Source: Acidobacteriota bacterium (lineage in GTDB: Bacteria > Acidobacteriota > UBA6911). From it: DNA of 64,000 bases. The notes under the pieces were generated by a model, which made no database searches, was not told the origin of the DNA, and was given only the letters and a program-made list of their open reading frames with translations. The DNA is taken from contig JAAYCX010000044.1 in assembly GCA_012729555.1 (NCBI GenBank), positions 1-64,000 on the forward strand, written 5' to 3'. The translations under genes were made by a program, and so were the position numbers. Shown piece by piece: positions 1 to 64,000 of this stretch; the stretch's first letter is position 1; each line of letters opens with the position of its first letter.

Positions 1-142
1 GGAAGAAATCGACGAATTCGGGGGTGACGCGCCCCTCGCGGTCGGCCAGGTTGGGGGAAGGGGGAGCCATCTCCAGGCGGTTCTTGAAGTCCACCCCCCG
101 GATCCTGAGCGGTTCAAATACGTGCGTGTAGCGCGATCCCAT
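1..142 (-). CDS. Old Yellow Enzyme-family flavin oxidoreductase (5' part only)
   Basis: The gene starts inside the window and runs off its left edge, so only about 47 N-terminal residues are visible. They read MGSRYTHVFEPLRIRG, then a VDFKNRLEMAP segment and DREGRVTPEFVDFF. This is the N-terminal signature of the NADH:flavin oxidoreductase / 2,4-dienoyl-CoA reductase group: the FEPL.I.G...KNR.. strand and loop that open the FMN-binding TIM barrel. An AAAGGA ribosome site lies about 9 bases before the ATG. The MFS gene upstream on the same strand ends 48 bp away, so the two are probably cotranscribed. Substrate cannot be judged from this fragment; it may be an enoate reductase or a larger FeS-flavoenzyme. 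Confidence 0.75.
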   Translation of the reverse strand, partial: MGSRYTHVFEPLRIRGVDFKNRLEMAPPSPNLADREGRVTPEFVDFF

Positions 143-190
143 GTCGGTATGTCCTTTCCCCGCTATGAGGCGACTCCGGCCCCGTTCTTG

Positions 191-1444
191 TCAAGAGAAA
201 TGGCGGCGGGCGCCGACGGCGACCGCCGCCTCCAGCAGGACGGAGACCGAAACCAGCGCGGAGACGGCGGCGACCGCGGGCCAGAGGGTGCCCGGGCGGG
301 CCCACTGCAGGGAAGCGCCGAGGAGCGGCCCCAAAACCTGCCCCAGCCCGATGAGGGCCTCGTGATAGCCGCCGTGCCGGGTGCTGCCGCCGCTCGAGGC
401 CATCCCGAAGTAGAGGCTCGCGGCGTAGATGGTCCCGATGGAGAAGCCGAGCACCGCCTGGGCCGCGACCATCGCCGCGAGCGCCGGCCCGAGCCCGGCC
501 CCGGTCAGGCCGCCCCCGGCGACGGTGCCGACGAAGCCGAGGAGCATGGCGACGCTCGCGGCGAGCAGCAGCCCCGGCCGCCGGTGCCAGAAGGTCGTCC
601 CCCCGGTGACGGCGAAGGCGGCGGCCCGGGCGACGAGCCAGACGCCGCCCGCCAGTGTGGCCTCCGTCGGGGTGAGCCGCGCGATGGCCTCGAGCGAGGG
701 GAGCGCGGGAGCGAGGGTGAAGACGATGACATAGGTGGAGGGGAGCGCGATCCGCGACAGCCACAGGGCCAGGCGCAGGCGCGCGCCGTCGGAGGGGGTC
801 TCCGCGCTGCGCGTCGTCGATTCCGGGGGGGCGGCCGGCGGAGGCGCCGCGGGGGGGCGGAAGCGGAGGATGATGAGGCCCGCGGCCAGGTGCCCGGCGG
901 CGATGATGCCGAAGTAGGCCCAGGCGGGGGCGTGCTGGATCACGGCGCCGCTCGCGGCGAAGGCGGCGGCCCCCGTCGTGGACCAGAGGATGTTGTACCC
1001 CCCGAGGCGGCGCGACAGGCGGTCGGGAGCGCCGGCGGCGGACACCAGGCTCTGCAGCATCGGCCAGGAGGCGGCCACCAGGCCCGTTTCCAGGACCGCG
1101 AGGACGGCGGCCGTCACGGCGCGGCCGCCCGAGGCGGCGGCCCCCACCGCGACGGCGCACGCCGTCATGAGGGCGTACAGGGCGGGCAGGGACCGCCGCC
1201 GCCCCCAGCGGAGCGAAATCCCTCGGGCGGCCAGGGCCCCCAGGGTGTAGAACGCCCCCTGGCAGGCGGCGACGGTGAAATTCTCCCGGGCGTCCCAGCC
1301 GAAGCGGTGATGGGTGTAGAAGGAGAGGCCCGAGACGAGCAGGACGGCCGCGACGGCGTTGGCCGTTTCCGCGGCATACAGCGGCCGCAGGCCCCCGCCG
1401 GGGGGGGAGGGTGTCTCGGCGCCTTGGGTCGTGGGGGTTCTCAA
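191..1444 (-). CDS. MFS-type membrane transporter
   Basis: About 417 residues, almost entirely hydrophobic helices in two groups of six, separated by a polar, proline-rich linker (near PPAAPPPAAPPESTTRSAE). A basic loop GISLRWGRRRSLPALYAL after the second or third helix matches the MFS motif between TM2 and TM3. It is an inner-membrane secondary carrier of unknown substrate. The reading frame stays open to 1540, but that ATG overlaps the start of the divergent thioesterase and lies inside its promoter. A TTG at 1444 preceded by GGTGAG is a better start and is used here; the start is uncertain. It is followed at 48 bp by the flavin oxidoreductase, suggesting an uptake-plus-reduction pair. Confidence 0.75.
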   Translation of the reverse strand: MRTPTTQGAETPSPPGGGLRPLYAAETANAVAAVLLVSGLSFYTHHRFGWDARENFTVAACQGAFYTLGALAARGISLRWGRRRSLPALYALMTACAVAVGAAASGGRAVTAAVLAVLETGLVAASWPMLQSLVSAAGAPDRLSRRLGGYNILWSTTGAAAFAASGAVIQHAPAWAYFGIIAAGHLAAGLIILRFRPPAAPPPAAPPESTTRSAETPSDGARLRLALWLSRIALPSTYVIVFTLAPALPSLEAIARLTPTEATLAGGVWLVARAAAFAVTGGTTFWHRRPGLLLAASVAMLLGFVGTVAGGGLTGAGLGPALAAMVAAQAVLGFSIGTIYAASLYFGMASSGGSTRHGGYHEALIGLGQVLGPLLGASLQWARPGTLWPAVAAVSALVSVSVLLEAAVAVGARRHFS

Positions 1445-1503
1445 TGTCTCACCGGGCCAAATCTGGAATAGTAGCAGGCGCCGGCCGGTGATGCCATTTC
1501 CGC

Positions 1504-1531
1504 TTGGCCCACGGGGAAAATCGGGTACAAT
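1504..1531 (+). promoter_or_regulatory. Promoter of thioesterase gene, probably leaderless
   Basis: TTGGCC (1504-1509), a 16-base spacer and TACAAT (1526-1531). The ATG of the thioesterase begins only 8 bases after the -10 box and no Shine-Dalgarno sequence is present. Transcription would therefore begin at or next to the start codon. Confidence 0.5.
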
Positions 1532-1538
1532 CCCGCTC

Positions 1539-1934
1539 ATGCCGACGAAAGAACAGGTGCAGCCGTTCCGTGTCTATATGGAGGACGTCGACGCCCAGGG
1601 GATCGTCTATTACGCCAATTACCTGCGCTTTTTCGAACGCGGCCGGAGCGAACTGCTGGAAGCCCTCGGCGTCCCGATGGCCCGGGCCGCCGACCCCGAC
1701 TGCCGGCTCGTGATCTACGAGATCCGGGTCCAATACCGCCGCCCCGCCCTGCTCGGGGACATGATCGAGGTGGTCACCTCGGTCGAGCGCATGAGCGAGT
1801 ACCGGCTCACCTTCAGGCAGCAGGTCCGGCGCCGGGGGGAGACCGAGCCCTTGGTCAAGGGGGAGGTGGACATCGTCGCCATCGGCCCCGACGGCGCGGT
1901 GAAGGAACTCCCCCCCTTCTTCGACGCTATCTAG
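1539..1934 (+). CDS. Acyl-CoA thioesterase, YbgC/4-hydroxybenzoyl-CoA thioesterase (hotdog) family
   Basis: 131 residues, the normal length for a single hotdog-fold thioesterase. The N-terminal stretch VYMEDVDAQGIVYYANYLRFFERGR is the family active-site signature, with the catalytic Asp in the D.QG.VYYANY motif around residue 18. The rest (EIRVQYRRPALLGD, then alternating strands) fits the central beta-sheet. It hydrolyses short acyl- or aroyl-CoA esters in the cytoplasm. Family members occur both with the Tol-Pal cluster and in aromatic degradation; no tol genes are seen here, so an aromatic or fatty acyl-CoA role is as likely. The start was chosen at the ATG giving a clean N-terminus; it lacks a ribosome site and looks leaderless. 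Confidence 0.88.
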   Translation: MPTKEQVQPFRVYMEDVDAQGIVYYANYLRFFERGRSELLEALGVPMARAADPDCRLVIYEIRVQYRRPALLGDMIEVVTSVERMSEYRLTFRQQVRRRGETEPLVKGEVDIVAIGPDGAVKELPPFFDAI

Positions 1935-3117
1935 CGGAGCAGGGCCATGAGAAAATCGCGCCATTTCGACCCGGAGGCGAACGCGAGCGACTCGTACCGG
2001 GCAGAGTCGTAGATCCGCTCCGGCAGGTAGATCCCCAGCCCGGCCGCGCGCTCGTATTCCGCGCCCGCGCCCGGGTCCCCCTCGGCCCGCTCCGGGAAGT
2101 TCCGGCTGCGGGAGGGGAGGAGTTCCCGCTCCAGGTAACCCTGAAGCTCGAGCCCCGCGGTGCGGGCGGGGTGCCCTTCCGGCAGGGCCCCGCCGACCCG
2201 GCCGACGAACTCGTAGAGGTCGCGGCAGCCGTTGGCGTCATAAGCGTAGGTCCGCCCCACGGCCTCCCGGGCCTCTTTCATGGCCTCCGGGTCCCCGGTC
2301 ACGGCCGTCACCCACCGGTCGAGCCGCTCGATGAAGCCGGGGATCCCTTCCGTCTTCACCGCCGACGTGACGCGGTTCTCCGCGTAGTAGACGAAGGCGC
2401 TCGCCAGTTCCCCGGGACCCATGGAAGGATCCGCCGCCAGGTCCCCGATCGCCAGTACGTACAGGTAGCCGAGCCGGGGGCTTGCCCCGGGGGTCCCCAC
2501 GACGATGTCCGCCCCGGCGCGCCATTCGTGGACCGCCTCGGCCGTCTGCATGAAGTCGGCGTCCACGACCAGGAGATCGATTTTTTTCCCCGTCGCGGCG
2601 CGGACCCGGGCCAGGGTCCGGGCGAAATCGGGGACGCTCATGGCGTGCCCGCTCAGGTCGTCGCGCCCCAGCCCCCCGAATCCCTCGCCCCTCCCGAAAT
2701 AGAGCAGGGCGATCTTTTCGGCCGGGTAGCGATGGTGCGGCGCGCGAAGGTGTAGAGCGCGCTCTCCCCGGCCATGTCCTGGATGGGGGACGAGTCGAGC
2801 GCGGGGGGAGTGCCGGCCTGCCCGCCCGGGTCGTTCCGCAGGAGTACCGTTGTCAGGGTCCGGGGAAACCGCAGGGCCCCGCCCGCCCCCTTCTCCAGGA
2901 TGCCGTGGCGGACGACCACCGCCGCCCGGTCGCCGGGAGCCCCTTTTTCGAGGGCCTGGATCAATGCATGCGCCGACCCGTCCAGCCCGCGGTCGTTGAG
3001 GGCGCTGACATAGACCAGGACGAGCCATTCCCGGTCCTCTTCCGATGCGGCCCCGCGCGGGGCCGCCCCCGCGAGCGCGAGCAGGAGGAGGAGCGTTGCG
3101 GGCAGGCCCGCCTTCAT
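1931..3117 (-). pseudogene. Clostripain (peptidase C11)-like secreted protein, frameshifted and lacking the catalytic pair
   Basis: The N-terminal part begins MKAGLPATLLLLLALAGAAP, a typical signal peptide, and continues REWLVLVYVSALNDRGLDGSAHALIQALEKG, matching the opening of C11 peptidases. Near 2730 the frame breaks: before it reads ALYTFARRTI, after it reads HRYPAEKIALLYFGRG in the next frame. One missing base (or two extra) restores a continuous protein of about 395 residues. Where active C11 enzymes have DHG.GW and DACLM, this protein has YFGRGEGF and VDADFMQ, so the His/Cys dyad is absent. Its ATG overlaps the stop of hisF (ATGA), implying translational coupling. The frameshift may be a sequencing error or real decay; the missing dyad is independent of it. 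Confidence 0.65.
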
Positions 3118-3917
3118 AAGGCCCCCCCCGGTCCGGCCGGGGCGGAGGCGGAGTCCCCGAGGACGGGGATCCCGCACTTGCGCAGGTACTCCTTCACCTC
3201 GCAGATACGGAAGGTCCGATAGTGGAACACGGAGGCCGCCAGCAGGATGCGGGCCCCACCCCGCGTCACCCCTTCGTGGAAGTGCTCGAGCGTCCCGGCC
3301 CCGCCCGAGGCGACCACGGGAACGGTCACGGCGTCGGCGATCGCGCGGGTGAATTCCAGGTCGTAGCCGGCCAGGGTGCCGTCGCCGTCCATGCTGGTCG
3401 GGAGGAGGATGCCGGCCCCCAGGCGTTCGCACTCGCGCGCCCAGGCGACGGCGTCCTTCCCGGTGGGTTTCGTCCCCCCGGCCACCACCAGCTCGAACCC
3501 CGACGGCATCGCGGCGTTGCGGCGCGCGTCCACGGCCACGGTGACGCGGTCGGAGCCGAAGGTGCGCGCAGCCGTTTCGACCAGGGAGGGGTCCCGGACC
3601 GCGGCGCTGTTCATGGACACCTTCGCCGCGCCGGCATCGAGCGTCATCGTGATATCCTCGAGCGAGCCGATGCCGCCGCCGACCGTGAGCGGGATCGAGA
3701 TGACGGAAGCTACGCTCCTCACCCACTCCAGGCGGGTCTTGCGGTTCTCCAGCGTGGCCGCGATGTCGAGCATGGCCAGTTCGTCCGCCCCCTCCAGCTG
3801 GTAATAGCGCGCGTTCTCCACCGGGTCGCCCGCCTCCCTGAGCCCGACGAAATGGACCCCCTTGACCACCCGACCGTCCTTCATGTCGAGGCAGGGCATT
3901 ATCCTGACCGGTTCCAT
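3114..3917 (-). CDS. hisF: Imidazole glycerol phosphate synthase cyclase subunit HisF (stand-alone)
   Basis: 267 residues forming a HisF-type (beta/alpha)8 barrel. The two catalytic aspartates fall exactly at the positions known for this enzyme: D11 in MPCLDMKDGRVVKG and D130 in VTVAVDARRN. Phosphate-binding loops TVGGGIGS (about 78-85) and VASGGAGT are present. HisF uses ammonia from HisH to close the imidazole ring of histidine and release AICAR. No other his gene lies nearby; the only partner is the downstream clostripain-like gene, whose ATG overlaps the hisF stop. The start at MEPVR has a strong GGAAGGA site. The DELAMLDIAATLENRKTR stretch is divergent, so a paralogue with another role is possible. 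Confidence 0.85.
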   Translation of the reverse strand: MEPVRIMPCLDMKDGRVVKGVHFVGLREAGDPVENARYYQLEGADELAMLDIAATLENRKTRLEWVRSVASVISIPLTVGGGIGSLEDITMTLDAGAAKVSMNSAAVRDPSLVETAARTFGSDRVTVAVDARRNAAMPSGFELVVAGGTKPTGKDAVAWARECERLGAGILLPTSMDGDGTLAGYDLEFTRAIADAVTVPVVASGGAGTLEHFHEGVTRGGARILLAASVFHYRTFRICEVKEYLRKCGIPVLGDSASAPAGPGGAL

Positions 3918-4118
3918 CCTTCCTTCCTTTCCGCGGCGCGTTCCGCCCGTAAATGTTTTCCCCATTATGGCCCCGCACCGCGGTCCCCGCAAGCGTCCAG
4001 GCCGGCCGCCGGCCGGACGGGGAAAGGGGGAAAATAAGCCATGATTCCGCCGGGGAAACATATTATGATTCCCACTTTGGTTTGTTTACTGGAGAGATAC
4101 CAAAGCCCGGGAAGGATC

Positions 4119-4694
4119 ATGGCCCATACCATCACCGTCGGATCGAGGATCCGTTCCATACGAGAGTCGAAGAACATCACGGCCGAACAGGCGGCCGAAC
4201 GCGCGGGCCTGACGCCCGCGCAGCTGGAGCGCATCGAGGGGGACCGGAACCTCCCTTCGCTGGCCCCGCTGGTCAGGATCGCCCGCGCGCTGGGGGTGCG
4301 GCTGGGCACCTTCCTCGACGACAGCGACGGCCTGGGGCCCGTCCTCAGCCGCAGGGAGGACCGCCCCGAGAGCATCAGCTTCTCCTCCGAGACCGCCTGC
4401 TCGCACAACAACCTGAAGTTCTTCTCCCTGGCGCAGTCCAAGGCGGGCCGGCACATGGAGCCGTTCCTCATCGACATCGAGTCCGAGTCCGACTGCGGGT
4501 ACCCCCTGTCCACCCACGAGGGGGAGGAGTTCCTCTACGTCCTGGACGGGGTGATCGAGATCTATTACGGGAAGGAAAAGTACGTCGTGCGCGAAGGGGA
4601 GAGCATCTACTACGACTCCATCGTGGAGCACAACGTGCACGCCGCCGGCGGTTCCCGGGCCAGGATCCTGGCCGTCGTCTACACTCCATTCTAG
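4119..4694 (+). CDS. XRE-family regulator with C-terminal cupin sensor domain
   Basis: 191 residues. Residues about 5-62 are a lambda-repressor-like helix-turn-helix (VGSRIRSIRESKNITAEQAA then LERIEGDRNLPSLAPLVRIA). Residues about 110-185 form a cupin barrel with EGEEFLYVLDGVIEIYYG and a closing SIVEHNVHAAGG. The family combines DNA binding with small-ligand sensing in the cupin. It lies 12 bp before an acyl-CoA synthetase on the same strand, an arrangement seen repeatedly in anaerobes, so it probably regulates that ligase and itself, perhaps in response to the acid or acyl-CoA. GGAAGGA precedes the chosen ATG by 5 bases; in-frame ATGs further upstream lack one. Confidence 0.87.
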   Translation: MAHTITVGSRIRSIRESKNITAEQAAERAGLTPAQLERIEGDRNLPSLAPLVRIARALGVRLGTFLDDSDGLGPVLSRREDRPESISFSSETACSHNNLKFFSLAQSKAGRHMEPFLIDIESESDCGYPLSTHEGEEFLYVLDGVIEIYYGKEKYVVREGESIYYDSIVEHNVHAAGGSRARILAVVYTPF

Positions 4695-4706
4695 GCAGAA
4701 GGACTT

Positions 4707-6356
4707 ATGCAACTCTTCGACCGAACCCTGGGGGAATGGCTGGAGTACTGGGCGGAAACGACTCCCGACCGGGAGTATATCGTCTATTCCGACCGCGACC
4801 TGCGCTTCACCTGGCGGCAGTTCAACCGGCGGGTGGACGAGGCCGCCCTCGGCCTGCTCGCCATCGGGGTGCGGAAGGGGGACCACGTCGGCATCTGGGC
4901 GCAGAACGTGCCCGAATGGCTGACGTACATGTACGCCTGCGCCAAGCTGGGCGCGGTCTACGTTACGGTCAACACCAACCACAAGCAGCACGAGCTCGAG
5001 TACCAGGTGAAACATTCGGACATGCACACCCTTCTCATCACCGAGGGGACCTGGGAGTCGAGCTACGTGGACATGGTCTACGAGATGCTGCCCGAACTGA
5101 AGGAATGCATGCGGGGCCGGCTGCGGAGCGAGCGGTTCCCGGTGATGAAAAACGTGGTCTTCATCGGGCAGGAGAAGTACCGCGGGATGTACAACAGCGC
5201 CGAGCTGCAGCTGCTCGGGGCCAACATGGACCCGCGGGCGCTCGAGGAGATCAAGCGGACGGTGCGCCCCGACGACGTCATGATGATGCAGTACACCTCC
5301 GGCACCACCGGGTTTCCCAAGGGGGTGATGCTGTCGCACTACAACCTGGCCAACAACGGGTACATGACGGGCGAACACATGCAGTTCACGGCCGAGGACA
5401 AGCTCTGCGTCTGCGTCCCGCTCTTTCACTGCTTCGGCGTGACCCTGGCCACCACGAACTGCCTGACGCACGGCTGCACCCAGGTGATGGTGGAGCGGTT
5501 CGACGCGCTGGTGGTCCTGGCCTCGATCCACAAGGAGCGCTGCACCGCCCTCTACGGCGTCCCCACCATGTTCATCGAGGAGCTCAACCACCCGATGTTC
5601 CCGATGTTCGACATGTCCAGCCTCCGGACCGGGATCATGGCCGGGGCCCTCTGCCCGGTGGAACTGATGCGCCGGGTGAGCGACAGGATGTTCATGCGGA
5701 TCACCAGCGTGTACGGCCTGACCGAGTCGTCGCCGGGGATGACGCAGACCCGCATCGACGACCCCTTCGAATGGCGCTGCCAGACGGTGGGCCGCCCTTA
5801 CGAGCACACCGAGGTGGCCGTCATCGACCCCAAGACCCGGAAGATCTGCGCGGACGGGGAGCAGGGGGAGATCTGCTGCCGCGGTTACCTGGTCATGAAG
5901 GGGTACTACAAGAACCCCGAGGCGACGGCCGAGGCGGTCGACGCCAGCGGCTTCCTCCACTCGGGCGACCTCGGGTACCGGGACGCGGACGGCAACTACC
6001 GGATCACCGGGCGGATCAAGGACATGATCATCCGCGGGGGGGAGAACATCTATCCCCGGGAGGTCGAGGAATACCTCTACCACCTGGAGGGGATCAAGGA
6101 CGTGCAGGTGGTGGGGGTGGCCTCGGAGAAGTACGGCGAGGAGGTCGGCGCCTTCATCATCCTCAAGGAGGGGGCGGAACTGGACGAGGTCGCGGTCCAG
6201 GAATTCTGCCGCGGCCGGATCGCCCGCCACAAGATCCCCCGGTACATCTTCTTCGTCGACCGCTTCCCGCTCACGGGCAGCGGCAAGATCCAGAAGTTCA
6301 AGCTCCGGGAGCAGAGCCTCGAACTCCTCCGGGAGCGCGGCGTCACCCCGCCCTGA
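4707..6356 (+). CDS. AMP-dependent acyl-CoA synthetase (FadD/AMP-ligase family)
   Basis: 549 residues, full length for the family. The AMP-binding P-loop [16 protein letters not shown] starts at residue 196. [15 protein letters not shown] is the adenine-binding motif A5, [19 protein letters not shown] the hinge motif A7-A8, and [12 protein letters not shown] carries the C-terminal catalytic lysine. It activates a carboxylic acid to acyl-AMP and then acyl-CoA in the cytoplasm. The chain-length or aromatic preference cannot be read with confidence. It is cotranscribed with the XRE-cupin regulator (12 bp gap). With tannase/feruloyl esterases elsewhere in the window, a hydroxycinnamate or medium-chain acid is conceivable. 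It ends just before the convergent modC-like gene. Confidence 0.92.
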
Positions 6357-6365
6357 GCCGCGGGA

Positions 6366-7454
6366 TCACTCTTTGTTCATCCAGAACAGGGCGCTCCGGG
6401 GCAGGCCGACCATGACTCCGGTCTGGCCGTCCCTCAGGTCGAAGTGCTCGACCATCCGGCGGCCGGCGTGGAATTCGAGAACGAGGTCCGCCCCGTCGGG
6501 CTGAAACTGAACGACGGACCTCGGGCCCAGGTCGAGGAGATGGATCCGTCCCGTCAGCACGTGTTCGTCCGGCCTGGGCGGATGCGCGGCATCGCGAAAG
6601 GCCACATGTTCCGGGAGGATGCCGACCATGACGCGGGTCCGGGGCGTCGGGTCCTCCTCCCCCGCAGGAAGCGACGCCAAAATTCCGGCGGCCGGGCATT
6701 CCACCGTCAGCCAATCCCCCTGCCGCCCCTTCACGACCCCTTCCCAGAGGTTGTTGATCCCCAGGAAGCGCGCGATCGATTCCGTGGCCGGCCGGCGGTA
6801 CACCGACGCCCTGTCGCCCGTCTGCCGGATGCGTCCGTCCATGAGGATGCTGATCCTGCCGGCCAGGAAATAGGCCTCCATCAGGTTGTGGGTGACGAGC
6901 AGGACCGTCAGCCGCTGCCGGCGCTGCAGCTCCCGCAACAGCCGCCAGATCTCCTGCCGGAGCGATTCGTTCAGCGAAGCGAAGGGTTCGTCGAGCAGGA
7001 CCAGGCGCGGGCGGCTGGCCAGCGCCCGCACCAGCCCGACACGCTGCCTTTCGCCCCCGGAGAGGGTCTGGGGGAGGCGTCCCAGCAGCTCGCCGATGCC
7101 CGTGGCCTCGACCAGCATATCGACGAGGGGCTGGTATGAGCCCGGACTGAGGCCGCGCGCGCGGGGGCTGTAACGGATGTTTTCGCGCACGGTCAGGTGG
7201 GGGAAGAGCCCGATCGACTGCGGCAGGTAGCCCAGGCCCCGCTCTTCCATCGGCCGGTTCGTGATCTCTTCCCCGTCGAGCCGGATGGATCCCCCCAGCG
7301 GCGGCAGGATGCCGAGCAGGGCGTTGAGCAGCGTGGATTTTCCGGAACCGGAGGGGCCGAGCACCGCGTGGCATTCCCCTTGCGCCACCTCCAGGTCGAT
7401 GCCCCGCAGCCGGAACTCCCCCGCCGCCGCGCTGAGAGCGTTCACCTTAAGCAT
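6366..7454 (-). CDS. modC: Molybdate/tungstate ABC transporter ATP-binding protein
   Basis: 362 residues. Walker A GPSGSGKST at 33-41, the ABC signature LSGGERQR beginning at 131, Walker B LVLLDEPF at 151-158, Q-loop YLPQSIGLFPHL near 76 and the H-loop in LVTHNLMEA. Residues after about 235 form a C-terminal TOBE-like regulatory domain (ILASLPAGEE...VMVGILPEHVAF...GRIHLLDLG), typical of oxyanion importers. The start at MLKVNALS overlaps the permease stop by 8 bp, so it is translationally coupled. It is the last gene of the TonB receptor-ModA-ModB-ModC operon and energises uptake across the inner membrane. Whether molybdate or tungstate is preferred cannot be told. Confidence 0.88.
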   Translation of the reverse strand: MLKVNALSAAAGEFRLRGIDLEVAQGECHAVLGPSGSGKSTLLNALLGILPPLGGSIRLDGEEITNRPMEERGLGYLPQSIGLFPHLTVRENIRYSPRARGLSPGSYQPLVDMLVEATGIGELLGRLPQTLSGGERQRVGLVRALASRPRLVLLDEPFASLNESLRQEIWRLLRELQRRQRLTVLLVTHNLMEAYFLAGRISILMDGRIRQTGDRASVYRRPATESIARFLGINNLWEGVVKGRQGDWLTVECPAAGILASLPAGEEDPTPRTRVMVGILPEHVAFRDAAHPPRPDEHVLTGRIHLLDLGPRSVVQFQPDGADLVLEFHAGRRMVEHFDLRDGQTGVMVGLPRSALFWMNKE

Positions 7455-8223
7455 GCGCCACCTTTCCCAGCAGCCAGCGGGAGAGGGACAGCGCCGCAAG
7501 CCCCGTCAGCACCAGCACGAGGATCAGCGCCACCGTTCCCTCGATGTCGGCGCCCGCCAGACGCATGAAAATCGCGATGGGGAGGGTTTCCGTGCGCATT
7601 GCCATGGTCCCGGCCACCATGATCGTCGCCCCGAATTCGCCGAGCGCCTTGGCCCACGACAGGATGAAGGCGGCCAGGAGCCCGCGGCGGGCCAGAGGCA
7701 GGGTGACGGTGAAAAAGGCGTGGCGCGGCGTCGCGCCAAGGGAGCGGGCGACCGTTTCCAGTTCGACGGGGACCTCGTCGAAGGATGTTTTCAGCAGGCG
7801 CACCGCCACCCCGAGGACCGTCACGAACTGCGCCAGGATGATGCCCAGGAAGGTGAAGACGAACCGGACCCCGTAATCCTGGACCCATTCCCCGACCGGG
7901 TTGTTGAAGAAGATCAACAGGATCGCGCCCAGCGCCGCGGGAGACACGATGATGGGAAACTCCAGGACGGTGTCGACCAGCTCCCGGAAGCGGAACCGGT
8001 AGCGCGACAGTCCGTAGGCCGCCGGCACCGCCAGCAGGATCGCCAGGAGGGCGGCAAGGGAGGCCGCGACGAGGGAGAGGCGGATGGAGAACAGGGTCCG
8101 GGCCGAGCCCAGCGTTTCGCGCAGGGTGGAGGGGTCCAGGAACCAGGCGAGGGAGAGGATGAGCCCGCCGTAAAGCCCCAGGACCGCGAGGGCGGCGGCA
8201 ATGGTGGTGCGGCGAAGATTCAT
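7447..8223 (-). CDS. modB: Molybdate/tungstate ABC transporter permease
   Basis: 258 residues with about six transmembrane helices. The cytoplasmic coupling loop with the EAA-type motif is at about 160-183 (VARSLGATPRHAFFTVTLPLARRG), followed by SWAKALGEFGATIMVAGTM, a sequence very typical of ModB/WtpB permeases. It forms the homodimeric inner-membrane channel fed by the binding protein and driven by the ATPase whose start overlaps its stop. The binding-protein gene upstream ends 18 bp before this ATG. Confidence 0.9.
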   Translation of the reverse strand: MNLRRTTIAAALAVLGLYGGLILSLAWFLDPSTLRETLGSARTLFSIRLSLVAASLAALLAILLAVPAAYGLSRYRFRFRELVDTVLEFPIIVSPAALGAILLIFFNNPVGEWVQDYGVRFVFTFLGIILAQFVTVLGVAVRLLKTSFDEVPVELETVARSLGATPRHAFFTVTLPLARRGLLAAFILSWAKALGEFGATIMVAGTMAMRTETLPIAIFMRLAGADIEGTVALILVLVLTGLAALSLSRWLLGKVAHA

Positions 8224-8241
8224 GGGCGGCTTCCCATCGTC

Positions 8242-9102
8242 CTATTTCCCGACCCACCCGGCGGGCAGGGCATACTCGCCTCCCACCGGCTTTTCGGCGC
8301 CCAGCCAGTCCATGGCCTCCCGGGGCGTCGCGAAATATTTGTGGCGGGCGAAAATCCTGCGCCCCTCGGGACCCGCCAGGAAATCGATGAACGCCTGCGC
8401 CGCTTTCCTGTCCCGGGTGAACCGGGATACCGCCACCGGGATGTAACCGATCCGGGGCACCTGGGCCGCAGGGATCCGGACCGTCTCGATGCGGGCCGGG
8501 TCCCAGTGCTCGAACACGCTCCATCCGATCACGGCGTCCGCCATCTTCAGGGAAATCGCGGTCGCCGTCCGTTCGCACGATTCGGTGTAATTGACGAGAT
8601 TGCGCCGGAAGGCCGCCTTTTCCGCGGCGCCGAAGGACTTTTCGACGATCTCCACGGCGTAGGTCCCGACGCAGACCGTTTCGGGGTTGGCGATGGCGAC
8701 GCGCAGGCCGGGCCGGGTCAGGTCCTTCAGGGTGCGGATCCCGTGCGGATTGCCCCTGGGCACGTTGATGGCCGAAACCAGGTAGACGAGGATTCTTTCC
8801 GTATCCGCGTAGACGTCCCCGCCGCGCTTGGCTTTTTCCATGTAATCGGACGATCCCGGAAAATAGATGTCCCCCTGGCGGGCCAGCTTCATCTGCGAGA
8901 GGACCGACCCGGAACCACCGAACACCAGTTCGATCTTGACGCCGGTTTTTTCCGTGTACAGGCGCGCCGCCTCCTCGGTGGGGGGCTTGGAGGCGGCCCC
9001 CGCGTAGACCAGCAGGCTTTCGGCGGCGGTGGCCTCCCCCACGCCGAAGCCCGCCAGGAGCCCGAGAAAAGCAGGAAGGAGTTTTGTCATGACCCGATGC
9101 AT
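8242..9102 (-). CDS. modA: Periplasmic molybdate/tungstate-binding protein (ModA-like)
   Basis: 286 residues with an N-terminal signal peptide (MTKLLPAFLGLLAGFGVGEATAA) and a type II periplasmic-binding-protein fold. LLVYAGAASKPPTEEAARLYTE and FGGSGSVLSQMKLARQGD are the ModA-type opening, where Ser residues of the AGAASKP and GGSGS loops bind the oxyanion. GDIYFPGSSDYMEKA supplies the second lobe contact. It delivers the anion to the permease encoded next. An AGGA site lies 8 bases before the chosen ATG; a second possible start is MTKLL at 9090. The TonB receptor gene ends 35 bp upstream, so the four genes are one operon. Confidence 0.87.
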   Translation of the reverse strand: MHRVMTKLLPAFLGLLAGFGVGEATAAESLLVYAGAASKPPTEEAARLYTEKTGVKIELVFGGSGSVLSQMKLARQGDIYFPGSSDYMEKAKRGGDVYADTERILVYLVSAINVPRGNPHGIRTLKDLTRPGLRVAIANPETVCVGTYAVEIVEKSFGAAEKAAFRRNLVNYTESCERTATAISLKMADAVIGWSVFEHWDPARIETVRIPAAQVPRIGYIPVAVSRFTRDRKAAQAFIDFLAGPEGRRIFARHKYFATPREAMDWLGAEKPVGGEYALPAGWVGK

Positions 9103-9137
9103 GATGAATCCTCGAACGCGATAGACGCCCGGCGCGG

Positions 9138-11486
9138 CTAATGGAGCCAGCGCAGGCTCAGGTGCCAGTTGCGGCCCGGTTCGGGAAAGCCCTCCTGGTA
9201 GTGATAATTCCGGTCCAGGAGATTCTTGACCCCTCCCGTGAGGCGCGCGCCCCGCCCGAGCGGGACGATCACCCCCACATCGACGGTGGCGAACCGGGAG
9301 GCGGGGACGATGGCCCCGGAATCGTTCGTCGTCACGGTGCCGCTTTCGTAGCGCGCCGCGGCCATCAGGTGAATGTCCCGCGCCAGGCCGTAATCGGCCG
9401 TCCCGACGACCTTGTGGCGCGGCGCGCGCACCGGGTGCACCCCCAGCATATTCGAGGGGCCCGAGAGGGTCCAGTTCAAATAGCTGTAGTTCGCGTTGAT
9501 GGCGAGCCGGGGGACGGGGGCGCTGCGCAGGGTGAATTCCACCCCCTGGTGGGTTTCCGTGCCGACATTGACCGCCTGCTGGCACATCCCGCCCGCCAGG
9601 GACGGGCACTGCCCCTCGAACTCTTCCGGAACGAGCGCGTTCTGGATGGCGTCGCCGACGTCGCTTCGGAACAGGTCCGCCTGCAGCATGGTGCCGCGTC
9701 CGAGGGCGTGCGCGTACCCCAAATTCCAGTTGCGCGCGTGCTCCGGCTGGAGGGACGGGTTGGGGATCGCCCGGCCGTAGCGGTAGGAGTAGCGGTCCTT
9801 GAGGGTCGGGAAGTGGCTCTTGCGCGCAAAGGAGAAAAACAGGGAGCCCGATTCCGACACGGCGTAGGAAAGCGAGGCGAGCGGGTTGAGGCCCCAGGTC
9901 CGGGCCAGGCAATCGGAGCCCGGGCAATCGAAAGGGGCGATCGTGTAGACGGTCGCGCGCTCGCTCCCGGAGCCCGTCACCGTCGTCAGCAGGTCCTCGG
10001 CGTCCACGGCATCGAGGTAATCGGCGCTGAACCCGACCGTCCCCTTCAGCCGGGAGGAAAGAGTGACGACGTCCTGGACCCCGATCGACATCATCCTGTC
10101 GTGCTGCCGTCTCCAGGGCTGGCCGAGGGGCGACTCCCCGGAGTAGGAGATGGAGCTTTCCTCGTGGATGTCGTCCTTCAGAAAAAAGGAAATCCCCAGG
10201 GCGTTCCGGGAAAAGCGCCGGGTGGAAAACTCCGCCGAGGTCCCGAGCGAGTGGTCATCCAGGGGCGCGACGCTCGAAAGCCCGGAATAGGTCGCGTCGG
10301 TGAAGCCCGTCATGGCGTTGCGGTAACGGTCGTAGAAGACCCGGAGCTTCAGGTCGCCGGTGTTCCCCAGGGTGGTCCGGGAGGTGAAGTAAGCCATCTC
10401 CCGCTTCCAGTCGGGCCAGCGCCAGAATTTCGGCTTGTTGTTGCGGGTGTCGGTGCCGGAATAAGGGGGGACCCCGTAGTCCGACTCCTGGCGGACGTAG
10501 GAGAGCACGTACTGGTCCCCGTCCCGCGGCGTCCAGCCCAGCCGCCCGTTGAATCGGGTGTCGGCTCGGTCGGAGTTGATCCGTTCGTGGTCCGGCTGCA
10601 TCGGCGTGGGTTCATACCCGCCCGAGAGCGGGAAGGAGTCCGTCTGGACCCGGTCCACCCCCCCCTGGAGGAAGAAGCGGCGCCAGGCGGTGCCCAGGTG
10701 GAGCCACGATTCCAGACGGTCGCCCGAGCCGGTCCCGAGTGCGGCGTCCACGTCCAGCTCCTTTTCCGGCCGGCGCGTCACCAGGTTCACCGAGCCCCCC
10801 AACCCGTTCGGCCCCAGCAGGGGGGAGGAGTATCCTTTGGCGACCTCGATGGCGGCGAGGTCGCTCGAGAGAAACCGGCTGACGTCGACGAAGCCGTCGT
10901 AGGGGACGTAGAGCGGGATGCCGTCGAGGTAGAGACCCACCTGGCGCGTGTCGAAGCCGCGGATCATGAGGCCCGCGCGGCCGCTCGAGGAGTTGTGGTC
11001 CACGCCGATCCCGGGGAGGTGGGGGACCGCCTCGGCGAGATCGACGGCGTACAGGCGCCGGATCTCTTCGTGGTCGAGGGTGGAGACCACGGGGGAGAGG
11101 GGCGAAGTCTCCGCCGTGACGCTGATCTCGAGCGTGCCCAGTTCGAAGGGGCGCCCCGGGCTGCGCTCCAGCAGCTTCTGCACGGTCTCGCCGAGCCGGG
11201 TGATGACGCTCCTTGTCACCTCGTCGTTCCAGGGCCGCGCCGGGACCTCGGGCGCGGCCACGCCCCCGCCCGGGTAAAGGTCGATCCAGCGCCGGACGGC
11301 CGAGACTATCGCCTCGGTCCCGGCCCGCCGCTCTTCGGGGCCGAGCGCTTCGCTCGCGAGGAAAGCCAGGTCGTCGAGCCAGGCGCGCAGCTGTTTCGTC
11401 TGCGCTCCCGACGGGGAAGCCCAGAAGAGGGGGGCGAGGAGGAGAAGGAGGGTCAGCGGGCGTCGAAGTGATCGAAGCATAGGCAT
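9138..11486 (-). CDS. TonB-dependent outer-membrane receptor, probably for molybdate/tungstate or a chelate
   Basis: 782 residues. A signal peptide (about 1-28, ending ASPSGAQ) is followed by an unusual segment of roughly 80 residues rich in helices, then a plug domain from about 115: LGTLEISVTAETSP (TonB-box region), DLAEAVPHLPGIGVDHNSSSGRAGLMIRGF and GLGGSVNLVTRRPEKELDVD. The rest is a 22-strand-type barrel ending NYHYQEGFPEPGRNWHLSLRWLH with the expected terminal aromatic pattern. It imports a ligand across the outer membrane using TonB energy. Being first gene in an operon with ModABC, its cargo is most likely molybdate, tungstate or a metallophore complex, which is inference from context. 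Two adjacent ATGs (11486, 11480) are possible. Confidence 0.88.
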   Translation of the reverse strand: MPMLRSLRRPLTLLLLLAPLFWASPSGAQTKQLRAWLDDLAFLASEALGPEERRAGTEAIVSAVRRWIDLYPGGGVAAPEVPARPWNDEVTRSVITRLGETVQKLLERSPGRPFELGTLEISVTAETSPLSPVVSTLDHEEIRRLYAVDLAEAVPHLPGIGVDHNSSSGRAGLMIRGFDTRQVGLYLDGIPLYVPYDGFVDVSRFLSSDLAAIEVAKGYSSPLLGPNGLGGSVNLVTRRPEKELDVDAALGTGSGDRLESWLHLGTAWRRFFLQGGVDRVQTDSFPLSGGYEPTPMQPDHERINSDRADTRFNGRLGWTPRDGDQYVLSYVRQESDYGVPPYSGTDTRNNKPKFWRWPDWKREMAYFTSRTTLGNTGDLKLRVFYDRYRNAMTGFTDATYSGLSSVAPLDDHSLGTSAEFSTRRFSRNALGISFFLKDDIHEESSISYSGESPLGQPWRRQHDRMMSIGVQDVVTLSSRLKGTVGFSADYLDAVDAEDLLTTVTGSGSERATVYTIAPFDCPGSDCLARTWGLNPLASLSYAVSESGSLFFSFARKSHFPTLKDRYSYRYGRAIPNPSLQPEHARNWNLGYAHALGRGTMLQADLFRSDVGDAIQNALVPEEFEGQCPSLAGGMCQQAVNVGTETHQGVEFTLRSAPVPRLAINANYSYLNWTLSGPSNMLGVHPVRAPRHKVVGTADYGLARDIHLMAAARYESGTVTTNDSGAIVPASRFATVDVGVIVPLGRGARLTGGVKNLLDRNYHYQEGFPEPGRNWHLSLRWLH

Positions 11487-11510
11487 AGGGCAAAGGCCTC
11501 TGTAATGGAT

Positions 11511-11527
11511 CGGGAACGGCGTTCCCG
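11511..11527. promoter_or_regulatory. Perfect inverted repeat in leader of the TonB-mod operon (candidate operator)
   Basis: CGGGAAC-GGC-GTTCCCG, seven-base arms around a three-base centre, 24 bp upstream of the receptor start and just downstream of its predicted promoter. The placement fits a repressor site. It does not resemble the known ModE consensus. Confidence 0.5.
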
Positions 11528-11545
11528 GTTACGGGCGGCACTTAT

Positions 11546-11574
11546 ACCATAGCCATGTCGTTTATAAAAAACAA
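11546..11574 (-). promoter_or_regulatory. Promoter of TonB-mod operon
   Basis: On the minus strand TTGTTT (11574-11569), 17-base spacer, TATGGT (11551-11546). It sits in an AT-rich patch unlike the surrounding DNA and reads towards the receptor gene, with a leader of about 55 bases that contains the inverted repeat. Confidence 0.5.
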
Positions 11575-11747
11575 AAAATGCGGCCAGGGTCGTCCCCCTT
11601 CCATGTGGCGCGCGGCTGTTTGGAACAGGGGCAATAGCGCAGGTGGCCGTGAAGGGCGGCGGGCCCCGCGCCGGTTACGCCGTAGAAGACCACCCGTTTC
11701 CCGCCCCTGCGTCAAATCGGGCCGGAGCGAAGCCGGCCCGTCCCGGG

Positions 11748-12122
11748 CTAATCCCGTGCCGTTTCGGCCGCGGCCTCGATTTCGGAAAGACGCTTCTCGA
11801 TGGCGTCGAGTTCCGTCTTGAGCATCTCGGCCTGGTTCCTGAGCGCCTCGGTCTCCGTTCCCGGGTCGGGTGTCCGGTAAGGGGGGTATCCGTATGGGAC
11901 GGCCCCCCGGCCGAAACGGCTCCATCCCGGCCGCCCGGTGGCGTAATACATGTTGCGCCAGCCGCGGCCGCCGCCTCCGAACCCGCGGCCCCGGCCGTAA
12001 CCGAAGCCGCGGCCCGGCCCGGGCTGCGCATATCCCGGCGCCCCGAACCCGGCGCAATAGCCGGCCGCGCGTCCAGTCATGGATCCCATTCCCATCGGTC
12101 CTGTTCGATCTCCTCCTGGCAT
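11748..12122 (-). CDS. DUF5320-family glycine/tyrosine/arginine-rich protein
   Basis: 124 residues. It begins MPGGDRTGPMGMGSMTGRAAGYCAGFG, the hallmark opening of DUF5320 proteins, followed by a long Gly/Arg/Tyr-rich low-complexity stretch (PGPGRGFGYGRGRGFGGGGRG) and a C-terminal coiled coil (EALRNQAEMLKTELDAIEKRLSEIEAAAE). Function of the family is unknown; members occur next to NifX/NifB-type dinitrogenase-cofactor proteins in anaerobes, as here. AGGAGG precedes the chosen ATG by 7 bases; an ATG two codons upstream is too close to that site. It lies 23 bp downstream of the NifX-like gene and is probably cotranscribed. Confidence 0.82.
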   Translation of the reverse strand: MPGGDRTGPMGMGSMTGRAAGYCAGFGAPGYAQPGPGRGFGYGRGRGFGGGGRGWRNMYYATGRPGWSRFGRGAVPYGYPPYRTPDPGTETEALRNQAEMLKTELDAIEKRLSEIEAAAETARD

Positions 12123-12145
12123 GGTCATGCCTCCTTTCCTTTTGT

Positions 12146-12454
12146 CTACTCTCTTGTCATGAAAGCCCCGCACCTCGGGCATTTGTGCTCGCTGCAGGGG
12201 ATCCCGCGCTGGTGCGGCAGCGTCGCGCCGCACTGCGGGCAGACGCAATCACCTTCCGGACCGGCGGCGAAGGGGCCGCCCATGCGGCCCGCGCCGCCAC
12301 CGCGGCCCGCACCGCCACCGCGGCCCGCACCGCCACCGCGGCCAGCGCCGCCGCCACGGCCAGCGCCGCCCCCACGGCCCGCACCGCCCCCACGGCCCGC
12401 ACCGCCCCCACGGCCCGCACCGCCGCCGCCTCCTGCTCCTCCTGGTTCCATCAT
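12146..12454 (-). CDS. Possible independent zinc-ribbon protein from internal start
   Basis: Within the fused frame, AGGAGGT (12468-12462) lies 7 bases before ATGATG at 12454. A product of 102 residues would start MMEPGGAGG, carry the GGAGRG repeats and end in the two-CxxC zinc ribbon, closely matching stand-alone proteins found beside DUF5320 and NifX genes elsewhere. Whether it is made separately, as a fusion, or both cannot be told from sequence. Confidence 0.55.
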   Translation of the reverse strand: MMEPGGAGGGGGAGRGGGAGRGGGAGRGGGAGRGGGAGRGGGAGRGGGAGRGGGAGRMGGPFAAGPEGDCVCPQCGATLPHQRGIPCSEHKCPRCGAFMTRE

Positions 12455-12865
12455 TGTGTTTACCTCCTGACACTCGTTGTGCATTCCCCTGCGGCGCCAG
12501 CCTTCCCTCCGCCCGCGGCAACCGGGCATGGCAAAGGTATCGTGCCCCAGGGTGTTTCCCATCCAGGCCGCGACGACCTGGTCCAGGTCCCCCGCCACGA
12601 AGGGAATAACCTCGATGCCGTAACCGGCTACGATGGCCTGCAGGGTCCGGGTGATGGCGCCGCATACCAGGGTGCCTATTCCCAGCTCCACCAGCCGCAG
12701 CGCCTTGTGTGCCGGAAAATCCTCCGGCAGGGTCGCGCGCGTTTCGCGCAATATCCGTCCCGCCCCGACATCCCCGACATCCCCGACATCGATGATGTGA
12801 AGCTGGCGGGCGGTGTCGAAAACCGGCGCGATCCGGTTGTCCCAGGCCGAGAAGGCTGTTTTCAT
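12146..12865 (-). CDS. NifX/NifB-type dinitrogenase iron-molybdenum cofactor family protein fused in frame to a Gly-rich zinc-ribbon protein
   Basis: 239 residues in one frame. Residues 1 to about 115 (KTAFSAWDNRIAPVFDTARQLHIIDVGD..., VCGAITRTLQAIVAGYGIEVIPFVAGD) are a NifX/NafY-like domain that in relatives binds FeMo-cofactor precursors or other metal clusters. After a basic stretch (MPGCRGRREGWRRRG) comes a run of GGAGRG repeats and then a zinc ribbon with CPQCG...PCSEHKCPRCGAFM. In related bacteria these two halves are separate small proteins. Here a perfect AGGAGGT site and an ATG-ATG lie at the junction, so the second half may also be made independently. No nitrogenase genes are visible. 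The loss of a stop codon or a small indel could explain the fusion. Confidence 0.75.
   Translation of the reverse strand: MKTAFSAWDNRIAPVFDTARQLHIIDVGDVGDVGAGRILRETRATLPEDFPAHKALRLVELGIGTLVCGAITRTLQAIVAGYGIEVIPFVAGDLDQVVAAWMGNTLGHDTFAMPGCRGRREGWRRRGMHNECQEVNTMMEPGGAGGGGGAGRGGGAGRGGGAGRGGGAGRGGGAGRGGGAGRGGGAGRGGGAGRMGGPFAAGPEGDCVCPQCGATLPHQRGIPCSEHKCPRCGAFMTRE
12283..12426. repeat. 18-bp tandem repeat, 8 units, coding for GGAGRG
   Basis: Eight consecutive 18-base units of the type CGCGGCCCGCACCGCCAC, three of them identical or nearly so and the others differing at 1 to 4 positions. Each encodes one six-residue Gly-rich repeat. The array is in frame, so copy-number change would alter linker length without frameshift. 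Confidence 0.9.
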
Positions 12866-13059
12866 CGTCGTACCCCGTCCTTTGTGCCACCCTCTATAGA
12901 GCAAATGGCGGGCCAGAGGCGACGCCGCCGATCCGGTCGGGGCAAGATGTGGATATGGAATCAGATAGGGCTTGCAGGCGGGGGAGGGGGATCCCGGTAG
13001 GGTAGCACGGAGGCTACTTTACCGGGGTCCAATCGCTGCAAAAATGCAACTCTCGAGGT

Positions 13060-14604
13060 CTACTCAGCCCTGCACTCGAAGCTGGACGCGTCGTCGAGGT
13101 CGCCCGAGCCTTTATACGCCGCCGTCTGCGGGTAGGGGCAGAGGGGGCGCGAGCGCGGCTTCTGACCCGGGCCGGTGCTTGCCCGGATGCCTTCGGGTGC
13201 CTCGCCCGTTTCCACCCAGCGGTCGATCACCGAGAGCATGTCGGTGACGGCGGGGGCGTCGCCGCCGCCGCAGTGGCCGGCACCGGGGATCATGAAGAGG
13301 CGGACCGATCCGGCCGCCTCTTCAGGGTCCATCTTCTCCGTCATCGATTTGTAGAAGTCGATGGTGTTCCCCGCCGGGATCAGGCCGTCCGCCCAGCCGT
13401 GCGAGAGGAGGAGCTTCCCCCCCCGCTCGAAGAACCGCCGGAGTCCGTCGGCCGGGACGTCCAGGATGTCGCTCCCGGCCCGGAACGATTCGGCCAGGTC
13501 CCGGTCGTAGTCGAAGGAGCGGAAGTCCCACTTCGGATCCTTGAACACAATGTCGCGGAAGTAGGAGGTGGCCACCGGGAACGGTTCTTTGCCGCTGACC
13601 AGTGCCATCAGCTGCTGCTCGCTCCCCGGGGGGAAGCCGGCGAAGACCAGCTCCCCTGTGCGCGGGTTTTTCACCCCGGCGTAGATGTCACGGAGCGCCT
13701 CGACCTGCGGCGCGGTCAGGCAGTCGGCCTTGCCGCCGTCGCGGCACTGGAGCCGGGCGGGATCGAAGCCGCATCCCTCGGGGTCGGCCGCGATCCCGTC
13801 CCTGAGCCCGTCCTCGGGGTCGCATTGATTCAGAAAGGCCTGGTTGACCGCCATCAGTTTGGGCGCCGGGAGGGCGCGTGGTTCCTCGCTCATCGTGGCG
13901 TAGCCGGTCCAGAGCGTGCTCAGCATCAGGCCCACCATGGGGTTGGCCGGCGCCATCGCGGAGATGCCGTCGTAATCCTCGGGGTATCGGTACCCCTCCA
14001 TGAGCCCCTGCCGGCCCCCCGTGGAGCAGCTGACCCAGAGCGACCTCTGCTCCTTGCGCCCGTAATAGGCGGCGATGAGGATCTTCGCCTTCACCGTCAT
14101 TTCGTGCACCGCCCGGTAGCCGAAATCGATCAGCTTCTCCGGGTGGCCGACGGCGAAACGGGCGTCCATGCCGCTGCCGACATGGCCGGTGTCCGTCGCC
14201 ACGGTGGCGTAGCCTTCCGCCAGGGGTTCGGCCAGCGCGGAATAGCTGATGCTGCCGGCCCACACCCCGTTGCCGATCCCGACCAGCTTGCCGTTCCACT
14301 TCTCGGCCGGCATCCAGATCTCGATCCTGATGTCGGAATCGGTCGTGGGCGTGAGCGTGGCGGTCACCCGGCAGAAGGCGGGTGCGGCTTTGAACGCGGC
14401 CGTACCTCCCGGCCCCCCCGCGAGCATCCCCCCGCCCCCGGGCGGGGTGAAGGCGCCCGCCGCGACCAGGGAGGCCGAGGTGATTTTCCCGTCCGGCAGC
14501 GAAAGCGAGGCGAGACTCTCGCAGGACGCAGCCCGGGTCGGCGCAGCCAGGAGGAGTGCGCCTGCGGCCGCCGCGCAGAATATTTTTGCCACATAGCTCA
14601 ACAT
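13060..14604 (-). CDS. Secreted tannase/feruloyl esterase family protein (first copy)
   Basis: 514 residues with a signal peptide (MLSYVAKIFCAAAAGALLLAAPTRA) followed by a Cys-containing mature N-terminus (SCESLASLSLPDG). The nucleophile motif SCSTGGRQG puts catalytic Ser at about 194 next to a Cys, as in the family where that Cys pairs with one near the catalytic His. Other family landmarks are WNGKLVGIGNGVWAG, AEGYATVATDTGH, HGWADG (Asp region) and the GAGHCGGG loop holding the catalytic His. Such enzymes cleave phenolic esters (gallate, ferulate, p-coumarate) outside the cytoplasm. It lies 34 bp after the GH51 arabinofuranosidase and behind pirin on the same strand, so the three are probably one operon for ferulated arabinose side chains. 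Confidence 0.88.
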   Translation of the reverse strand: MLSYVAKIFCAAAAGALLLAAPTRAASCESLASLSLPDGKITSASLVAAGAFTPPGGGGMLAGGPGGTAAFKAAPAFCRVTATLTPTTDSDIRIEIWMPAEKWNGKLVGIGNGVWAGSISYSALAEPLAEGYATVATDTGHVGSGMDARFAVGHPEKLIDFGYRAVHEMTVKAKILIAAYYGRKEQRSLWVSCSTGGRQGLMEGYRYPEDYDGISAMAPANPMVGLMLSTLWTGYATMSEEPRALPAPKLMAVNQAFLNQCDPEDGLRDGIAADPEGCGFDPARLQCRDGGKADCLTAPQVEALRDIYAGVKNPRTGELVFAGFPPGSEQQLMALVSGKEPFPVATSYFRDIVFKDPKWDFRSFDYDRDLAESFRAGSDILDVPADGLRRFFERGGKLLLSHGWADGLIPAGNTIDFYKSMTEKMDPEEAAGSVRLFMIPGAGHCGGGDAPAVTDMLSVIDRWVETGEAPEGIRASTGPGQKPRSRPLCPYPQTAAYKGSGDLDDASSFECRAE

Positions 14605-14638
14605 GGTTTTCTCCTTGAATAGCGGTTGAAAATCCGGG

Positions 14639-16210
14639 CTAGCGCAGCTCGAGGACCACGACCGATTTCGCCGGCAGGCGCAGGTCGAGCCGGCCCCCTT
14701 CCAGCTTCGCCCCCGTAAAGGGGACGGGGTGGAGCGTTTCCGGGTTTTCGAAAGTGTTGTGCGCATCCATGGCCTCCGCCGTCAGGACTCTGCCCGTGAC
14801 CGCCGAGACCGGCGCGCCCTCGATTTCCACCGAGACTCCGCTGGCGGCGTGAGGATCGAGGTTCACCAGGCCGATCACGAGCGATCCGTCCTTCGCCCGC
14901 GCGGCCGAGGCGGTGACCCGGGGAACGGACCAGCGGTCGTGGCTGTAGGTGCCCGTCTCTACCTCGGCCGGGAGGGAGACGGCGTCCTGGAACGGACGGT
15001 ACATGTGGAAGGCGTGATAGGTCGGGGTCCGGACCATCGCGGGTCCGTCGGTGAGGATCATCGCCTGCAGCACGTTGACGGTCTGGGCGATGGCCGTCAT
15101 CCGGACCCGGTCGGCGTACTTGTGGAAGATGTTGAAGTTCGCCGCGGCCACGAGGGCGTCCCGCAGGGTGTTCTGCTGGACGAGAAACCCGGGGTTGGAG
15201 CCCGGCTGGGGCCGGTACCAGGTCCCCCACTCGTCGACATACAGCCCGGTCTTCACGCGCGGCCGGCCGCCGGAGCGCGCTTTTTCGAGCTCCGACAGGA
15301 GCGCGTCCTGCCGGGCGATGAAGCCGTCGATCCGGAGGGTGTTGGCAAGGGTCCGGATCCATCCCTCCTCGTCGAAGCCGGTGGCCGTGTCCTTGTCCTC
15401 CCAGCGTGGTCCCAGGATGGTGTAGTAATGGAGCGAGATCGCGTCCATCCGGCCCCGCACGTTCTTCATCAGGGTTTCGGTGAAGACCGTCTCGCCGTCG
15501 TGGTCGCCCGACGCCAGAAGCTCCGGCATCGCCCCGGGGCGCGTCTTCATGAAGGTGGCGTACTGGTTGTAGAGGTCGGCGTAGTACTCGGGGCGCATGT
15601 TCCCGCCGCAGCCCCAGGTCTCGTTCCCCAGGGCGTAGATGGAAACCTTCCAGGGCCGTTCCCGGCCGTTGGCCTTCCGTTCCCGCACCAGGGTCGTGTC
15701 CTGGTCCCCCGTCATGTACTCCAGCCACTCGGCCGCTTCCCGGGGGGTGCCGGTCCCGACGTTGGCGTTCACGTAGGCGTCGGCGCCGATCAGCTCGACG
15801 AAATCGAAAAACTCGTGGGTGCCGAAGGCGTTGTCCTCGGGGACCCCGCCCCAGTTGGTGTTGATGCGGACCGCGCGCCGCTCCCGCGGGCCGATCCCGT
15901 CGCGCCAGTGGTATTCGTCGGCGAAGCAGCCGCCGGGCCAGCGCACCATCGGGACCCGAAGCTCCCGGAGGGCGGCGATGACGTCGTCGCGCAACCCCCG
16001 GGTGTTCGGGATCGGGGAGTCCTCGCCGACAAAGACGCCGCCGTAGATGCCGCTTCCCAGGTGCTCCGAGAACTGGGCGTAGACATTCTTGTCGATGACG
16101 GGGCCCGGATGGTCGGCCCGCACGACGACGGTGGTGTCGGCCGCCGCCACGGCGGAGGCGGGCAGGGCGGCCGTCAGCAAAAGCGTCAGCGCTCTGATGA
16201 AAGGTCTCAT
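14639..16210 (-). CDS. GH51 alpha-L-arabinofuranosidase, secreted
   Basis: 523 residues with a signal peptide ending ASAVAAAD. The catalytic acid/base is E197 in LGNETWGCGG and the nucleophile E327 in YVDEWGTWY, both in classic GH51 contexts. FSEHLGSGIYGGVFVGEDSP and VRWPGGCFADEYHWRDGIGP are N-terminal barrel signatures; the C-terminal part (from about 420) is the beta-sandwich. It removes terminal arabinose from arabinoxylan or arabinan, here outside the cytoplasm, whereas many GH51 enzymes are intracellular. The GGAGG site lies 7 bases before the ATG. Gap to the pirin gene is 28 bp and to the tannase-like gene 34 bp. Confidence 0.93.
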   Translation of the reverse strand: MRPFIRALTLLLTAALPASAVAAADTTVVVRADHPGPVIDKNVYAQFSEHLGSGIYGGVFVGEDSPIPNTRGLRDDVIAALRELRVPMVRWPGGCFADEYHWRDGIGPRERRAVRINTNWGGVPEDNAFGTHEFFDFVELIGADAYVNANVGTGTPREAAEWLEYMTGDQDTTLVRERKANGRERPWKVSIYALGNETWGCGGNMRPEYYADLYNQYATFMKTRPGAMPELLASGDHDGETVFTETLMKNVRGRMDAISLHYYTILGPRWEDKDTATGFDEEGWIRTLANTLRIDGFIARQDALLSELEKARSGGRPRVKTGLYVDEWGTWYRPQPGSNPGFLVQQNTLRDALVAAANFNIFHKYADRVRMTAIAQTVNVLQAMILTDGPAMVRTPTYHAFHMYRPFQDAVSLPAEVETGTYSHDRWSVPRVTASAARAKDGSLVIGLVNLDPHAASGVSVEIEGAPVSAVTGRVLTAEAMDAHNTFENPETLHPVPFTGAKLEGGRLDLRLPAKSVVVLELR

Positions 16211-16238
16211 GGATGTACCTCCGGTCGGTTGTGTCTTT

Positions 16239-17066
16239 CTAACGGATGAAGTTGCCCGTGCGCAGGTCGGCGAATGCCTGCTCGAGCTCCTGTTTCGTGT
16301 TCATCACGATCGGGCCGCCCCAGGCGACCGGCTCCCGCAGGCGCGGCCCCTCCAGGAACATGAAGCGGAGCGGCCGCTCCGCGGCCGAGACCACGATCGT
16401 GTCCCCTTCCCCGAAGAGGAGGGCCGATTTTTCGGCGTAGCGCGTTCCCGCCACGAGAGCGTCCCCCTCGAGCAGGAACAGGAAGCTGTTTTGCTCCGGA
16501 CTGGTCGGGAGGGCCAGGGTCTTCCCCTCCTTCAGCTGAAACTCCATCACCGTCGCCTGGAGGTGGTGGGGAGTGCGGCCCGCCGCCCCTTCCCACTCGC
16601 CGGAGATGACGCGCAGGCGGTAGTCCTCCCGGGCGATCTCGAGGGTGTCCTCCCGGCGGATATCGAAGTATTTCGGCTCCGTCATCTTCTCCCGCGCGGG
16701 GAGGTTGAGCCAGAGCTGCAGCCCCAGCATGCGGCCCGAGGGTTGCGGCATCTCCTCGTGCAGGATGCCCGAGCCCGCCGTCATCCACTGTGTCCCCCCG
16801 TCGGTGATCACCCCGCCGTTACCCAGGCTGTCCTTGTGGACGATCTCCCCCCGGACCAGGTAGGTGACGGTTTCGATCCCCCGGTGCGGGTGCATCGGGA
16901 ACCCCCGGACGTAGTCATCCGGGTTCGTGCTGTCGAAGGAATCGAGCATCAGAAAGGGGTCGAAATCCTCCACGGTGTCCCGCCCCAGCACGCGCACCAG
17001 GCGCACCCCCGCCCCGTCCACCGTCCGCTCGCCCCGGGCGACGCGCACCACTTTCTTTTCGGCCAT
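16239..17066 (-). CDS. Pirin family protein (bicupin)
   Basis: 275 residues with the N-terminal cupin signature HPHRGIETVTYLVRGEIVHKDSLGNGGV, whose two His, further His and Glu bind one metal, followed by GSGILHEEMPQ. The C-terminal half is the second, usually metal-free cupin plus the pirin C-terminal region (FLFLLEGDALVAG). Pirins act as redox-sensing cofactors or, in bacteria, as quercetin 2,3-dioxygenases; either is possible, and a flavonoid/phenolic role would suit the tannase-like neighbour. No signal peptide, so cytoplasmic. GGAGGAAGG precedes the ATG. It is first in the pirin-GH51-tannase operon and divergent from GH2. Confidence 0.9.
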   Translation of the reverse strand: MAEKKVVRVARGERTVDGAGVRLVRVLGRDTVEDFDPFLMLDSFDSTNPDDYVRGFPMHPHRGIETVTYLVRGEIVHKDSLGNGGVITDGGTQWMTAGSGILHEEMPQPSGRMLGLQLWLNLPAREKMTEPKYFDIRREDTLEIAREDYRLRVISGEWEGAAGRTPHHLQATVMEFQLKEGKTLALPTSPEQNSFLFLLEGDALVAGTRYAEKSALLFGEGDTIVVSAAERPLRFMFLEGPRLREPVAWGGPIVMNTKQELEQAFADLRTGNFIR

Positions 17067-17096
17067 GGCCTTCCTCCTTCCGGCGTGGGAAATGTC

Positions 17097-17125
17097 CTGT
17101 CGATCGTTGCCCTCCATAGTACAAT
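17097..17125 (+). promoter_or_regulatory. Promoter of GH2 gene, probably leaderless
   Basis: CTGTCG (17097-17102), 17-base spacer, TACAAT (17120-17125). The preferred ATG (17133) is 7 bases beyond the -10 box and there is no Shine-Dalgarno sequence. The same geometry is seen at the thioesterase and abiEi genes. Confidence 0.45.
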
Positions 17126-17132
17126 GCGGGTC

Positions 17133-20100
17133 ATGAAAAGACCAAAATCCTTATCGCTGCTGGCGCCGGTGCTCGGCGTGGCCCTGTTTTCGTCCCTTCC
17201 GGCTGCGGCGGCGGAGAAGGACAACATCGCCCTGCGCCGCGCCGCCTGGCATTCGAGCGCCGCCAACGTCGACAACACCGCGCAGCTGGTCGCCGACGGC
17301 GTCCTCGGAACCCTCTCGGACGAGGTCATCGACACGGGCGGCACCTCCGCTTCCAACCCCACCTACGGGCAGATGGTCCCGGGACGGGTCGAGAGCGAGT
17401 GGATCAGCGCCGGCGGGGGGGAGGAGTGGGTCCATCTCGATCTCGGGGCCGGCGCCCGGATCGGGAAGGTCACGGTGTACTGGGGTTCGAGCTACGCGGT
17501 CGAATACGACCTCCAGGTGTCGCAGGACGCCCGCGCCTGGCAAACGGTTGCGGGCGCCCGGGGCCGGGCCGGCGGCGCGGTGGCGACGGAGATCGATGCG
17601 CGTGCCCGCTACCTGCGCGTCCTCTGCCGGACCTCCTCGGGCGGCGACTACCGGATCCGCGAGATCGAGGTCGGGGGGGAAAGCGGCCCGCCTTACCGCC
17701 TCCCGCCGCAGCCCGCCCCGGAGGAGGACGGGACGCAGCGGCTGACGGGCGGCAACTGGAGGATCGAGCGCGCATCGCTGGTGAAAGCCGACGGCGCGAC
17801 CCTCAGCGCGGCAGGGTACGACGATTCCGGCTGGCTCCCGGCCACGGTGCCCGGCACCGCCTTCGTCTCCTGGCTCCGTGCCGGCGCGGTCCCCGACCCC
17901 TATTACGACGACTGGCAGTTCCAGGCCTCCGACATCTTCTTCACCGCCGATTTCTGGTACCGAAACTCGTTCGAGATCCCGGAGGCGCAACGGGGGCGGC
18001 GGGTCTATCTCGACTTCGACGCGATCAACTGGAAGGCCGACGTCTGGCTCAACGGCCGCCGGCTCGAGAACGACCTCGCGGGGTACGCTCACTCGATCGA
18101 GGGCGCCTTCATCCGCGCCCGGTTCGACGTCACGGCGCTGGCGCGCTTCGGCGGGCCGAACTTCCTGGCGGTGCGGATCTACCGCAACCGGACCCCGGGG
18201 CTGGTCACCACCCAGGGGCTGGCCGAAGGGCCCCTCCCCAACGGGGGGGAACTCGGGCAGGACAACCCCACCCTGCACGCGGCGGTGGGGTGGGACTGGC
18301 TCCCCACGATCCGCGGCCGCGGCATCGGAATCTACAACGACGTTACCGTGACCTGCGGCGGGAGCGTGCGGCTCGAAGACGCCTGGATGGAGACCGATCT
18401 GGACATCGTCGAAACATCGGCCAACCTCTCGGCCCGCAACCTGGCGCTGGGCCGGACGGTGACGCAGCCCGCGGGACAGGGGGGGGCGGACCCCGCCCAC
18501 GTCGCCGATAACGACGAGAGCACCCAGTGGATCGGCGCGGACGTCGACGGTGCGGGTTTCACGGTGGATCTCGGGGAGGTGACGGCGATCGGCAGCCTCG
18601 AGCTGGTATGGGGGAGCGAAACCGGGGGCGCCGCCGCCTCGGCCGAGAGCCGGCATCCCGCCGAGTTCAGCGTGCAGGTGTCGGATGACGGCGCCGGCTG
18701 GAGGAATTTCGATTCCTATGCGGGGGGCGAAGTGGACACCGGCTGGTTCGGCGTCCGGCAGGCCGACCCGGCGCCCGGTACCGGGGAGCATGCGGGGTTC
18801 GACATCTCCAACGGGGTGCCGGGGCCGGTGGCGACGGTCAAGGTTTCCTTCGCCGGCAACGACGCATTCCCGGTGCGGATTCCCGTGCAGCAGAAGGCGC
18901 GCTACGTGCGCTTCACGGCAACGAAACGGAGGGAGGTGGCCGAGCAGGGGAACCGGGTGGTGCCGGTCAGGGTCAGGGAAATCCGGATCTATGCGGAAAC
19001 CGCGGCCGAAGTCGCCCAGAGCATGGTCCGCACCTACGCGCTGGACGACTCCCAGGCCGAGCTCAGCTTCCGGGCGGACGTGCACAATTACGGGCCGGAG
19101 CCGGCGGAGGTGACGCTCGAAGGCGTCATCACCCCCGGAGACGTGCGCTTTTCCCGCACGATCAGCGTCCCGGGGAACGGCCGCCGGGAAGCTGTGATCG
19201 ACGGCATTCTCCTCAACGACCCGGAGCTCTGGTGGCCTAACACCTACGGGGGGCAGCCGCTCTACACCGCCACGGTGACCGCCCGCCGGGCGGGGGGCGT
19301 CGAGGACCGGTCGAGTTTCCGGTTCGGGGTGAGGGAATTCACCTACCCCATCGACGGCAACCGGCTCACGATCTACTGCAACGGCACCCGGATCGTGGCC
19401 AAGGGGGGGAACTGGGGGATGGACGACGGCCTGAAGACCGACACGCCCCAAAAATACGACGACAAGATGCGGCTGCACGCCGAGGCCAACTTCACCATGA
19501 TCCGCAACTGGGTCGGGATGACCAACCACCGCGCCTTCTACGAGGCGGCGGACCGCTACGGCATCCTCCTCTGGGACGACTTCTGGCTGGCAAACCCGGC
19601 CGACGGCCCGAACCCGGACGACGAGAGGATGTTTCTCGACAACGCCGTCGACAAGATCCGCAAGGTCCGGCGCCACCCGTCGCTCGCCCTCTACTGCGGC
19701 CGCAACGAGGCCAACCCGCCGAAAACGCTCGACGCCGGCCTGAGGCGGCTCACCCGGGATCATGACCGCACGCGGATCTACATCCCGAACTCCGCCGCCG
19801 ACCCGGTGGGGAGCGGCGGGGGCTACGCCGTCGCGGCCATGCCCAACCGCAACGACGGGACGGGGATCCGGGAGTATTTCAACGAGGTCCCCTACGTCAC
19901 GCTCCGGAGCGAATGCGGCATCCCCAACGTGCCGAGCCTCGAAAGCATGCGCAGGTTCCTCCCCGAGGAAAAACTCTGGCCCATCAACGAATCGTGGGCG
20001 CTGCACGACTGGACCTACCACATGAACGGGCCGGCCAATACCTACATGGACGCGCTGCAGCTCTACAAGCCCGGCGGCTTCACCGTCCCCACCGACCGGG

Positions 20101-21035
20101 TCCAGGGGCAGAAGCCCGACCCGTCCGACCCCGTCTTCGCCCGCTACAGGAAGGAGATCCTCGAAATGGTGGCGGCCGCCGGGCGGGCCTACACCCTGGA
20201 GGAATTCCAGAGGATGGCCCAGATGATCAACTACGAGAACTTCAAGGGGGTGTACGAGGGGCTGACGGTGAAGCGCTCGAACGGCTTCCTGATGTGGATG
20301 AGCCAGTCCTCCTGGCCCAGCTTCATGTGGCAGACCTACGACTGGTATCTCGACACCAACGCCGGCTACTTCGGCGCCAGGGCGGCCAACCAGCCGACCC
20401 ACGCCGTCTGGGACCCGCGCGACGACGCCGTCGTGCTCTCGAACCTCTCGACGGCGGCCTATTCCGGCGTCGTCACGAGTCTCAGGGTATTCGATCTCGA
20501 CGGCCGGCCGGTGACGGATCGGGAGTGGGTCACCCCTGCGCTCGGCCCCGACGCATACGGCATCCGGCTCGGGACGGCCGATTTCTCGCAATCCCCCACC
20601 GACCTGGTCTTTATCCGGCTCTCCGTGCGGGACGGATCCGGCCGGCTGCTGGGCGACAACCTCTACTGGCACAACCGGAAGGACTACATGCGCTACGAGG
20701 GGCTCAACCGGCTGCCCGAGGTGCGCCTCCGCGCCGCGGTCTCGCCGCGCGTCACCGTCGACGAGGAAAGGGGGCGGGGGAACGTGCGCTACACCCTCAC
20801 CTTCCGGAACGACGGGCCCGCCCCGGCGGTCCAGACCCGCATCCGCACCCTGGCCGGGGAGGCGGGGCGCGACATCCTCCCCGCCTTCTACAGCGACAAC
20901 TATTTCGGGCTGATGCCGGGGGAGAGCAAGACGGTCACCGTGGAGTTCGATCCGCGCCGCCTCGGCGGGGAGCGCCCGCGCTTCCTGCTCGGCGGCTGGA
21001 ACACCCGGCCGGAGACGATCGAGCCGGTGGAATGA
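17133..21035 (+). CDS. Secreted multidomain GH2 glycosidase (exo-beta-glucosaminidase/beta-mannosidase type) with two discoidin-like domains
   Basis: 1300 residues. A signal peptide (to about AAAAE) is followed by a discoidin (F5/8 type C-like) sugar-binding domain at about 30-185, then the GH2 N-terminal jelly roll (LTGGNWRIERASLVKADG, WYRNSFEIPEAQRGRRVYLDFDAINW). A second discoidin-like domain (about 425-620, LGRTVTQPAGQGGADPAHVADNDESTQWIG) is inserted before the immunoglobulin-like domain. The TIM barrel carries acid/base E859 in CGRNEANPP and nucleophile E927 in SECGIPNVPS, the pattern of exo-beta-D-glucosaminidases and mannosidases. It probably attacks non-reducing ends of glycans in the periplasm or outside. 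An ATG three codons upstream is an alternative start. Confidence 0.9.
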   Translation: MKRPKSLSLLAPVLGVALFSSLPAAAAEKDNIALRRAAWHSSAANVDNTAQLVADGVLGTLSDEVIDTGGTSASNPTYGQMVPGRVESEWISAGGGEEWVHLDLGAGARIGKVTVYWGSSYAVEYDLQVSQDARAWQTVAGARGRAGGAVATEIDARARYLRVLCRTSSGGDYRIREIEVGGESGPPYRLPPQPAPEEDGTQRLTGGNWRIERASLVKADGATLSAAGYDDSGWLPATVPGTAFVSWLRAGAVPDPYYDDWQFQASDIFFTADFWYRNSFEIPEAQRGRRVYLDFDAINWKADVWLNGRRLENDLAGYAHSIEGAFIRARFDVTALARFGGPNFLAVRIYRNRTPGLVTTQGLAEGPLPNGGELGQDNPTLHAAVGWDWLPTIRGRGIGIYNDVTVTCGGSVRLEDAWMETDLDIVETSANLSARNLALGRTVTQPAGQGGADPAHVADNDESTQWIGADVDGAGFTVDLGEVTAIGSLELVWGSETGGAAASAESRHPAEFSVQVSDDGAGWRNFDSYAGGEVDTGWFGVRQADPAPGTGEHAGFDISNGVPGPVATVKVSFAGNDAFPVRIPVQQKARYVRFTATKRREVAEQGNRVVPVRVREIRIYAETAAEVAQSMVRTYALDDSQAELSFRADVHNYGPEPAEVTLEGVITPGDVRFSRTISVPGNGRREAVIDGILLNDPELWWPNTYGGQPLYTATVTARRAGGVEDRSSFRFGVREFTYPIDGNRLTIYCNGTRIVAKGGNWGMDDGLKTDTPQKYDDKMRLHAEANFTMIRNWVGMTNHRAFYEAADRYGILLWDDFWLANPADGPNPDDERMFLDNAVDKIRKVRRHPSLALYCGRNEANPPKTLDAGLRRLTRDHDRTRIYIPNSAADPVGSGGGYAVAAMPNRNDGTGIREYFNEVPYVTLRSECGIPNVPSLESMRRFLPEEKLWPINESWALHDWTYHMNGPANTYMDALQLYKPGGFTVPTDRVQGQKPDPSDPVFARYRKEILEMVAAAGRAYTLEEFQRMAQMINYENFKGVYEGLTVKRSNGFLMWMSQSSWPSFMWQTYDWYLDTNAGYFGARAANQPTHAVWDPRDDAVVLSNLSTAAYSGVVTSLRVFDLDGRPVTDREWVTPALGPDAYGIRLGTADFSQSPTDLVFIRLSVRDGSGRLLGDNLYWHNRKDYMRYEGLNRLPEVRLRAAVSPRVTVDEERGRGNVRYTLTFRNDGPAPAVQTRIRTLAGEAGRDILPAFYSDNYFGLMPGESKTVTVEFDPRRLGGERPRFLLGGWNTRPETIEPVE

Positions 21036-21042
21036 AAACGAT

Positions 21043-21234
21043 ATGCCCCTGGAAAAATTCCGCTCGATCGAGGAGATGAACGCGGCGCCCGTCCGCAAGA
21101 CGGCGGACGCCGCGTTCTGGCGCTTCCGGCGCCACTCGTCCCGCTACCGGCGGATCGTGCGGACGGAGCGTCCACGCGGAGTGTTCCGGTTCCGGTCGCT
21201 CCAGGAGGCACAGGCCGCCCGAAGGAACGGGTGA
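21043..21234 (+). CDS. Small basic conserved protein of unknown function
   Basis: 63 residues starting MPLEKFRSIEEMNAAPVRK and ending GVFRFRSLQEAQAARRNG. It has two similar FR(F)RS..E motifs, at the N and C termini, suggesting an internal duplication around an arginine-rich centre (FWRFRRHSSRYRRIVRTERP). I recognise the type from other bacteria, notably Acidobacteriota, but no function is known to me. It starts 8 bp after the GH2 stop in the same orientation and could be translated from the same message. Confidence 0.65.
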   Translation: MPLEKFRSIEEMNAAPVRKTADAAFWRFRRHSSRYRRIVRTERPRGVFRFRSLQEAQAARRNG

Positions 21235-21241
21235 CGGCGCG

Positions 21242-22162
21242 TCAGTGGACCGCCGGTTTCGATTGTTTGGCGAAGAAGGCGTACACCGCCGGCAGCGCCG
21301 CTTCGATGACGGGACCGTGGCTGATCCCCGGCATCTCCACGTACTCGTGCGTCAACCCGAGTTCCCGGGCCTTGGCCACCCAGCGCTGCGTGTTGGCGAC
21401 CGGCACTACTTCGTCCGCGTCCCCGTGCACGAAGAGGATGGGGGTTTCGGGGATCGCCTTCATGCTGTCCGGGTCGATGGTGAAGGCCGCGGCGGCGATC
21501 GGGGCCAGCGCCGCCCAGATCGAGGGGTATTTCACCCCGAGGTGGAGCGTTCCCGCTCCCCCCATGGAGTGTCCCATCAGGTAGATGCGCCGCTCGTCGA
21601 CCTTGAACTCCCCGCGGACGAGGTCGAGGACGTGCATCACGTCCTTCTCGCTCAGTTCGTTCAGGTTCTCCGGGTCGTCGGGATTGGAGAACATCGAAGG
21701 CTTCGGCTTCGCGGCCGCCCCTTCGGATCCCGCGGGCTTCGGCTTGGGCCCGAATCCTTTCATGGAAATGCCGTACCAGCCGCGCACGTTGTATCCCATC
21801 GGGCCCACGAGGATGTAGCCCCCCTCTTCGGCCAGTTCGAGGGCCTTCGCCCCGAACATGATCGCCGGCCCCGCGCCCAGCCCGTGCAGGGTGACGATGA
21901 GGGGGGCTTTTTCCTCCTTGCGCACCTTGGAGGAGATGAACAGCGCGTACTCCATCTTTTCGCCGGTTTCCTCGAAGAGGTAGGACCGCATCTGGACGCG
22001 CGGGTCGACCTTCATCGGCATGAAGTCCCCGCGCTTTGCGGGGGGCGCCTTGCGCGCGTCCCGGGGCGCGGACGGCTGGGAGGAAACGGGCGCGATCAGG
22101 CCGAAGCCGAGGCCGAGCGCGGCCAGGGAGAGGGTGACGACGGTTCTGCGGATAGGGTTCAT
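21242..22162 (-). CDS. Secreted alpha/beta-hydrolase (prolyl-oligopeptidase/esterase-like)
   Basis: 306 residues with a signal peptide (MNPIRRTVVTLSLAALGLGFGLIAPVSS). PLIVTLHGLG gives the oxyanion region, LMGHSMGGAG the nucleophile Ser, FVHGDADEVVP the Asp and GISHGPVI the catalytic His, so the triad is complete. An Ala/Lys/Pro-rich insert (GFGPKPKPAGSEGAAAKPK) sits before the nucleophile elbow. It probably hydrolyses a small ester in the periplasm. It is the last gene of a four-gene minus-strand operon: hydrolase, tannase-like, DUF3237, this gene. GGAGAA lies 6 bases before the ATG. Confidence 0.83.
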   Translation of the reverse strand: MNPIRRTVVTLSLAALGLGFGLIAPVSSQPSAPRDARKAPPAKRGDFMPMKVDPRVQMRSYLFEETGEKMEYALFISSKVRKEEKAPLIVTLHGLGAGPAIMFGAKALELAEEGGYILVGPMGYNVRGWYGISMKGFGPKPKPAGSEGAAAKPKPSMFSNPDDPENLNELSEKDVMHVLDLVRGEFKVDERRIYLMGHSMGGAGTLHLGVKYPSIWAALAPIAAAAFTIDPDSMKAIPETPILFVHGDADEVVPVANTQRWVAKARELGLTHEYVEMPGISHGPVIEAALPAVYAFFAKQSKPAVH

Positions 22163-22208
22163 GACGGTTCTCCAGGTGTGGTTTCGGTAGACCCCCACGG
22201 GGGGCGGT

Positions 22209-23276
22209 TCAGCGTTTCGTTTCGTAGAAGGTGAGGGCGACCCCCCCCTGTCCCATGCGGGGGCTCGAGCTCAGGTAGCGCCCCCCGTTCAGCCACGCGT
22301 AGGGGCCGTCCACCCGGACTTCGAAGGTGGGCGCCAGCCGGTTCATGGTCCCGCCGTTGCGCACCAGGATCACCTCCCCTTCCTCCGTCTGCCAGAGGTA
22401 GCGGGCATCGATGGTGGGTGGGCTGGCCAGGTTCTGGTAGTCGGCGCCGCCCGGCAGGACCTTGCCGCGGATCCTGCCGCTTACGCTCCCGCCCGTGATC
22501 GGGATGATGTTGCGCACGCGGTCGCCCGCGGGCCCCACCATCTGGGTCGGCCCGAGCGTCACGTTCTCGTCGATCAGCATCGCCCCGCGCTCCTCCTCGG
22601 GCCCAGCCTTGCGGTAGTCCCGGGGCTGGTCGGGGAGGCCCTCAGGCTTGGTCACCCGGACCGGATCCTTGTCCTGTCCCCCGGCGACGACGGCCGAGAC
22701 GTCGAAAACGGCAATCGTCATCTTTCCCGCCGCCTCGTCGACCGTTCGACGGGCGGCGTAGGTCCCCCGGTTGAGCCAGGCGTAGGCGCTGTCGTTCGGC
22801 GCCTCGAACGCGGGGACCATCCGGACGTCGCCCGGGTCCGCCGCCGTCCCCGCGCCCCACATGTAGATGTACTTCCCGTCCCCGGTGCGCAGGACGAGGA
22901 TCTCCTCGATCTCCATGCCGCCGGGGAATTCCAGCTGGAGGTCGAGCCCGCCCGGCATGACCGAGCCCCGGATCCTGGCGCCCGATACCGTCCCCCCCTC
23001 GACCACCAGTACCTTCCGCTGGCCGTAGGGCGTCCGGCCGAGGTCGTGGACCGTGCCGAGGAGCAGCTGGGCCTCCAGCACCGGCACCCCCTCTTCGGGC
23101 GCCGGGATCCCTTCGGGCATCCCGCAGGGCCAGGCCCGGTGCGGGACGAGGACCCTGTTTCTCCCCGCGCTCCGCGACCCCTCCGGGGCCGCCCCGCGCA
23201 ACGGGTGGCCGGGCAGGGCGAGGAGTGCGCCGAGCAGCGCGAGGAGGGTGACGGTGTTGCGACCGTAGACTTTCAT
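22209..23276 (-). CDS. Secreted protein with two tandem DUF3237 domains
   Basis: 355 residues. After a signal peptide (VTLLALLGALLALPGHPLRGAA) come two related halves. The second half is a clear DUF3237: LGPTQMVGPAGDRVRNIIPITGGSVSGRIRGKVLPGGADYQ then DARYLWQTEEGEVILVRNGG. The first half repeats the pattern in weaker form (LGTVHDLGRTPYGQRKVLVVEGGTVSGARIRGSVMPGGLD, EEILVLRTGDGKYIYMWG). Single-domain DUF3237 proteins are small beta-barrels of uncertain function, often close to dehydrogenases and hydrolases for aromatic or steroid compounds. The duplication and export are less usual. It sits between a hydrolase and a tannase-like gene in the operon. Confidence 0.8.
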   Translation of the reverse strand: MKVYGRNTVTLLALLGALLALPGHPLRGAAPEGSRSAGRNRVLVPHRAWPCGMPEGIPAPEEGVPVLEAQLLLGTVHDLGRTPYGQRKVLVVEGGTVSGARIRGSVMPGGLDLQLEFPGGMEIEEILVLRTGDGKYIYMWGAGTAADPGDVRMVPAFEAPNDSAYAWLNRGTYAARRTVDEAAGKMTIAVFDVSAVVAGGQDKDPVRVTKPEGLPDQPRDYRKAGPEEERGAMLIDENVTLGPTQMVGPAGDRVRNIIPITGGSVSGRIRGKVLPGGADYQNLASPPTIDARYLWQTEEGEVILVRNGGTMNRLAPTFEVRVDGPYAWLNGGRYLSSSPRMGQGGVALTFYETKR

Positions 23277-23310
23277 GACAGGACCTTTCCGGTTTCGCAC
23301 GCTTCCCTCG

Positions 23311-25062
23311 TCAGGGAGCCGTGCATGTGTAGGAGGCCGCCGCGCCCTTCGGGCCGCCGACATATTTCGGGTAGGCCGGGTAGGAGCACATCGGGAGGCT
23401 CCGCTCCCCCGCACTTACGGTCACGGCCGCAGGCGGCGTCCCCTGCTCGACCCACCGGATCAGCAGATCGAAACGGCTGAAGCCGCTGGGAATCGGGGCC
23501 GGCTCGATCGGGCGGCCGTCGCCGTCCACCGAATGGGAGGTGCCGCTCAGCCCGTGCCCCGTCTGCGGGAGCACGAAAAAGCGGGCGAAGGCATCGACCT
23601 TCTCCCTCCCCATCGCGTCGATGACCGACTGGAAATAATCGAGCTGCGCGCCGGGGGACGCCAGGGTGTCATTGGTCCCGATGGCGACGATCATCTTCCC
23701 CCCGCGCCGGAGGAAGGGCTCCAGGTTCGGGTCGGTGGAGTCGAGCGCCAGGGAGAGTTCGCGCCTCCGGGCGTCGAGGCGCCCCCCCTCGACGTAATCG
23801 AGCGGGTTGGCACCGAGGTCCTGCATCAGGAACCCCGTCACGCCCAGGGTTCCGAGATGGTTGTGGGCCGGGGCGGTTTCGGGCGCCCCTTCCTGGCCGC
23901 GAAAGCGTCGGGCGGCTACGATGCCGCTGCTCGCGGCGTCGGTGTTCGGCACCCACATCCCGAAGGATTGGACGCCATGGGCCAGGGGGGTCGCGAAGCG
24001 GTAGGGGCTGTAGACGAACTCGAGCGTGGAGATCTGGCCGTCGGTCAGGCAGGCGGCGGCGCTCGTGTCCTCGGGGTTCGGGTCGACATTGTCGGGGCAG
24101 CGCTTCGCCTTCCATGGATCGCGGCCCGGCTCGCCCCGCCTGACGTCGAAGATCGCCCGGCAGGCCATGTAGTTGTTGATGACCCCGTCGGTGAGCCCGT
24201 CCAGCCCGTCGCACTGCCGCATGAATTCCGCCCGGATCGCGTTGGTCTTGGCCGGGGTCACCCAGCGGGCCAGGGGCTTTTCCTGGATCCGGATCAGGTC
24301 GGGGGCGAGCATGAGGGTGGTGAGGCTCACGATCGGGACGTTGGCCGCCACCCCGTCATAGTCCGCGGGGTAGCGCTGGGCCACGGTCAGCGCCTCGCGC
24401 CCCCCCTGGGAGGTGCCGAAGAAGTAGTTGTAGCGTGGTTTTTTCCCGTACATCCTTTCGATCAGCACCAGGGCGGCGTCGTGCGTCTTCTTGAGCTGCA
24501 TGTAGCCCAGGTTCCGGATCGCCTCGTCGTTGAGGGCCCAGTCGTCGCCCGAACCGGCTCCCGGCGCCGTCTTGCGGCCGAACCCGAAGCTCATCTGGTG
24601 CCCCGAATCGCTGCCATAGGTGGCGAACCCCCGCCCGATCAGGGAAGGTCCCGGCCCCATGTCCACCCCGCCCAGGAGGTTGGGGATCATGCCGTTCATC
24701 CCCCCGCCCCCGAGCTGGGCCGCACGGCCGCTCCAGGAGGCGGGCAGGACCACCTGGAAATGGATCGGCCTGGCGGTGGTTTCGGTGGAAACGGGGGCCA
24801 TCGACCCGTTCACGCTGCAGTAAGCCGGGCCGGTCCCGGCCGCCTCCTTCCAGACGGGAGGGTCGAGCGTCACGGCCGAGACCGGTTCGCCGATGGCCGA
24901 GACCGGGATGGCGGAGCCGAGCCTGGCCGCCGTGCAGTCCCCGCTGCTGATTTCCTTGCCCGCCCCGGAAGCCCCGGCCTGCGCCGGGCACGGGGACGCC
25001 CCGGCGAAAAGGCCCGCCAGGACCAGAACACATCCCGCCCCTCTGCTCATTGTCCCATTCAT
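23311..25062 (-). CDS. Secreted tannase/feruloyl esterase family protein (second copy)
   Basis: 583 residues with a signal peptide (GCVLVLAGLFAGASPCPAQAG). The nucleophile motif FFGTSQGGREAL has Thr-Ser where most tannases have Cys-Ser (the first copy has CSTGG), so the usual disulfide near the active site may be absent. GSDSGHQMSFG, EAIRNLGYMQLKKTHDAA and RYPADYDGVAANVP match the family, and VLPQTGHGLSG holds the likely catalytic His. It should hydrolyse phenolic or other bulky esters outside the cytoplasm. The AAAGGAG site favours the ATG at 25062. It is preceded 28 bp upstream by an alpha/beta hydrolase and followed by DUF3237. Confidence 0.86.
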   Translation of the reverse strand: MNGTMSRGAGCVLVLAGLFAGASPCPAQAGASGAGKEISSGDCTAARLGSAIPVSAIGEPVSAVTLDPPVWKEAAGTGPAYCSVNGSMAPVSTETTARPIHFQVVLPASWSGRAAQLGGGGMNGMIPNLLGGVDMGPGPSLIGRGFATYGSDSGHQMSFGFGRKTAPGAGSGDDWALNDEAIRNLGYMQLKKTHDAALVLIERMYGKKPRYNYFFGTSQGGREALTVAQRYPADYDGVAANVPIVSLTTLMLAPDLIRIQEKPLARWVTPAKTNAIRAEFMRQCDGLDGLTDGVINNYMACRAIFDVRRGEPGRDPWKAKRCPDNVDPNPEDTSAAACLTDGQISTLEFVYSPYRFATPLAHGVQSFGMWVPNTDAASSGIVAARRFRGQEGAPETAPAHNHLGTLGVTGFLMQDLGANPLDYVEGGRLDARRRELSLALDSTDPNLEPFLRRGGKMIVAIGTNDTLASPGAQLDYFQSVIDAMGREKVDAFARFFVLPQTGHGLSGTSHSVDGDGRPIEPAPIPSGFSRFDLLIRWVEQGTPPAAVTVSAGERSLPMCSYPAYPKYVGGPKGAAASYTCTAP

Positions 25063-25090
25063 CCGCACGTCTCCTTTTTCCTTCGCCATC

Positions 25091-26065
25091 CTAGGGGATC
25101 TGTTTCTTCACGAACGTCCACTTGGCGTGGGCGCAGAGGCCGCAGTCGGGACCGGTGAACAGCTTTCCCGCCGTTTTGTTCCCCTTCAACTGCCAGTCCA
25201 GCCAGGCCGAGGCAACGCGGCCGAATTCCCCGCCGTTCGGCTCCATGTAGGTCCCCCCGTGGCCCACGTCGAGGTTGGCCATGGCCACCGGGACCTTGTC
25301 GATTTTTGCGAAATCGTCGGTCGCGTTCGGATAGGCGATATCCTTCTCGCCGCCGATGACATAGAAAACGGGGGCGTGCAGCCGCGCGAGCAGCGCCTTG
25401 TCCACCGCCGGCATCGACATCATCATCTTCGGCGCCGCTCCCGTCTTTGGCGGCGCTCCCGTCTTCGGCGCGGCTTTGGAAGCGGGCGCCTTGGGCATCC
25501 CTTCCTTCGGCGCCCCGAAGGGGGTGTTCAGGATGCCGCTGTTCATGACCAGGGTGGTGGCCACGCGCGGGTCGGGGGAGACCTCCAGGGCCTGCAGCCC
25601 GCCGCAACTCATCCCCGCCACGGCGAATTTCGCCGGGTCCACCTTGCCGGAGTATCTGCTTCCCGAGCGCCCGTTTTCGGCCGTGGCCCAGGCGAGGGCC
25701 TCCAGGAGCTGGGCCGACTTGGTGCCGCCTCCCCCCATCATTCCTTCTTTCGAGGCCGGGGCTCCTTCGCGGTAGGGGCCGATGGCGACGACCAGGTAGC
25801 CGTGGGAGGCCACTTCGACCAGGAAGGGGGCGTGCATCTGGGAGGAATTGGCGCAGCCGCCGTTACCCCAGGCCATGACGGGGAGCGGGTTCTGCGCTCC
25901 GAACGGGCCCAGGTCGGCGGGCCGGTAAATCGTGTGGCCGGGCAGCCGGGGATCGCCTTCGATGATCGCCGGGTAAGGGCCCGATCCGGCGGGGGGCGCC
26001 TGGGCGAAGGCGCCGGCGGCGAAACAAGTCAAAACAAGCAGCGAAACCAGGGTTGATCGAAACAT
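25091..26065 (-). CDS. Secreted alpha/beta-hydrolase with GMSCGG nucleophile motif
   Basis: 324 residues with a signal peptide (MFRSTLVSLLVLTCFAAGAFA). GNGGCANSS and the nucleophile elbow VAGMSCGGLQAL match dienelactone-hydrolase/chlorophyllase-like esterases; IGGEKDIAYP gives the Asp and NLDVGHGGTY the His. A low-complexity insert of about 20 residues built from APKTGAPPKTG-type repeats interrupts the fold after the nucleophile. It is the promoter-proximal gene of the four-gene minus-strand operon and faces the TetR gene across a palindromic operator, so it is probably under TetR control. Substrate unknown. Confidence 0.82.
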   Translation of the reverse strand: MFRSTLVSLLVLTCFAAGAFAQAPPAGSGPYPAIIEGDPRLPGHTIYRPADLGPFGAQNPLPVMAWGNGGCANSSQMHAPFLVEVASHGYLVVAIGPYREGAPASKEGMMGGGGTKSAQLLEALAWATAENGRSGSRYSGKVDPAKFAVAGMSCGGLQALEVSPDPRVATTLVMNSGILNTPFGAPKEGMPKAPASKAAPKTGAPPKTGAAPKMMMSMPAVDKALLARLHAPVFYVIGGEKDIAYPNATDDFAKIDKVPVAMANLDVGHGGTYMEPNGGEFGRVASAWLDWQLKGNKTAGKLFTGPDCGLCAHAKWTFVKKQIP

Positions 26066-26147
26066 CGCTTTTCCTCCTGTCCGGCTAAGGGATCGGTACG
26101 GATTTCTACTGGCTGATACGTATCCTGCGGTCCCGACGTAACAGCGA

Positions 26148-26165
26148 ATTATACACTTGTATAAT
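26148..26165. promoter_or_regulatory. Palindromic operator, probably bound by the adjacent TetR protein
   Basis: ATTATACA-CT-TGTATAAT, a perfect inverted repeat with eight-base arms and two-base centre, lying between the divergent hydrolase operon (start 26065) and the TetR gene. It contains a minus-strand TATAAT and the plus-strand TTGTAT, so a bound repressor would block both promoters. Confidence 0.75.
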
Positions 26166-26187
26166 CGGCGAACGGGTGTCTTATAAT
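26157..26187 (+). promoter_or_regulatory. Promoter of TetR-esterase operon
   Basis: TTGTAT (26157-26162), 19-base spacer and TATAAT (26182-26187). The -35 element is one arm of the palindromic operator. The spacer is longer than ideal. The leader to the TTG start is about 85 bases. Confidence 0.5.
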
Positions 26188-26277
26188 ACGGACGGGCCGC
26201 TGTATCAAGCAAAAAGCCGACAGGAGATCCTCCGGTCGTGGAGCGGCCGCGTGTTTCGGACAGCGGAGGCCGGCACC

Positions 26278-28154
<1,877 letters not shown>

Positions 28155-28205
28155 GCGCGATCGGCGGCAGGGTGGCCCCGGCCGCGCCCGGCCGGGGGGG
28201 CAGAT

Positions 28206-28251
28206 AAAAAAAGCCGGGGGGCGCGTCGCGGTCACGGCGCGCCCCCCGGCT
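28206..28251 (-). terminator. Rho-independent terminator of the methyltransferase-corrinoid operon
   Basis: On the minus strand a stem with 14-base arms (AGCCGGGGGGCGCG and its complement), a 12-base loop and then seven T residues. It begins 28 bases after the stop of the first UroD-fold methyltransferase gene. Confidence 0.85.
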
Positions 28252-28278
28252 CCCGGTCCGGGCAAGGTGGTTTCCGAT

Positions 28279-29295
28279 CTAGCGGAACATCTCCTTGCTC
28301 ATCTTGTCGATTTCCCTGGAAATGGCGTCGTAGACCCCGTCGTAGACGGCGCCCTTGCCCCCCTGGGTGATGCAGGGAATGAAGTAATGCTTGCCGTTTT
28401 CCTCGCACGCCCTGCGTACGTGCCGCTCGACCAGCTCCTGGGTCCAGTCCTCACGGTCGACGAGACCGTTGTCGATGTCCCCCATGAAGGAGATCCTGCC
28501 GCCGTACTTCCTGATGAGGTCCGACACCTTGTTGGTCGTGACGCACCCCTGCCAGATGTCGATCTTCATCTCGATCATGTGGGGGACGAGGTTGGCGCTG
28601 TAGGCGTCGTTGTGATGCACGATGAGCTGGACCCCCCTCTCCTTGTAGTACCCGTACCACTTCTTGTACGGTTCCAGGAAGAACTCCTCGAACATGTCCG
28701 GGGAGAGGAAGGACGAACGGTGGCTGCCCCAGTCGTCGTGCTGAAGGATGACCTCCGGGGCGAAGTTGTCGCAGACCAGCTTGGCGTAACGGAGCTTCCA
28801 GTCGGTGACGTAGGCGATCAGTTCCTTCATCGCCTCCGGTTCCTCGTAGAAGGCGATCAGGCAGTCGTCCATCCCCATCAGGTAATGGAGCTGCTCGAAG
28901 ATCCCGGGCGCCCCGAACAGGGTGACGAACACTTCGTTCCTGTCGACGGCGTCGATCTGCGGCTTGAACTTGTCCCACTCCGACTGGGGGTAGTCCAGCC
29001 GCGGCGCCTTGACGACCTTCTCCCACTGGGTGATGTCCTTGAGCACCTTGTGGGCCTCGTCGTGCACCGGGAAGGCTCCCGGCACGTTGGCGGGCCAGGC
29101 CCGGGTGACGCCCCAGCCGTCCTTGACCGGCGGCTCCCCGCGCCCCACCCTGGGCGAGGCGGCCGCGATGGGGTCCCCCATGATCATGCCGAAGGGGGAA
29201 CCCGGATCGCAATCGAACGCCTCGTACTGGTTGACGAACCGGTCCGGGTTGCCGCCGCGGATGGTTTCCAGCAGATTCTGTCTCTTGGTCAGCAT
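28279..29295 (-). CDS. Uroporphyrinogen-decarboxylase-fold corrinoid methyltransferase (paralogue 1)
   Basis: 338 residues, start MLTKRQNLLETIRGGNPDRFVNQYEAF. The fold is the UroD/MtaA TIM barrel (COG0407-type), whose members in anaerobes move methyl groups to or from corrinoid proteins. It has QHDDWGSHRSSFLSP, then LIVHHNDAY where MtaA/MtbA enzymes have a zinc HxC motif, and FMGDIDNG. True HemE is unlikely because the cluster contains four paralogues and no other heme genes. It lies 26 bp after the corrinoid protein gene on the same strand and ends in a strong terminator. It probably either demethylates a substrate (MT1) or hands the methyl on (MT2); the direct link to the corrinoid gene favours MT1. 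Confidence 0.82.
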   Translation of the reverse strand: MLTKRQNLLETIRGGNPDRFVNQYEAFDCDPGSPFGMIMGDPIAAASPRVGRGEPPVKDGWGVTRAWPANVPGAFPVHDEAHKVLKDITQWEKVVKAPRLDYPQSEWDKFKPQIDAVDRNEVFVTLFGAPGIFEQLHYLMGMDDCLIAFYEEPEAMKELIAYVTDWKLRYAKLVCDNFAPEVILQHDDWGSHRSSFLSPDMFEEFFLEPYKKWYGYYKERGVQLIVHHNDAYSANLVPHMIEMKIDIWQGCVTTNKVSDLIRKYGGRISFMGDIDNGLVDREDWTQELVERHVRRACEENGKHYFIPCITQGGKGAVYDGVYDAISREIDKMSKEMFR

Positions 29296-29321
29296 GAAAC
29301 CCTTTCTCCGATGGGGGTGGG

Positions 29322-29954
29322 TTAGGCCGCGACGATCTCCTTCGCCTTTTCGGCGGCGGATCCGGCGTCGGGCGCGTAGGCGTCGGCCCCGATCTCCTCG
29401 GCGAACTTCGGGGTCACGGGCGCGCCGCCGACGATGATCTTGAAGCCCTGCAGGCCGCTCTCCCTGATGGCGTCCACCGTCTTCTTGAGCGCGGGCAGGG
29501 TCGTGGTCAGAAGCGCCGAACACGCCACCAGCTTCACGTTCTTGTTCCCCTTAATGGCTTCGATGAACTTGGCGGGCGCCTGGTCCACGCCGATGTCCAC
29601 CATGTCGAAACCGGCGCTGCCGATCATCATGTTGACGAGGTTCTTCCCGATGTCATGCAGGTCGCCTTCGACGGTACCGATGACGCAGGTGCCCAGGGAA
29701 GTCGACGCCTCGGAGCTCAGGAAGGGCTTCAGCACTTCCACGCCCTTGGCCATCGCCTTTGCCGCGATCAGCATCTCGGGCACGTAGATCTCGCCGGCCG
29801 AAAACCGGTCTCCCACCACCTTCATGCCGTCAATCATCGCCTGAAGGATGTCCTTCGCGGCGCTTCCCTCGTCCAGGGCTTCCTGGACCAGTCCGGGAAC
29901 TATCTTGGTCTTGCCGATGATTACCTGTTCTTTGACTTCGTCGATCTTGGCCAT
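29322..29954 (-). CDS. Corrinoid (B12-binding) protein of methyltransferase system
   Basis: 210 residues, the standard size for MtaC/MtbC/MttC-type proteins. Residues 1-85 are the helical cap domain; the cobalamin-binding Rossmann domain follows with GTVEGDLHDIGKNLV, where H100 is the lower cobalt ligand (DxHxxG), then CSALLTTTLPALK (SxL motif) and IIVGGAPVTPKFA (GG motif). It carries the methyl group between the substrate-specific methyltransferase and the acceptor enzyme. It is flanked by paralogue 1 (downstream) and the pterin-type methyltransferase (upstream), both on the same strand. It is the only corrinoid protein seen in the locus, although there are several methyltransferases. Confidence 0.94.
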   Translation of the reverse strand: MAKIDEVKEQVIIGKTKIVPGLVQEALDEGSAAKDILQAMIDGMKVVGDRFSAGEIYVPEMLIAAKAMAKGVEVLKPFLSSEASTSLGTCVIGTVEGDLHDIGKNLVNMMIGSAGFDMVDIGVDQAPAKFIEAIKGNKNVKLVACSALLTTTLPALKKTVDAIRESGLQGFKIIVGGAPVTPKFAEEIGADAYAPDAGSAAEKAKEIVAA

Positions 29955-30098
29955 GTCTTTTCACCTGATTTTCGTAATGTCCCGGCCGGGGGCCGGAGAG
30001 GTTGATTCCAGAAAAACCGTCCTTCCAATAATAGATCCAGCGGTATCGAAACAGCCGCGCGCATTATTTTCTAGCACGTCCTGCCCGAAGATGCTAAG

Positions 30099-30135
30099 AA
30101 AAACGGCCCGCCTTCGCCTCCCGGCTTCGGCGGGC
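30099..30135 (-). terminator. Candidate terminator after the pterin methyltransferase gene
   Basis: Minus-strand stem GCCCGCC/GGCGGGC with a 16-base interior, followed by CG and five T residues, just past the stop at 30145. It may be partial, letting some transcripts continue into the corrinoid gene and so setting their ratio. Confidence 0.55.
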
Positions 30136-30144
30136 ACGCCTGCC

Positions 30145-30966
30145 TCATTTCTTCGCCGGCGCCTGGGGCTGCGTGCCGAACACGCCTCTCCTGAACGCCT
30201 GGATGAACTCGATGCACATCTCGTCGCGCCCCAGGAGCGCTTCCGTCGCGTAGATGAGGCCCCGCAGGTCGCGGTTCAACGGGTCGAGGATCACGCTGTC
30301 CAGCCCCGCGTTCATGGCGAGGACGACAAAGGCCTGGTTCACGATCTTCCGCGCGGGGAGGTTGAACGAGATGTTGCTGGCCGCCCCCGTCACGTGGAGG
30401 GTGGGGTAGCGTCTCCGGATCTCCTTCATGACCTCGATGATCATGTTGACGCCGTCGTCCGAAGTCGCCAGCATTTCCACCAGCGGGTCGATGTGCAGCC
30501 GGGAAGGGTCGATGTTGTACTCCTTCGCCTTCTGCATCAGCGCTTCGAGCACCTCGAGGCGCTTCTCCGCCGAGCGCGGAATTCCCGTGTCGTCGCACAG
30601 GAGCGCGGCGCACTGCCAGTCGGTCCTGGCGATCTTGGGGAAGACCGTCGCGATCTTGTTCCCCTCCATCGACACGGAATTGACCAGCCCGGGTCTTTTG
30701 CAGAAATCGATCGCCTTCGCGCAGGTCTCGGCGCTCGGGCTGTCCACGGCGATGGGGGTGTCGGTCGCTTCCTGGACGATGTCGATCATCCATTTCAGGG
30801 TTTCCAGTTCCCGGGAAACCTCGACGGATGCGCATACGTCGATGAAATCGGCCCCCGCTTCGGACTGCACCTTGGCCAGGTTCCTGATGAAATCGGCGTC
30901 TCCGGCTTCAATCGCCTTGCCCACGGACGGAATCGATCCATTGATCTTTTCAGCAATTATTATCAT
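30145..30966 (-). CDS. Pterin-binding methyltransferase (methyltetrahydrofolate:corrinoid type)
   Basis: 273 residues with the dihydropteroate-synthase-like TIM barrel of AcsE/MtrH/MetH-pterin domains: AEKINGSIPSVGKAI, GADFIDVCASV, PIAVDSPSAETCAKAI, NSVSMEGNKIA and RLHIDPLVEMLATSDDG. The conserved Asp (VDSPS) and Asn (NSVS) residues contact the pterin in this family. It should transfer the methyl group from the corrinoid protein to tetrahydrofolate, or the reverse, making it the MT2-like partner of the locus. The GGAG site lies 9 bases before the ATG. It is followed by a candidate terminator and, after about 190 bp, by the corrinoid protein gene. Confidence 0.9.
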   Translation of the reverse strand: MIIIAEKINGSIPSVGKAIEAGDADFIRNLAKVQSEAGADFIDVCASVEVSRELETLKWMIDIVQEATDTPIAVDSPSAETCAKAIDFCKRPGLVNSVSMEGNKIATVFPKIARTDWQCAALLCDDTGIPRSAEKRLEVLEALMQKAKEYNIDPSRLHIDPLVEMLATSDDGVNMIIEVMKEIRRRYPTLHVTGAASNISFNLPARKIVNQAFVVLAMNAGLDSVILDPLNRDLRGLIYATEALLGRDEMCIEFIQAFRRGVFGTQPQAPAKK

Positions 30967-31176
30967 TGTGCGTCACTCCATTCCCAAATGATCCAGCCAT
31001 CACTGCCCCACACGTTGCGGGATGCGCCTCTCGCTGATGATGTCCCCCAGCGACCGCGGGGCCTGTGCGGCCCGGCTCCGCTCTGCGTACGCATTAAGTT
31101 GCCCTAGAGGAGGGGGTCAAGTCAAATGCGAACGCGGCCATGGACACCCTAAAGCCTCTAAAATAAAACGTTTATG
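30967..31176 (-). promoter_or_regulatory. Long untranslated leader (about 200 bases) of the pterin methyltransferase operon
   Basis: No convincing gene lies between the divergent methyltransferase and hydantoinase-like genes (353 bp). From the strong minus-strand promoter the leader would be about 200 bases. I see no cobalamin-riboswitch box, but the length and several GC-rich self-complementary pieces leave room for an RNA regulator. Confidence 0.4.
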
Positions 31177-31204
31177 ATTCTAATCCATTCGGCCCATAAG
31201 TCAA
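31177..31204 (-). promoter_or_regulatory. Strong sigma-70-type promoter towards the pterin methyltransferase
   Basis: Minus strand TTGACT (31204-31199), 16-base spacer, TAGAAT (31182-31177), embedded in an AT-rich patch. It is among the best consensus matches in the window. Confidence 0.6.
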
Positions 31205-31319
31205 CCCCATATGTCCGGCGGTCCGCCGCCGGCCCCGGGGCGCCTTCGAGCGGGCCGGATGGGCGTTGAAGCGCCCGCGAAAAGGTGTTAATACGTCCCT
31301 GGGCGGGGGGCGAAAACCT

Positions 31320-33335
31320 TTGAGCGACAGCGGCTTCATCAAAATCGGCCTCGGAGTGGATGCCGGCGGCACCTACACCGACGCCGTCATCTTCGACTTC
31401 GAGGCGGACCGGATCCTCTCCAAGGCCAAATCGCCGACCACGCGGTGGGATTTCACGGTGGGGATCGAAAGGGCGCTCCGGCAGCTCGACCCGCAGCGGT
31501 TGCGTGAGGTCGAGCTGGTGTCGCTCTCCACCACCCTGGCCACAAACGCCATCGTCGAAAACGAGGGGCAGAAGGTCGGCCTCCTCCTCATGCCCCCCTT
31601 CGGGCTGGATATCGCCCAGAACATACCCTGCCGGCCGCAGGCGGTCGTGGAGGGACAGCTGGACATCACGGGGAGGGAACTGGCGCCGGTCCGGGAGGAC
31701 GAGGTCCGGCAAGCGGCCCGCCGCATGGTGGAGCGGCACTCCGTGGCCGCCTTCGCCGTCTCCGGGTTCGCCGGTTCCATCAATCCCGAGCACGAACTCC
31801 GGGTCAAGAGCTGCCTCGAGGAGGAAACGGGCCTGTTCGTGTCGTGCGGCCACGAGCTTTCGGACACGCTCGATTTCCAGACACGGGCGGTCACGGCCTT
31901 CCTGAACGCGAGGATCATCCCGAGGATCGCCGGCCTGCTGCTCGACCTCGAAAGGGTGATGCGGCGGTACGGCATCGACGCCCCCGTGTTCGTGGTCAAG
32001 GGGGACGGCACCCTGATGAAGGCCGACCTGGCGAAACGGCGCCCCGTCGAGACGATCCTCTCGGGCCCCGCGGCCAGCGTGGCGGGCGCCCGGCACCTGA
32101 CCGGGCTGGAGGATGCGATCGTCGTCGACATGGGCGGAACGACGACCGACACGGCCGCCCTGGCGTCGGGCCGGGTCCGGCTCGACCGGGATGGTTCCCG
32201 CGTCGGGGGGCGCCGGACGCACGTCCAGGCGCTCGATATCCGCACGGTCGGTCTGGGGGGGGACAGCCTGATCCGGTTCGAGCGGATGCGGTTTCATATC
32301 GGCCCCCGGCGGGTGGCCCCGATCGCCTGGCTCGGCCGTCACTGGCCCGGCACCGAAGCCGCCCTCGATTACCTGACCCTCCGCCTGCGGCAGTACGGCG
32401 TTTCCACGGCGAAGATGGCGCTCCTGGTCAGGACCGGCGATGCCGGGTCGTTGCCCCTCACCCCCCTGGAGGAGAAGATCCTCCGGCAGCTCGAGCACCG
32501 GCCGCATTCGATGGAGGAGCTGCTGCACATCTTCGGCGCCGCCACCGAGGCCAGTCTGCACCTGCAGCGGCTCGAGGGTCGGGGCGTCCTTCAAAGGTGC
32601 GGCCTGACGCTCACCGACCTGCTTCATATCGACGGCCGGTACCTGGAATGGGACGCCGAGACCGCCCGGCGCTACGCCGGCTTCTACACGCCCCTCTGCC
32701 GCATGCCCCTCGACGCGATGGCGGCCCACGTCCTCGCCCTGGCGGCGCGGCAGCTGTCCCTGGAACTGCTCAAGCGGGGCCTGGATGACGACACCGAGCC
32801 GGACAGGATGGAGGGGTGCCCCGTCTGCCGGACCCTGGTCCGCCATCTCCTGGAGGAGCAGCACCCGAATTACGAAGTGGCGATCCGCCTCCGGCACCCG
32901 GTCGTCGGCATAGGGGCGCCGATCCGGTTCTTCCTGCCGCAGGCCATCGTCCCCCTCCAGACCAGGTCCGTCATACCGGAAAACGCCGACGTGGCCAACG
33001 CCATCGGCGCGATCACGAGCCAGGTGCACATACGGAAAGGGCTCTGGATCGTCCCCGGCGACAACGGCGATTTCATCGTGGAAGGCGTTTCCGGCGTGCG
33101 CCGGTTCGGCAATCTCGAAGACGCGGACCGGTTCGTCAGGGAGGAACTGACGGCCATCGTCCGCCGGAAGGCGGGAGAAGCCGGGACCGGCATCCGGGAC
33201 GTCGCCTTCGAAACCGAGGACAGCGTCCCCCGGGCGGCCAGCGGGGAGGCGGTCTTTCTCAGGCGCACCATATCCGCGAGCCTCGAGGGGCGCCCCGACC
33301 CGGGCTCCCGGCCGGAACGGGACGGCGCTGAATAG
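31320..33335 (+). CDS. Hydantoinase-A-like ASKHA protein with inserted winged helix, in corrinoid locus
   Basis: About 671 residues. The N-terminal half is a hydantoinase/oxoprolinase ASKHA domain: IGLGVDAGGTYTDAVIFD (phosphate 1), LSTTLATNAIVE, AVSGFAGSINPEHE, and IVVDMGGTTTDTAAL (phosphate 2). Around residues 385-450 lies a winged-helix-like segment (LTPLEEKILRQLEHRPHSMEELLHIFG) and near 500 a CPVC pair. The C-terminal part has VGIGAPIRFFLPQAIVP. In this setting it is more likely an ATP-dependent activator or repair factor for the corrinoid/methyltransferase system than an amidohydrolase. It is divergent from the pterin methyltransferase. Start is uncertain: TTG 31320 is used; an in-frame TTG at 31266 is the alternative. 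Confidence 0.75.
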   Translation: MSDSGFIKIGLGVDAGGTYTDAVIFDFEADRILSKAKSPTTRWDFTVGIERALRQLDPQRLREVELVSLSTTLATNAIVENEGQKVGLLLMPPFGLDIAQNIPCRPQAVVEGQLDITGRELAPVREDEVRQAARRMVERHSVAAFAVSGFAGSINPEHELRVKSCLEEETGLFVSCGHELSDTLDFQTRAVTAFLNARIIPRIAGLLLDLERVMRRYGIDAPVFVVKGDGTLMKADLAKRRPVETILSGPAASVAGARHLTGLEDAIVVDMGGTTTDTAALASGRVRLDRDGSRVGGRRTHVQALDIRTVGLGGDSLIRFERMRFHIGPRRVAPIAWLGRHWPGTEAALDYLTLRLRQYGVSTAKMALLVRTGDAGSLPLTPLEEKILRQLEHRPHSMEELLHIFGAATEASLHLQRLEGRGVLQRCGLTLTDLLHIDGRYLEWDAETARRYAGFYTPLCRMPLDAMAAHVLALAARQLSLELLKRGLDDDTEPDRMEGCPVCRTLVRHLLEEQHPNYEVAIRLRHPVVGIGAPIRFFLPQAIVPLQTRSVIPENADVANAIGAITSQVHIRKGLWIVPGDNGDFIVEGVSGVRRFGNLEDADRFVREELTAIVRRKAGEAGTGIRDVAFETEDSVPRAASGEAVFLRRTISASLEGRPDPGSRPERDGAE

Positions 33336-33377
33336 GAGCCGGCCGCGGCCCGGGGAGGCCGCGCGGGAAGTTATGGC

Positions 33378-33405
33378 TTGTGATGCGGCCGTATCCTCCT
33401 ATAAA
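33378..33405 (+). promoter_or_regulatory. Promoter before methyltransferase paralogue 2
   Basis: TTGTGA (33378-33383), 16-base spacer, TATAAA (33400-33405), giving a leader of about 115 bases to the ATG at 33527. It shows the gene can be expressed separately from the upstream ASKHA gene. Confidence 0.5.
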
Positions 33406-33526
33406 GTGGATGCGGGCGGCCCGGGCGTCGGGACGGCGCCCCGGTTGATGACGGGCATGAGGCCGCGGCGGCCATGATTTCAGGGATTCCCAATACCAAC
33501 ACCGATGAATCAGGAGACTTTCGATC

Positions 33527-34528
33527 ATGAATCTAAAAGAGATGTTCCTATCCGCCTTGCGGAATGAGAAGCCCATAAAATGGATGGGGTACGGGTTCGA
33601 GGCTTTTCCGAAGATCAAGTTCCACTGCGTCATGGACCCCATATCCATATGGGACATCCTCCAGTTCACGGGGGAGGCGGCCATTGACAACTGGGGCGGG
33701 ACCCTTCGTTTCCTCCCCGGCGACCCCGGGTGGATCCCGATCGTCAACGACCAGAACAAGGTCATCAAGGACGTCACCAAATGGCGCGACTACGTCAAGT
33801 TCCCCGCCATCCCGGACCTGGACTGGAGCGACGCCAAGAAGACGATTGAAGGGATCGACAGGGAAACCACCCTGGTCATGGTCCCCAGCTTCCGCGGCCT
33901 GTTCGAGCGCGCCCACTGCCTGATGCCGTTCGAAGAGGTGCTCGTCAACATGTACGAGGAGCCCGAGTCGATGTACGAGTTCTTCGACGCGTACGCCGAC
34001 TGGAAGCTCCAGGTCTTCGAGCAGCTCATCGACATCCTCGAGCCCGACATCCTGCACAGCCATGACGACTGGGGCTCCAAGACCTCCCTCTTCTTCTCCC
34101 CGCAGAAGTTCCGCGATCTGCTGAAGCCTCACTACCAGCGCCTGTACGACTACGTCAAGAAGCGCGGGGTGCTGGTCCAGCATCATTCCGACTGCTATAT
34201 CCAGGGGATCGAGAAGGACATGGTCGACCTGGGGATCGATATGTGGCAGGGGGCCCTCCCCTCCAACGACCTCCTCGCGATCCGGGAGAACACCCAGGGG
34301 AAGATGCTGATGCTGGGAGGCATCGACCAGGGGGTGATCGACCGGGCGGACGCGACCGAGGACGAGATCCGCGGCGAGGTCCGCAGGGCCATCGACACCT
34401 ACGCCGCCGGCGGGGCGTTCCTCCCCTGCATCGGGAGCCTCGAGTGCATCAACGAGTGGGTGACCCCGGTCGTCATCGATGAATGCAACCGCTACGGCGC
34501 GGAGTGGCTCAAAAAGCAGCAGGCCTAA
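33527..34528 (+). CDS. Uroporphyrinogen-decarboxylase-fold corrinoid methyltransferase (paralogue 2)
   Basis: 333 residues starting MNLKEMFLSALRNEKPIKWMGYGFEAF. Like paralogues 1 and 3 it has SHDDWGSKTSLFFSP and a VQHHSDCY segment at the position of the zinc-binding HxC in MtaA-type enzymes, and LGGIDQGVIDR. The overall barrel is of UroD/MtaA type. It has more internal Trp and Cys than the others and diverges in its first 90 residues, suggesting a different substrate. It is followed at 81 bp by the RACo-like reactivator gene. Role: methyl transfer from a methylated substrate to the corrinoid protein is likely but not provable from sequence. Confidence 0.8.
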   Translation: MNLKEMFLSALRNEKPIKWMGYGFEAFPKIKFHCVMDPISIWDILQFTGEAAIDNWGGTLRFLPGDPGWIPIVNDQNKVIKDVTKWRDYVKFPAIPDLDWSDAKKTIEGIDRETTLVMVPSFRGLFERAHCLMPFEEVLVNMYEEPESMYEFFDAYADWKLQVFEQLIDILEPDILHSHDDWGSKTSLFFSPQKFRDLLKPHYQRLYDYVKKRGVLVQHHSDCYIQGIEKDMVDLGIDMWQGALPSNDLLAIRENTQGKMLMLGGIDQGVIDRADATEDEIRGEVRRAIDTYAAGGAFLPCIGSLECINEWVTPVVIDECNRYGAEWLKKQQA

Positions 34529-34544
34529 GCCGTAACCAGGCCTT

Positions 34545-34566
34545 CCCCGGGCCGGCCGGCCCGGGG
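34545..34566. repeat. 22-base perfect GC palindrome between methyltransferase 2 and RACo-like gene
   Basis: CCCCGGGCCGG followed by its exact complement. It can fold as a very stable hairpin 17 bases past the methyltransferase stop. No T-run follows on the plus strand, so it may be an mRNA-stabilising or attenuating hairpin rather than a full terminator. Confidence 0.55.
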
Positions 34567-34609
34567 GGGCTTTCGGGACTCCGGGCCCCGGCGTGCAAGG
34601 GGGGATTCC

Positions 34610-36415
34610 TTGGCTAAAGTCGAATTCATGCCGGTGGGGAGGCGCGGCACCTGTCCCGAGGGGACATCGCTCCTGGAGTGCGCGCGGCTGCTCGACGTGG
34701 ACCTGGTCGGCCTTTGCGGCGGGGTCGGGGTGTGCCGGCGCTGCCGGGTCCAGGTCGTCGCCGGGGCCGTTTCGGACCCGACGGAAGAGGACCGGGACGC
34801 CTTCGCGAAGGAGGAACTCGGCCAGGGGCACCGCCTCGCCTGCATGACCTACCCCCTGGGTGACGTCCGGGTGCACGTGCCGCCGGAGTCGCTGTCGGCC
34901 CCCCAGCGCACGCAGGTGGAGGGGCTCGAGGTGCTGGTCCGGCCGGACCCCCTGGCACGCGCCTTCGATGTCCGGCTGGCCCCTCCCTCGCTGGGACGCC
35001 CGGTGCCGGACGACCGGAACCTGTGGGACCTCCTCCGGCGCGACCACGGCCTGGCCCCGGGAACCATCGATCTCGCCGTGCAGCAGGTGCTTTCCACCCG
35101 GCTGCGCGAACTGGGGTTCGAGGCGAGCGTCGTGGTGCGGGAAGGGGAGGTCATCGCCGTCGACGCCCCGGCGACCCGCTGGATCGGCCTGGCCGTCGAT
35201 ATCGGCACGACCAAGATCGCGGTCTACCTGGTGGACATGCAGAGCGGCGTCGTCGCCGCCTCCGCGGGGCTGATGAATCCGCAGATATCCTACGGCGAGG
35301 ATATCATCTCCCGCATCCATCACGCGGGCGAATCCGCGGAAAACGCCGCGAAAATGCAGGCCCTGCTCGTCGACGCCCTCAACGGCAGCGTCGCCTCCCT
35401 GTGCGCGGAGATCGGCGCCGATCCGGCCCGCATCGTCGACGTGGTCCTGGTCGCCAATACCGCCGTACACCACCTCTTTCTGCGCCTGCCGGTGCGGCAG
35501 CTGGGCCTGGTCCCTTACGTGCCGGGCATCGGCGGCGCCGAGGACCTCAAGGCCCGGGAAATCGGCCTGAAAACGGCACCGGGAGCCTGGGTCCACATGC
35601 TGCCGAACATCGCGGGCTATGTGGGCGCGGATCACGTGGCGATGCTGCTGGCTACCGGGGTGAACCGGAGGGAGGGGGTGACGCTGGCCATCGACATCGG
35701 CACCAACACCGAAATCTGCCTGAATCGGGGCGGCAGGATGAAGAGCGTGTCGTGCGCCTCGGGGCCGGCGTTCGAAGGCGCCCAGATCCGGTTCGGCATG
35801 CGGGCGGCGGCGGGGGCGATCGAGCACGTGCGCCTCGACGGGGGTCTCCCCGAAATCCAGACGATCGGGGGGGGCACCCCGGTCGGCATCTGCGGCTCGG
35901 GCCTGCTCGACGCCGTCGCGCAGATGCTCCAGGGCGGCGTGATCGACTCCACGGGCCGGATGCTGGACCATCCGCTCGTGCGCCGGCGCGGCGGTGTGCG
36001 GGAATTCGTCCTGGCCGAGCGTCCGGGACAGGAGGCCGTCACCGTATCCCAGAAGGACGTCCGGGCGCTGCAAGCGGCCAAGACCGCCATCCGCCTCGGC
36101 ATCCAGGCGCTGGTGGAGGACGCGGGGATCGAGGAGGGGGAAATCGACCGGGTGATCATCGCCGGGGCGTTCGGCACCTACATCGACGTGGAGAGCGCCA
36201 TCGCCATCGGCATGCTCCCGGCGCTCCCCCTCGGCCGTTTCGAGCAGGTGGGGAACGCGGCGGGGACCGGGGCGCGCCTGGCGCTGGTTTCGCGCGAGAA
36301 GCGCCGGGAGGCGCTGGAGATCGCGGGGGCGGACGGGTATCTCGAACTGGCCCGCATCCCCGATTTCAACGAGAAATTCGCCGCGGCCACCCCGATGGGC
36401 GCAGCCGTTTCATGA
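34610..36415 (+). CDS. RACo-like ATP-dependent reductive activator of corrinoid protein (2Fe-2S + ASKHA)
   Basis: 601 residues. An N-terminal plant-type [2Fe-2S] ferredoxin domain has C36, C42, C45 and C78 (CGGVGVCRRC ... RLACMTY). A linker follows to about 185, then the ASKHA ATPase domain: WIGLAVDIGTTKIAVYLVD, NPQISYGEDIISRI, LAIDIGTNTEI, CASGPAFEGAQI and IIAGAFGTYIDVES. This is the layout of RACo/RamA-related DUF4445 proteins that reduce inactive Co(II) corrinoid to Co(I) at the cost of ATP. TTG start with GGGG upstream. Its end overlaps the convergent UroD-like gene by 6 bp. It serves the corrinoid protein of this locus. Confidence 0.93.
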   Translation: MAKVEFMPVGRRGTCPEGTSLLECARLLDVDLVGLCGGVGVCRRCRVQVVAGAVSDPTEEDRDAFAKEELGQGHRLACMTYPLGDVRVHVPPESLSAPQRTQVEGLEVLVRPDPLARAFDVRLAPPSLGRPVPDDRNLWDLLRRDHGLAPGTIDLAVQQVLSTRLRELGFEASVVVREGEVIAVDAPATRWIGLAVDIGTTKIAVYLVDMQSGVVAASAGLMNPQISYGEDIISRIHHAGESAENAAKMQALLVDALNGSVASLCAEIGADPARIVDVVLVANTAVHHLFLRLPVRQLGLVPYVPGIGGAEDLKAREIGLKTAPGAWVHMLPNIAGYVGADHVAMLLATGVNRREGVTLAIDIGTNTEICLNRGGRMKSVSCASGPAFEGAQIRFGMRAAAGAIEHVRLDGGLPEIQTIGGGTPVGICGSGLLDAVAQMLQGGVIDSTGRMLDHPLVRRRGGVREFVLAERPGQEAVTVSQKDVRALQAAKTAIRLGIQALVEDAGIEEGEIDRVIIAGAFGTYIDVESAIAIGMLPALPLGRFEQVGNAAGTGARLALVSREKRREALEIAGADGYLELARIPDFNEKFAAATPMGAAVS

Positions 36416-37477
36416 ATTCAGGGCGTCGGCGATCTCCCTGAGGCGGTCCCATTCCGCATCGACCGGGACATGATCCGCCACCCCCACGATCGTCCGGCCG
36501 TCGCCCCGTGCGAACTCCCGGGCCCCGGCGATCGACTCCCGCAGCAGCGAGCGGTCCACCATCGGCATGACGTAGTCCTGGGGGATGCCGCCCCACAGGA
36601 TCATGCCCGGGCCCGTCGCCTGCCTCGCCTCGGCAAGGGTCGCGTCGCTCTGGGGCGGTCCCGCCACCCCCGCCACTCCGTCGACGCCGGAATCGGCCAT
36701 GGGTCCAAGCAGGTGCCGGCACATCCCCCCGATATGCACCCACAGCCGACCGCCGCTTTGGCGCAGCAGTTCGCCGGTGTCGAGGTAACTGGCCCGGAGG
36801 TGCCTGGCGAAGGCGGCCGGGGTGACGAATTGCCCGTCGAGGTTGTCCGGCGCCCAGAAGAGGGAAGCGGGGAAGCCGGAAGCCAGCTCCCGGACCAGTC
36901 CGTTCCTTTTCTCCTCCATGACCCCGAGCAGCGCCGTGAGCCGCTCCTCCTCCGTCATCATCAGCATCAGCCCGTCGCTCCATCCCAGCAGGGTGTGGAG
37001 CAGGTCGGAGTAGGGGGTCCTGGGGACCCCGATGACGTCGACCCCCCCGGGATCCGCGGCCCCGGGCGCTGCGGACGGTTCCAGCCGGTACCGCATCGCC
37101 GCGACGATCTCCTCCGCCGCGTCCAGGTCCTCCTCGTCCTTGACCGGGTATTCCTTCTGCCACCAGTCGCCGTCGGGACCCAGGGCCCATTTTTCGGTCA
37201 GAACCCCTGAGCGCGTGCGGTAGCGGACGACCCGCTCGGTCGCGGACTTTTCGCGCGTCACCTCGACCCCCTCGAATTCGAGCCGCCAGGGGGACCGGAC
37301 GGTCCACGCCGGGCAGTTCAGGGCGGCGGCCGCTTCGGCCGCGGTCTCCCCGCACCCTTCCGGCAGCGTCCCCCGGCGGCTGTGCCAGGCGAACCACAAG
37401 CCCAGGTCGGGCATGAACAGGGGGCGGGCCGGGGCTTCCCCGCCGACCGCGTCCATCAGGATTCTCCTGAAGTCCAT
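36410..37477 (-). CDS. Uroporphyrinogen-decarboxylase-fold protein (divergent paralogue 4)
   Basis: 355 residues starting MDFRRILMDAVGGEAPARP. It shares the UroD-type barrel but not the HDDWGS and HHxD motifs of the other three; here LFWAPDNLDGQFVTP and LWVHIGGMCRHLLGPM occupy those places, the latter closer to the HIxG loop of MtaA-type MT2 enzymes. WGGIPQDYVMP ends the barrel. It may be the second-step methyltransferase or act on an unrelated methyl donor. It overlaps the convergent RACo-like gene by 6 bp and is preceded by the arylamine N-acetyltransferase on the same strand at 32 bp. Confidence 0.75.
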   Translation of the reverse strand: MDFRRILMDAVGGEAPARPLFMPDLGLWFAWHSRRGTLPEGCGETAAEAAAALNCPAWTVRSPWRLEFEGVEVTREKSATERVVRYRTRSGVLTEKWALGPDGDWWQKEYPVKDEEDLDAAEEIVAAMRYRLEPSAAPGAADPGGVDVIGVPRTPYSDLLHTLLGWSDGLMLMMTEEERLTALLGVMEEKRNGLVRELASGFPASLFWAPDNLDGQFVTPAAFARHLRASYLDTGELLRQSGGRLWVHIGGMCRHLLGPMADSGVDGVAGVAGPPQSDATLAEARQATGPGMILWGGIPQDYVMPMVDRSLLRESIAGAREFARGDGRTIVGVADHVPVDAEWDRLREIADALNS

Positions 37478-37509
37478 CTCTGTTTCCTCCGAAGGGCGCG
37501 GGACCGCCG

Positions 37510-38292
37510 CTACCGCCGGATCCGCTCCGGGTCCAGGCCGAAATGCTCCCGCGCCAGGGCGTTGAATTCCGATTCATCCGCGAGCGTTTTTTCGATAACC
37601 TCGCCGCCCTTCACGACCTTGAAGCGGCCGTCGGTGAGCGTGACCCTCCCGTCCCGGGTAGGCCGGGTGCACATGCGCATCGTCAGGAAAAAGGAGCCGG
37701 GGAAGGTGGCGGTGAAATGGTTCGCCATCAGGAAATCGTCCGGGAGGCATTCCTCGAGGGTGAAGGCGTAGAGCGGGTGGAATCGGTCCCCCTCCCTCTT
37801 CTGGAGCAGGTGGCCAAGGGGGGTATGGTTCGTGAGGCGGTAGGTGTGCGAGAACTGCCGCTGTTCCGTCCGCTCCTCCAGAAGCAGCGGGGCGAGGATG
37901 CCGTCGTTGCCGAAGCCCACGTCCGCCAGGTACCGCCGGCCCCCCGCCTCCACCAGGATCACCTGGTGGGTCCGGGTCGTGCATCGTCCGTCGTCGAGGA
38001 TCACCCGCGCCAGCAGGTCCCTGACCCGGAACCCCATCTTCCGCAGGACGAGGGAAAAGAGGCCGTTCATCTCGAAGCAGTACCCCCCCCGCCGCTCCCC
38101 CACCAGTTTCCTGAAAAGGGAGGCCTCGTCCAGCAGGACGGGTCTGCCGTAGAACACGTCCAGGTTTTCGAAGGGTACGCCGAGGGTGTGGGCGAGGTGG
38201 AGCTCCCGGAGGGTGTCCTCCCCGGCATCCGTGCCTCCGCGGTATTGCACCCGTTCGAAATAGGCGTCGAGGTCTAAAAGCGCGTCGCTCAT
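37510..38292 (-). CDS. nat: Arylamine N-acetyltransferase
   Basis: 260 residues with the complete Cys-His-Asp triad of the family: C72 in ERRGGYCFEMNGLF, H109 in TTRTHQVILVE and D124 in YLADVGFG. The N-terminal helical region PFENLDVFYGRPV is also characteristic. It transfers an acetyl (or other acyl) group from CoA to an aromatic amine or hydrazine in the cytoplasm. The position inside the corrinoid locus, cotranscribed with UroD-fold paralogue 4, is unusual and may point to an aromatic-amine substrate pathway, or be coincidental. Confidence 0.92.
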   Translation of the reverse strand: MSDALLDLDAYFERVQYRGGTDAGEDTLRELHLAHTLGVPFENLDVFYGRPVLLDEASLFRKLVGERRGGYCFEMNGLFSLVLRKMGFRVRDLLARVILDDGRCTTRTHQVILVEAGGRRYLADVGFGNDGILAPLLLEERTEQRQFSHTYRLTNHTPLGHLLQKREGDRFHPLYAFTLEECLPDDFLMANHFTATFPGSFFLTMRMCTRPTRDGRVTLTDGRFKVVKGGEVIEKTLADESEFNALAREHFGLDPERIRR

Positions 38293-38482
38293 CCAGATAC
38301 TCCTTACCCGTCCAAATCCACATCATTACCATACCAGAGACGCCGTCTCATTTTTTTGGAAAAAGGGGTACTCTTTTCCGCCGTTTTTCCTTACAGTGAT
38401 GCCACCGGAACCGGGACAGGCTCCGGTGTCCGGCGGATGGCCTTTCGGGGATCAACGGTACCTTATCGAGGGGGAGAATCGG

Positions 38483-39490
38483 ATGCTCACGAAAAGACAG
38501 AATATGGTGGAGACCATGAAGGGCGGTCGCCCTGACCGCTTCGTCAAGGGCTACGAGGCGCTCGCGCTGGTGATGACGCCCTTCGCCCTGAGCAACGTGC
38601 GCCCCGTCAAGGGCGCCCCTCCCCTGAAGAACCGATGGGGCGTGACTACCTGCTTCCCGGCCAACGCGCCCGGGCCCTTCCCGGTGCACGACGCGGAGCA
38701 TATCGTCATCAAGGACATCGAACACTGGCGCGACTGCGTCACGGTCCCCGATCCCGTCATGCCCGAGGAGGCCTGGGAGGAGACGATCCGGCAGGTCGAG
38801 GCGATCGACCGCAGCGAGTATTTCGTGGCCCCCTTCGTCGCCCCCGGGGTGTTCGAACAGAGCCATTACCTCCTGGAGATCACCAACTGCCTGACCGCCT
38901 TCTACACCAACCCCGACGAGCTGCACGAGATCTACGACATGATCACCGAGTTCGAGCTCCGGCTGGCCGAGGATATCTGCCGGCGCATCCGGCCGGACGC
39001 CCTGTTCCATCACGACGACTGGGGGAGCCAGAAATCCTCCTTCATCTCCCCCGCCATGTTCGAGGAGTTCCTCCTCCCCTGCTACAAGCGGATCTACGGC
39101 TATTACAAGGCCCACGGCGTCGAGTGCATCGTCCACCACTCCGACTCCTACGGGGAAAACCTCGTCCCCTACATGGTGGAGATGGGGATGGACGTCTGGC
39201 AGGGGGCGATGTCGACCAACAACATCCCGAAGATCCTCGCCGAGCACGGCGGGAAGCTGACCCTCATGGGCGGCATCGACAACGGCAAGGTCGACCGCGA
39301 GGACTGGACGCGCGAGCTGATCCACGAGGAGACCTTCCGCGCCTGCCGGGAGTACGGCACCAAGTACTACATCCCCTGCACCACGATGGGGGACCCCGCC
39401 AGCATCTACCCCGGCGTCTACGAGGCCGTTATGGAGGAGATCGACAACGCCTCGGCGGAGATGTTCCCGTCCGGGGCGGCGGGGGCGTAG
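38483..39490 (+). CDS. Uroporphyrinogen-decarboxylase-fold corrinoid methyltransferase (paralogue 3)
   Basis: 335 residues, start MLTKRQNMVETMKGGRPDRFVKGYEAL, nearly the same opening as paralogue 1. It keeps HHDDWGSQKSSFISP, CIVHHSDSYGENLVPYM and LMGGIDNGKVDREDWT, so 1 and 3 are clearly duplicates. GGGGAG lies 6 bases before the ATG, which excludes the earlier in-frame ATG. The gene is divergent from the N-acetyltransferase and followed at 11 bp by the DUF2284 gene, making a two-gene operon. Function by family: methyl transfer involving the corrinoid protein; substrate unknown and probably related to, but distinct from, that of paralogue 1. Confidence 0.82.
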   Translation: MLTKRQNMVETMKGGRPDRFVKGYEALALVMTPFALSNVRPVKGAPPLKNRWGVTTCFPANAPGPFPVHDAEHIVIKDIEHWRDCVTVPDPVMPEEAWEETIRQVEAIDRSEYFVAPFVAPGVFEQSHYLLEITNCLTAFYTNPDELHEIYDMITEFELRLAEDICRRIRPDALFHHDDWGSQKSSFISPAMFEEFLLPCYKRIYGYYKAHGVECIVHHSDSYGENLVPYMVEMGMDVWQGAMSTNNIPKILAEHGGKLTLMGGIDNGKVDREDWTRELIHEETFRACREYGTKYYIPCTTMGDPASIYPGVYEAVMEEIDNASAEMFPSGAAGA

Positions 39491-39501
39491 CGGTCCGCGC
39501 C

Positions 39502-40032
39502 ATGGAGAGATGGGTCCGAAAGGCTCTGGAAGCCGGTTTCGACGAGGCGGGCGAGCTCGACTGCGCCCTCCTCGTCGCGCGGCCCGAAGTCCGGGATGCC
39601 TGCCGCGCGAACAGCTGCCGGCGTTACGGCACCAGCTGGTCCTGCCCCCCCGGGTGCGGCACGCTCGAGGAGTGCGCCGCCCGCCTCCGCCGCTATTCGA
39701 AGGGGCTGATCGTCCAGACGGTCGGGCGGCTGGAGGACGAGTTCGACGGCGAGGGGATGATGGCCGCGGCCGAGCGCCACGCGGAGACCTTCCGCCGCCT
39801 GACCGCCGAACTGCGGCGGGAGTTCCCCGGGATGCTGCCCATGGGGACCGGGAGCTGCTCCCGCTGCGACAGCTGCACCTACCCCGACGCCCCCTGCCGC
39901 GACCCGTTCGGGGCGAGCCCCCCCATGGAGGCGTACGGAATCCTGGTCGCCGACGCCTGCCGCTCGAGCGGCATCCCCTACTACCACGGCAAGGGGACCA
40001 TCACCTACACCGCCTGTTTTCTGCTCCGGTAG
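39502..40032 (+). CDS. DUF2284 Cys-rich putative metal-binding protein
   Basis: 176 residues with many cysteines in conserved blocks: ACRANSCRRYGTSWSCPPGCGTLEECAAR near the N-terminus and GSCSRCDSCTYPDAPCRDP in the middle, the DUF2284 pattern. The C-terminus PYYHGKGTITYTACFLLR is also typical. The family is thought to bind metal or iron-sulfur clusters and is often found next to corrinoid methyltransferases. Here it follows paralogue 3 by 11 bp and so is probably cotranscribed and works with it. The ATG lacks a strong ribosome site, consistent with coupling. Confidence 0.83.
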   Translation: MERWVRKALEAGFDEAGELDCALLVARPEVRDACRANSCRRYGTSWSCPPGCGTLEECAARLRRYSKGLIVQTVGRLEDEFDGEGMMAAAERHAETFRRLTAELRREFPGMLPMGTGSCSRCDSCTYPDAPCRDPFGASPPMEAYGILVADACRSSGIPYYHGKGTITYTACFLLR

Positions 40033-40185
40033 CCGTTCGCCCCTGGCCAATATCGCGGCGTCCGCGAAGACAAACTGTTCGACCAGACATATTCAAAGAG
40101 CCGGCCGGGAGAATTATGTATGTTCCGATACTAAATAATGGCAATATAGCGATATTATCATCATAATTGAAATACAAATAGTATG

Positions 40186-40213
40186 TTGACAAACCATGCA
40201 GTATCAATAAAAT
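40186..40213 (+). promoter_or_regulatory. Promoter of abiE operon, probably leaderless
   Basis: TTGACA (40186-40191), 16-base spacer, TAAAAT (40208-40213), a near-consensus promoter whose start point falls at the abiEi ATG (40222). Two direct copies of GATATTAT (40151-40158 and 40214-40221) flank it and may be sites for autoregulation by AbiEi. Confidence 0.65.
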
Positions 40214-40221
40214 GATATTAT

Positions 40222-41007
40222 ATGGTATCAAAAAATACGTCATTGTCCCGAAAGGACAGCCAATTGCTCGAGCAGGTGGTCGTGAAGCACGGGCAGATAG
40301 CCGATACCAGCCAGCTGGACGAAATATTCCAAAGCGCATACTCGCGCAAAAGCGACCGGAATCGGCGCATCTCTCTGCTGGCGAAGGCCGGATGGCTCGT
40401 CCGGATTCGGCGAGGTCTGTACCAGATCGTCACGGATATGACCGCCCGAGGCATGGGGAACGTATCCAACCTGGTGATCTCCCAAGCGCTCAACCGCCGT
40501 TCTTACGTCTCGTTCGCCAACGCGTTGAATTGGCACGGCATGTTCGATCAGCTCACAAAAACCGTGGACTCCGTCACAACCGCCAGACCTCGGAGCTACC
40601 GGTTCCAGTCCACCGAGTTCCGGTTTCTGAAAGTGGAGGAAGATCTTTTCTTCGGCTTTTCCGGGCAGCGGGTGGACGGAAAGATCGTGAACATCGGTGA
40701 GATCGAAAAAGTGATCCTGGATTATCTGTTTTTAAGGCGGAACGCCGCGACCGTCAGTCTGGTTGTCGAAAAGCTCAGGGAATATCGGGACAAATTCGAT
40801 TTTGCCCGGATGACGAAATACGCGATGGCATACAGCATCACGGTCCAACGCAATCTGGGATTCCTGCTGGATGCCGTGGGTGTTTCGAGCGACGCCCTGT
40901 ATCAAGCGGCGAGCGACAATCGAAAGGGATTCACCAAAATGCATCCCGGCGCCAAAACCTTCAACTCGCGATGGCGGTTGTACTATGACCCTGGAGTTAT
41001 TGAGTAA
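40222..41007 (+). CDS. abiEi: AbiEi-type antitoxin (type IV toxin-antitoxin system)
   Basis: 261 residues. The N-terminal region (LLEQVVVKHGQIADTSQLDEIF then RRISLLAKAGWLVRIRRGLYQIV) is the winged helix-turn-helix of AbiEi antitoxins, which represses its own promoter; the C-terminal domain (about 85-260) is the antitoxin/regulatory domain with SYVSFANALNWHGM and NIGEIEKVILDYLFL. It counteracts the AbiEii nucleotidyltransferase without direct binding in characterised systems. Base composition is clearly lower in GC than neighbouring genes, indicating recent acquisition. Its 3' end overlaps the toxin gene by 23 bp. No ribosome site; the promoter places the message start at the ATG. Confidence 0.88.
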   Translation: MVSKNTSLSRKDSQLLEQVVVKHGQIADTSQLDEIFQSAYSRKSDRNRRISLLAKAGWLVRIRRGLYQIVTDMTARGMGNVSNLVISQALNRRSYVSFANALNWHGMFDQLTKTVDSVTTARPRSYRFQSTEFRFLKVEEDLFFGFSGQRVDGKIVNIGEIEKVILDYLFLRRNAATVSLVVEKLREYRDKFDFARMTKYAMAYSITVQRNLGFLLDAVGVSSDALYQAASDNRKGFTKMHPGAKTFNSRWRLYYDPGVIE

Positions 41008-41764
41008 GGCGCAACTTCAAATCATCAATCGCGGCGGCCTTCAATACCCGCTCGACGCGGCCGAGAAGGATTACGTGCTCGCGCTGGTCGTAAAGATTCT
41101 TTACGAATCCGGGCTCAAGGCGAAGCTGGTGTTCAAGGGCGGGACCGCCCTTTACCACACCTATCTTCCTCAATTGCGCTTTTCCGAGGACCTGGATTTC
41201 ACCGCCCTTATTCCGGTCACCCTGGAAGAACTCGAAGAAGTCCTCGTTGCCCATGATTTCCTGGAACTCAAAGAGCACAATGTTTCGGACCATACAGTCA
41301 AGATCAACCGGTTGAAATACGCCGGCCCGTTGGGGCAGCCCAATTCACTGAAGATTGAAGTCGATGTCACCCAAAATGTCGTGTTGCCCGCCTGCGAGAA
41401 GGAATACCGGAATCATTATGGAGTTCAGGCGGCCGTACGCGTCATGGATCTGCGAGAAATCCTTGCGGAGAAGATCCGAGCCGCAAGTGGCCGGGCCAGG
41501 TATCGCGATTTCTACGATATCGCCATGATCCTCGACGGCTTTGCGATGAATATCGGCGAGGTCCTCGACCTTGTTCGCCGGAAGGAAATCCGGAAACCGG
41601 TCTCGCATGGATCGATGCTGAGGAATTGGAAAATAGCGCGGCAGGAGAAGGACGGGAGATCGGACCAGATAGTCTATTCCAGGGATGTCTCTGAAAAGGA
41701 GATCCTGGCCGCCATGGCGGCGATAGGATGTTTTTCGATTGGGGGCCGAGCGGGAGGTATATAG
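40985..41764 (+). CDS. abiEii: AbiEii-type nucleotidyltransferase toxin
   Basis: 259 residues. LVFKGGTALYHTYLPQLRFSEDLDFTALI contains the two nucleotidyltransferase motifs, GG(T) and the metal-binding D-L-D, as in the AbiEii/MenT toxins that add nucleotides to RNA acceptors. LKIEVDVTQNVVLPA supplies the third acidic residue and ILAEKIRAASGRARYRDFYDIAMI is the typical C-terminal signature (RD.YDI). The system gives abortive infection against phage and can stabilise mobile DNA. It overlaps the antitoxin by 23 bp, so translation is coupled. The island sits between GC-rich metabolic genes. Confidence 0.9.
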   Translation: MTLELLSKAQLQIINRGGLQYPLDAAEKDYVLALVVKILYESGLKAKLVFKGGTALYHTYLPQLRFSEDLDFTALIPVTLEELEEVLVAHDFLELKEHNVSDHTVKINRLKYAGPLGQPNSLKIEVDVTQNVVLPACEKEYRNHYGVQAAVRVMDLREILAEKIRAASGRARYRDFYDIAMILDGFAMNIGEVLDLVRRKEIRKPVSHGSMLRNWKIARQEKDGRSDQIVYSRDVSEKEILAAMAAIGCFSIGGRAGGI

Positions 41765-41843
41765 CGTCGATCCGGGGATGCCCGGCAGTCTCAAGCCGCG
41801 GATTCGGGAACGGGTCCTGGAGGAGTGCATCCGTGTCGCCTGG
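41751..41843 (+). pseudogene. Remnant resembling the C-terminus of an MntA-type nucleotidyltransferase
   Basis: The plus-strand frame reads VYSVDPGMPGSLKPRIRE, then RVLEECIRVAW. SLKPRIRERVL is very like the end of small MntA nucleotidyltransferases (where VDLV...ALKPRIRERIL is common). No upstream part exists because the abiEii gene occupies that DNA in another frame. Interpreted as a decayed fragment; a chance match cannot be excluded. Confidence 0.4.
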
Positions 41844-41904
41844 GGACCGGGAAGAACGCCTTCAGGATATCCTCGAGGCCTCCCTCCAATCCATTGTCAA
41901 GTAG
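41833..41904 (+). pseudogene. Remnant resembling the N-terminus of HepT (DUF86)
   Basis: Beginning at a GTG that overlaps the MntA-like fragment, the frame reads VSPGDREERLQDILEASLQS and stops at 41902-41904 after 23 codons. DR..RLQDILEA is the usual opening of HepT proteins, and mntA-hepT overlaps of this sort are common. It looks like the stump of a second toxin-antitoxin system beside AbiE. Confidence 0.4.
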
Positions 41905-42207
41905 TTGCAGGAACTGCACTAACGACTTTCCAGCCTCCCCGCCCGAGGCAAATGGCTTGTTTTATTCCCTGAGTTTGTAGCATGATGTCTTCCAGTCATG
42001 AAAGCGATCGCCCTGCATGTTTCCTCCGGCTTTACCTGAACGCGTTGATACAACGTCGGTTCGTCGTCATTGCGGCATTCCCATCATGCAGTTTGTGTCC
42101 ACAACGCCACGCCGGTGCCGTGAGCGGTCTATGCGCATACGCGCCGGAAACCTGGCGAAGCCGGCATCGGTTGGGCAGATCACGTTTCCTGGGGAAGAGG
42201 TAATACT
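41905..42207. other. Gene-free stretch downstream of the toxin-antitoxin island
   Basis: About 300 bp with lower GC than the flanks and no convincing reading frame, terminator or repeat. It is best read as decayed DNA at the edge of the AbiE island. The last bases hold the GAAGAGG ribosome site of the next gene. Confidence 0.5.
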
Positions 42208-43269
42208 TTGGGCAGAGGGCGCGATGCGGGGGGAGAGCCCCGCTGGGAAGGGGAGGTTCGCGGTCTGAGGGGCTACATCGAGGCCCACCCGGAAATCGGG
42301 ATCGGTCCGGGCGAGGTGTGCATCCCCGGGGAGTGGCGCGCCGGCTTCTACCAGCGGTTCGACGCGATCCGGCGGGCCGTGGTGGAATCGTGGGACCCCT
42401 CCCTGTATTCGGAGGTCCGGGCCCTTTCGCACCGATTCCTCGAGGCCGAGCGACGGTTGTCCGAAGCCTTGGGGCTCGAAGTGGGGTTGGCGCAGGATCT
42501 GTCCAGCTTTCTGCGCAGGCCCGGGGAAGGCCTGATGCGCCTGATCCACGGCCGCCTGTTCGAGCTGCTTCAGGGCAGGGTTTCCGGGGAGGATTTCGCG
42601 CGCCTGGCGGCGGGCGATCTTGCCGCCGGCGCCGCGGCGATGTTCCGGCTCGGGTACGAAGCCTGGGCCGCGCTGGCCATGATCGTACTGCTGGAACCGG
42701 ACGGGATATGGGGAGTCGCCCTCGACGGGGACGGCAGGCCGCTGATGACGGAGATGCGGGAGATCGTCTTCGGGCGCCAGTTCCATCACCCGGCCAGGCG
42801 CATCCCGGAATTCCTGTTTCATTCGAAGAAACTGGGCCGTCACGTGGCCTTCAAGACGCCCCTGGCCGGAGAGGTGAACGCGTACCGTGTCCCGGTGGAA
42901 ATGCCCACCCAGAGGCTGTTGCGCCATCGCAACGGGGACTCCTCGTCCGTGCTGGGCCACAGGATGCTCTTTCTCTCCGTCGTCAAGGATTTGAAGGAGA
43001 TACCCGTCTTCGCGGATCTCCATCAAAGGACGATTCACGGTCCGGATCTCAGTATCGAATGCGTGACGGAGCAGGATCTCGCGGACCCGGAAAATCTCGG
43101 GCGGATTCAAAATCGGTTGAACATCCTCAGGCCGCGCCTCGGGGGAACCCTGGTGCTGGTGGATTCCAGGGTGGAACCGGAACCGTTTACCGCGGCTCGA
43201 ACTATGGACGTCCTTTCGGCGGGACTCGAGCCGTCCGGTTTCCAACCCCTGATCGACCTATTGGTCTAG
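42208..43269 (+). CDS. Conserved-looking protein of unknown function
   Basis: 353 residues with no domain that I recognise. It starts at a TTG seven bases after GAAGAGG. The sequence is soluble, with a helical N-terminal half (YQRFDAIRRAVVESWDPSLY, ALSHRFLEAERRLSEALGLE), a central segment LGYEAWAALAMIVLLEPDGIWGVALDGDGRP, and FGRQFHHPARRIPEFLFHSKKLGRHVAFKTPLAGEV with three His. Codon use and GC match the chromosome. No signal peptide or membrane helix. It lies 97 bp before a molybdenum hydroxylase gene on the same strand but that gene has its own promoter-like sequence, so a link is uncertain. Confidence 0.7.
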   Translation: MGRGRDAGGEPRWEGEVRGLRGYIEAHPEIGIGPGEVCIPGEWRAGFYQRFDAIRRAVVESWDPSLYSEVRALSHRFLEAERRLSEALGLEVGLAQDLSSFLRRPGEGLMRLIHGRLFELLQGRVSGEDFARLAAGDLAAGAAAMFRLGYEAWAALAMIVLLEPDGIWGVALDGDGRPLMTEMREIVFGRQFHHPARRIPEFLFHSKKLGRHVAFKTPLAGEVNAYRVPVEMPTQRLLRHRNGDSSSVLGHRMLFLSVVKDLKEIPVFADLHQRTIHGPDLSIECVTEQDLADPENLGRIQNRLNILRPRLGGTLVLVDSRVEPEPFTAARTMDVLSAGLEPSGFQPLIDLLV

Positions 43270-43287
43270 CAATCGCAGGTATTCCGC

Positions 43288-43317
43288 TTCAGAAGGGGGA
43301 CCGGGAGCGGTTACAAT
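43288..43317 (+). promoter_or_regulatory. Possible promoter of the first molybdenum hydroxylase gene
   Basis: TTCAGA (43288-43293), 18-base spacer and TACAAT (43312-43317), 49 bases before the ATG. The -35 match is weak. Confidence 0.35.
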
Positions 43318-43366
43318 GGACAGTGCCCACGGCGGGCGTTTTTCATAAGAGAAGGGAGCTGAAACC

Positions 43367-45721
43367 ATGGCGGATCTGACGGGAATCAACGGACAGAGGG
43401 AAGATTTCAGGGTGGTCGGGAAAACGGACCTCCCGGGCAAGCTGTCATGGGCCGTCGCTTCGGGCCTCGCCAGATTCGGGATCGACTATGTCGTTCCCGA
43501 TATGCTCGAGGCCAAATTCCTGCGCAGCCCGCACGCGCATGCGCGCATCAAGGGGTACAACCTGGAAAAGGCCAGGGCGGTTCCCGGAGTGGTGGACATC
43601 GTCACCTGGAAGGACGAGGATCTGAAAAAGCTCGCCCGCGGCGGCATCGGCGGTCCGCCCCAGCCCTTCATTTCCGATGTCGCCGAGGAAGAGAACGTGG
43701 AGGTGGGCTTCATCGTCGTCGCGGAAAACGGGGATATCTGCGACGAAGCCCTGAAAGCGCTCGAGGTGGATTGGGAAATCCTGCCCCATATCGTCGATAT
43801 CAAGGCGGGAAGGGAGGCCGATGCCCCCGTCATCCGTCCCCAGGACCGGGGGGGCGTCGTCAACCCGTTCGGAGGGGGGGGCGGCGACAATCCGCCGAAA
43901 CAGGGGAACGTGGCCTATTCGAACCAGATCCAGGGGGATGTGGAAAAAGGGTTCGGCGAGGCCGATTACATCATCGAGTACGACCTGAATATGCCCGCCT
44001 ACGCCTCCGCTTCCCCCAACCCCCACGGATCGGTGGCCTGGTGGTTCGACGACCCCTACCGGGGGAGAGACAATATCCACATCGAAGGCGCCGTCTGGCA
44101 CGCGAGCGGCGGCAAGAACGCGATCGGGCAATTGTATGGGCTGCCCCCGGAAAAGACCGTGCAGGAAGGGCTGTTCCAGGGGGGGAAGTACTGCGACTGG
44201 ACCATCCGCCGGTCCCAGCAGATCACCCCGCTCCTTGCCAAGAGGACCGGCAGGCCCGTGCGCTGCGCCAACACCCGCCGCGACACCTTCGACTTCATGA
44301 TCCAGCAGCGTTTCATTCACATGAAGGTCGGTTTCACCAAAGACGGCCTGATCACGGCGTTTGACGATTTCTCCGTCACCGACGGCGGCACCACGGGCAA
44401 TTCCTTTTTCGGGACGATCGGCGACCAGGGGTACGGCCCCTACATCGGGACCAAGTGCCTGAACATCCGTCAGCGGATGGAGGTGGTCGACAGCAACCGC
44501 GGCTTGATGCCGTTCAGTTCGCAGTTCTGCCCCTTCAACTGGGACTCGGTGACCATGGCCATCCACATGATCGCCGAGAAACTCGGCAAGGACCCGATCG
44601 ACGTCGCCAGGCTCAACCTGCACGGACCCGACGGCCAGAACGACCACAGGCCGGTTCCCAGCTTCGATGCCTGCATCGAGGCGGGAAAGAAGATGATGAA
44701 CTGGAACTGGCACAAGAACGGGGCCAGGCGGCTGCCCGACGGGCGGATGCACGGGGCCGGTTTCCGCTACCAGATGTGCCCCCGGCACGCGATGGGGAGC
44801 GATTTTCACGCCGTGCTCGAGCTTCGTAACGGCGTGGTGCGCATGCCGATCCAGGGCCCCCACGCCGGGGTGTTTTCGGTCGAAGGCGTGGCCATGATCG
44901 CGGCCGAAGAGCTCGGGCTCGAAGCCACGGACATCCACATCGACTACGATCCCGACGCGGTGTTCGTGTCGATCAGCGGCGGGGCCGACGGCCTCGTGGC
45001 CACCGGCTGGGTGATGAAGGAATGCTGCCACATCTTCCGGCGCCGCGTCTTCGAGGCGGCCATCGCGGAAGCGGACAAGCCGGCCGCCGGCGGGTTCGGC
45101 GGCCCGCCGCGCAAGCTGCCTCCCAACCCGTTGAAGGGGAAAAAGCCCGAAGATCTGGATATCGTGGGCGGAAAGATCGTACTCAAGTCGGACCCGGGCG
45201 CCGGGGTGCCGCTCAGGAGTCTCGCGTCCAACGTCTACGCGACCTTCGCCGGGCATCCGCCCGACCCGCTCTGGCCCACCAGGTACGACACCCTGAACAC
45301 GCTCTATTGCGAAGTGGCGGTGGATACCGAAACCGGGCAGGTGGAGATCCTGCGCTACGGGGCCGCGGTGGATTCGGGCAAGGTCATCCGACGGGTTTCG
45401 CTCGAAAGCCAGCTCGACCAGGTGGCGTTCTTCAGCCAGGGATGCCAGATGTTCGAGGACTACTACTACGACAAGAGCACCGGCGTGAAGCTCAACACCG
45501 ACATGATCGAGTACAAGAAACCGGGGATGCTGGACGTGCCGAAGCTCGAAACCGACCTGGTGGAGACGCGGGCGGGGAACGGGACCTACGGCGCCAACGG
45601 CATCAGTCACTCCATGGCCAACACCCACATGATCATTTGCGCCATCTACAACGCGATCGGCAAATGGGTGGACCCGCCGGCCACGCCCGACCGGGTGCTC
45701 AAGGCGCTGGGCAAGATCTGA
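43367..45721 (+). CDS. Molybdenum hydroxylase large subunit (xanthine dehydrogenase family), stand-alone, lacking the usual active-site Glu
   Basis: 784 residues. The a/b hammerhead domain (about 25-160: YVVPDMLEAKFLRSPHAHARIKGYNLEKA) is followed by two molybdopterin-binding domains (LLAKRTGRPVRCANTRRDTF, EVAVDTETGQVEILRYGAAVDSGKVI, and the ending PPATPDRVLKALGKI). Enzymes of this family hydroxylate aldehydes or N-heterocycles with water. The neighbouring second copy has GIGEN near its C-terminus, containing the catalytic Glu; here the aligned segment is GISHS, placing H748 there. There are no adjacent FAD or 2Fe-2S subunit genes, which such enzymes normally need. GGGAGC precedes the ATG. It may use separate electron partners or do non-hydroxylase chemistry. 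Confidence 0.82.
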   Translation: MADLTGINGQREDFRVVGKTDLPGKLSWAVASGLARFGIDYVVPDMLEAKFLRSPHAHARIKGYNLEKARAVPGVVDIVTWKDEDLKKLARGGIGGPPQPFISDVAEEENVEVGFIVVAENGDICDEALKALEVDWEILPHIVDIKAGREADAPVIRPQDRGGVVNPFGGGGGDNPPKQGNVAYSNQIQGDVEKGFGEADYIIEYDLNMPAYASASPNPHGSVAWWFDDPYRGRDNIHIEGAVWHASGGKNAIGQLYGLPPEKTVQEGLFQGGKYCDWTIRRSQQITPLLAKRTGRPVRCANTRRDTFDFMIQQRFIHMKVGFTKDGLITAFDDFSVTDGGTTGNSFFGTIGDQGYGPYIGTKCLNIRQRMEVVDSNRGLMPFSSQFCPFNWDSVTMAIHMIAEKLGKDPIDVARLNLHGPDGQNDHRPVPSFDACIEAGKKMMNWNWHKNGARRLPDGRMHGAGFRYQMCPRHAMGSDFHAVLELRNGVVRMPIQGPHAGVFSVEGVAMIAAEELGLEATDIHIDYDPDAVFVSISGGADGLVATGWVMKECCHIFRRRVFEAAIAEADKPAAGGFGGPPRKLPPNPLKGKKPEDLDIVGGKIVLKSDPGAGVPLRSLASNVYATFAGHPPDPLWPTRYDTLNTLYCEVAVDTETGQVEILRYGAAVDSGKVIRRVSLESQLDQVAFFSQGCQMFEDYYYDKSTGVKLNTDMIEYKKPGMLDVPKLETDLVETRAGNGTYGANGISHSMANTHMIICAIYNAIGKWVDPPATPDRVLKALGKI

Positions 45722-45732
45722 TGACCCGCCTT

Positions 45733-46617
45733 CTATCGTGGCGGCGCCGGGTCAGGACCCGGCGCCGCCTCCGCGAATAGCCTGTCAAACAGCTCCACCG
45801 ATCCCGGGGCGTACCCGGCGTAGTGGTTGTTGAAATAGACGTAGACCTGGAACGCCTTTGCGAGGACCGCCTTGATGGGAGGGATCCAGGCGCGCATTTC
45901 CGGGGTCCGGTCCAGGAGGAGCGATTCGAAGGGGCGTCGGCGCACCCCCGCGTCCTGCGCCCGCCCTATCGCCGCATCCATCTCTTTTCGATGGCCCAGG
46001 AAGCGCACGTAGACGAAAGATGAGGTGAAAACCTCGCCGCGGGCGGCCAGTTTCGGGAGCGGATCCATCGTATAGTAGTCGATGAATACGAGCGAGACGC
46101 TCCGGCCGCGCAGGAGGTCCAGCAGCGGCGGCCGGACCCACAGGGGGTTCCGGATCTCGATCCCCCACCGGAATCCGGACGGGAGGAGCGGGAGAAAGCG
46201 TTTCAACCTCCGGACGAAATCCTCGCCGGTCCGGTATTCCTGCGGGTCCTTCCCCTTGGCGACATAGGGGAACTGCAGGATCATCGGCCCCAGCCGACTC
46301 CCCAGGCCCGACATCACGGAGATGAACTCCTTCAGCTCCGTCTCGCACCCCTCCAGGTACTTGTCATGGCTGATGACCCTGGGGACCTTCGCCGAGAAGA
46401 TGAATCCCGCGGGCGTCTTCGTCTTCCAGCTTTCCACCGTTTTACGGCTCGGCGTGCGGTACCAGGTGGAGTCCACTTCCACCGTCTGCAGCTTTTCCGA
46501 ATAGGCCCGGATCATCTCGCCGGGATCCACGGAATCGGGATAGAAGGAGCCGCACCAGTCCGTGGAACTCCAGCTCGAAGTCCCCACATGCAGATTGGGC
46601 GGAAAGGGTGCCGGCAT
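45733..46617 (-). CDS. DUF72 (YecE-like) TIM-barrel protein
   Basis: 294 residues. HVGTSSWSSTDWCGSFYPDSVDPGEMIRAYSEKLQTVEVDSTWYRTPS is the DUF72 opening, and MILQFPYVAKG, GIEIRNPLWVRPPLLDLL, FVYVRFLG and VYVYFNNHYAGYAPGSV follow in order. The family is a metal-free-looking TIM barrel without firmly known function. Its ATG overlaps the Fic stop by one base, so the two are coupled. The last 14 residues are encoded by a large GC inverted repeat that also lies just past the convergent molybdenum hydroxylase stop. Confidence 0.9.
   Translation of the reverse strand: MPAPFPPNLHVGTSSWSSTDWCGSFYPDSVDPGEMIRAYSEKLQTVEVDSTWYRTPSRKTVESWKTKTPAGFIFSAKVPRVISHDKYLEGCETELKEFISVMSGLGSRLGPMILQFPYVAKGKDPQEYRTGEDFVRRLKRFLPLLPSGFRWGIEIRNPLWVRPPLLDLLRGRSVSLVFIDYYTMDPLPKLAARGEVFTSSFVYVRFLGHRKEMDAAIGRAQDAGVRRRPFESLLLDRTPEMRAWIPPIKAVLAKAFQVYVYFNNHYAGYAPGSVELFDRLFAEAAPGPDPAPPR
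45740..45769. terminator. 14-bp-arm inverted repeat between convergent genes (possible bidirectional terminator)
   Basis: GGCGGCGCCGGGTC, two-base centre AG, then its exact complement. It starts 18 bases past the hydroxylase stop and overlaps the 3' end of the DUF72 coding region. No T-tract follows on either side, so termination would need Rho or the hairpin alone. Confidence 0.45.
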
Positions 46618-47786
46618 CAGGCTTGCGGCTTCGCCCGCGGCGGCAGGAAGGCGAGAATCGACTGGCGTCGTGCCACGTATCCTTTGGGCGTCAGTGCCAG
46701 CAGCCCCATCCTGACCAGGGCATTGACGTCGCGCGAAAGGGTCTTGGCGGTCCTGAGGGCATATGCCCTGGCCAGGCGCGGTGATATTTCCGGCAGTTTC
46801 GCCATGGGAACCGGCTCCTGCCTCCGCGACAGGTCCAGCACCAGATGACGTTGACGCTGCTGGCTGGGATTGCCTCTGTCCCGGAAGAGCTCGTGCACGT
46901 AGTTTCGCCAGGCAACGTCCCACTGCTGGTTCCAGATGGTTTCCAATTGGCCCTGGAGCCCGTCCAGAAAACCCTGGATGGCATAGGCCACGAAGGAGGT
47001 CACCTCGCCTCCCGATCTGCCGGCGTGGTCCAACTGGCGGTAATACTCGGTCCGGGTCTGGTTGTAATGGTTGCTCGGCAGGTGCGCGGCCGGCGCCGGC
47101 ACGCCCGAACGGATGAGGATTTCGAACTCCACCAGCCGTGCGGTGCGCCCGTTGCCATCTCCGAAGGGATGAATCCAGGCGATGTACAGATGCGCGAGGA
47201 TGGCCTTCAACGTTGCGAATGCGATCTCCATTCCCTTCTGCGGCCGGAAGTCCGGCCCGTTCAGCCATTGGCACAACCGGTCCAGCAGATATTCGCAGTC
47301 TTCCGCCGGCGCGCCCCGGTATTTGCCCACCAGGACGGAATGGGTGCGAAGCTGACCCGGTTGCACCCCTTCCTCCAGTTTCAAATTTGCCAGCACTTCC
47401 CGGTTGTGTGCCTGGATGGCCGCCGCCGAGAGCGGCTCGCCCCCGCCTGTCGCCACATCGTCCAGGATGCGGTTGCAGGCGGCAAGAACGTTGTCGATTT
47501 CCTGCTTCTGGTACTCCAGCGAGGGCGGCACCTCCAGGTTGCCGTCCAGATGCCTGCGGACCTGGTCTTCGGTGAGCGTGTTGCCCTCGATGGCCGTCGT
47601 AGCGGCGATCCCCTTCGCCAGAAACAGCTTGTAGAGCTCTTCCGCCGTCGAAGGACGTAGCGGCACCCGTGCGATATGCTCGCACTTCGACTGGCATTCC
47701 CCCAGCGCCATCCAGGTGGACGGCGACAGACCGTGCAGGTCCGCCTGGAATTTCAGCCAAGGGTGGGTCTTCTCGTATGTCCTCAT
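46617..47786 (-). CDS. Fic-family AMP transferase with N-terminal inhibitory helix
   Basis: 389 residues. The Fic core motif IHPFGDGNGRTARLVEFEIL contains the catalytic His and the nucleotide-binding residues. An N-terminal inhibitory motif TTAIEGN ((S/T)xxxE(G/N)) indicates self-inhibition (class II). A Fic-N-like region precedes, and the C-terminal 90 residues resemble a winged helix (RTAKTLSRDVNALVRMGLLALTPKG). Fic enzymes usually attach AMP to protein hydroxyl groups. The ATG has AGGA five bases upstream; the in-frame TTG at 47807 is less likely. It is coupled to the DUF72 gene. Confidence 0.93.
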   Translation of the reverse strand: MRTYEKTHPWLKFQADLHGLSPSTWMALGECQSKCEHIARVPLRPSTAEELYKLFLAKGIAATTAIEGNTLTEDQVRRHLDGNLEVPPSLEYQKQEIDNVLAACNRILDDVATGGGEPLSAAAIQAHNREVLANLKLEEGVQPGQLRTHSVLVGKYRGAPAEDCEYLLDRLCQWLNGPDFRPQKGMEIAFATLKAILAHLYIAWIHPFGDGNGRTARLVEFEILIRSGVPAPAAHLPSNHYNQTRTEYYRQLDHAGRSGGEVTSFVAYAIQGFLDGLQGQLETIWNQQWDVAWRNYVHELFRDRGNPSQQRQRHLVLDLSRRQEPVPMAKLPEISPRLARAYALRTAKTLSRDVNALVRMGLLALTPKGYVARRQSILAFLPPRAKPQA

Positions 47787-47969
47787 TGATGTCCTATGTA
47801 TAACCAATACTCATAATATATAACGGAGAATATGTCTTCTTCAATGTCCAAGTCTGAGATCCACTGTTGCCTTATCGAGCGTACTGCGCGACGGAACGGT
47901 TTATGGGCGATTCCGAACCATGAGCGGGAATTCGAGGAGGCCCGCTGCGGCCGGCCTCCTTCATGGATT

Positions 47970-48551
47970 CTATCCCAGCTTTTTCATGCTTTCCATCGGG
48001 TTCAAATTGAGCTCGAGGCGCTCGATGATCGCGGCGAGCCGTTTTTGCCTGCCTTGGTCGGTCTTGGCGCCCAGAAAATACGACCTGGCGTAGGTTCTGC
48101 GCGCGGAGGGCGTCATCTTCACGAAATTCGCGTAGGCGCTGCCATGAGCTTTCAGCATATCCTCGAACGACCGTACCTGGTCGTCGGTCAGGGCGCCCGG
48201 TTTCGGTGCGGTCCAGCGTCCGTTTTGTCGGGCGATCTGGACCTTCGCCCGGCCGAAATCGGTCATCAGGCCCAGCGACTCGAGCTTTTGGACGAGGCCT
48301 TTGTTTTTGTCCGACCAGTGGCTCGCGACGTCGCGCTGCTTGAAATATTTCACGTACGTATCGTCGTCGACACTCCGTATCTGGCCATCGATCCAGCCGA
48401 AGCAGAGAGCTTCCTCCAGGGCTTCGTCCGCCCTGATGGTTTCCACCCTGGAGGTTTTGCCGAAGACCAGCCAGACGCCTTCACCGGCCAGGGCGTTTTT
48501 CGTCAGCCATTTCCTGAACTGCGCGCGGTTTTTGAACAGCATCCGGTTCAT
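47970..48551 (-). CDS. YdeI/OmpD-associated family protein
   Basis: 193 residues. NRMLFKNRAQFRKWLTKNALAGEGVWLVFGKTS then EALEEALCFGWIDGQIRSVDDDTYVKYFKQR is the characteristic YdeI opening; the C-terminal part has RSFEDMLKAHGSAYANFVKMTPSARRTYARSYFLGAK. The family has been linked to polymyxin/bacteriocin resistance in some bacteria, but its chemistry is not settled. Several ATGs are in frame; the one at 48551 has GAGGAG at correct distance and the family-typical N-terminus. It stands alone between Fic and the tRNA. Confidence 0.87.
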   Translation of the reverse strand: MNRMLFKNRAQFRKWLTKNALAGEGVWLVFGKTSRVETIRADEALEEALCFGWIDGQIRSVDDDTYVKYFKQRDVASHWSDKNKGLVQKLESLGLMTDFGRAKVQIARQNGRWTAPKPGALTDDQVRSFEDMLKAHGSAYANFVKMTPSARRTYARSYFLGAKTDQGRQKRLAAIIERLELNLNPMESMKKLG

Positions 48552-48715
48552 GAGGCTCCTCATCGTCATGGGCGGGTCATGGGCGGCATGCAATAGCATA
48601 TCGCTTTTGAAGGGAAGGGGATATGCGAAAACATAAAAATGCGGGCGAATATGCAATAAACATGTCCCGACGTCTTGAGGAGGGCGGCCGCGGGTTTCCT
48701 GGTGATGGTGGGAGT

Positions 48716-48792
48716 TGGTAGCGACGGGTGGAATCGAACCACCGACCTTGGGGTTATGAATCCCACGCTCTAACCGACTGAGCTACGTCGCC
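48716..48792 (-). tRNA. trnM: tRNA-Met (anticodon CAU), CCA encoded
   Basis: The minus strand folds as a complete cloverleaf: acceptor GGCGACG pairing CGTCGCT (one G-T pair), D-arm GCTC...GAGC with AGTCGGTTA loop, anticodon loop TTCATAA with anticodon CAT, T-arm GGTGG-TTCGATT-CCACC, discriminator A and encoded CCA. The anticodon stem has one A-C mismatch next to the loop. The D-arm and A1-72 pairing are of elongator type rather than initiator; a CAU tRNA modified to read AUA (Ile) cannot be excluded. Confidence 0.95.
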
Positions 48793-49085
48793 ACAAGATC
48801 GAAGCCCGGATCGGGGGCGGGGGTGACCCGGGGCCCGGCAATCCGGCAGGCCACTCATTTTGCTGACTTCCGCGCCGCTTTTCAAGTCCAAATCGCGCCG
48901 GGCGCGGGGCCCGGTGTCGCCCCCGCCTGTAGCGTTCGCCCGACGCGGGGCGTAATGAAAGCCGAAAGGCGGGCATGACCCGCGATCACACTGAAATTGC
49001 CGATCGCCGGACCGGGCGGACGGGGCGGGAGCAGGGCCGGAGGGCCGTCGCCGTGTGGCGCCCGGGACGGGCCAGGGGGGGGAGC

Positions 49086-51548
49086 ATGGCGGACGAGGCC
49101 TGGACCTGGAAGGTCCCGGAAGCGAGCGCGCAGATCAAGCGCGAGATGACGCGGCAGGATGCCTTCGACCGGGTTTCGGGGCGGGCGATATTCACGAGGG
49201 ACATCGCGCTGCCGGGGATGCTGTACGCCAAGATCCTCGTCTCCCCGCGCGCGCACGCGCGCATCGTGAAGATGGATGTCACCCGGGCGAAGGAGCTCCC
49301 GGGGGTGCGCGACATCCTGACCTGGGACGACCCCGACATCGCCTCCGACAGCGGGACCGGGGCCGACATCTCCGCGAGCTACAGCATCCTGACCCTGCCC
49401 GGGACGGCCGATTTCTACCAGCACCCCATGGGGGTGGCCGTGGCGGCCGACAGCGAGGAGATCTGCGATCGCGCGCTGGGGCTCGTCGAGGTCGAGTGGG
49501 AGGAGCTCCCCTTCCTCCTCGACATGGAGGAGGCGGCCGGGGAGGACGCCCCGAAGATCATGCCCGAGGTGCGGCGCATGATGCCGTTTTTTCCCGGGGC
49601 GGGGGCCAAGCGCGGGCCCAACGTGATCGGGAGCGAGGACCGGAAGATCGGCGACCTCGAAAAGGGGTTCGCCGAGGCGGACAAGGTCCTGGAGTACACC
49701 ATCCGCAGGGAGATGAACACCCCGGCGGGGGTGGAGGCGATGGTGTGCGTGGCCCAGTGGAAGGAGGGGGGCCTGGACCTCTGGGTCCACCACCAGGCCA
49801 ACCCGCAGAGCGATCTGAGTTCCCCCCGCGGCATGGGGGGGATGGGGATGTTCCCCTTCGGGGGTGCCCGAGGAGAGCCCGCCTTCACCCACTGGTCCAA
49901 AATCAGGGTCACCTTCCCCTACCAGGGTTCCTGGTACGGGGGGCTGGCCTGGCTCGCCTACAGCAACTCCTTCGTGCGCCTGGCCGCCGTGCTGGCCCGG
50001 CGCGCGGCCGGCCGGCCGGTGAAACTCCTCTACGACGAGAGCGGCTTCTACTGCGGCGGGGACGAGGCGGGGACTTACCGCTGCAAGGTGGGGGCGAAAA
50101 GGGACGGGACGATCACGGCCTTTCACTGGCACATGACCGGGGCGCGCAACCCGGCGGTGGACAAGACCTACGAGTGCACCAAAATCCCCAACATCCGGGG
50201 GTCCCAGACCTGGCCGCTGACCAACAAGGGTTTCCAGGAGTGCTTCCGGCACGGGGCCGCCGCCTGCGTGCCCCACAACGTGATGTTCGACCTGGTGGCC
50301 GCCGAGTTCGGCCTCGACCCGACCGAGGTAGCCCTCCTGAACGACGGTTGCCAGGGGCACGACTGGGACTTCATTACCCGGTACCAGGAGGAGAACGGCT
50401 TCCCGCGGCGGCACAGCCTCAGGGAGGTCGTGGAGATGGGGAAGGAGGCGATCGACTGGGACCGGAAGTGGCACCCCCCGGCGGCGCGCCGCCTTCCGAG
50501 CGGGCGGATGCACGGGATGGGGTTCACCTCGATCAACGAATGGCACTGGGGCGCCGGGATGATGTCGTTCGTGAGCAACTCCCACGCCTGCCTGATGCTC
50601 CAGAACGGCAAAGTCACCATCGTCGGGCTGCGGTGCGACATGGGGATCGACACCGAGTCGGGCTACCGCCACTCGGTGGCCGCGGAAATCGGCCTCAAGT
50701 ACGAGGACGTGCTCATCCAGGAGCGGAGGGTGGACAACGGGGCCTGGTCGCTGGCCCAGCCCGCGGGGTCGAGCGGGATGGTGAACGCGGCCAGCCAGCT
50801 CGTCCTCGCCGCCCGGGAGCTGAAGGGGAAGATCCTCGAGATCGCGGCGGCGACGGGCGCCATGCCGATGGGGTTCATGATGGGGGCGCCGGGCGGCGCG
50901 AAGACCCCGCAGGCCAAAAAGCCGGAGGACTTCGACATCCGGGACAGCATGATCTTCGAGAAGGCCGACCCCGAACGGAAGCGCCCCCTGGCCCAGGTGG
51001 CGGGGGGCTTCATGAGCCAGAGCCCGGTGGTGGCCCACCCCGAGGTCCGGCCCCCGATCGCCATGATGACGGAGATGATGGGCGGGGGGCGGAAGTATTA
51101 CGTCATGGGGCGGCAGGCGCACTTCATCGAGGCCGAGGTGGACGTGGAGACGGGGAGGGTCCACGTTACGGGGATCGTGTGCGTCAACGACGTCGGCCAC
51201 ATCTTCAACCGCCGGGGGTGCGAGGCGCAGCAGTACGGCGGCGCCGTCATGGGGCTGGGCAAGAGCGCCACCGAGGAGAAGGTCTTCTGCCCCCGGACGG
51301 GGGTCGGGCTCAATTTCGACCTGGCCCACTATCATTTCGCCACGATGAACGATTACCCCGCCGTCCGCTGCCTGCTCAACGAGAGCCACCTCGGGTACGG
51401 GGCGTACGGATCGTTCGGGATCGGGGAGAACGTGGGGGCGGCGCTGGCGGCCATCACCTCGTCGGCCATCCACAACGCGACGGGGAAGTGGATCCTCGAC
51501 CACCCCATCACGCCCGACAGGGTGCTGCGGGCGCTGGGGAAGATCTAG
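49086..51548 (+). CDS. Molybdenum hydroxylase large subunit (xanthine dehydrogenase family), second stand-alone copy
   Basis: 820 residues. It shows the same architecture as the copy 5.7 kb upstream: hammerhead domain (IFTRDIALPGMLYAKILVSPRAHARIVKMD), molybdopterin-binding domains (RRAAGRPVKLLYDESGFYCGG, AEVDVETGRVHVTGIVCVNDVGHI) and the ending HPITPDRVLRALGKI. The expected catalytic Glu is present as E781 in GSFGIGENVGAA. A Met/Gly/Pro-rich insert (FMMGAPGGAKTPQAKKPEDF) is also present in related position in the other copy. No FAD or iron-sulfur subunit genes adjoin it. Its stop TAG is shared, on the opposite strand, with the stop of the convergent sensor gene (CTAG). Confidence 0.85.
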   Translation: MADEAWTWKVPEASAQIKREMTRQDAFDRVSGRAIFTRDIALPGMLYAKILVSPRAHARIVKMDVTRAKELPGVRDILTWDDPDIASDSGTGADISASYSILTLPGTADFYQHPMGVAVAADSEEICDRALGLVEVEWEELPFLLDMEEAAGEDAPKIMPEVRRMMPFFPGAGAKRGPNVIGSEDRKIGDLEKGFAEADKVLEYTIRREMNTPAGVEAMVCVAQWKEGGLDLWVHHQANPQSDLSSPRGMGGMGMFPFGGARGEPAFTHWSKIRVTFPYQGSWYGGLAWLAYSNSFVRLAAVLARRAAGRPVKLLYDESGFYCGGDEAGTYRCKVGAKRDGTITAFHWHMTGARNPAVDKTYECTKIPNIRGSQTWPLTNKGFQECFRHGAAACVPHNVMFDLVAAEFGLDPTEVALLNDGCQGHDWDFITRYQEENGFPRRHSLREVVEMGKEAIDWDRKWHPPAARRLPSGRMHGMGFTSINEWHWGAGMMSFVSNSHACLMLQNGKVTIVGLRCDMGIDTESGYRHSVAAEIGLKYEDVLIQERRVDNGAWSLAQPAGSSGMVNAASQLVLAARELKGKILEIAAATGAMPMGFMMGAPGGAKTPQAKKPEDFDIRDSMIFEKADPERKRPLAQVAGGFMSQSPVVAHPEVRPPIAMMTEMMGGGRKYYVMGRQAHFIEAEVDVETGRVHVTGIVCVNDVGHIFNRRGCEAQQYGGAVMGLGKSATEEKVFCPRTGVGLNFDLAHYHFATMNDYPAVRCLLNESHLGYGAYGSFGIGENVGAALAAITSSAIHNATGKWILDHPITPDRVLRALGKI

Positions 51549-52627
51549 GCTCCTCCCTTCGGGTCCGTCACGGCGCGGGTGAGAAAGAAGGCGAGGCCCA
51601 GCACGATCAGGGCCCCGATCCCGGAAACCATCAGGAAGGTCGCCGTCATCGAGGACTGGGCGTCCAGGAGCGGCTTGTCCGAGATCCCGACGCACAGCAT
51701 CCCCACCACGGCGCTCCGGCGGTTGCGCAGGGGCTCGCAGGCGGCCAGCTGGCGGCCTGACCCCTCGTGGACCCGGCCGAAAAAAGTCTTCCCCAGGGAC
51801 AGGACGGTGCGCCCGATGTCGGCGTGGGCGCGCGTGCCGGCTTCCCCCTCCCCGTCCGGGGTCGCGGCGTTGGTCGCCACCCGCACGTCGCCCAGGTGGA
51901 GGGAAACGATCCCGTCGGACGCGTCGTCGGCGTGGCGCGCGCCGAACACGAAATCGCCGATCCGGGTCACGAGCCGGGTGTCGCGGTTGAGGAGGATCCC
52001 CCCGTAGAGCACTCCCTTGAAGCCGGAGCTGGTCTCCACCGGCGTCGCCGCGATCAGGGCCAGCCCGCTGTCGACCTCGGGCCGGGCGTCGGGGGAGGAA
52101 TGGATCGGGACGCGGGCCTGCTGCGCCAGCGCCTGCCCCTCCCTGCGGAGCGACTCGGGCGGGAGCACCTCCGTCCCCGCCGAGGTTCCCCCGGACAGGG
52201 CGTTCTTGAGGTAATCGAGGATGGGGAGACGGTCGGCCCCGGGCTGCTCCAGATCCCTCTCGAGCGCCCGCAGCATCCTCGGACTCCGGGTGTCCACGAA
52301 GGTCAGGAAATGGAGGCGCTGTTCCTCGCGGATGCGCGCGAGAAGGCCGGGGACCGTCTCCCTCCCTCCCGGTTCCAGCGCCAGGGCCAGGCGCTCCGAG
52401 CGCGCCGCCCCCTGGACCGATTGCCGCACGGAGTCCCGCGCGAAGGCGTAGACCATCGAGGCGGACCGGAGGTCCTGGCGGAGCTGTTTGAGTTCCTCGT
52501 CCAGCATGGTCCGGGTGAGGATCCTGGACCCCATGAACGCGGCCAGGACGGTGCTCAGGATGGCGATCAGGATGAACCCGGCCGCAATCCTGGCGCGCAG
52601 GGACAGATTTCGAAGAAGCTTCGTCAT
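51545..52627 (-). CDS. Membrane sensor protein with extracytoplasmic cache-type domain, truncated at HAMP
   Basis: 360 residues: one N-terminal transmembrane helix (LRARIAAGFILIAILSTVLAAFM), a large periplasmic domain of about 270 residues resembling the single-cache region of chemoreceptors and sensor kinases (VRQSVQGAARSERLALAL, FKGVLYGGILLNRDTRLV, VVGMLCVGISDKPLL), a second helix (MVSGIGALIVLGLAFFLTRAV), and then TDPKGGA and stop. In full proteins VTDPL.. begins the HAMP linker, followed by a signalling domain. Here everything after the first HAMP residues is missing, and the stop overlaps the stop of the convergent hydroxylase gene. It could be a decayed receptor or a dominant-negative form. 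An upstream ATG at 52657 is an alternative start. Confidence 0.75.
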   Translation of the reverse strand: MTKLLRNLSLRARIAAGFILIAILSTVLAAFMGSRILTRTMLDEELKQLRQDLRSASMVYAFARDSVRQSVQGAARSERLALALEPGGRETVPGLLARIREEQRLHFLTFVDTRSPRMLRALERDLEQPGADRLPILDYLKNALSGGTSAGTEVLPPESLRREGQALAQQARVPIHSSPDARPEVDSGLALIAATPVETSSGFKGVLYGGILLNRDTRLVTRIGDFVFGARHADDASDGIVSLHLGDVRVATNAATPDGEGEAGTRAHADIGRTVLSLGKTFFGRVHEGSGRQLAACEPLRNRRSAVVGMLCVGISDKPLLDAQSSMTATFLMVSGIGALIVLGLAFFLTRAVTDPKGGA

Positions 52628-52678
52628 GGTCGGAACTCGGCCCGGCGATCCGGGCATGTCCCGGGAATCCCTCAGGTA

Positions 52679-52984
52679 TCAATCAAGATCGATATCCCGG
52701 GTGGGGCGGGTCACGGGCCGGCCCCGGTTCTGATCCAGCGATTCCTCGAATTTCCGCTCGAGCAGCTGCGAGTGGGACTCGAGGTCCGCGGCGCTCCGGC
52801 GGAAGACGGCCTCCCGCTCCTCCGCCTGCCGGCGCAGGAGTTCGGCCGCCTCCCCGAGGTCCAGGGAATTCTTTTTCGGGGGGGGGAGTTCGTGCCGGAT
52901 CACCTTGCCGAGGTTCGGGTCGATGACGATGCGGGCGCCGCAACAGGGGCACTCGACGGAGATGCTGGGGTTCTGCCGGGACAT
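52679..52984 (-). CDS. Small zinc-finger-like protein with coiled coil
   Basis: 101 residues. It opens SISVECPCCGARIVIDPNLGKVIRHE, a single CPCC motif on a short beta-ribbon, followed by a Pro/Lys linker and a charged helix (LGEAAELLRRQAEEREAVFRRSAADLESHSQLLERKFEES). I recognise this layout from conserved small bacterial proteins without known function. GGAGGAG precedes the ATG by 5 to 6 bases, a strong start. It is 51 bp upstream of the truncated sensor on the same strand. Confidence 0.75.
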   Translation of the reverse strand: MSRQNPSISVECPCCGARIVIDPNLGKVIRHELPPPKKNSLDLGEAAELLRRQAEEREAVFRRSAADLESHSQLLERKFEESLDQNRGRPVTRPTRDIDLD

Positions 52985-53063
52985 GATTTCTCCTCCCAAT
53001 TCCGGCCATTCTAACCCGGGCCGTCCAGCCCTGCCAAGATGAAACCTTTTTTCGAAACAGGTG

Positions 53064-53092
53064 TTGCCTCGTCAGTCAATCCAGATTATGGT
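53064..53092 (+). promoter_or_regulatory. Promoter of 2-oxoacid:ferredoxin oxidoreductase operon
   Basis: TTGCCT (53064-53069), 17-base spacer, TATGGT (53087-53092). The same TATGGT -10 form occurs at the TonB-mod operon. The leader to the first gene is about 43 bases. Confidence 0.5.
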
Positions 53093-53141
53093 TAAAGTTT
53101 TACCATGCCCGGCAGAGGGCTGGAACGTGCTGGAGGAAATC

Positions 53142-53384
53142 ATGTCGGATCGCGGCGATGTCATCATCGCGCACCATCTCTGCAAGGGGTGCCGCCTTTG
53201 CGTCGTTTCCTGCCCCGCGAAGGTGCTTGAGCAGGGGACGGTGCTGAACCGACAGGGCTATAATGCGGCGGTCTACAAGGGGAGCGGGTGCACCGGGTGC
53301 GGCATCTGCTTTTACGTCTGCCCCGAGCCCGGGGCCATCACCGTGCGCGTGCGCACGCTGGGTGAGGGTAAGCCCGCAGCCTGA
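53142..53384 (+). CDS. 2-oxoacid:ferredoxin oxidoreductase, 2[4Fe-4S] ferredoxin (delta) subunit
   Basis: 80 residues with two complete cluster motifs, [12 protein letters not shown] and [16 protein letters not shown]. It is the small ferredoxin subunit of the multi-subunit VOR/KOR-type enzymes, passing electrons from the TPP-containing subunit to external ferredoxin. GGAGGAAATC precedes the ATG. It is first in a three-gene operon with the alpha and fused beta-gamma subunits. Confidence 0.9.
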
Positions 53385-53450
53385 AAGGGTTTGTGGCTTA
53401 CGCAGGAAGAGGCCCGAACAGGGGCCGGTTATCGATTCTGGAGGCGGCGC

Positions 53451-54515
53451 ATGCGCCTGTTGATGAAGGGGAATGAAGCGGTGGTGCGCGGCGCGGTCGC
53501 CGCGGGGTGCAGGGCGTACTTCGGCTATCCGATCACCCCGGCGAGCGAAATCGCGGAAATGGCCTCTCTTCTCCTTCCCGATTCCGGGGGCGTCTTCGTC
53601 CCGGCCGAGAGCGAGATCGGCGCCATCCAGATGCTCTTCGGCGCCTCGTCGGCGGGCGCACGGGCCATGACCGCTTCCTCCGGCCCCGGCATCAGCCTGA
53701 TGCAGGAGGGGATCTCCTACATGGCGGGCGCCCTGCTGCCGGGGGTGATCGTGGACGTGCAGCGGGCGGGGCCGGGGCTCGGGAACCTGGGCGTGGAACA
53801 GGGGGACTACCACCAGGTCGTCAAGGCCGGCGGGCACGGCTGCTACAGGACCCCCGTCTTCGCCCCCAACAGCGTCCAGGAAATGTGCGACCTCACGATC
53901 CATGCCTTCGACGTGGCCGACCGCTACCGCACCCCCGTGATGGTGCTGGCCGACGGGGCGCTCGGGCAGATGATGGAACCGGTCGAGATCACCGCCGGGG
54001 CCGCGGAGGCGCCGGAAAAGCCGTGGGCCGTGACCGGCACCGCCCGCACGCGTGGAAACCTGATCACCTCGATCCTGCTCGAGCACGAAAAACAGGAGAT
54101 CCACATCACCGGGCTGGAAAAGACCTACGCGGAAATCGAGAGGAACGAGGTCCGGTGGGAGGAGATCCGGACGGAGGACGCCGAAATCCTCGTCGTCGCC
54201 TTCGGCATCAGCAGCCGCATCGCCCGCGCCGCGGTGGACATGGCCCGCGACCAGGGAGTCCGGGTGGGCCTGCTGCGCCCGATCAGCCTCCTCCCGTTTC
54301 CCGCCCGGCGGTTGCGCCAGCTGGCCGGCAAGGTGTACGCCATAATGGTGCTGGAGCTCAACAGCGGCCAGATGGTGGACGACGTCCGCCTGCACGTGGG
54401 CGGGATCACCCCGGTCGAACTGATGCGCCGGACCGGGGGGATGATGCCGGCGGCGGAGGAAGTGGCCGAAGCCCTCAGAAAGATGGAGAAAGAGTGTGTG
54501 GGAAACAAAGCATAG
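53451..54515 (+). CDS. 2-oxoacid:ferredoxin oxidoreductase alpha subunit (KorA/VorA type)
   Basis: 354 residues. LLMKGNEAVVRGAVAAGCRAYFGYPITPASEIAE is the domain I signature of the pyrimidine-binding (PYR) subunit, with E in AESEIGAIQML the Glu that activates thiamine diphosphate. SSGPGISLMQEGISYMAGA and VDVQRAGPGLGNLG fit the VOR/KOR branch. The C-terminal domain II begins near 250 (EILVVAFGISSRIARAAV). The substrate (branched-chain 2-oxoacid, 2-oxoglutarate or aryl-pyruvate) is not decided by these motifs. The ATG at 53451 has GGAGG six bases upstream. It overlaps the next gene by 20 bp. Confidence 0.9.
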   Translation: MRLLMKGNEAVVRGAVAAGCRAYFGYPITPASEIAEMASLLLPDSGGVFVPAESEIGAIQMLFGASSAGARAMTASSGPGISLMQEGISYMAGALLPGVIVDVQRAGPGLGNLGVEQGDYHQVVKAGGHGCYRTPVFAPNSVQEMCDLTIHAFDVADRYRTPVMVLADGALGQMMEPVEITAGAAEAPEKPWAVTGTARTRGNLITSILLEHEKQEIHITGLEKTYAEIERNEVRWEEIRTEDAEILVVAFGISSRIARAAVDMARDQGVRVGLLRPISLLPFPARRLRQLAGKVYAIMVLELNSGQMVDDVRLHVGGITPVELMRRTGGMMPAAEEVAEALRKMEKECVGNKA

Positions 54516-55935
54516 CCGATCCGCATCTTTTTACGACCGTTTCGAGCGCAAGGGGGGGGATACCGAAATCACCCACTATTGCCCCGGGTGCGGCCACGGG
54601 GTGCTGCAGAAGCTGATCGCGGAGGCTATCGACGATTTCGGCATCCAGGACCGGACCATCCTCGTCGGTTCGGTCGGCTGCTCCATCTTCATGTACTACT
54701 ACCTCGACGTGGGCAATATCTCCTCCTCCCACGGCCGGGCCCCCGCCGTGGCGACCGGGGTCAAACGCGCGCGCCCGGAGGCGGTCGTATTCTGCTACCA
54801 GGGGGACGGCGACCTGGCCGCCATCGGGGGGAACGAGATTCTCCACGCGGCCAACCGCGGGGAATCGATCGCGGTCTTTTTCGTCAACAACGGCATCTAC
54901 GGCATGACGGGGGGGCAGATGGCGCCCACGACCCCGCTCGGTGAGCGCACCACGACCTCCCCCAGGGGGCGTTCCTTCGAGGTCGAGGGGCCGCCGATGC
55001 GGATGTGCGAACTGCTGGCGACGCTCGACGGGCCCGCCTACATCGAACGGGTGGCCCTGACCGACGCCCGGCAGAACATGCGCGCACGCAAGGCGGTGCG
55101 CAAGGCGCTCCGGAACCAGATCGAGGGGCGCGGGTTCTCCTTCGTCGAGGTTCTCTCCCCCTGCCCCAGCGGCTGGAAGGTCCCGCCCGATGAGGCGATG
55201 CACTGGGTGGAGAAGCACATGATCCCGGTTTTCCCGCTCCGGGTTTTCCGGGACCTCGACCGCAGCGGCCATGTCCCCAGGGGGATCGGTGCGCCCAAGG
55301 CGGCCGGGACACTCCTCGGGCCCGCGTCCCCCGCGGCCCGGACGGAAACGCCGGCCCCGGCGGCCGGGAGCGTGGCCCGGGGCGAAATCGGGGAAGAGGC
55401 GCTCACCCTGAGCGGGTTCGGCGGGCAGGGGGTCCTCTTCACGGGGCTCGCGCTGGCCGAGGGGGCCATGCGCGAGGGGCTGGAGGTCACCTGGATCCCC
55501 TCCTACGGGCCGGAAATGCGCGGGGGGACGGCCCACTGCCACCTGCATCTCTCCCGCAGTTCGATCGCCTCCCCCTGGATCAGCCGCCCCACGAGCCTGA
55601 TCGCCTTCAACCAGCCCTCCATCGAAAAATTCGCCCCCGCGGTCCGTCCGGGAGGGCTCCTGCTTGCGAACACGTCGATGGTGAAGGAAGTCCCGGACCG
55701 GAAGGATATCCGGATCGTCAGGATCCCCTCCTACGAAATCGCCTCCGAACTGGGCAGCGCCAAATCGGCCAACATGGTCATGCTGGGCGCCTACCTGGAG
55801 CTGACCGGGGCGGTGGACCAGGAATCGATCCTGGCGGCGTTCGCCGAGAAAGGGACCCGGCCGGGGATGCTCCAGAGCAACCGCCGGGCGATCGAAGCCG
55901 GACGTCGGGCGGCGGTCGAAGCGGCGCAGCCCTGA
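54496..55935 (+). CDS. 2-oxoacid:ferredoxin oxidoreductase, fused beta (TPP) and gamma subunits
   Basis: 479 residues from a GTG start. Residues 1 to about 285 are the beta subunit: YCPGCGHGVLQKL, a single-Cys-rich opening, and the TPP-binding motif GDGDLAAIGGNEILHAANRG...NNGIYGMTGGQ. An Ala/Pro-rich linker (about 285-310, SPAARTETPAPAAGSVA) leads to the gamma domain: LSGFGGQGVLFTGLALAEGAM and WIPSYGPEMRGGTAHCH. In most VOR/KOR systems beta and gamma are separate genes. The start overlaps the alpha gene by 20 bp. The complex oxidatively decarboxylates a 2-oxoacid to acyl-CoA and reduces ferredoxin. Confidence 0.92.
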   Translation: MWETKHSRSASFYDRFERKGGDTEITHYCPGCGHGVLQKLIAEAIDDFGIQDRTILVGSVGCSIFMYYYLDVGNISSSHGRAPAVATGVKRARPEAVVFCYQGDGDLAAIGGNEILHAANRGESIAVFFVNNGIYGMTGGQMAPTTPLGERTTTSPRGRSFEVEGPPMRMCELLATLDGPAYIERVALTDARQNMRARKAVRKALRNQIEGRGFSFVEVLSPCPSGWKVPPDEAMHWVEKHMIPVFPLRVFRDLDRSGHVPRGIGAPKAAGTLLGPASPAARTETPAPAAGSVARGEIGEEALTLSGFGGQGVLFTGLALAEGAMREGLEVTWIPSYGPEMRGGTAHCHLHLSRSSIASPWISRPTSLIAFNQPSIEKFAPAVRPGGLLLANTSMVKEVPDRKDIRIVRIPSYEIASELGSAKSANMVMLGAYLELTGAVDQESILAAFAEKGTRPGMLQSNRRAIEAGRRAAVEAAQP

Positions 55936-56022
55936 ACTCATTAAGATGTGATAAATCAGGGACTAATCCCGTTCCGCCCCTTTTCCCGGAGCGGCCGGGT
56001 CGACCGGAGAAATACCGGCTGG

Positions 56023-56039
56023 TAATACCCCCCGTATTA
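56023..56039. promoter_or_regulatory. Inverted repeat upstream of PFOR (candidate operator)
   Basis: TAATAC-CCCCC-GTATTA, six-base arms, overlapping a TATTATTTTAGAAT promoter-like patch about 170 bases before the PFOR start. The 274-bp gap between the two oxidoreductase loci holds no gene that I can support. Confidence 0.4.
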
Positions 56040-56209
56040 TTTTAGAATGGGCCTGTCTGTCCGGGGGACCCGGTTCTTCCCGGCCGGAGAAATCGCCGAC
56101 ATGGACGGGCATCATCGGTCAGACGATCACGCGGGTGGAAGTGAAAGAGGGGTCGCAACCGCCCCTGCCCGGAGCCGCTCTCCCCACCTTGACTCGCAGA
56201 GGGTGAACC

Positions 56210-59200
56210 ATGGAAAGAAAAAGGGTTACCATCGATGGTAACGAGGCCGCAGCCTATATCGCCTATCGCACAAGCGAGGTCATCGCGATATATCCCATCA
56301 CCCCGTCGTCGCCGATGGGGGAATGGGCCGACGCCTGGACTGCCCGGAAGGTCAGGAACATCTGGGGGATGATTCCCTCGGTGACAGAGATGCAGAGTGA
56401 GGGGGGGGCGGCCGGGGCCGTCCACGGCGCGCTGCAGGCCGGCGCCCTGACCACCACGTTCACCGCATCGCAGGGGCTGCTCCTGATGATCCCCAACATG
56501 TTCAAGATCGCCGGGGAGCTGACGCCCACGGTCTTCAACGTCACCGCCCGCACCATCGCGACCCACGCGCTTTCGATCTACGGCGACCACAGCGATGTCA
56601 TGGCCGTGCGCTCCACCGGCTGGGCGATGCTGGCCTCGGGCTCGGTGCAGGAAGTGATGGACATGACCCTGATCGCCCAGGCTGCGACGCTCCAGGCCCG
56701 CGTCCCATTCGTGCACTTCTTCGACGGGTTCCGGACCTCTCATGAAATCATGAAGATCGAGCAGCTCACGGACGAGGATATCCGGGCCATGATCGACGAC
56801 GACCTGGTCCTGGCCCATCGCCTGCGCCGGCTCTCCCCCGACAACCCCGTCATCCGGGGGACGGCGCAGAACCCCGATGTCTTCTTCCAGGCACGGGAGG
56901 CCGCGAATCCCTTCTACCTGGCCGCCCCCGCCATCGTACAGAAGGCCATGGACCGGTTCGCCGCCGTCGTCGGGCGGCAGTATCACCTGTTCGACTACGT
57001 CGGCGCCCCGGACGCGGAGCGCGTGATCGTGCTGATGGGGTCGGGGGCGGAAGCGGCCGAGGAGACCGTCGAATACCTCGCCGACCGGAAGGAAAAGGTA
57101 GGTGTCCTGAAAGTCCGCCTTTACCGTCCTTTCTCCGGGGAAGCCATGCTCCGGGCGCTCCCGCGGTCGGTGCGCGCGCTGGCGGTGCTCGACCGGACCA
57201 AGGAGCCGGGCGCAGGCGGGGAGCCGCTGTACAAGGACGTGGTCACGGCGATCGCGGAATCCTTTTCCGCCGGCACCCTGCCGCTCACGGGCTTTCCCAA
57301 GGTGGTGGGGGGGCGCTACGGGCTCTCCTCGAAGGAATTCACCCCGGCCATGATCCGCGGCGTATTCGAGGAACTGAAAAAGGAGAATCCGAAAAACTAT
57401 TTCAGCGTCGGGATCCACGACGACGTCACGGACAACTCCATCGATTACGACCCCGGGTTCAGCGTCGAGGGGGACGTCACCCGCTGCCTCTTCTACGGGC
57501 TGGGGGCGGACGGCACCGTCGGCGCCAACAAGAATTCCATCAAGATCATCGGTGAGGACACGCTCAACCACGCCCAGGGGTACTTCTCCTACGATTCGCG
57601 CAAGTCGGGCACAGTGACCGTGTCGCACCTCCGGTTCGGGGCCAAACCGATCCGCTCCACCTACCTCGTGGACAAGGCGAACTTCATCGCCTGCCACCAG
57701 TTCGTTTTCCTGGAACGGTACGACATGCTCCGGGACGCCGTCGAAGGGGCTACCTTCCTCCTGAACAGCCCCTACGGTCCCGACGAGGTCTGGGACCGGA
57801 TCCCGCGGAGCGTGCAGCAGCGCATCATCGACAGGAAGATCCGTTTCTACGTCATCGACGGCTACAAGGTCGCGAAGGAGACGGGGATGGGCGCGCGGGT
57901 CAACACCATCATGCAGACCTGCTTCTTCGCCATTTCGGGGGTGCTGCCGCGCGACGAGGCGATCGACGCCATCAAGAAATCGATCCAGAAGACGTACGGG
58001 TCGAAGGGGGAGGAGGTCGTCCGGAAGAACTTCCGCGCGGTGGAGGAGACGCTGGCCAACCTTTTCGAGGTTGAGGTCCCCGCATCGCCTACCAGCAGCA
58101 TCGAAAAACCGCCGGCGGTGCCGGAGGAGGCCCCCGATTTCGTGCAGACCTTCACCGCCCGCATCATCGAAGGGGAGGGGGACCGCCTCCCGGTGAGCGC
58201 CTTCTCCGTGGACGGGACCTTCCCGACGGGGACCGCCAGGTGGGAGAAGCGCAATATCGCTCTGGAGATCCCCTCGTGGGACCCGAACACCTGCATCCAG
58301 TGCGGCAAATGCGCCATATCCTGCCCGCACGCGAGCATCCGGATCAAGGCCTACGACGCCCGGCACCTGGAGACGGCGCCCCCCACCTTCAAGCATATGC
58401 AGGCGAAGGGGAAGGACCTGGAGCCGGGCATGATGTACACCGTCCAGGTGGCCCCGGAGGACTGCACCGGTTGCGGCGTGTGCGTGGGGATGTGCCCCGC
58501 GCGCAACCGGAAGGAGCCGAGGCTCAAGGCGATCAACATGGTGCCGCAGCCCCCGGTCCGCCTCGCCGAGCGGGAGAATTTCCGTTTCTTCCTCGAGTTG
58601 CCGGAGTACGACCGCCGGCTGCTGCGGCTGAGCAGCGTCAAGACCACCCAGCTGCTCGAGCCGCTCTTCGAGTTTTCCGGGGCGTGCGCCGGCTGTGGTG
58701 AGACCCCCTACATCAAGCTGCTGACGCAGCTTTTCGGAGACCGGGCCCTCATCGCCAACGCCACCGGGTGCTCCTCCATCTACGGTGCCAACCTCCCGAC
58801 GACCCCCTATACCCGCAACCGGGACGGGAGGGGGCCGGCCTGGAGCAATTCGCTCTTCGAGGACAACGCCGAGTTCGGCCTGGGCTTCCGGCTGACGGTC
58901 GACCAGCACGCCGAAGTGGCCCGGGAGCTGGTCCGGGCGCTGGCGCCCCGGATCGGCGACGAGCTGGCGGGGCGGCTGCTCGACGCCGACCAGTCGACCG
59001 AAGCCGGCATCTTCGACCAGCGGGAAAGGGTGGCGGCGCTCAAGGACCGGCTGCGGGGGACGGATTCCCTCGAGGCCAGGAGCCTCCTCACCCTGGCGGA
59101 TAACCTGGTGAAGAAGAGCGTGTGGATCGTCGGCGGGGACGGCTGGGCCTACGACATCGGCTACGGCGGGCTGGACCACGTCCTGGCTTCGGGCCGCGAC

Positions 59201-59776
59201 GTGAACATCCTGGTGCTCGACAGCGAGGTGTACAGTAACACCGGCGGGCAGATGTCCAAGGCCACCCCTCGGGCGGCCGTAGCCAAGTTCGCCGCCGGGG
59301 GGAAGCCCGCCTCCAAGAAGGACCTCGGGATGCACGCGATGAACTCCGGGGGCGCCTACGTGGCCTCGGTGGCCCTCGGGGCCAACGACGTACAGACCAT
59401 CCGGGCGTTCCAGGAGGCCGAGGCCTTCCCCGGCCCCTCCATCATCATCGCCTACAGCCACTGCATCGCCCACGGCTACGACATGATCCACGGGATGGAT
59501 CAGCAGAAGGCGGCGGTCAACAGCGGCCACTGGATCCTCTACCGGTACAACCCGCTCCTGGCGATGGAGGGGAAGAACCCGCTGATCCTCGATTCCCGGC
59601 CGCCGACCATCCCGGTGAAGGACTACGCCTACGCCGAAACGCGTTACAAGATGCTGACGCTGAGCCAGCCCGAGGAGGCCAAGCGCCTCCTCGCCCTGGC
59701 CCAGGGCGACATCCGGGCCCGGCAGCAGCTCTACCGGCAGCTGGCGACCCTCGACTACGGCGTCGGGGAGGAGTAG
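56210..59776 (+). CDS. nifJ: Pyruvate:ferredoxin (flavodoxin) oxidoreductase, single-chain
   Basis: 1188 residues, full length for homodimeric PFOR. Domain I starts IDGNEAAAYIAYRTSEVIAIYPITPSSPMGE; domain III (gamma-like) is near 415-625 (GLGADGTVGANKNSIKIIGE); domain V has two [4Fe-4S] motifs CIQCGKCAISCPHASIRI and CTGCGVCVGMCPARNR; domain VI binds TPP (CAGCGETPYIKLL, NATGCSSIYGANLPTTPYT, GDGWAYDIGYGGLDHVL, YSNTGGQMSKATP). It converts pyruvate and CoA to acetyl-CoA, CO2 and reduced ferredoxin, or the reverse. Placed just after a second 2-oxoacid:ferredoxin oxidoreductase operon. Strong evidence for anaerobic metabolism. Confidence 0.97.
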   Translation: MERKRVTIDGNEAAAYIAYRTSEVIAIYPITPSSPMGEWADAWTARKVRNIWGMIPSVTEMQSEGGAAGAVHGALQAGALTTTFTASQGLLLMIPNMFKIAGELTPTVFNVTARTIATHALSIYGDHSDVMAVRSTGWAMLASGSVQEVMDMTLIAQAATLQARVPFVHFFDGFRTSHEIMKIEQLTDEDIRAMIDDDLVLAHRLRRLSPDNPVIRGTAQNPDVFFQAREAANPFYLAAPAIVQKAMDRFAAVVGRQYHLFDYVGAPDAERVIVLMGSGAEAAEETVEYLADRKEKVGVLKVRLYRPFSGEAMLRALPRSVRALAVLDRTKEPGAGGEPLYKDVVTAIAESFSAGTLPLTGFPKVVGGRYGLSSKEFTPAMIRGVFEELKKENPKNYFSVGIHDDVTDNSIDYDPGFSVEGDVTRCLFYGLGADGTVGANKNSIKIIGEDTLNHAQGYFSYDSRKSGTVTVSHLRFGAKPIRSTYLVDKANFIACHQFVFLERYDMLRDAVEGATFLLNSPYGPDEVWDRIPRSVQQRIIDRKIRFYVIDGYKVAKETGMGARVNTIMQTCFFAISGVLPRDEAIDAIKKSIQKTYGSKGEEVVRKNFRAVEETLANLFEVEVPASPTSSIEKPPAVPEEAPDFVQTFTARIIEGEGDRLPVSAFSVDGTFPTGTARWEKRNIALEIPSWDPNTCIQCGKCAISCPHASIRIKAYDARHLETAPPTFKHMQAKGKDLEPGMMYTVQVAPEDCTGCGVCVGMCPARNRKEPRLKAINMVPQPPVRLAERENFRFFLELPEYDRRLLRLSSVKTTQLLEPLFEFSGACAGCGETPYIKLLTQLFGDRALIANATGCSSIYGANLPTTPYTRNRDGRGPAWSNSLFEDNAEFGLGFRLTVDQHAEVARELVRALAPRIGDELAGRLLDADQSTEAGIFDQRERVAALKDRLRGTDSLEARSLLTLADNLVKKSVWIVGGDGWAYDIGYGGLDHVLASGRDVNILVLDSEVYSNTGGQMSKATPRAAVAKFAAGGKPASKKDLGMHAMNSGGAYVASVALGANDVQTIRAFQEAEAFPGPSIIIAYSHCIAHGYDMIHGMDQQKAAVNSGHWILYRYNPLLAMEGKNPLILDSRPPTIPVKDYAYAETRYKMLTLSQPEEAKRLLALAQGDIRARQQLYRQLATLDYGVGEE

Positions 59777-59800
59777 GCTCCCGCCGTCGGACCGCGCGGG

Positions 59801-61003
59801 TCAGCGGAGGAGCCACATTCCCGCGGCCATCGTCAGGAGCGTGAGGGGCAGGCCGGTCCGGAAGTATTCCGCGAAACCGATCCGCGCCTTCCGCCCGGCC
59901 TTCTGGATGACGATCAGGTTGGCGACCGACCCCAGGAGGGTCAGGTTCCCGGCCAGGGTGGAGGCCATCGACAGCAGCAGCCAGCCGCGCTCCGGATCGC
60001 CGAGGGCGGGGATCAGCGGCTTGAAGAGGAGGACCGCCGGCACGTTGCTTACGAGGTTGGACAGGAGCGCGGCGGCGGCGCTGAACACGATCGGGCGCTC
60101 CAGCCCGCTGCCCGCGGCGCGCACCAGCGCGTCGGACGACATCAGGGTCTTCTCGACCCCGGCGATGACGATGAAAAGGCCGATGAAGAGCACCAGCAGC
60201 GAAAAATCGATCTCCCGGTAGATCCTCTCCGGCTTGAGCTTCCGCGTCAGGAGCAGGAGCGCCGCGGCCACGATCGCCACCTCCGCGACCGGCCATCCCG
60301 AGAAGAAGCCGATGAGCATGAGGGCGGAGACGGTGAGCGATTTCCAGGCCAGCGGGCGGTGGATGCGCGTGCGGCGCGGAGCGACCGCGAGGGTCTCCGC
60401 GCGGCGGAATTCGCCGCGGTAGACGAGGGCGATGACGAGAAACGTCAGGACCAGCCCGACGGCGGCCACGGGGCCGAGCGCGGCGGCGAAGGTGCGGTAG
60501 GGGATGCCGGAAAAGGCCCCGATCATCATGTTCTGGGGGTTCCCCGTGATGGTGGCCACGCTGCCGATATTGGATCCCATGGCCACCGCGAGCAGGTAGG
60601 GGACCGGGTTGCGCCCGAGGGCGAGGGCCATGTCCAGCACGAGGGGGGTCAGGACCAGGCAGACGGTGTCGTTGACGAAGAAAGCGGAGAAGACGCCGGA
60701 GACGAGGATGACGGCGGCCAGGAGCGTGAGCGGGTGGCGGGCGTGCTCGACCGACCACGCGCTCACGGCGGCGAAGACGCCCGAAACGCGGAGGTTGGCC
60801 GCCACGATCATCATCCCGAACAGGAGCAGGATCGTGTTGTGGTCGACGGCGGCCCAGGCCTCCTCCAGGGTGAGCACCTCGAACGCCATCATCAGGCTGG
60901 CGCCGATGATGGCCGCTCCGGTGCGGTCCACCCGGAAGCCGGGCAACCGCCCCAGAGCCAGCACGAGATAGGTCCCCAGGAAAATCAGCGCGGCCGCGAG
61001 CAC
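59801..61003 (-). CDS. SLC13/ArsB/NhaD-type ion transporter
   Basis: 400 residues with about 10 to 11 hydrophobic helices. SAFFVNDTVCLVLTPLVLDMA and VAMGSNIGSVATITGNPQNMMIG are the paired signature loops of the ArsB/CitM/DASS ion-transporter superfamily, and the second repeat has SNLVSNVPAVLLFKPL and GNLTLLGSVANLIV. These inner-membrane carriers move dicarboxylates, sulfate, arsenite or Na+. The GNPQNMM form is most common in anion permeases of unknown specificity. It is convergent with PFOR and divergent from the saccharopine dehydrogenase-like gene. Confidence 0.88.
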   Translation of the reverse strand: MLAAALIFLGTYLVLALGRLPGFRVDRTGAAIIGASLMMAFEVLTLEEAWAAVDHNTILLLFGMMIVAANLRVSGVFAAVSAWSVEHARHPLTLLAAVILVSGVFSAFFVNDTVCLVLTPLVLDMALALGRNPVPYLLAVAMGSNIGSVATITGNPQNMMIGAFSGIPYRTFAAALGPVAAVGLVLTFLVIALVYRGEFRRAETLAVAPRRTRIHRPLAWKSLTVSALMLIGFFSGWPVAEVAIVAAALLLLTRKLKPERIYREIDFSLLVLFIGLFIVIAGVEKTLMSSDALVRAAGSGLERPIVFSAAAALLSNLVSNVPAVLLFKPLIPALGDPERGWLLLSMASTLAGNLTLLGSVANLIVIQKAGRKARIGFAEYFRTGLPLTLLTMAAGMWLLR

Positions 61004-61078
61004 GAGGCTATTTTGCTCCTTGCTTTTGCGATTTCAAGCGGATAAATCATGGTCGGGCGGGGAATTGGGGAGGTGCGG

Positions 61079-62164
61079 ATGAAACGTATCCTGCTGATGG
61101 GGGCCGGGAAGGTGGGGGCGCTGATCGCCTGCCTCCTTTCGGAGTCGGGCGATTACGAACTGGTCGTGGGGGATTCGGACCGGGATGCCGTGCGGCGCCT
61201 CCGGGCTACCGCCTGCGCCGGGGTGGAACTGCACCAGGTCGACGCCTCCGATCCCGCGGCGCTCGAGAGCTTCATCGGCGCCCACCCGGCCGAGGCCGTC
61301 ATCTCCTGCCTGCCGTATTACGGCAACTTCGCGGTCTCGGAGGCCGCGCTGCGCCACGGCCTGCACTACTTCGACCTCACCGAGGACGTGGAGGTGGCGC
61401 GCCACATCGCCCGGATCAGCGCCGGCGCGCCGGTGGCCTTCGTGCCCCAGTGCGGCCTGGCCCCCGGGTTCATCAGCATCATCGCCAACGAGCTCATGAA
61501 ACATTTCGACGAACTCGACACGGTGAAATTGCGGGTGGGGGCGCTTCCGGTCAACCCCGGCAACGCGCTGAAGTATTCGCTGACCTGGTCGACCGACGGT
61601 CTGATCAACGAGTACGGCAACCTGTGCACCGGGGTCGAGGAGGGCAGGACGACGACCCTCCTGCCCCTCGAGGGGTACGAGACGATCTCGGTGGACGGTC
61701 TCCTCTACGAGGGATTCAACACCTCCGGCGGCCTCGGCACCCTGGCGGAAACCTACCGGGGGAGGGTGCGGACGCTCAACTACAAGACGCTGCGCTACCC
61801 CGGGCACTGCGAGAAGATGCAGTTCCTGATGCAGGACCTGAAGCTCAACCGGGACCGCGGCACGCTCAAGCGCATCCTGGAGGCGGCCGTGCCCCGGACC
61901 CACCAGGACGTGGTCCTCGTGTACGTCTCCGTGACCGGGAAGCAGGACGGCGCGCTGTTCGAGGAGAACTACGTCAGGAAATTCTACCCCCGGGAGATCT
62001 CCGGCCGCCCCTGGGCCGCCATCCAGGTCACCACGGCCAGCGCCCTGTGCGCGGTGGCGGACACGGTGCTGCAATCGGGGCGCCCGCCGCGGGGGTTCGT
62101 CACCCAGGAGAGTTTCGGGTATCCCGATTTCATCGCCAACCGATTCGCGAACGCCTACGCCTGA
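61079..62164 (+). CDS. Saccharopine dehydrogenase-family oxidoreductase
   Basis: 361 residues. The N-terminal Rossmann fold has RILLMGAGKVGALIACLLSE and SCLPYYGNFAVSEAALRHGLHYFDLTED; the C-terminal catalytic domain has PQCGLAPGFISIIANELM, RVGALPVNPGNALKYSLTWSTDGLINEY and YPGHCEKMQFLM. These match saccharopine dehydrogenases (lysine pathway) and relatives such as carboxynorspermidine dehydrogenase, all of which make or break C-N bonds between amino acid and oxoacid with NAD(P). It stands alone, so the exact substrate is open. GGAGG precedes the ATG at 61079, excluding the earlier ATG. Confidence 0.88.
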   Translation: MKRILLMGAGKVGALIACLLSESGDYELVVGDSDRDAVRRLRATACAGVELHQVDASDPAALESFIGAHPAEAVISCLPYYGNFAVSEAALRHGLHYFDLTEDVEVARHIARISAGAPVAFVPQCGLAPGFISIIANELMKHFDELDTVKLRVGALPVNPGNALKYSLTWSTDGLINEYGNLCTGVEEGRTTTLLPLEGYETISVDGLLYEGFNTSGGLGTLAETYRGRVRTLNYKTLRYPGHCEKMQFLMQDLKLNRDRGTLKRILEAAVPRTHQDVVLVYVSVTGKQDGALFEENYVRKFYPREISGRPWAAIQVTTASALCAVADTVLQSGRPPRGFVTQESFGYPDFIANRFANAYA

Positions 62165-62186
62165 TCCGCGCGCGCTTCCAAAAATC

Positions 62187-62214
62187 TTGCGTCCGCGCCG
62201 GAATCCCCTATAAT
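62187..62214 (+). promoter_or_regulatory. Promoter of the octaheme cytochrome gene
   Basis: TTGCGT (62187-62192), 16-base spacer, TATAAT (62209-62214), leader about 58 bases to the ATG. The -10 box is a perfect consensus. Confidence 0.6.
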
Positions 62215-62279
62215 GAAGACCAAAGGCTCGACCGGACACCCAACGACCGGGATTTGATGTATTTCAGAAAGGCGGTACC

Positions 62280-63533
62280 ATGAAAACGCCGGGATTGCGC
62301 ATGATGCTGTTCGCAGCGGCCCTTGCCGCCGGCATGAGTCTCAATGCCGGGCTGGCGGCCGACTGCGTGGATTGCCACAAGAACGTCACCCCCAACATCG
62401 TGACCGACTGGGAGCTGAGCAAGCACGGGCAGATGGGGATGGACTGCGCCGTGTGCCACGGCTCGGACCATGTCTCCGCCACCGATGTCGCCAAGACGAA
62501 GATTCCCACCCCGGACACCTGCGCCACCTGCCACGACGCCCGGGTGCAGCAGTACAAGAAGGGAAAACACGCCCTGGCCTGGGCTTCGATGAAGGCGATG
62601 CCCACCATGCACTGGCAGCCCTCCATCGTCACCGACGGGATGAAGGGGTGCGGCGGCTGCCACAAGATCGGGGTCAAGACCGAGGCGGAGATCAAGGACC
62701 TGAAGAAGAACAATCCCGGCTACGGCACGGCCTCCTGCGACGCCTGCCACACGCGGCACACCTTCTCGGTCGTCGAGGCGCGGCAGCCGCAGGCGTGCCA
62801 GACCTGCCACATGGGTTTCGACCACCCCCAGTGGGAGATGTATTCCTCCTCCAAGCACGGCGTGCGCGCCCTGCTCAAACAGAACAAGGTTCTGCCGGAA
62901 GGGACGGCCGCCCCTACCTGCCAGACCTGCCACATGCAGGAGGGAAATCACGAAGTCCGGACCGCCTGGGGTTTCCTGGGGCTGCGGCTCCCCATGCCGG
63001 GGGACATCATCTGGGCCGAGGACCGCAAGACCATCTTTCAGGCTATCGGGGTTCTCGACCCTGCCGGCAATCCCACCGAGCGTCTCGACGCGGTGAAGAA
63101 GATCGATCTGCTGCGCACCACGCAGGAGGAGTGGCAGAAGGAACGGGACAAGACCCTCAATACCTGCCGGCAGTGCCACTCGGCCAGCTTCGCCGGGTCG
63201 GAACTGCTCAAGGGGGACCAGATGATCAAGGAGATCGATCACCTGATGGCCGAGGCGATCCGCGTCGTCGCCGGGCTGTATAAAGACGGGGTCCTCAAGC
63301 AACCCAAGTCCTACGCCTACGCCTTCCCCGACCTCCTGGCGTTCCAGGACGCCCCGACTTCGATCGAGACCAAGCTGTTCGTGATGTTCCTCGAGCACCG
63401 GAACCGGGCGTTCCAGGGGATGTTTCATGCCAGCCCCGATTACGCCTGGTGGTACGGCTACAGCGAGATGCAGAGCGACCTGACCGAGATCAAGTACATG
63501 GCGGAGGAGATGCGCAAGGCGAAGGGGAAATAG
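62280..63533 (+). CDS. Periplasmic octaheme cytochrome c (hydroxylamine oxidoreductase-like)
   Basis: 417 residues with a signal peptide (MMLFAAALAAGMSLNAGLAA) and eight CxxCH motifs: CVDCH, CAVCH, CATCH, CGGCH, CDACH, CQTCH, CQTCH and CRQCH. Motif number and spacing, the MHWQPSI segment before the fourth heme and the C-terminal helical half without hemes match the HAO/octaheme MCC family. In some relatives a tyrosine cross-links to the active-site heme (hydroxylamine oxidation); in reductive ones it is missing and nitrite or hydroxylamine is reduced. The late Tyr-rich segment (PDYAWWYGYSEM) could supply such a residue but this needs alignment. AAAGGCGG precedes the ATG. Confidence 0.9.
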   Translation: MKTPGLRMMLFAAALAAGMSLNAGLAADCVDCHKNVTPNIVTDWELSKHGQMGMDCAVCHGSDHVSATDVAKTKIPTPDTCATCHDARVQQYKKGKHALAWASMKAMPTMHWQPSIVTDGMKGCGGCHKIGVKTEAEIKDLKKNNPGYGTASCDACHTRHTFSVVEARQPQACQTCHMGFDHPQWEMYSSSKHGVRALLKQNKVLPEGTAAPTCQTCHMQEGNHEVRTAWGFLGLRLPMPGDIIWAEDRKTIFQAIGVLDPAGNPTERLDAVKKIDLLRTTQEEWQKERDKTLNTCRQCHSASFAGSELLKGDQMIKEIDHLMAEAIRVVAGLYKDGVLKQPKSYAYAFPDLLAFQDAPTSIETKLFVMFLEHRNRAFQGMFHASPDYAWWYGYSEMQSDLTEIKYMAEEMRKAKGK

Positions 63534-63567
63534 CCCCTCGTTTCCCAAAACGCCGCAAGGGCCAACC

Positions 63568-63599
63568 GCGGGCCGCCTCCGGGCGGCCCGCTCTGTTTT
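63568..63599 (+). terminator. Rho-independent terminator after the octaheme cytochrome
   Basis: GCGGGCCGCC, four-base loop TCCG, GGCGGCCCGC, then TCTGTTTT. Perfect ten-base stem, 35 bases past the stop. Confidence 0.85.
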
Positions 63600-63612
63600 C
63601 CGGGGTTGTCTC

Positions 63613-64000
63613 TCAGTTCCTGCGCAGGGGGGTGGTGTAGAGCATGAGGATGTGACTGGCGTTGTCCTCGTTGGAAATCACCGTCCTGGTCTCGTCCGGG
63701 ATGATGCCGTCCAGCCCGTAATCGTGGCAAACGATCCGCGAGCCCGGTTTCAGTTTTTCCAGCTGGGGCAGGAGGCGGCGGTTCATTTCGGGGAGCAGGT
63801 AGATGGGGAGGACGGTGGCCTCGGCCAGGTCGACCTTGAAGATGTCCTCCTGGATGATCTCGACCAGGTTCCCGACCCCGTTTCTGGCCACGTTCTCCCG
63901 GGACTCCCGGACGCGCACCGGGTCGATGTCGTAGCCGACGGCGCGGCACCCGTACTTCTGGGCCGCCAGCACCAGCATGCGGCCGTCGCCGCACCCGAGG
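63613..64000 (-). CDS. Class I SAM-dependent methyltransferase (3' part; runs off right edge)
   Basis: About 129 residues are visible, with the start beyond the window. At the edge the frame reads LGCGDGRMLVLAAQKYG, the SAM-binding motif I, then GYDIDPVRVRESRENVARNG (motif II, acidic D contacting ribose), IIQEDIFKVDLAEATVLPIYLLPE (motif IV region) and LKPGSRIVCHDYGLDG. The fold is a Rossmann methyltransferase; similar short proteins have been annotated as lysine or small-molecule methyltransferases. No target can be assigned. It converges on the cytochrome gene. Confidence 0.82.
   Translation of the reverse strand, partial: LGCGDGRMLVLAAQKYGCRAVGYDIDPVRVRESRENVARNGVGNLVEIIQEDIFKVDLAEATVLPIYLLPEMNRRLLPQLEKLKPGSRIVCHDYGLDGIIPDETRTVISNEDNASHILMLYTTPLRRN

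Follow-up and report, generated by a model that had tools for sequence, protein, structure and literature searches.

A corrinoid-dependent methyltransferase locus of an Acidobacteriota bacterium, probably an O-demethylase in which several UroD-fold enzymes share one corrinoid protein

Introduction

The O-demethylases of acetogens, such as Odm and Vdm of Acetobacterium dehalogenans, Mtv of Moorella and the Dhaf systems of Desulfitobacterium hafniense, combine a substrate methyltransferase (MT I) of the UroD superfamily with a small corrinoid protein, a pterin-type methyltransferase (MT II) and an activator of the RACo type. About 20 odmA homologues are reported in D. hafniense DCB-2 (PMC3306737). 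A preliminary description of the locus studied here assumed that each substrate methyltransferase usually has its own carrier, but this is only partly true of the described systems. That is, the MtqC hub of Eubacterium limosum has one corrinoid protein, one MT II and one activase for three substrate enzymes (MtpB, MtcB and MtyB), as demonstrated biochemically (PMC8604678). The Mto operon of Methermicoccus shengliensis (MtoB1, MtoB2, MtoC, MtoA, MtoD) holds two MT Is with one corrinoid protein, MtoC, one pterin methyltransferase and one activator (PMC8630106), and one of the six O-demethylase systems of Eubacterium callanderi is said to have two MT-Is (PMC12915777). In glycine betaine clusters, a hydantoinase-A-like gene (HydA) lies by the corrinoid protein, MT II and RACE (PMC9768040). 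Type 1 mlp clusters have at least two UroD-superfamily genes, one corrinoid protein and one activase, and are co-directional, with His-Cys-Cys sites and no tetrahydrofolate (H4folate) methyltransferase (PMC10418091).

We analyzed a locus in a window of 64,000 nucleotides, the whole stretch of DNA under study, from a genome that is 98.9% complete. We consider it probable that this locus encodes a corrinoid-dependent O-demethylase in which several substrate modules share a single carrier. From its gene content, conservation, motifs and genomic context, we infer which reactions it carries out, on which substrates, and that the carrier is shared.

Comparison with described systems

All four components of an O-demethylase are co-located here: UroD-superfamily MT I, a corrinoid protein with cap and Rossmann domains and a DxHxxG motif, a pterin-binding MT II, and an activator of the RACo/AE type. 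Its MT II (PTE) is close to 4o0q, and its corrinoid protein (COR1) is of the same protein class as 4jgi. The locus differs from the acetogen systems in having at least three MT I lineages per carrier, an activator inside the locus and a host without acetyl-CoA synthase. It has the gene types of the Mto operon, whose MtoB proteins, however, are of the MtvB type (47-48 kDa, nearer in size to a second UroD enzyme of this genome, on contig C32, than to U1-U3) and whose acceptor is H4MPT. The MT Is of the MtqC hub belong to the MttB superfamily, act on quaternary amines and are encoded by dispersed genes, whereas U1-U3 are UroD enzymes whose sharing is seen from co-location and from the genome-wide excess of UroD genes. 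In the E. callanderi system the sharing is likewise at the level of genes, with two MT-Is against at least three here. The glycine betaine clusters resemble the locus in their hydantoinase-A-like gene, but their MT I acts on glycine betaine. Identity with a type 1 mlp cluster was rejected: the H4folate methyltransferase PTE lies at 30145-30966, where the criterion allowed none within 20 kb, the core genes lie on both strands, and the enzymes of the locus are without the His-Cys-Cys zinc site. Since carrier sharing has precedent in MtqC, in MtoB1/MtoB2 with MtoC and in the E. callanderi system with two MT-Is, the locus is not a new type of machine.

Genes of the locus

The ten genes are listed below. 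All are open and in frame, as first described, and Pfam or NCBIfam matches back them.

U1, 28279-29295, minus strand: UroD-fold MT I that ends the MT II-COR1-U1 operon (PF01208, 56 bits)
COR1, 29322-29954, minus strand: corrinoid protein with cap and Rossmann domains (PF02310, 78 bits; PF02607, 61 bits)
PTE, 30145-30966, minus strand: MT II, methyl-corrinoid protein:tetrahydrofolate methyltransferase (NF005719, 331 bits, over the cut-off)
HYD, 31320-33335, plus strand: hydantoinase-A-like ASKHA protein (PF05378 and PF01968, E 3e-33; PF13941 MutL, E 3e-9)
U2, 33527-34528, plus strand: UroD-fold MT I of a separate lineage in the tree (PF01208, 39 bits)
RACo, 34610-36415, plus strand: predicted ATP-dependent reductive activator of corrinoid protein (PF14574, 258 bits; PF17651, PF17650, Fer2)
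U4, 36410-37477, minus strand: divergent UroD-fold protein (no Pfam match)
NAT, 37510-38292, minus strand: arylamine N-acetyltransferase (PF00797, 223 bits)
U3, 38483-39490, plus strand: UroD-fold MT I (PF01208, 48 bits)
DUF2284, 39502-40032, plus strand: predicted metal-binding protein, downstream of U3 (PF10050, 158 bits)

The true ATG of U1 is at 29295, where the ORF caller gave 29523; HYD probably starts with TTG, at 31320 or 31266. COR1 carries the motif D98-x-H100-x-x-G103, in agreement with the proposal of H100 as cobalt ligand, and is 71% identical to a Desulfosporosinus protein. The best PDB matches were 4o0q for PTE (308 bits) and the RACo structure 3zyy for RACo (343 bits). The AlphaFold model of U1 (pLDDT 96.5) had UroD and the M. 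mazei MtaA 4ay7 as its top PDB folds. That of U4 (pLDDT 41.7) was set aside in favor of a profile-profile comparison by hhalign, which bore out the assignment of U4 as a divergent fourth UroD-fold protein (98%, E 2e-13 against the U family). DUF2284 genes are often next to related corrinoid genes, and the papers found on them name no function.

The gene groups of the locus lie on both strands. The non-coding blocks upstream of the separate groups are conserved, which suggests that the groups may be induced separately. A search with Rfam for a cobalamin riboswitch found none, the sole match at the gathering threshold being a tRNA. Evolution is faster in U4 (61-92% identity within the genus), NAT (not found in the locus of G012) and HYD, and these three may have no functional part in the system.

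Conservation and the carrier of each enzyme

The gene set was sought in other genomes, as had been proposed, and five species of the genus proved to have it, always with just one COR1. Because of this recurrence, we regard the set as beyond chance. U1-U3 are 84-98% identical across the five species, U1 adjoins COR1 also in G006, G007, G011 and G012, and HYD adjoins U2-RACo in all five. In G006, the genes PTE-COR1-U1-U5'-NAT-U4 run co-directionally, no more than 136 bp apart, where U5' is a fifth UroD gene similar to U5, an orphan of the present genome that has no cap-domain corrinoid gene in the roughly 8.8 kb to each side of it. Orthologues of U3 were found only in genomes having a COR1 orthologue (5 of the 38 genomes of the class that were searched).

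The locus does have a single B12 protein, as described, but the genome has more: a second cap-domain corrinoid protein, COR2, lies on contig C32 with its own MT II and the UroD enzyme mentioned above. These two are the only cap-domain corrinoid proteins in the genome, against many UroD-fold enzymes. In a sixth species, G014, the orthologue of U2 (71% identity) lies directly downstream of the MT II-COR2 pair with a DUF2284 gene in the same operon, and U2 may therefore use COR2, or both COR1 and COR2. G013 and G014 also have a COR1-like gene (61-62% identity), which is accompanied by a U1-like gene only; thus, U1 appears to be the old partner of COR1, and the sharing by U2 and U3 is argued from co-location.

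These findings bear on a rival explanation, in which COR1 serves U1 and U3, COR2 serves U2 and the UroD enzymes of about 440 residues, and the present locus is a cluster of convenience and not a hub. Beyond the operon of G014, it draws on G007, where no UroD gene lies downstream of COR2 and the partner of COR2 must therefore be elsewhere, and on the C32 UroD enzyme and three orphan relatives, which form a separate group related to CdmB. However, in five species the neighbors of U2 are HYD and RACo, within the COR1 locus or on its continuation contig. In addition, COR2 has DxHxxA where COR1 has DxHxxG, so that a COR1-like working of COR2 is only presumed. We consider this division between two carriers rather unlikely. 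The single-hub model proposed earlier nevertheless stands only in part. In five species U1, U2 and U3 are accompanied by one COR1, a U5-like gene lies in the COR1-U1 run of G006, and two carriers face many UroD enzymes in the genome; exclusivity, in contrast, is weakened, since U2 co-occurs with another corrinoid gene in G014, which is in part the observation named beforehand as refuting the hub, and a second MT II-COR2 module exists.

UroD-fold enzymes and their predicted metal site

U1, U2 and U3 had been called closely related, but the identities are 49% for U1/U3 and 32% for both U1/U2 and U2/U3, and the three are separate lineages in the tree, which rules out their origin by recent gene duplication. 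Together with U5, they fall in one clade with many Acetobacterium MT Is, including many from A. dehalogenans that are flanked by corrinoid and/or MT II genes. Most of the Acetobacterium relatives have such a neighbor, which we count in favor of an O-demethylase, but the frequent adjacency of a carrier gene among them is an observation against a hub.

E134, H186-D187-D188-W189-G190, H227-H228 and D230 were present in all 70 core members of the clade. Position 230 is thus Asp (H-x-D) in 70/70 core members, U1, U2, U3 and U5 among them, and Cys (H-x-C) in 23/23 divergent homologues. In O-methyltransferases, as opposed to S-methyltransferases, a carboxylate is reported to take the place of Cys (PMC10418091). 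Therefore, the H-x-D column points to O-methyl substrates at this predicted metal site. Checking of the residue columns of the alignment showed that the His-Cys-Cys zinc site is absent from the UroD enzymes of the locus. The zinc motif E-X14-E-X20-H was dropped in favor of the H-x-D/H-x-C column; it occurs in 25/94 homologues, the alignment is not conserved at its last two positions, and among the U enzymes of the genome only the orphan U5 has it.

Substrates and proposed mechanism

Three further genes of the window are relevant to the substrates.

Tannase/feruloyl-esterase family protein, 23311-25089, minus strand (PF07519, 295 bits; flank kept in G011)
Second tannase/feruloyl-esterase family protein, 13060-14766, minus strand (PF07519, 349 bits)
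Alpha-L-arabinofuranosidase, 14639-16210, minus strand (PF06964, 169 bits; plant cell-wall context)

In this context, vanillate and syringate are plausible substrates, and the cluster probably strips methyl groups off plant-derived methoxy compounds. We suppose that RACo would use ATP to reduce the cobalt of COR1 to Co(I), and that U1 and U3 would each transfer a methyl group to COR1 from a different aryl methyl ether of the ferulate, vanillate or syringate type. The same would probably be true of U2 and the orphan U5. PTE would then hand the methyl group from COR1 to H4folate. Because no match to CdhC of acetyl-CoA synthase was found in the genome but MetF, MetV and Fhs are present, the methyl-H4folate would most likely be oxidized or used in biosynthesis, not made into acetate.

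Alternatively, each enzyme might take a different non-aromatic methyl donor, such as betaines, methylamines, halomethanes or thioethers, and the UroD superfamily does include chloromethane (CdmB, CmuA) and thiol enzymes (PMC13222342, PMC10418091). The H-x-D pattern and the feruloyl-esterase and arabinan-type surroundings, however, argue against such donors. CdmB resembles the C32 UroD enzyme (104 bits), whereas a PDB profile search with the U1-U5 alignment found no related entry. Enzymes for methylamines and betaine belong to the MttB/MtmB/MtbB families and not to UroD, and the MT I of the glycine betaine clusters is of the MttB superfamily. Betaine and methylamines are therefore not favored, in line with the MtqC system (PMC8604678), and we judge non-aromatic donors in general improbable. 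That one or more of the UroD genes run in reverse, passing methyl from methyl-COR1 to a thiol or other acceptor as MtaA does, with no catabolic hub, is very improbable: the weak NCBIfam similarity to MtaA/CmuA, the fold match of U1 to MtaA and the divergence of U4, which falls in no typed group, are set against a dedicated H4folate MT II in the locus, the lack of the His-Cys-Cys site and the fact that most clade relatives belong to gene groups of the MT I-corrinoid or the MT I-corrinoid-MT II kind.

Implications

Beyond the O-demethylase with a shared carrier, we tentatively raise a wider possibility, of which we are doubtful: four or five independently derived UroD demethylases (U1, U2, U3, U5 and perhaps U4) may feed one corrinoid protein, and some of them also a second, in an interchangeable network of MT Is and carriers within a host that lacks acetyl-CoA synthase. 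If so, acquiring just an MT I gene would add a new substrate. If several MT I lineages share a carrier, the substrate range would grow by single genes, and recognition of the carrier, not operon structure, would be limiting. The genus offers a natural test set, because the same U2 gene, found alongside COR1 in five species, accompanies COR2 in a sixth. An MT I clade that here is otherwise mainly from Bacillota is now seen in a non-acetogen beside plant cell-wall esterases, and this bears on the demethylation of methoxylated plant aromatics outside acetogens and methanogens.

Gene content and layout of the locus

All ten genes named in the preliminary description were found between 28279 and 40032, in four groups: PTE-COR1-U1, HYD-U2-RACo, NAT-U4 and U3-DUF2284.

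Genes of the locus and results of the family searches
PTE, 30145-30966, minus strand, pterin-type methyltransferase, the MT II (methyl-corrinoid:H4folate methyltransferase)
COR1, minus strand, corrinoid protein (PF02310 and PF02607)
U1, minus strand, UroD-fold protein above the Pfam cut-off
HYD, plus strand, hydantoinase-A-like ASKHA protein
U2, plus strand, UroD-fold protein above the Pfam cut-off
RACo, plus strand, every RACo domain present
NAT, minus strand, arylamine N-acetyltransferase
U4, minus strand, UroD-fold gene with no Pfam match
U3, plus strand, UroD-fold protein above the Pfam cut-off
DUF2284, plus strand, detected as such

An hhalign comparison (98%, E 2e-13) aligned U4 with the U family across the catalytic core; the protein retains the equivalents of D187 and H228, and D188 is replaced by N. 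Blocks conserved across species lie upstream of HYD/PTE, of U2 and of U3; they fit separate promoters for the gene groups but are not proof of them.

Directly 3' of DUF2284 is a type IV toxin-antitoxin pair (40222-41764) that resembles AbiEi/AbiEii and has a lower third-position GC. The pair is absent from G007, where about 210 bp separate DUF2284 from the next gene, which suggests that it was inserted recently. Such a pair also adjoins the orphan UroD-fold gene U5 on contig C10 (L105 7282-8732), and its smaller gene weakly resembles the AbiEi of the window. Two molybdopterin subunits (xanthine dehydrogenase/aldehyde oxidase family) are encoded downstream (43367-45721 and 48975-51548), and the first still adjoins the locus in G007 and G011.

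Components and likely substrates

The best match of PTE, at 308 bits, was 4o0q of D. hafniense; the sequence of this enzyme (that of 4O1E/4O1F) serves as an MT II template in PMC13222342, and PTE exceeded the NCBIfam cut-off for methyl-H4folate:corrinoid methyltransferases. COR1 has the cobalamin motif D98-x-H100-x-x-G103 and shares 64-71% identity with proteins of Desulfosporosinus and Acetobacterium. RACo matched the solved RACo 3zyy with 343 bits. The predicted structure of U1 (pLDDT 96.5) is a UroD fold, with UroD and Methanosarcina MtaA (4ay7) as the best fold matches.

We compared residues in 93 homologues. Every one of the 70 core-clade members, U1, U2, U3 and U5 among them, had H228-x-D230, and all 23 divergent homologues had H-x-C. 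A carboxylate in place of Cys accompanies O-methyl, not S-methyl, substrates (PMC10418091). The window also holds two tannase/feruloyl-esterase family genes and one arabinofuranosidase; G011 keeps the flank of the locus up to 23311. Because of the H-x-D rule and these neighboring genes, methoxylated aromatics would be the likeliest substrates.

Carriers and UroD-fold enzymes

The PF02607 search of this genome, which is 98.9% complete, found no cap-domain corrinoid proteins other than COR1 and COR2, the latter with the motif DxHxxA in place of DxHxxG (L099 1530-2168). The pterin proteins were two of MT II type and one dihydropteroate-synthase-like match. The UroD-fold set consists of U1-U4, U5, a 446-aa protein encoded beside COR2 on C32, three orphan relatives of the latter, and further UroD-like proteins encoded on C75, C92 and C97. 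U5 is about 40% identical to U1-U3, and for roughly 8.8 kb on either side of it there is no corrinoid gene. The UroD-fold enzymes clearly exceed the carriers, though some are perhaps not corrinoid enzymes. A second RACo-type activator is encoded on C81 (L113 7795-9657), directly after putative trpF, trpB and trpA.

The preliminary description asked whether the single corrinoid gene is always kept with two to four UroD-fold genes. In four genomes of the same genus, G006, G007, G011 and G012, the COR1 orthologue is 91-97% identical and U1-U4, HYD, RACo and PTE are all present. The set is spread over two contigs in G011. In G006 the gene order differs and U3-DUF2284 lies on another contig, and NAT is absent from the G012 locus. 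Orthologues were 84-98% identical for U1-U3 and 87-99% for PTE; U4, NAT and HYD were less conserved than U1-U3, COR1 and PTE. In a search of 38 genomes of the class, U3 orthologues occurred only in the five that bear COR1, and none was found in the other 33. The best single evidence of one carrier serving more than one MT I (substrate methyltransferase) is in G006, where PTE, COR1, U1, a U5-like UroD gene, NAT and U4 are co-directional and no gap between them exceeds 136 bp.

There is also evidence against a strict hub, and the finding that the preliminary description named as refuting it, separate corrinoid genes occurring with paralogues 2 and 3, was made in part. In G014, of the same genus, the U2 orthologue (71%) lies directly downstream of PTE2-COR2 (74% and 85% identity), the second MT II and carrier, and is followed by DUF2284. 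The 446-aa UroD holds that operon position in the present genome, G011 and G006, and no UroD follows COR2 in G007. These arrangements indicate that carriers and MT Is have swapped partners. In G013 and G014 a COR1-like gene (61-62%) is accompanied by a U1-like gene only. We regard the pairing of COR1 with U1 as secure and with U3 as likely, and U2 may use COR1, COR2 or both.

Relatives and origin

Matches numbered 19 in A. dehalogenans and 16 in A. wieringae. Most core-clade MT Is there adjoin a corrinoid and/or MT II gene, and some, including the closest relatives of U1 (L253, L269), stand alone. Two or three U-family genes accompany one corrinoid gene at 5 of 80 named corrinoid loci; three of the five are from gut Lachnospiraceae and have NAT-like genes, two of these also with RACo and DUF2284. 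A Clostridiales locus (L046) has one corrinoid gene and three H-x-C UroD genes, and may be a further case of several enzymes grouped together, for different substrates.

In the tree, U1, U3 and U5 each grouped with their own Bacillota relatives and U2 formed a separate clade; U2 matches at E 1e-40 or better occurred in 8 of 396 genomes and 2 of 210 genera of the phylum. This separate placement and the rarity of U2 suggest that the MT Is were gained laterally and assembled, not produced by local duplication.

Fate of the methyl group and relation to known systems

No CdhC, for acetyl-CoA synthase, was found in this genome, whereas Fhs is present, and MetF with a MetV-like gene adjoins a further UroD-fold gene (L101 8781-11511), with an FlpD/ferredoxin-type protein nearby. 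Methyl-H4folate is thus likelier to be oxidized or used in biosynthesis than in acetogenesis, and the L101 group possibly links a methyltransferase to its oxidation.

Neither the components nor their roles are new. Carrier sharing has been demonstrated for MtqC with MtpB, MtcB and MtyB (PMC8604678), MtoB1 and MtoB2 are encoded with a single MtoC (PMC8630106), and in E. callanderi one O-demethylase system reportedly contains two MT-Is (PMC12915777). In type 1 mlp clusters each carrier comes with two or three UroD genes, but the H4folate enzyme is missing (PMC10418091), and HydA has been noted beside corrinoid systems in glycine betaine clusters (PMC9768040). To these the present analysis adds an example that extends across a genus, involves three to five MT I lineages and shows a change of partners.
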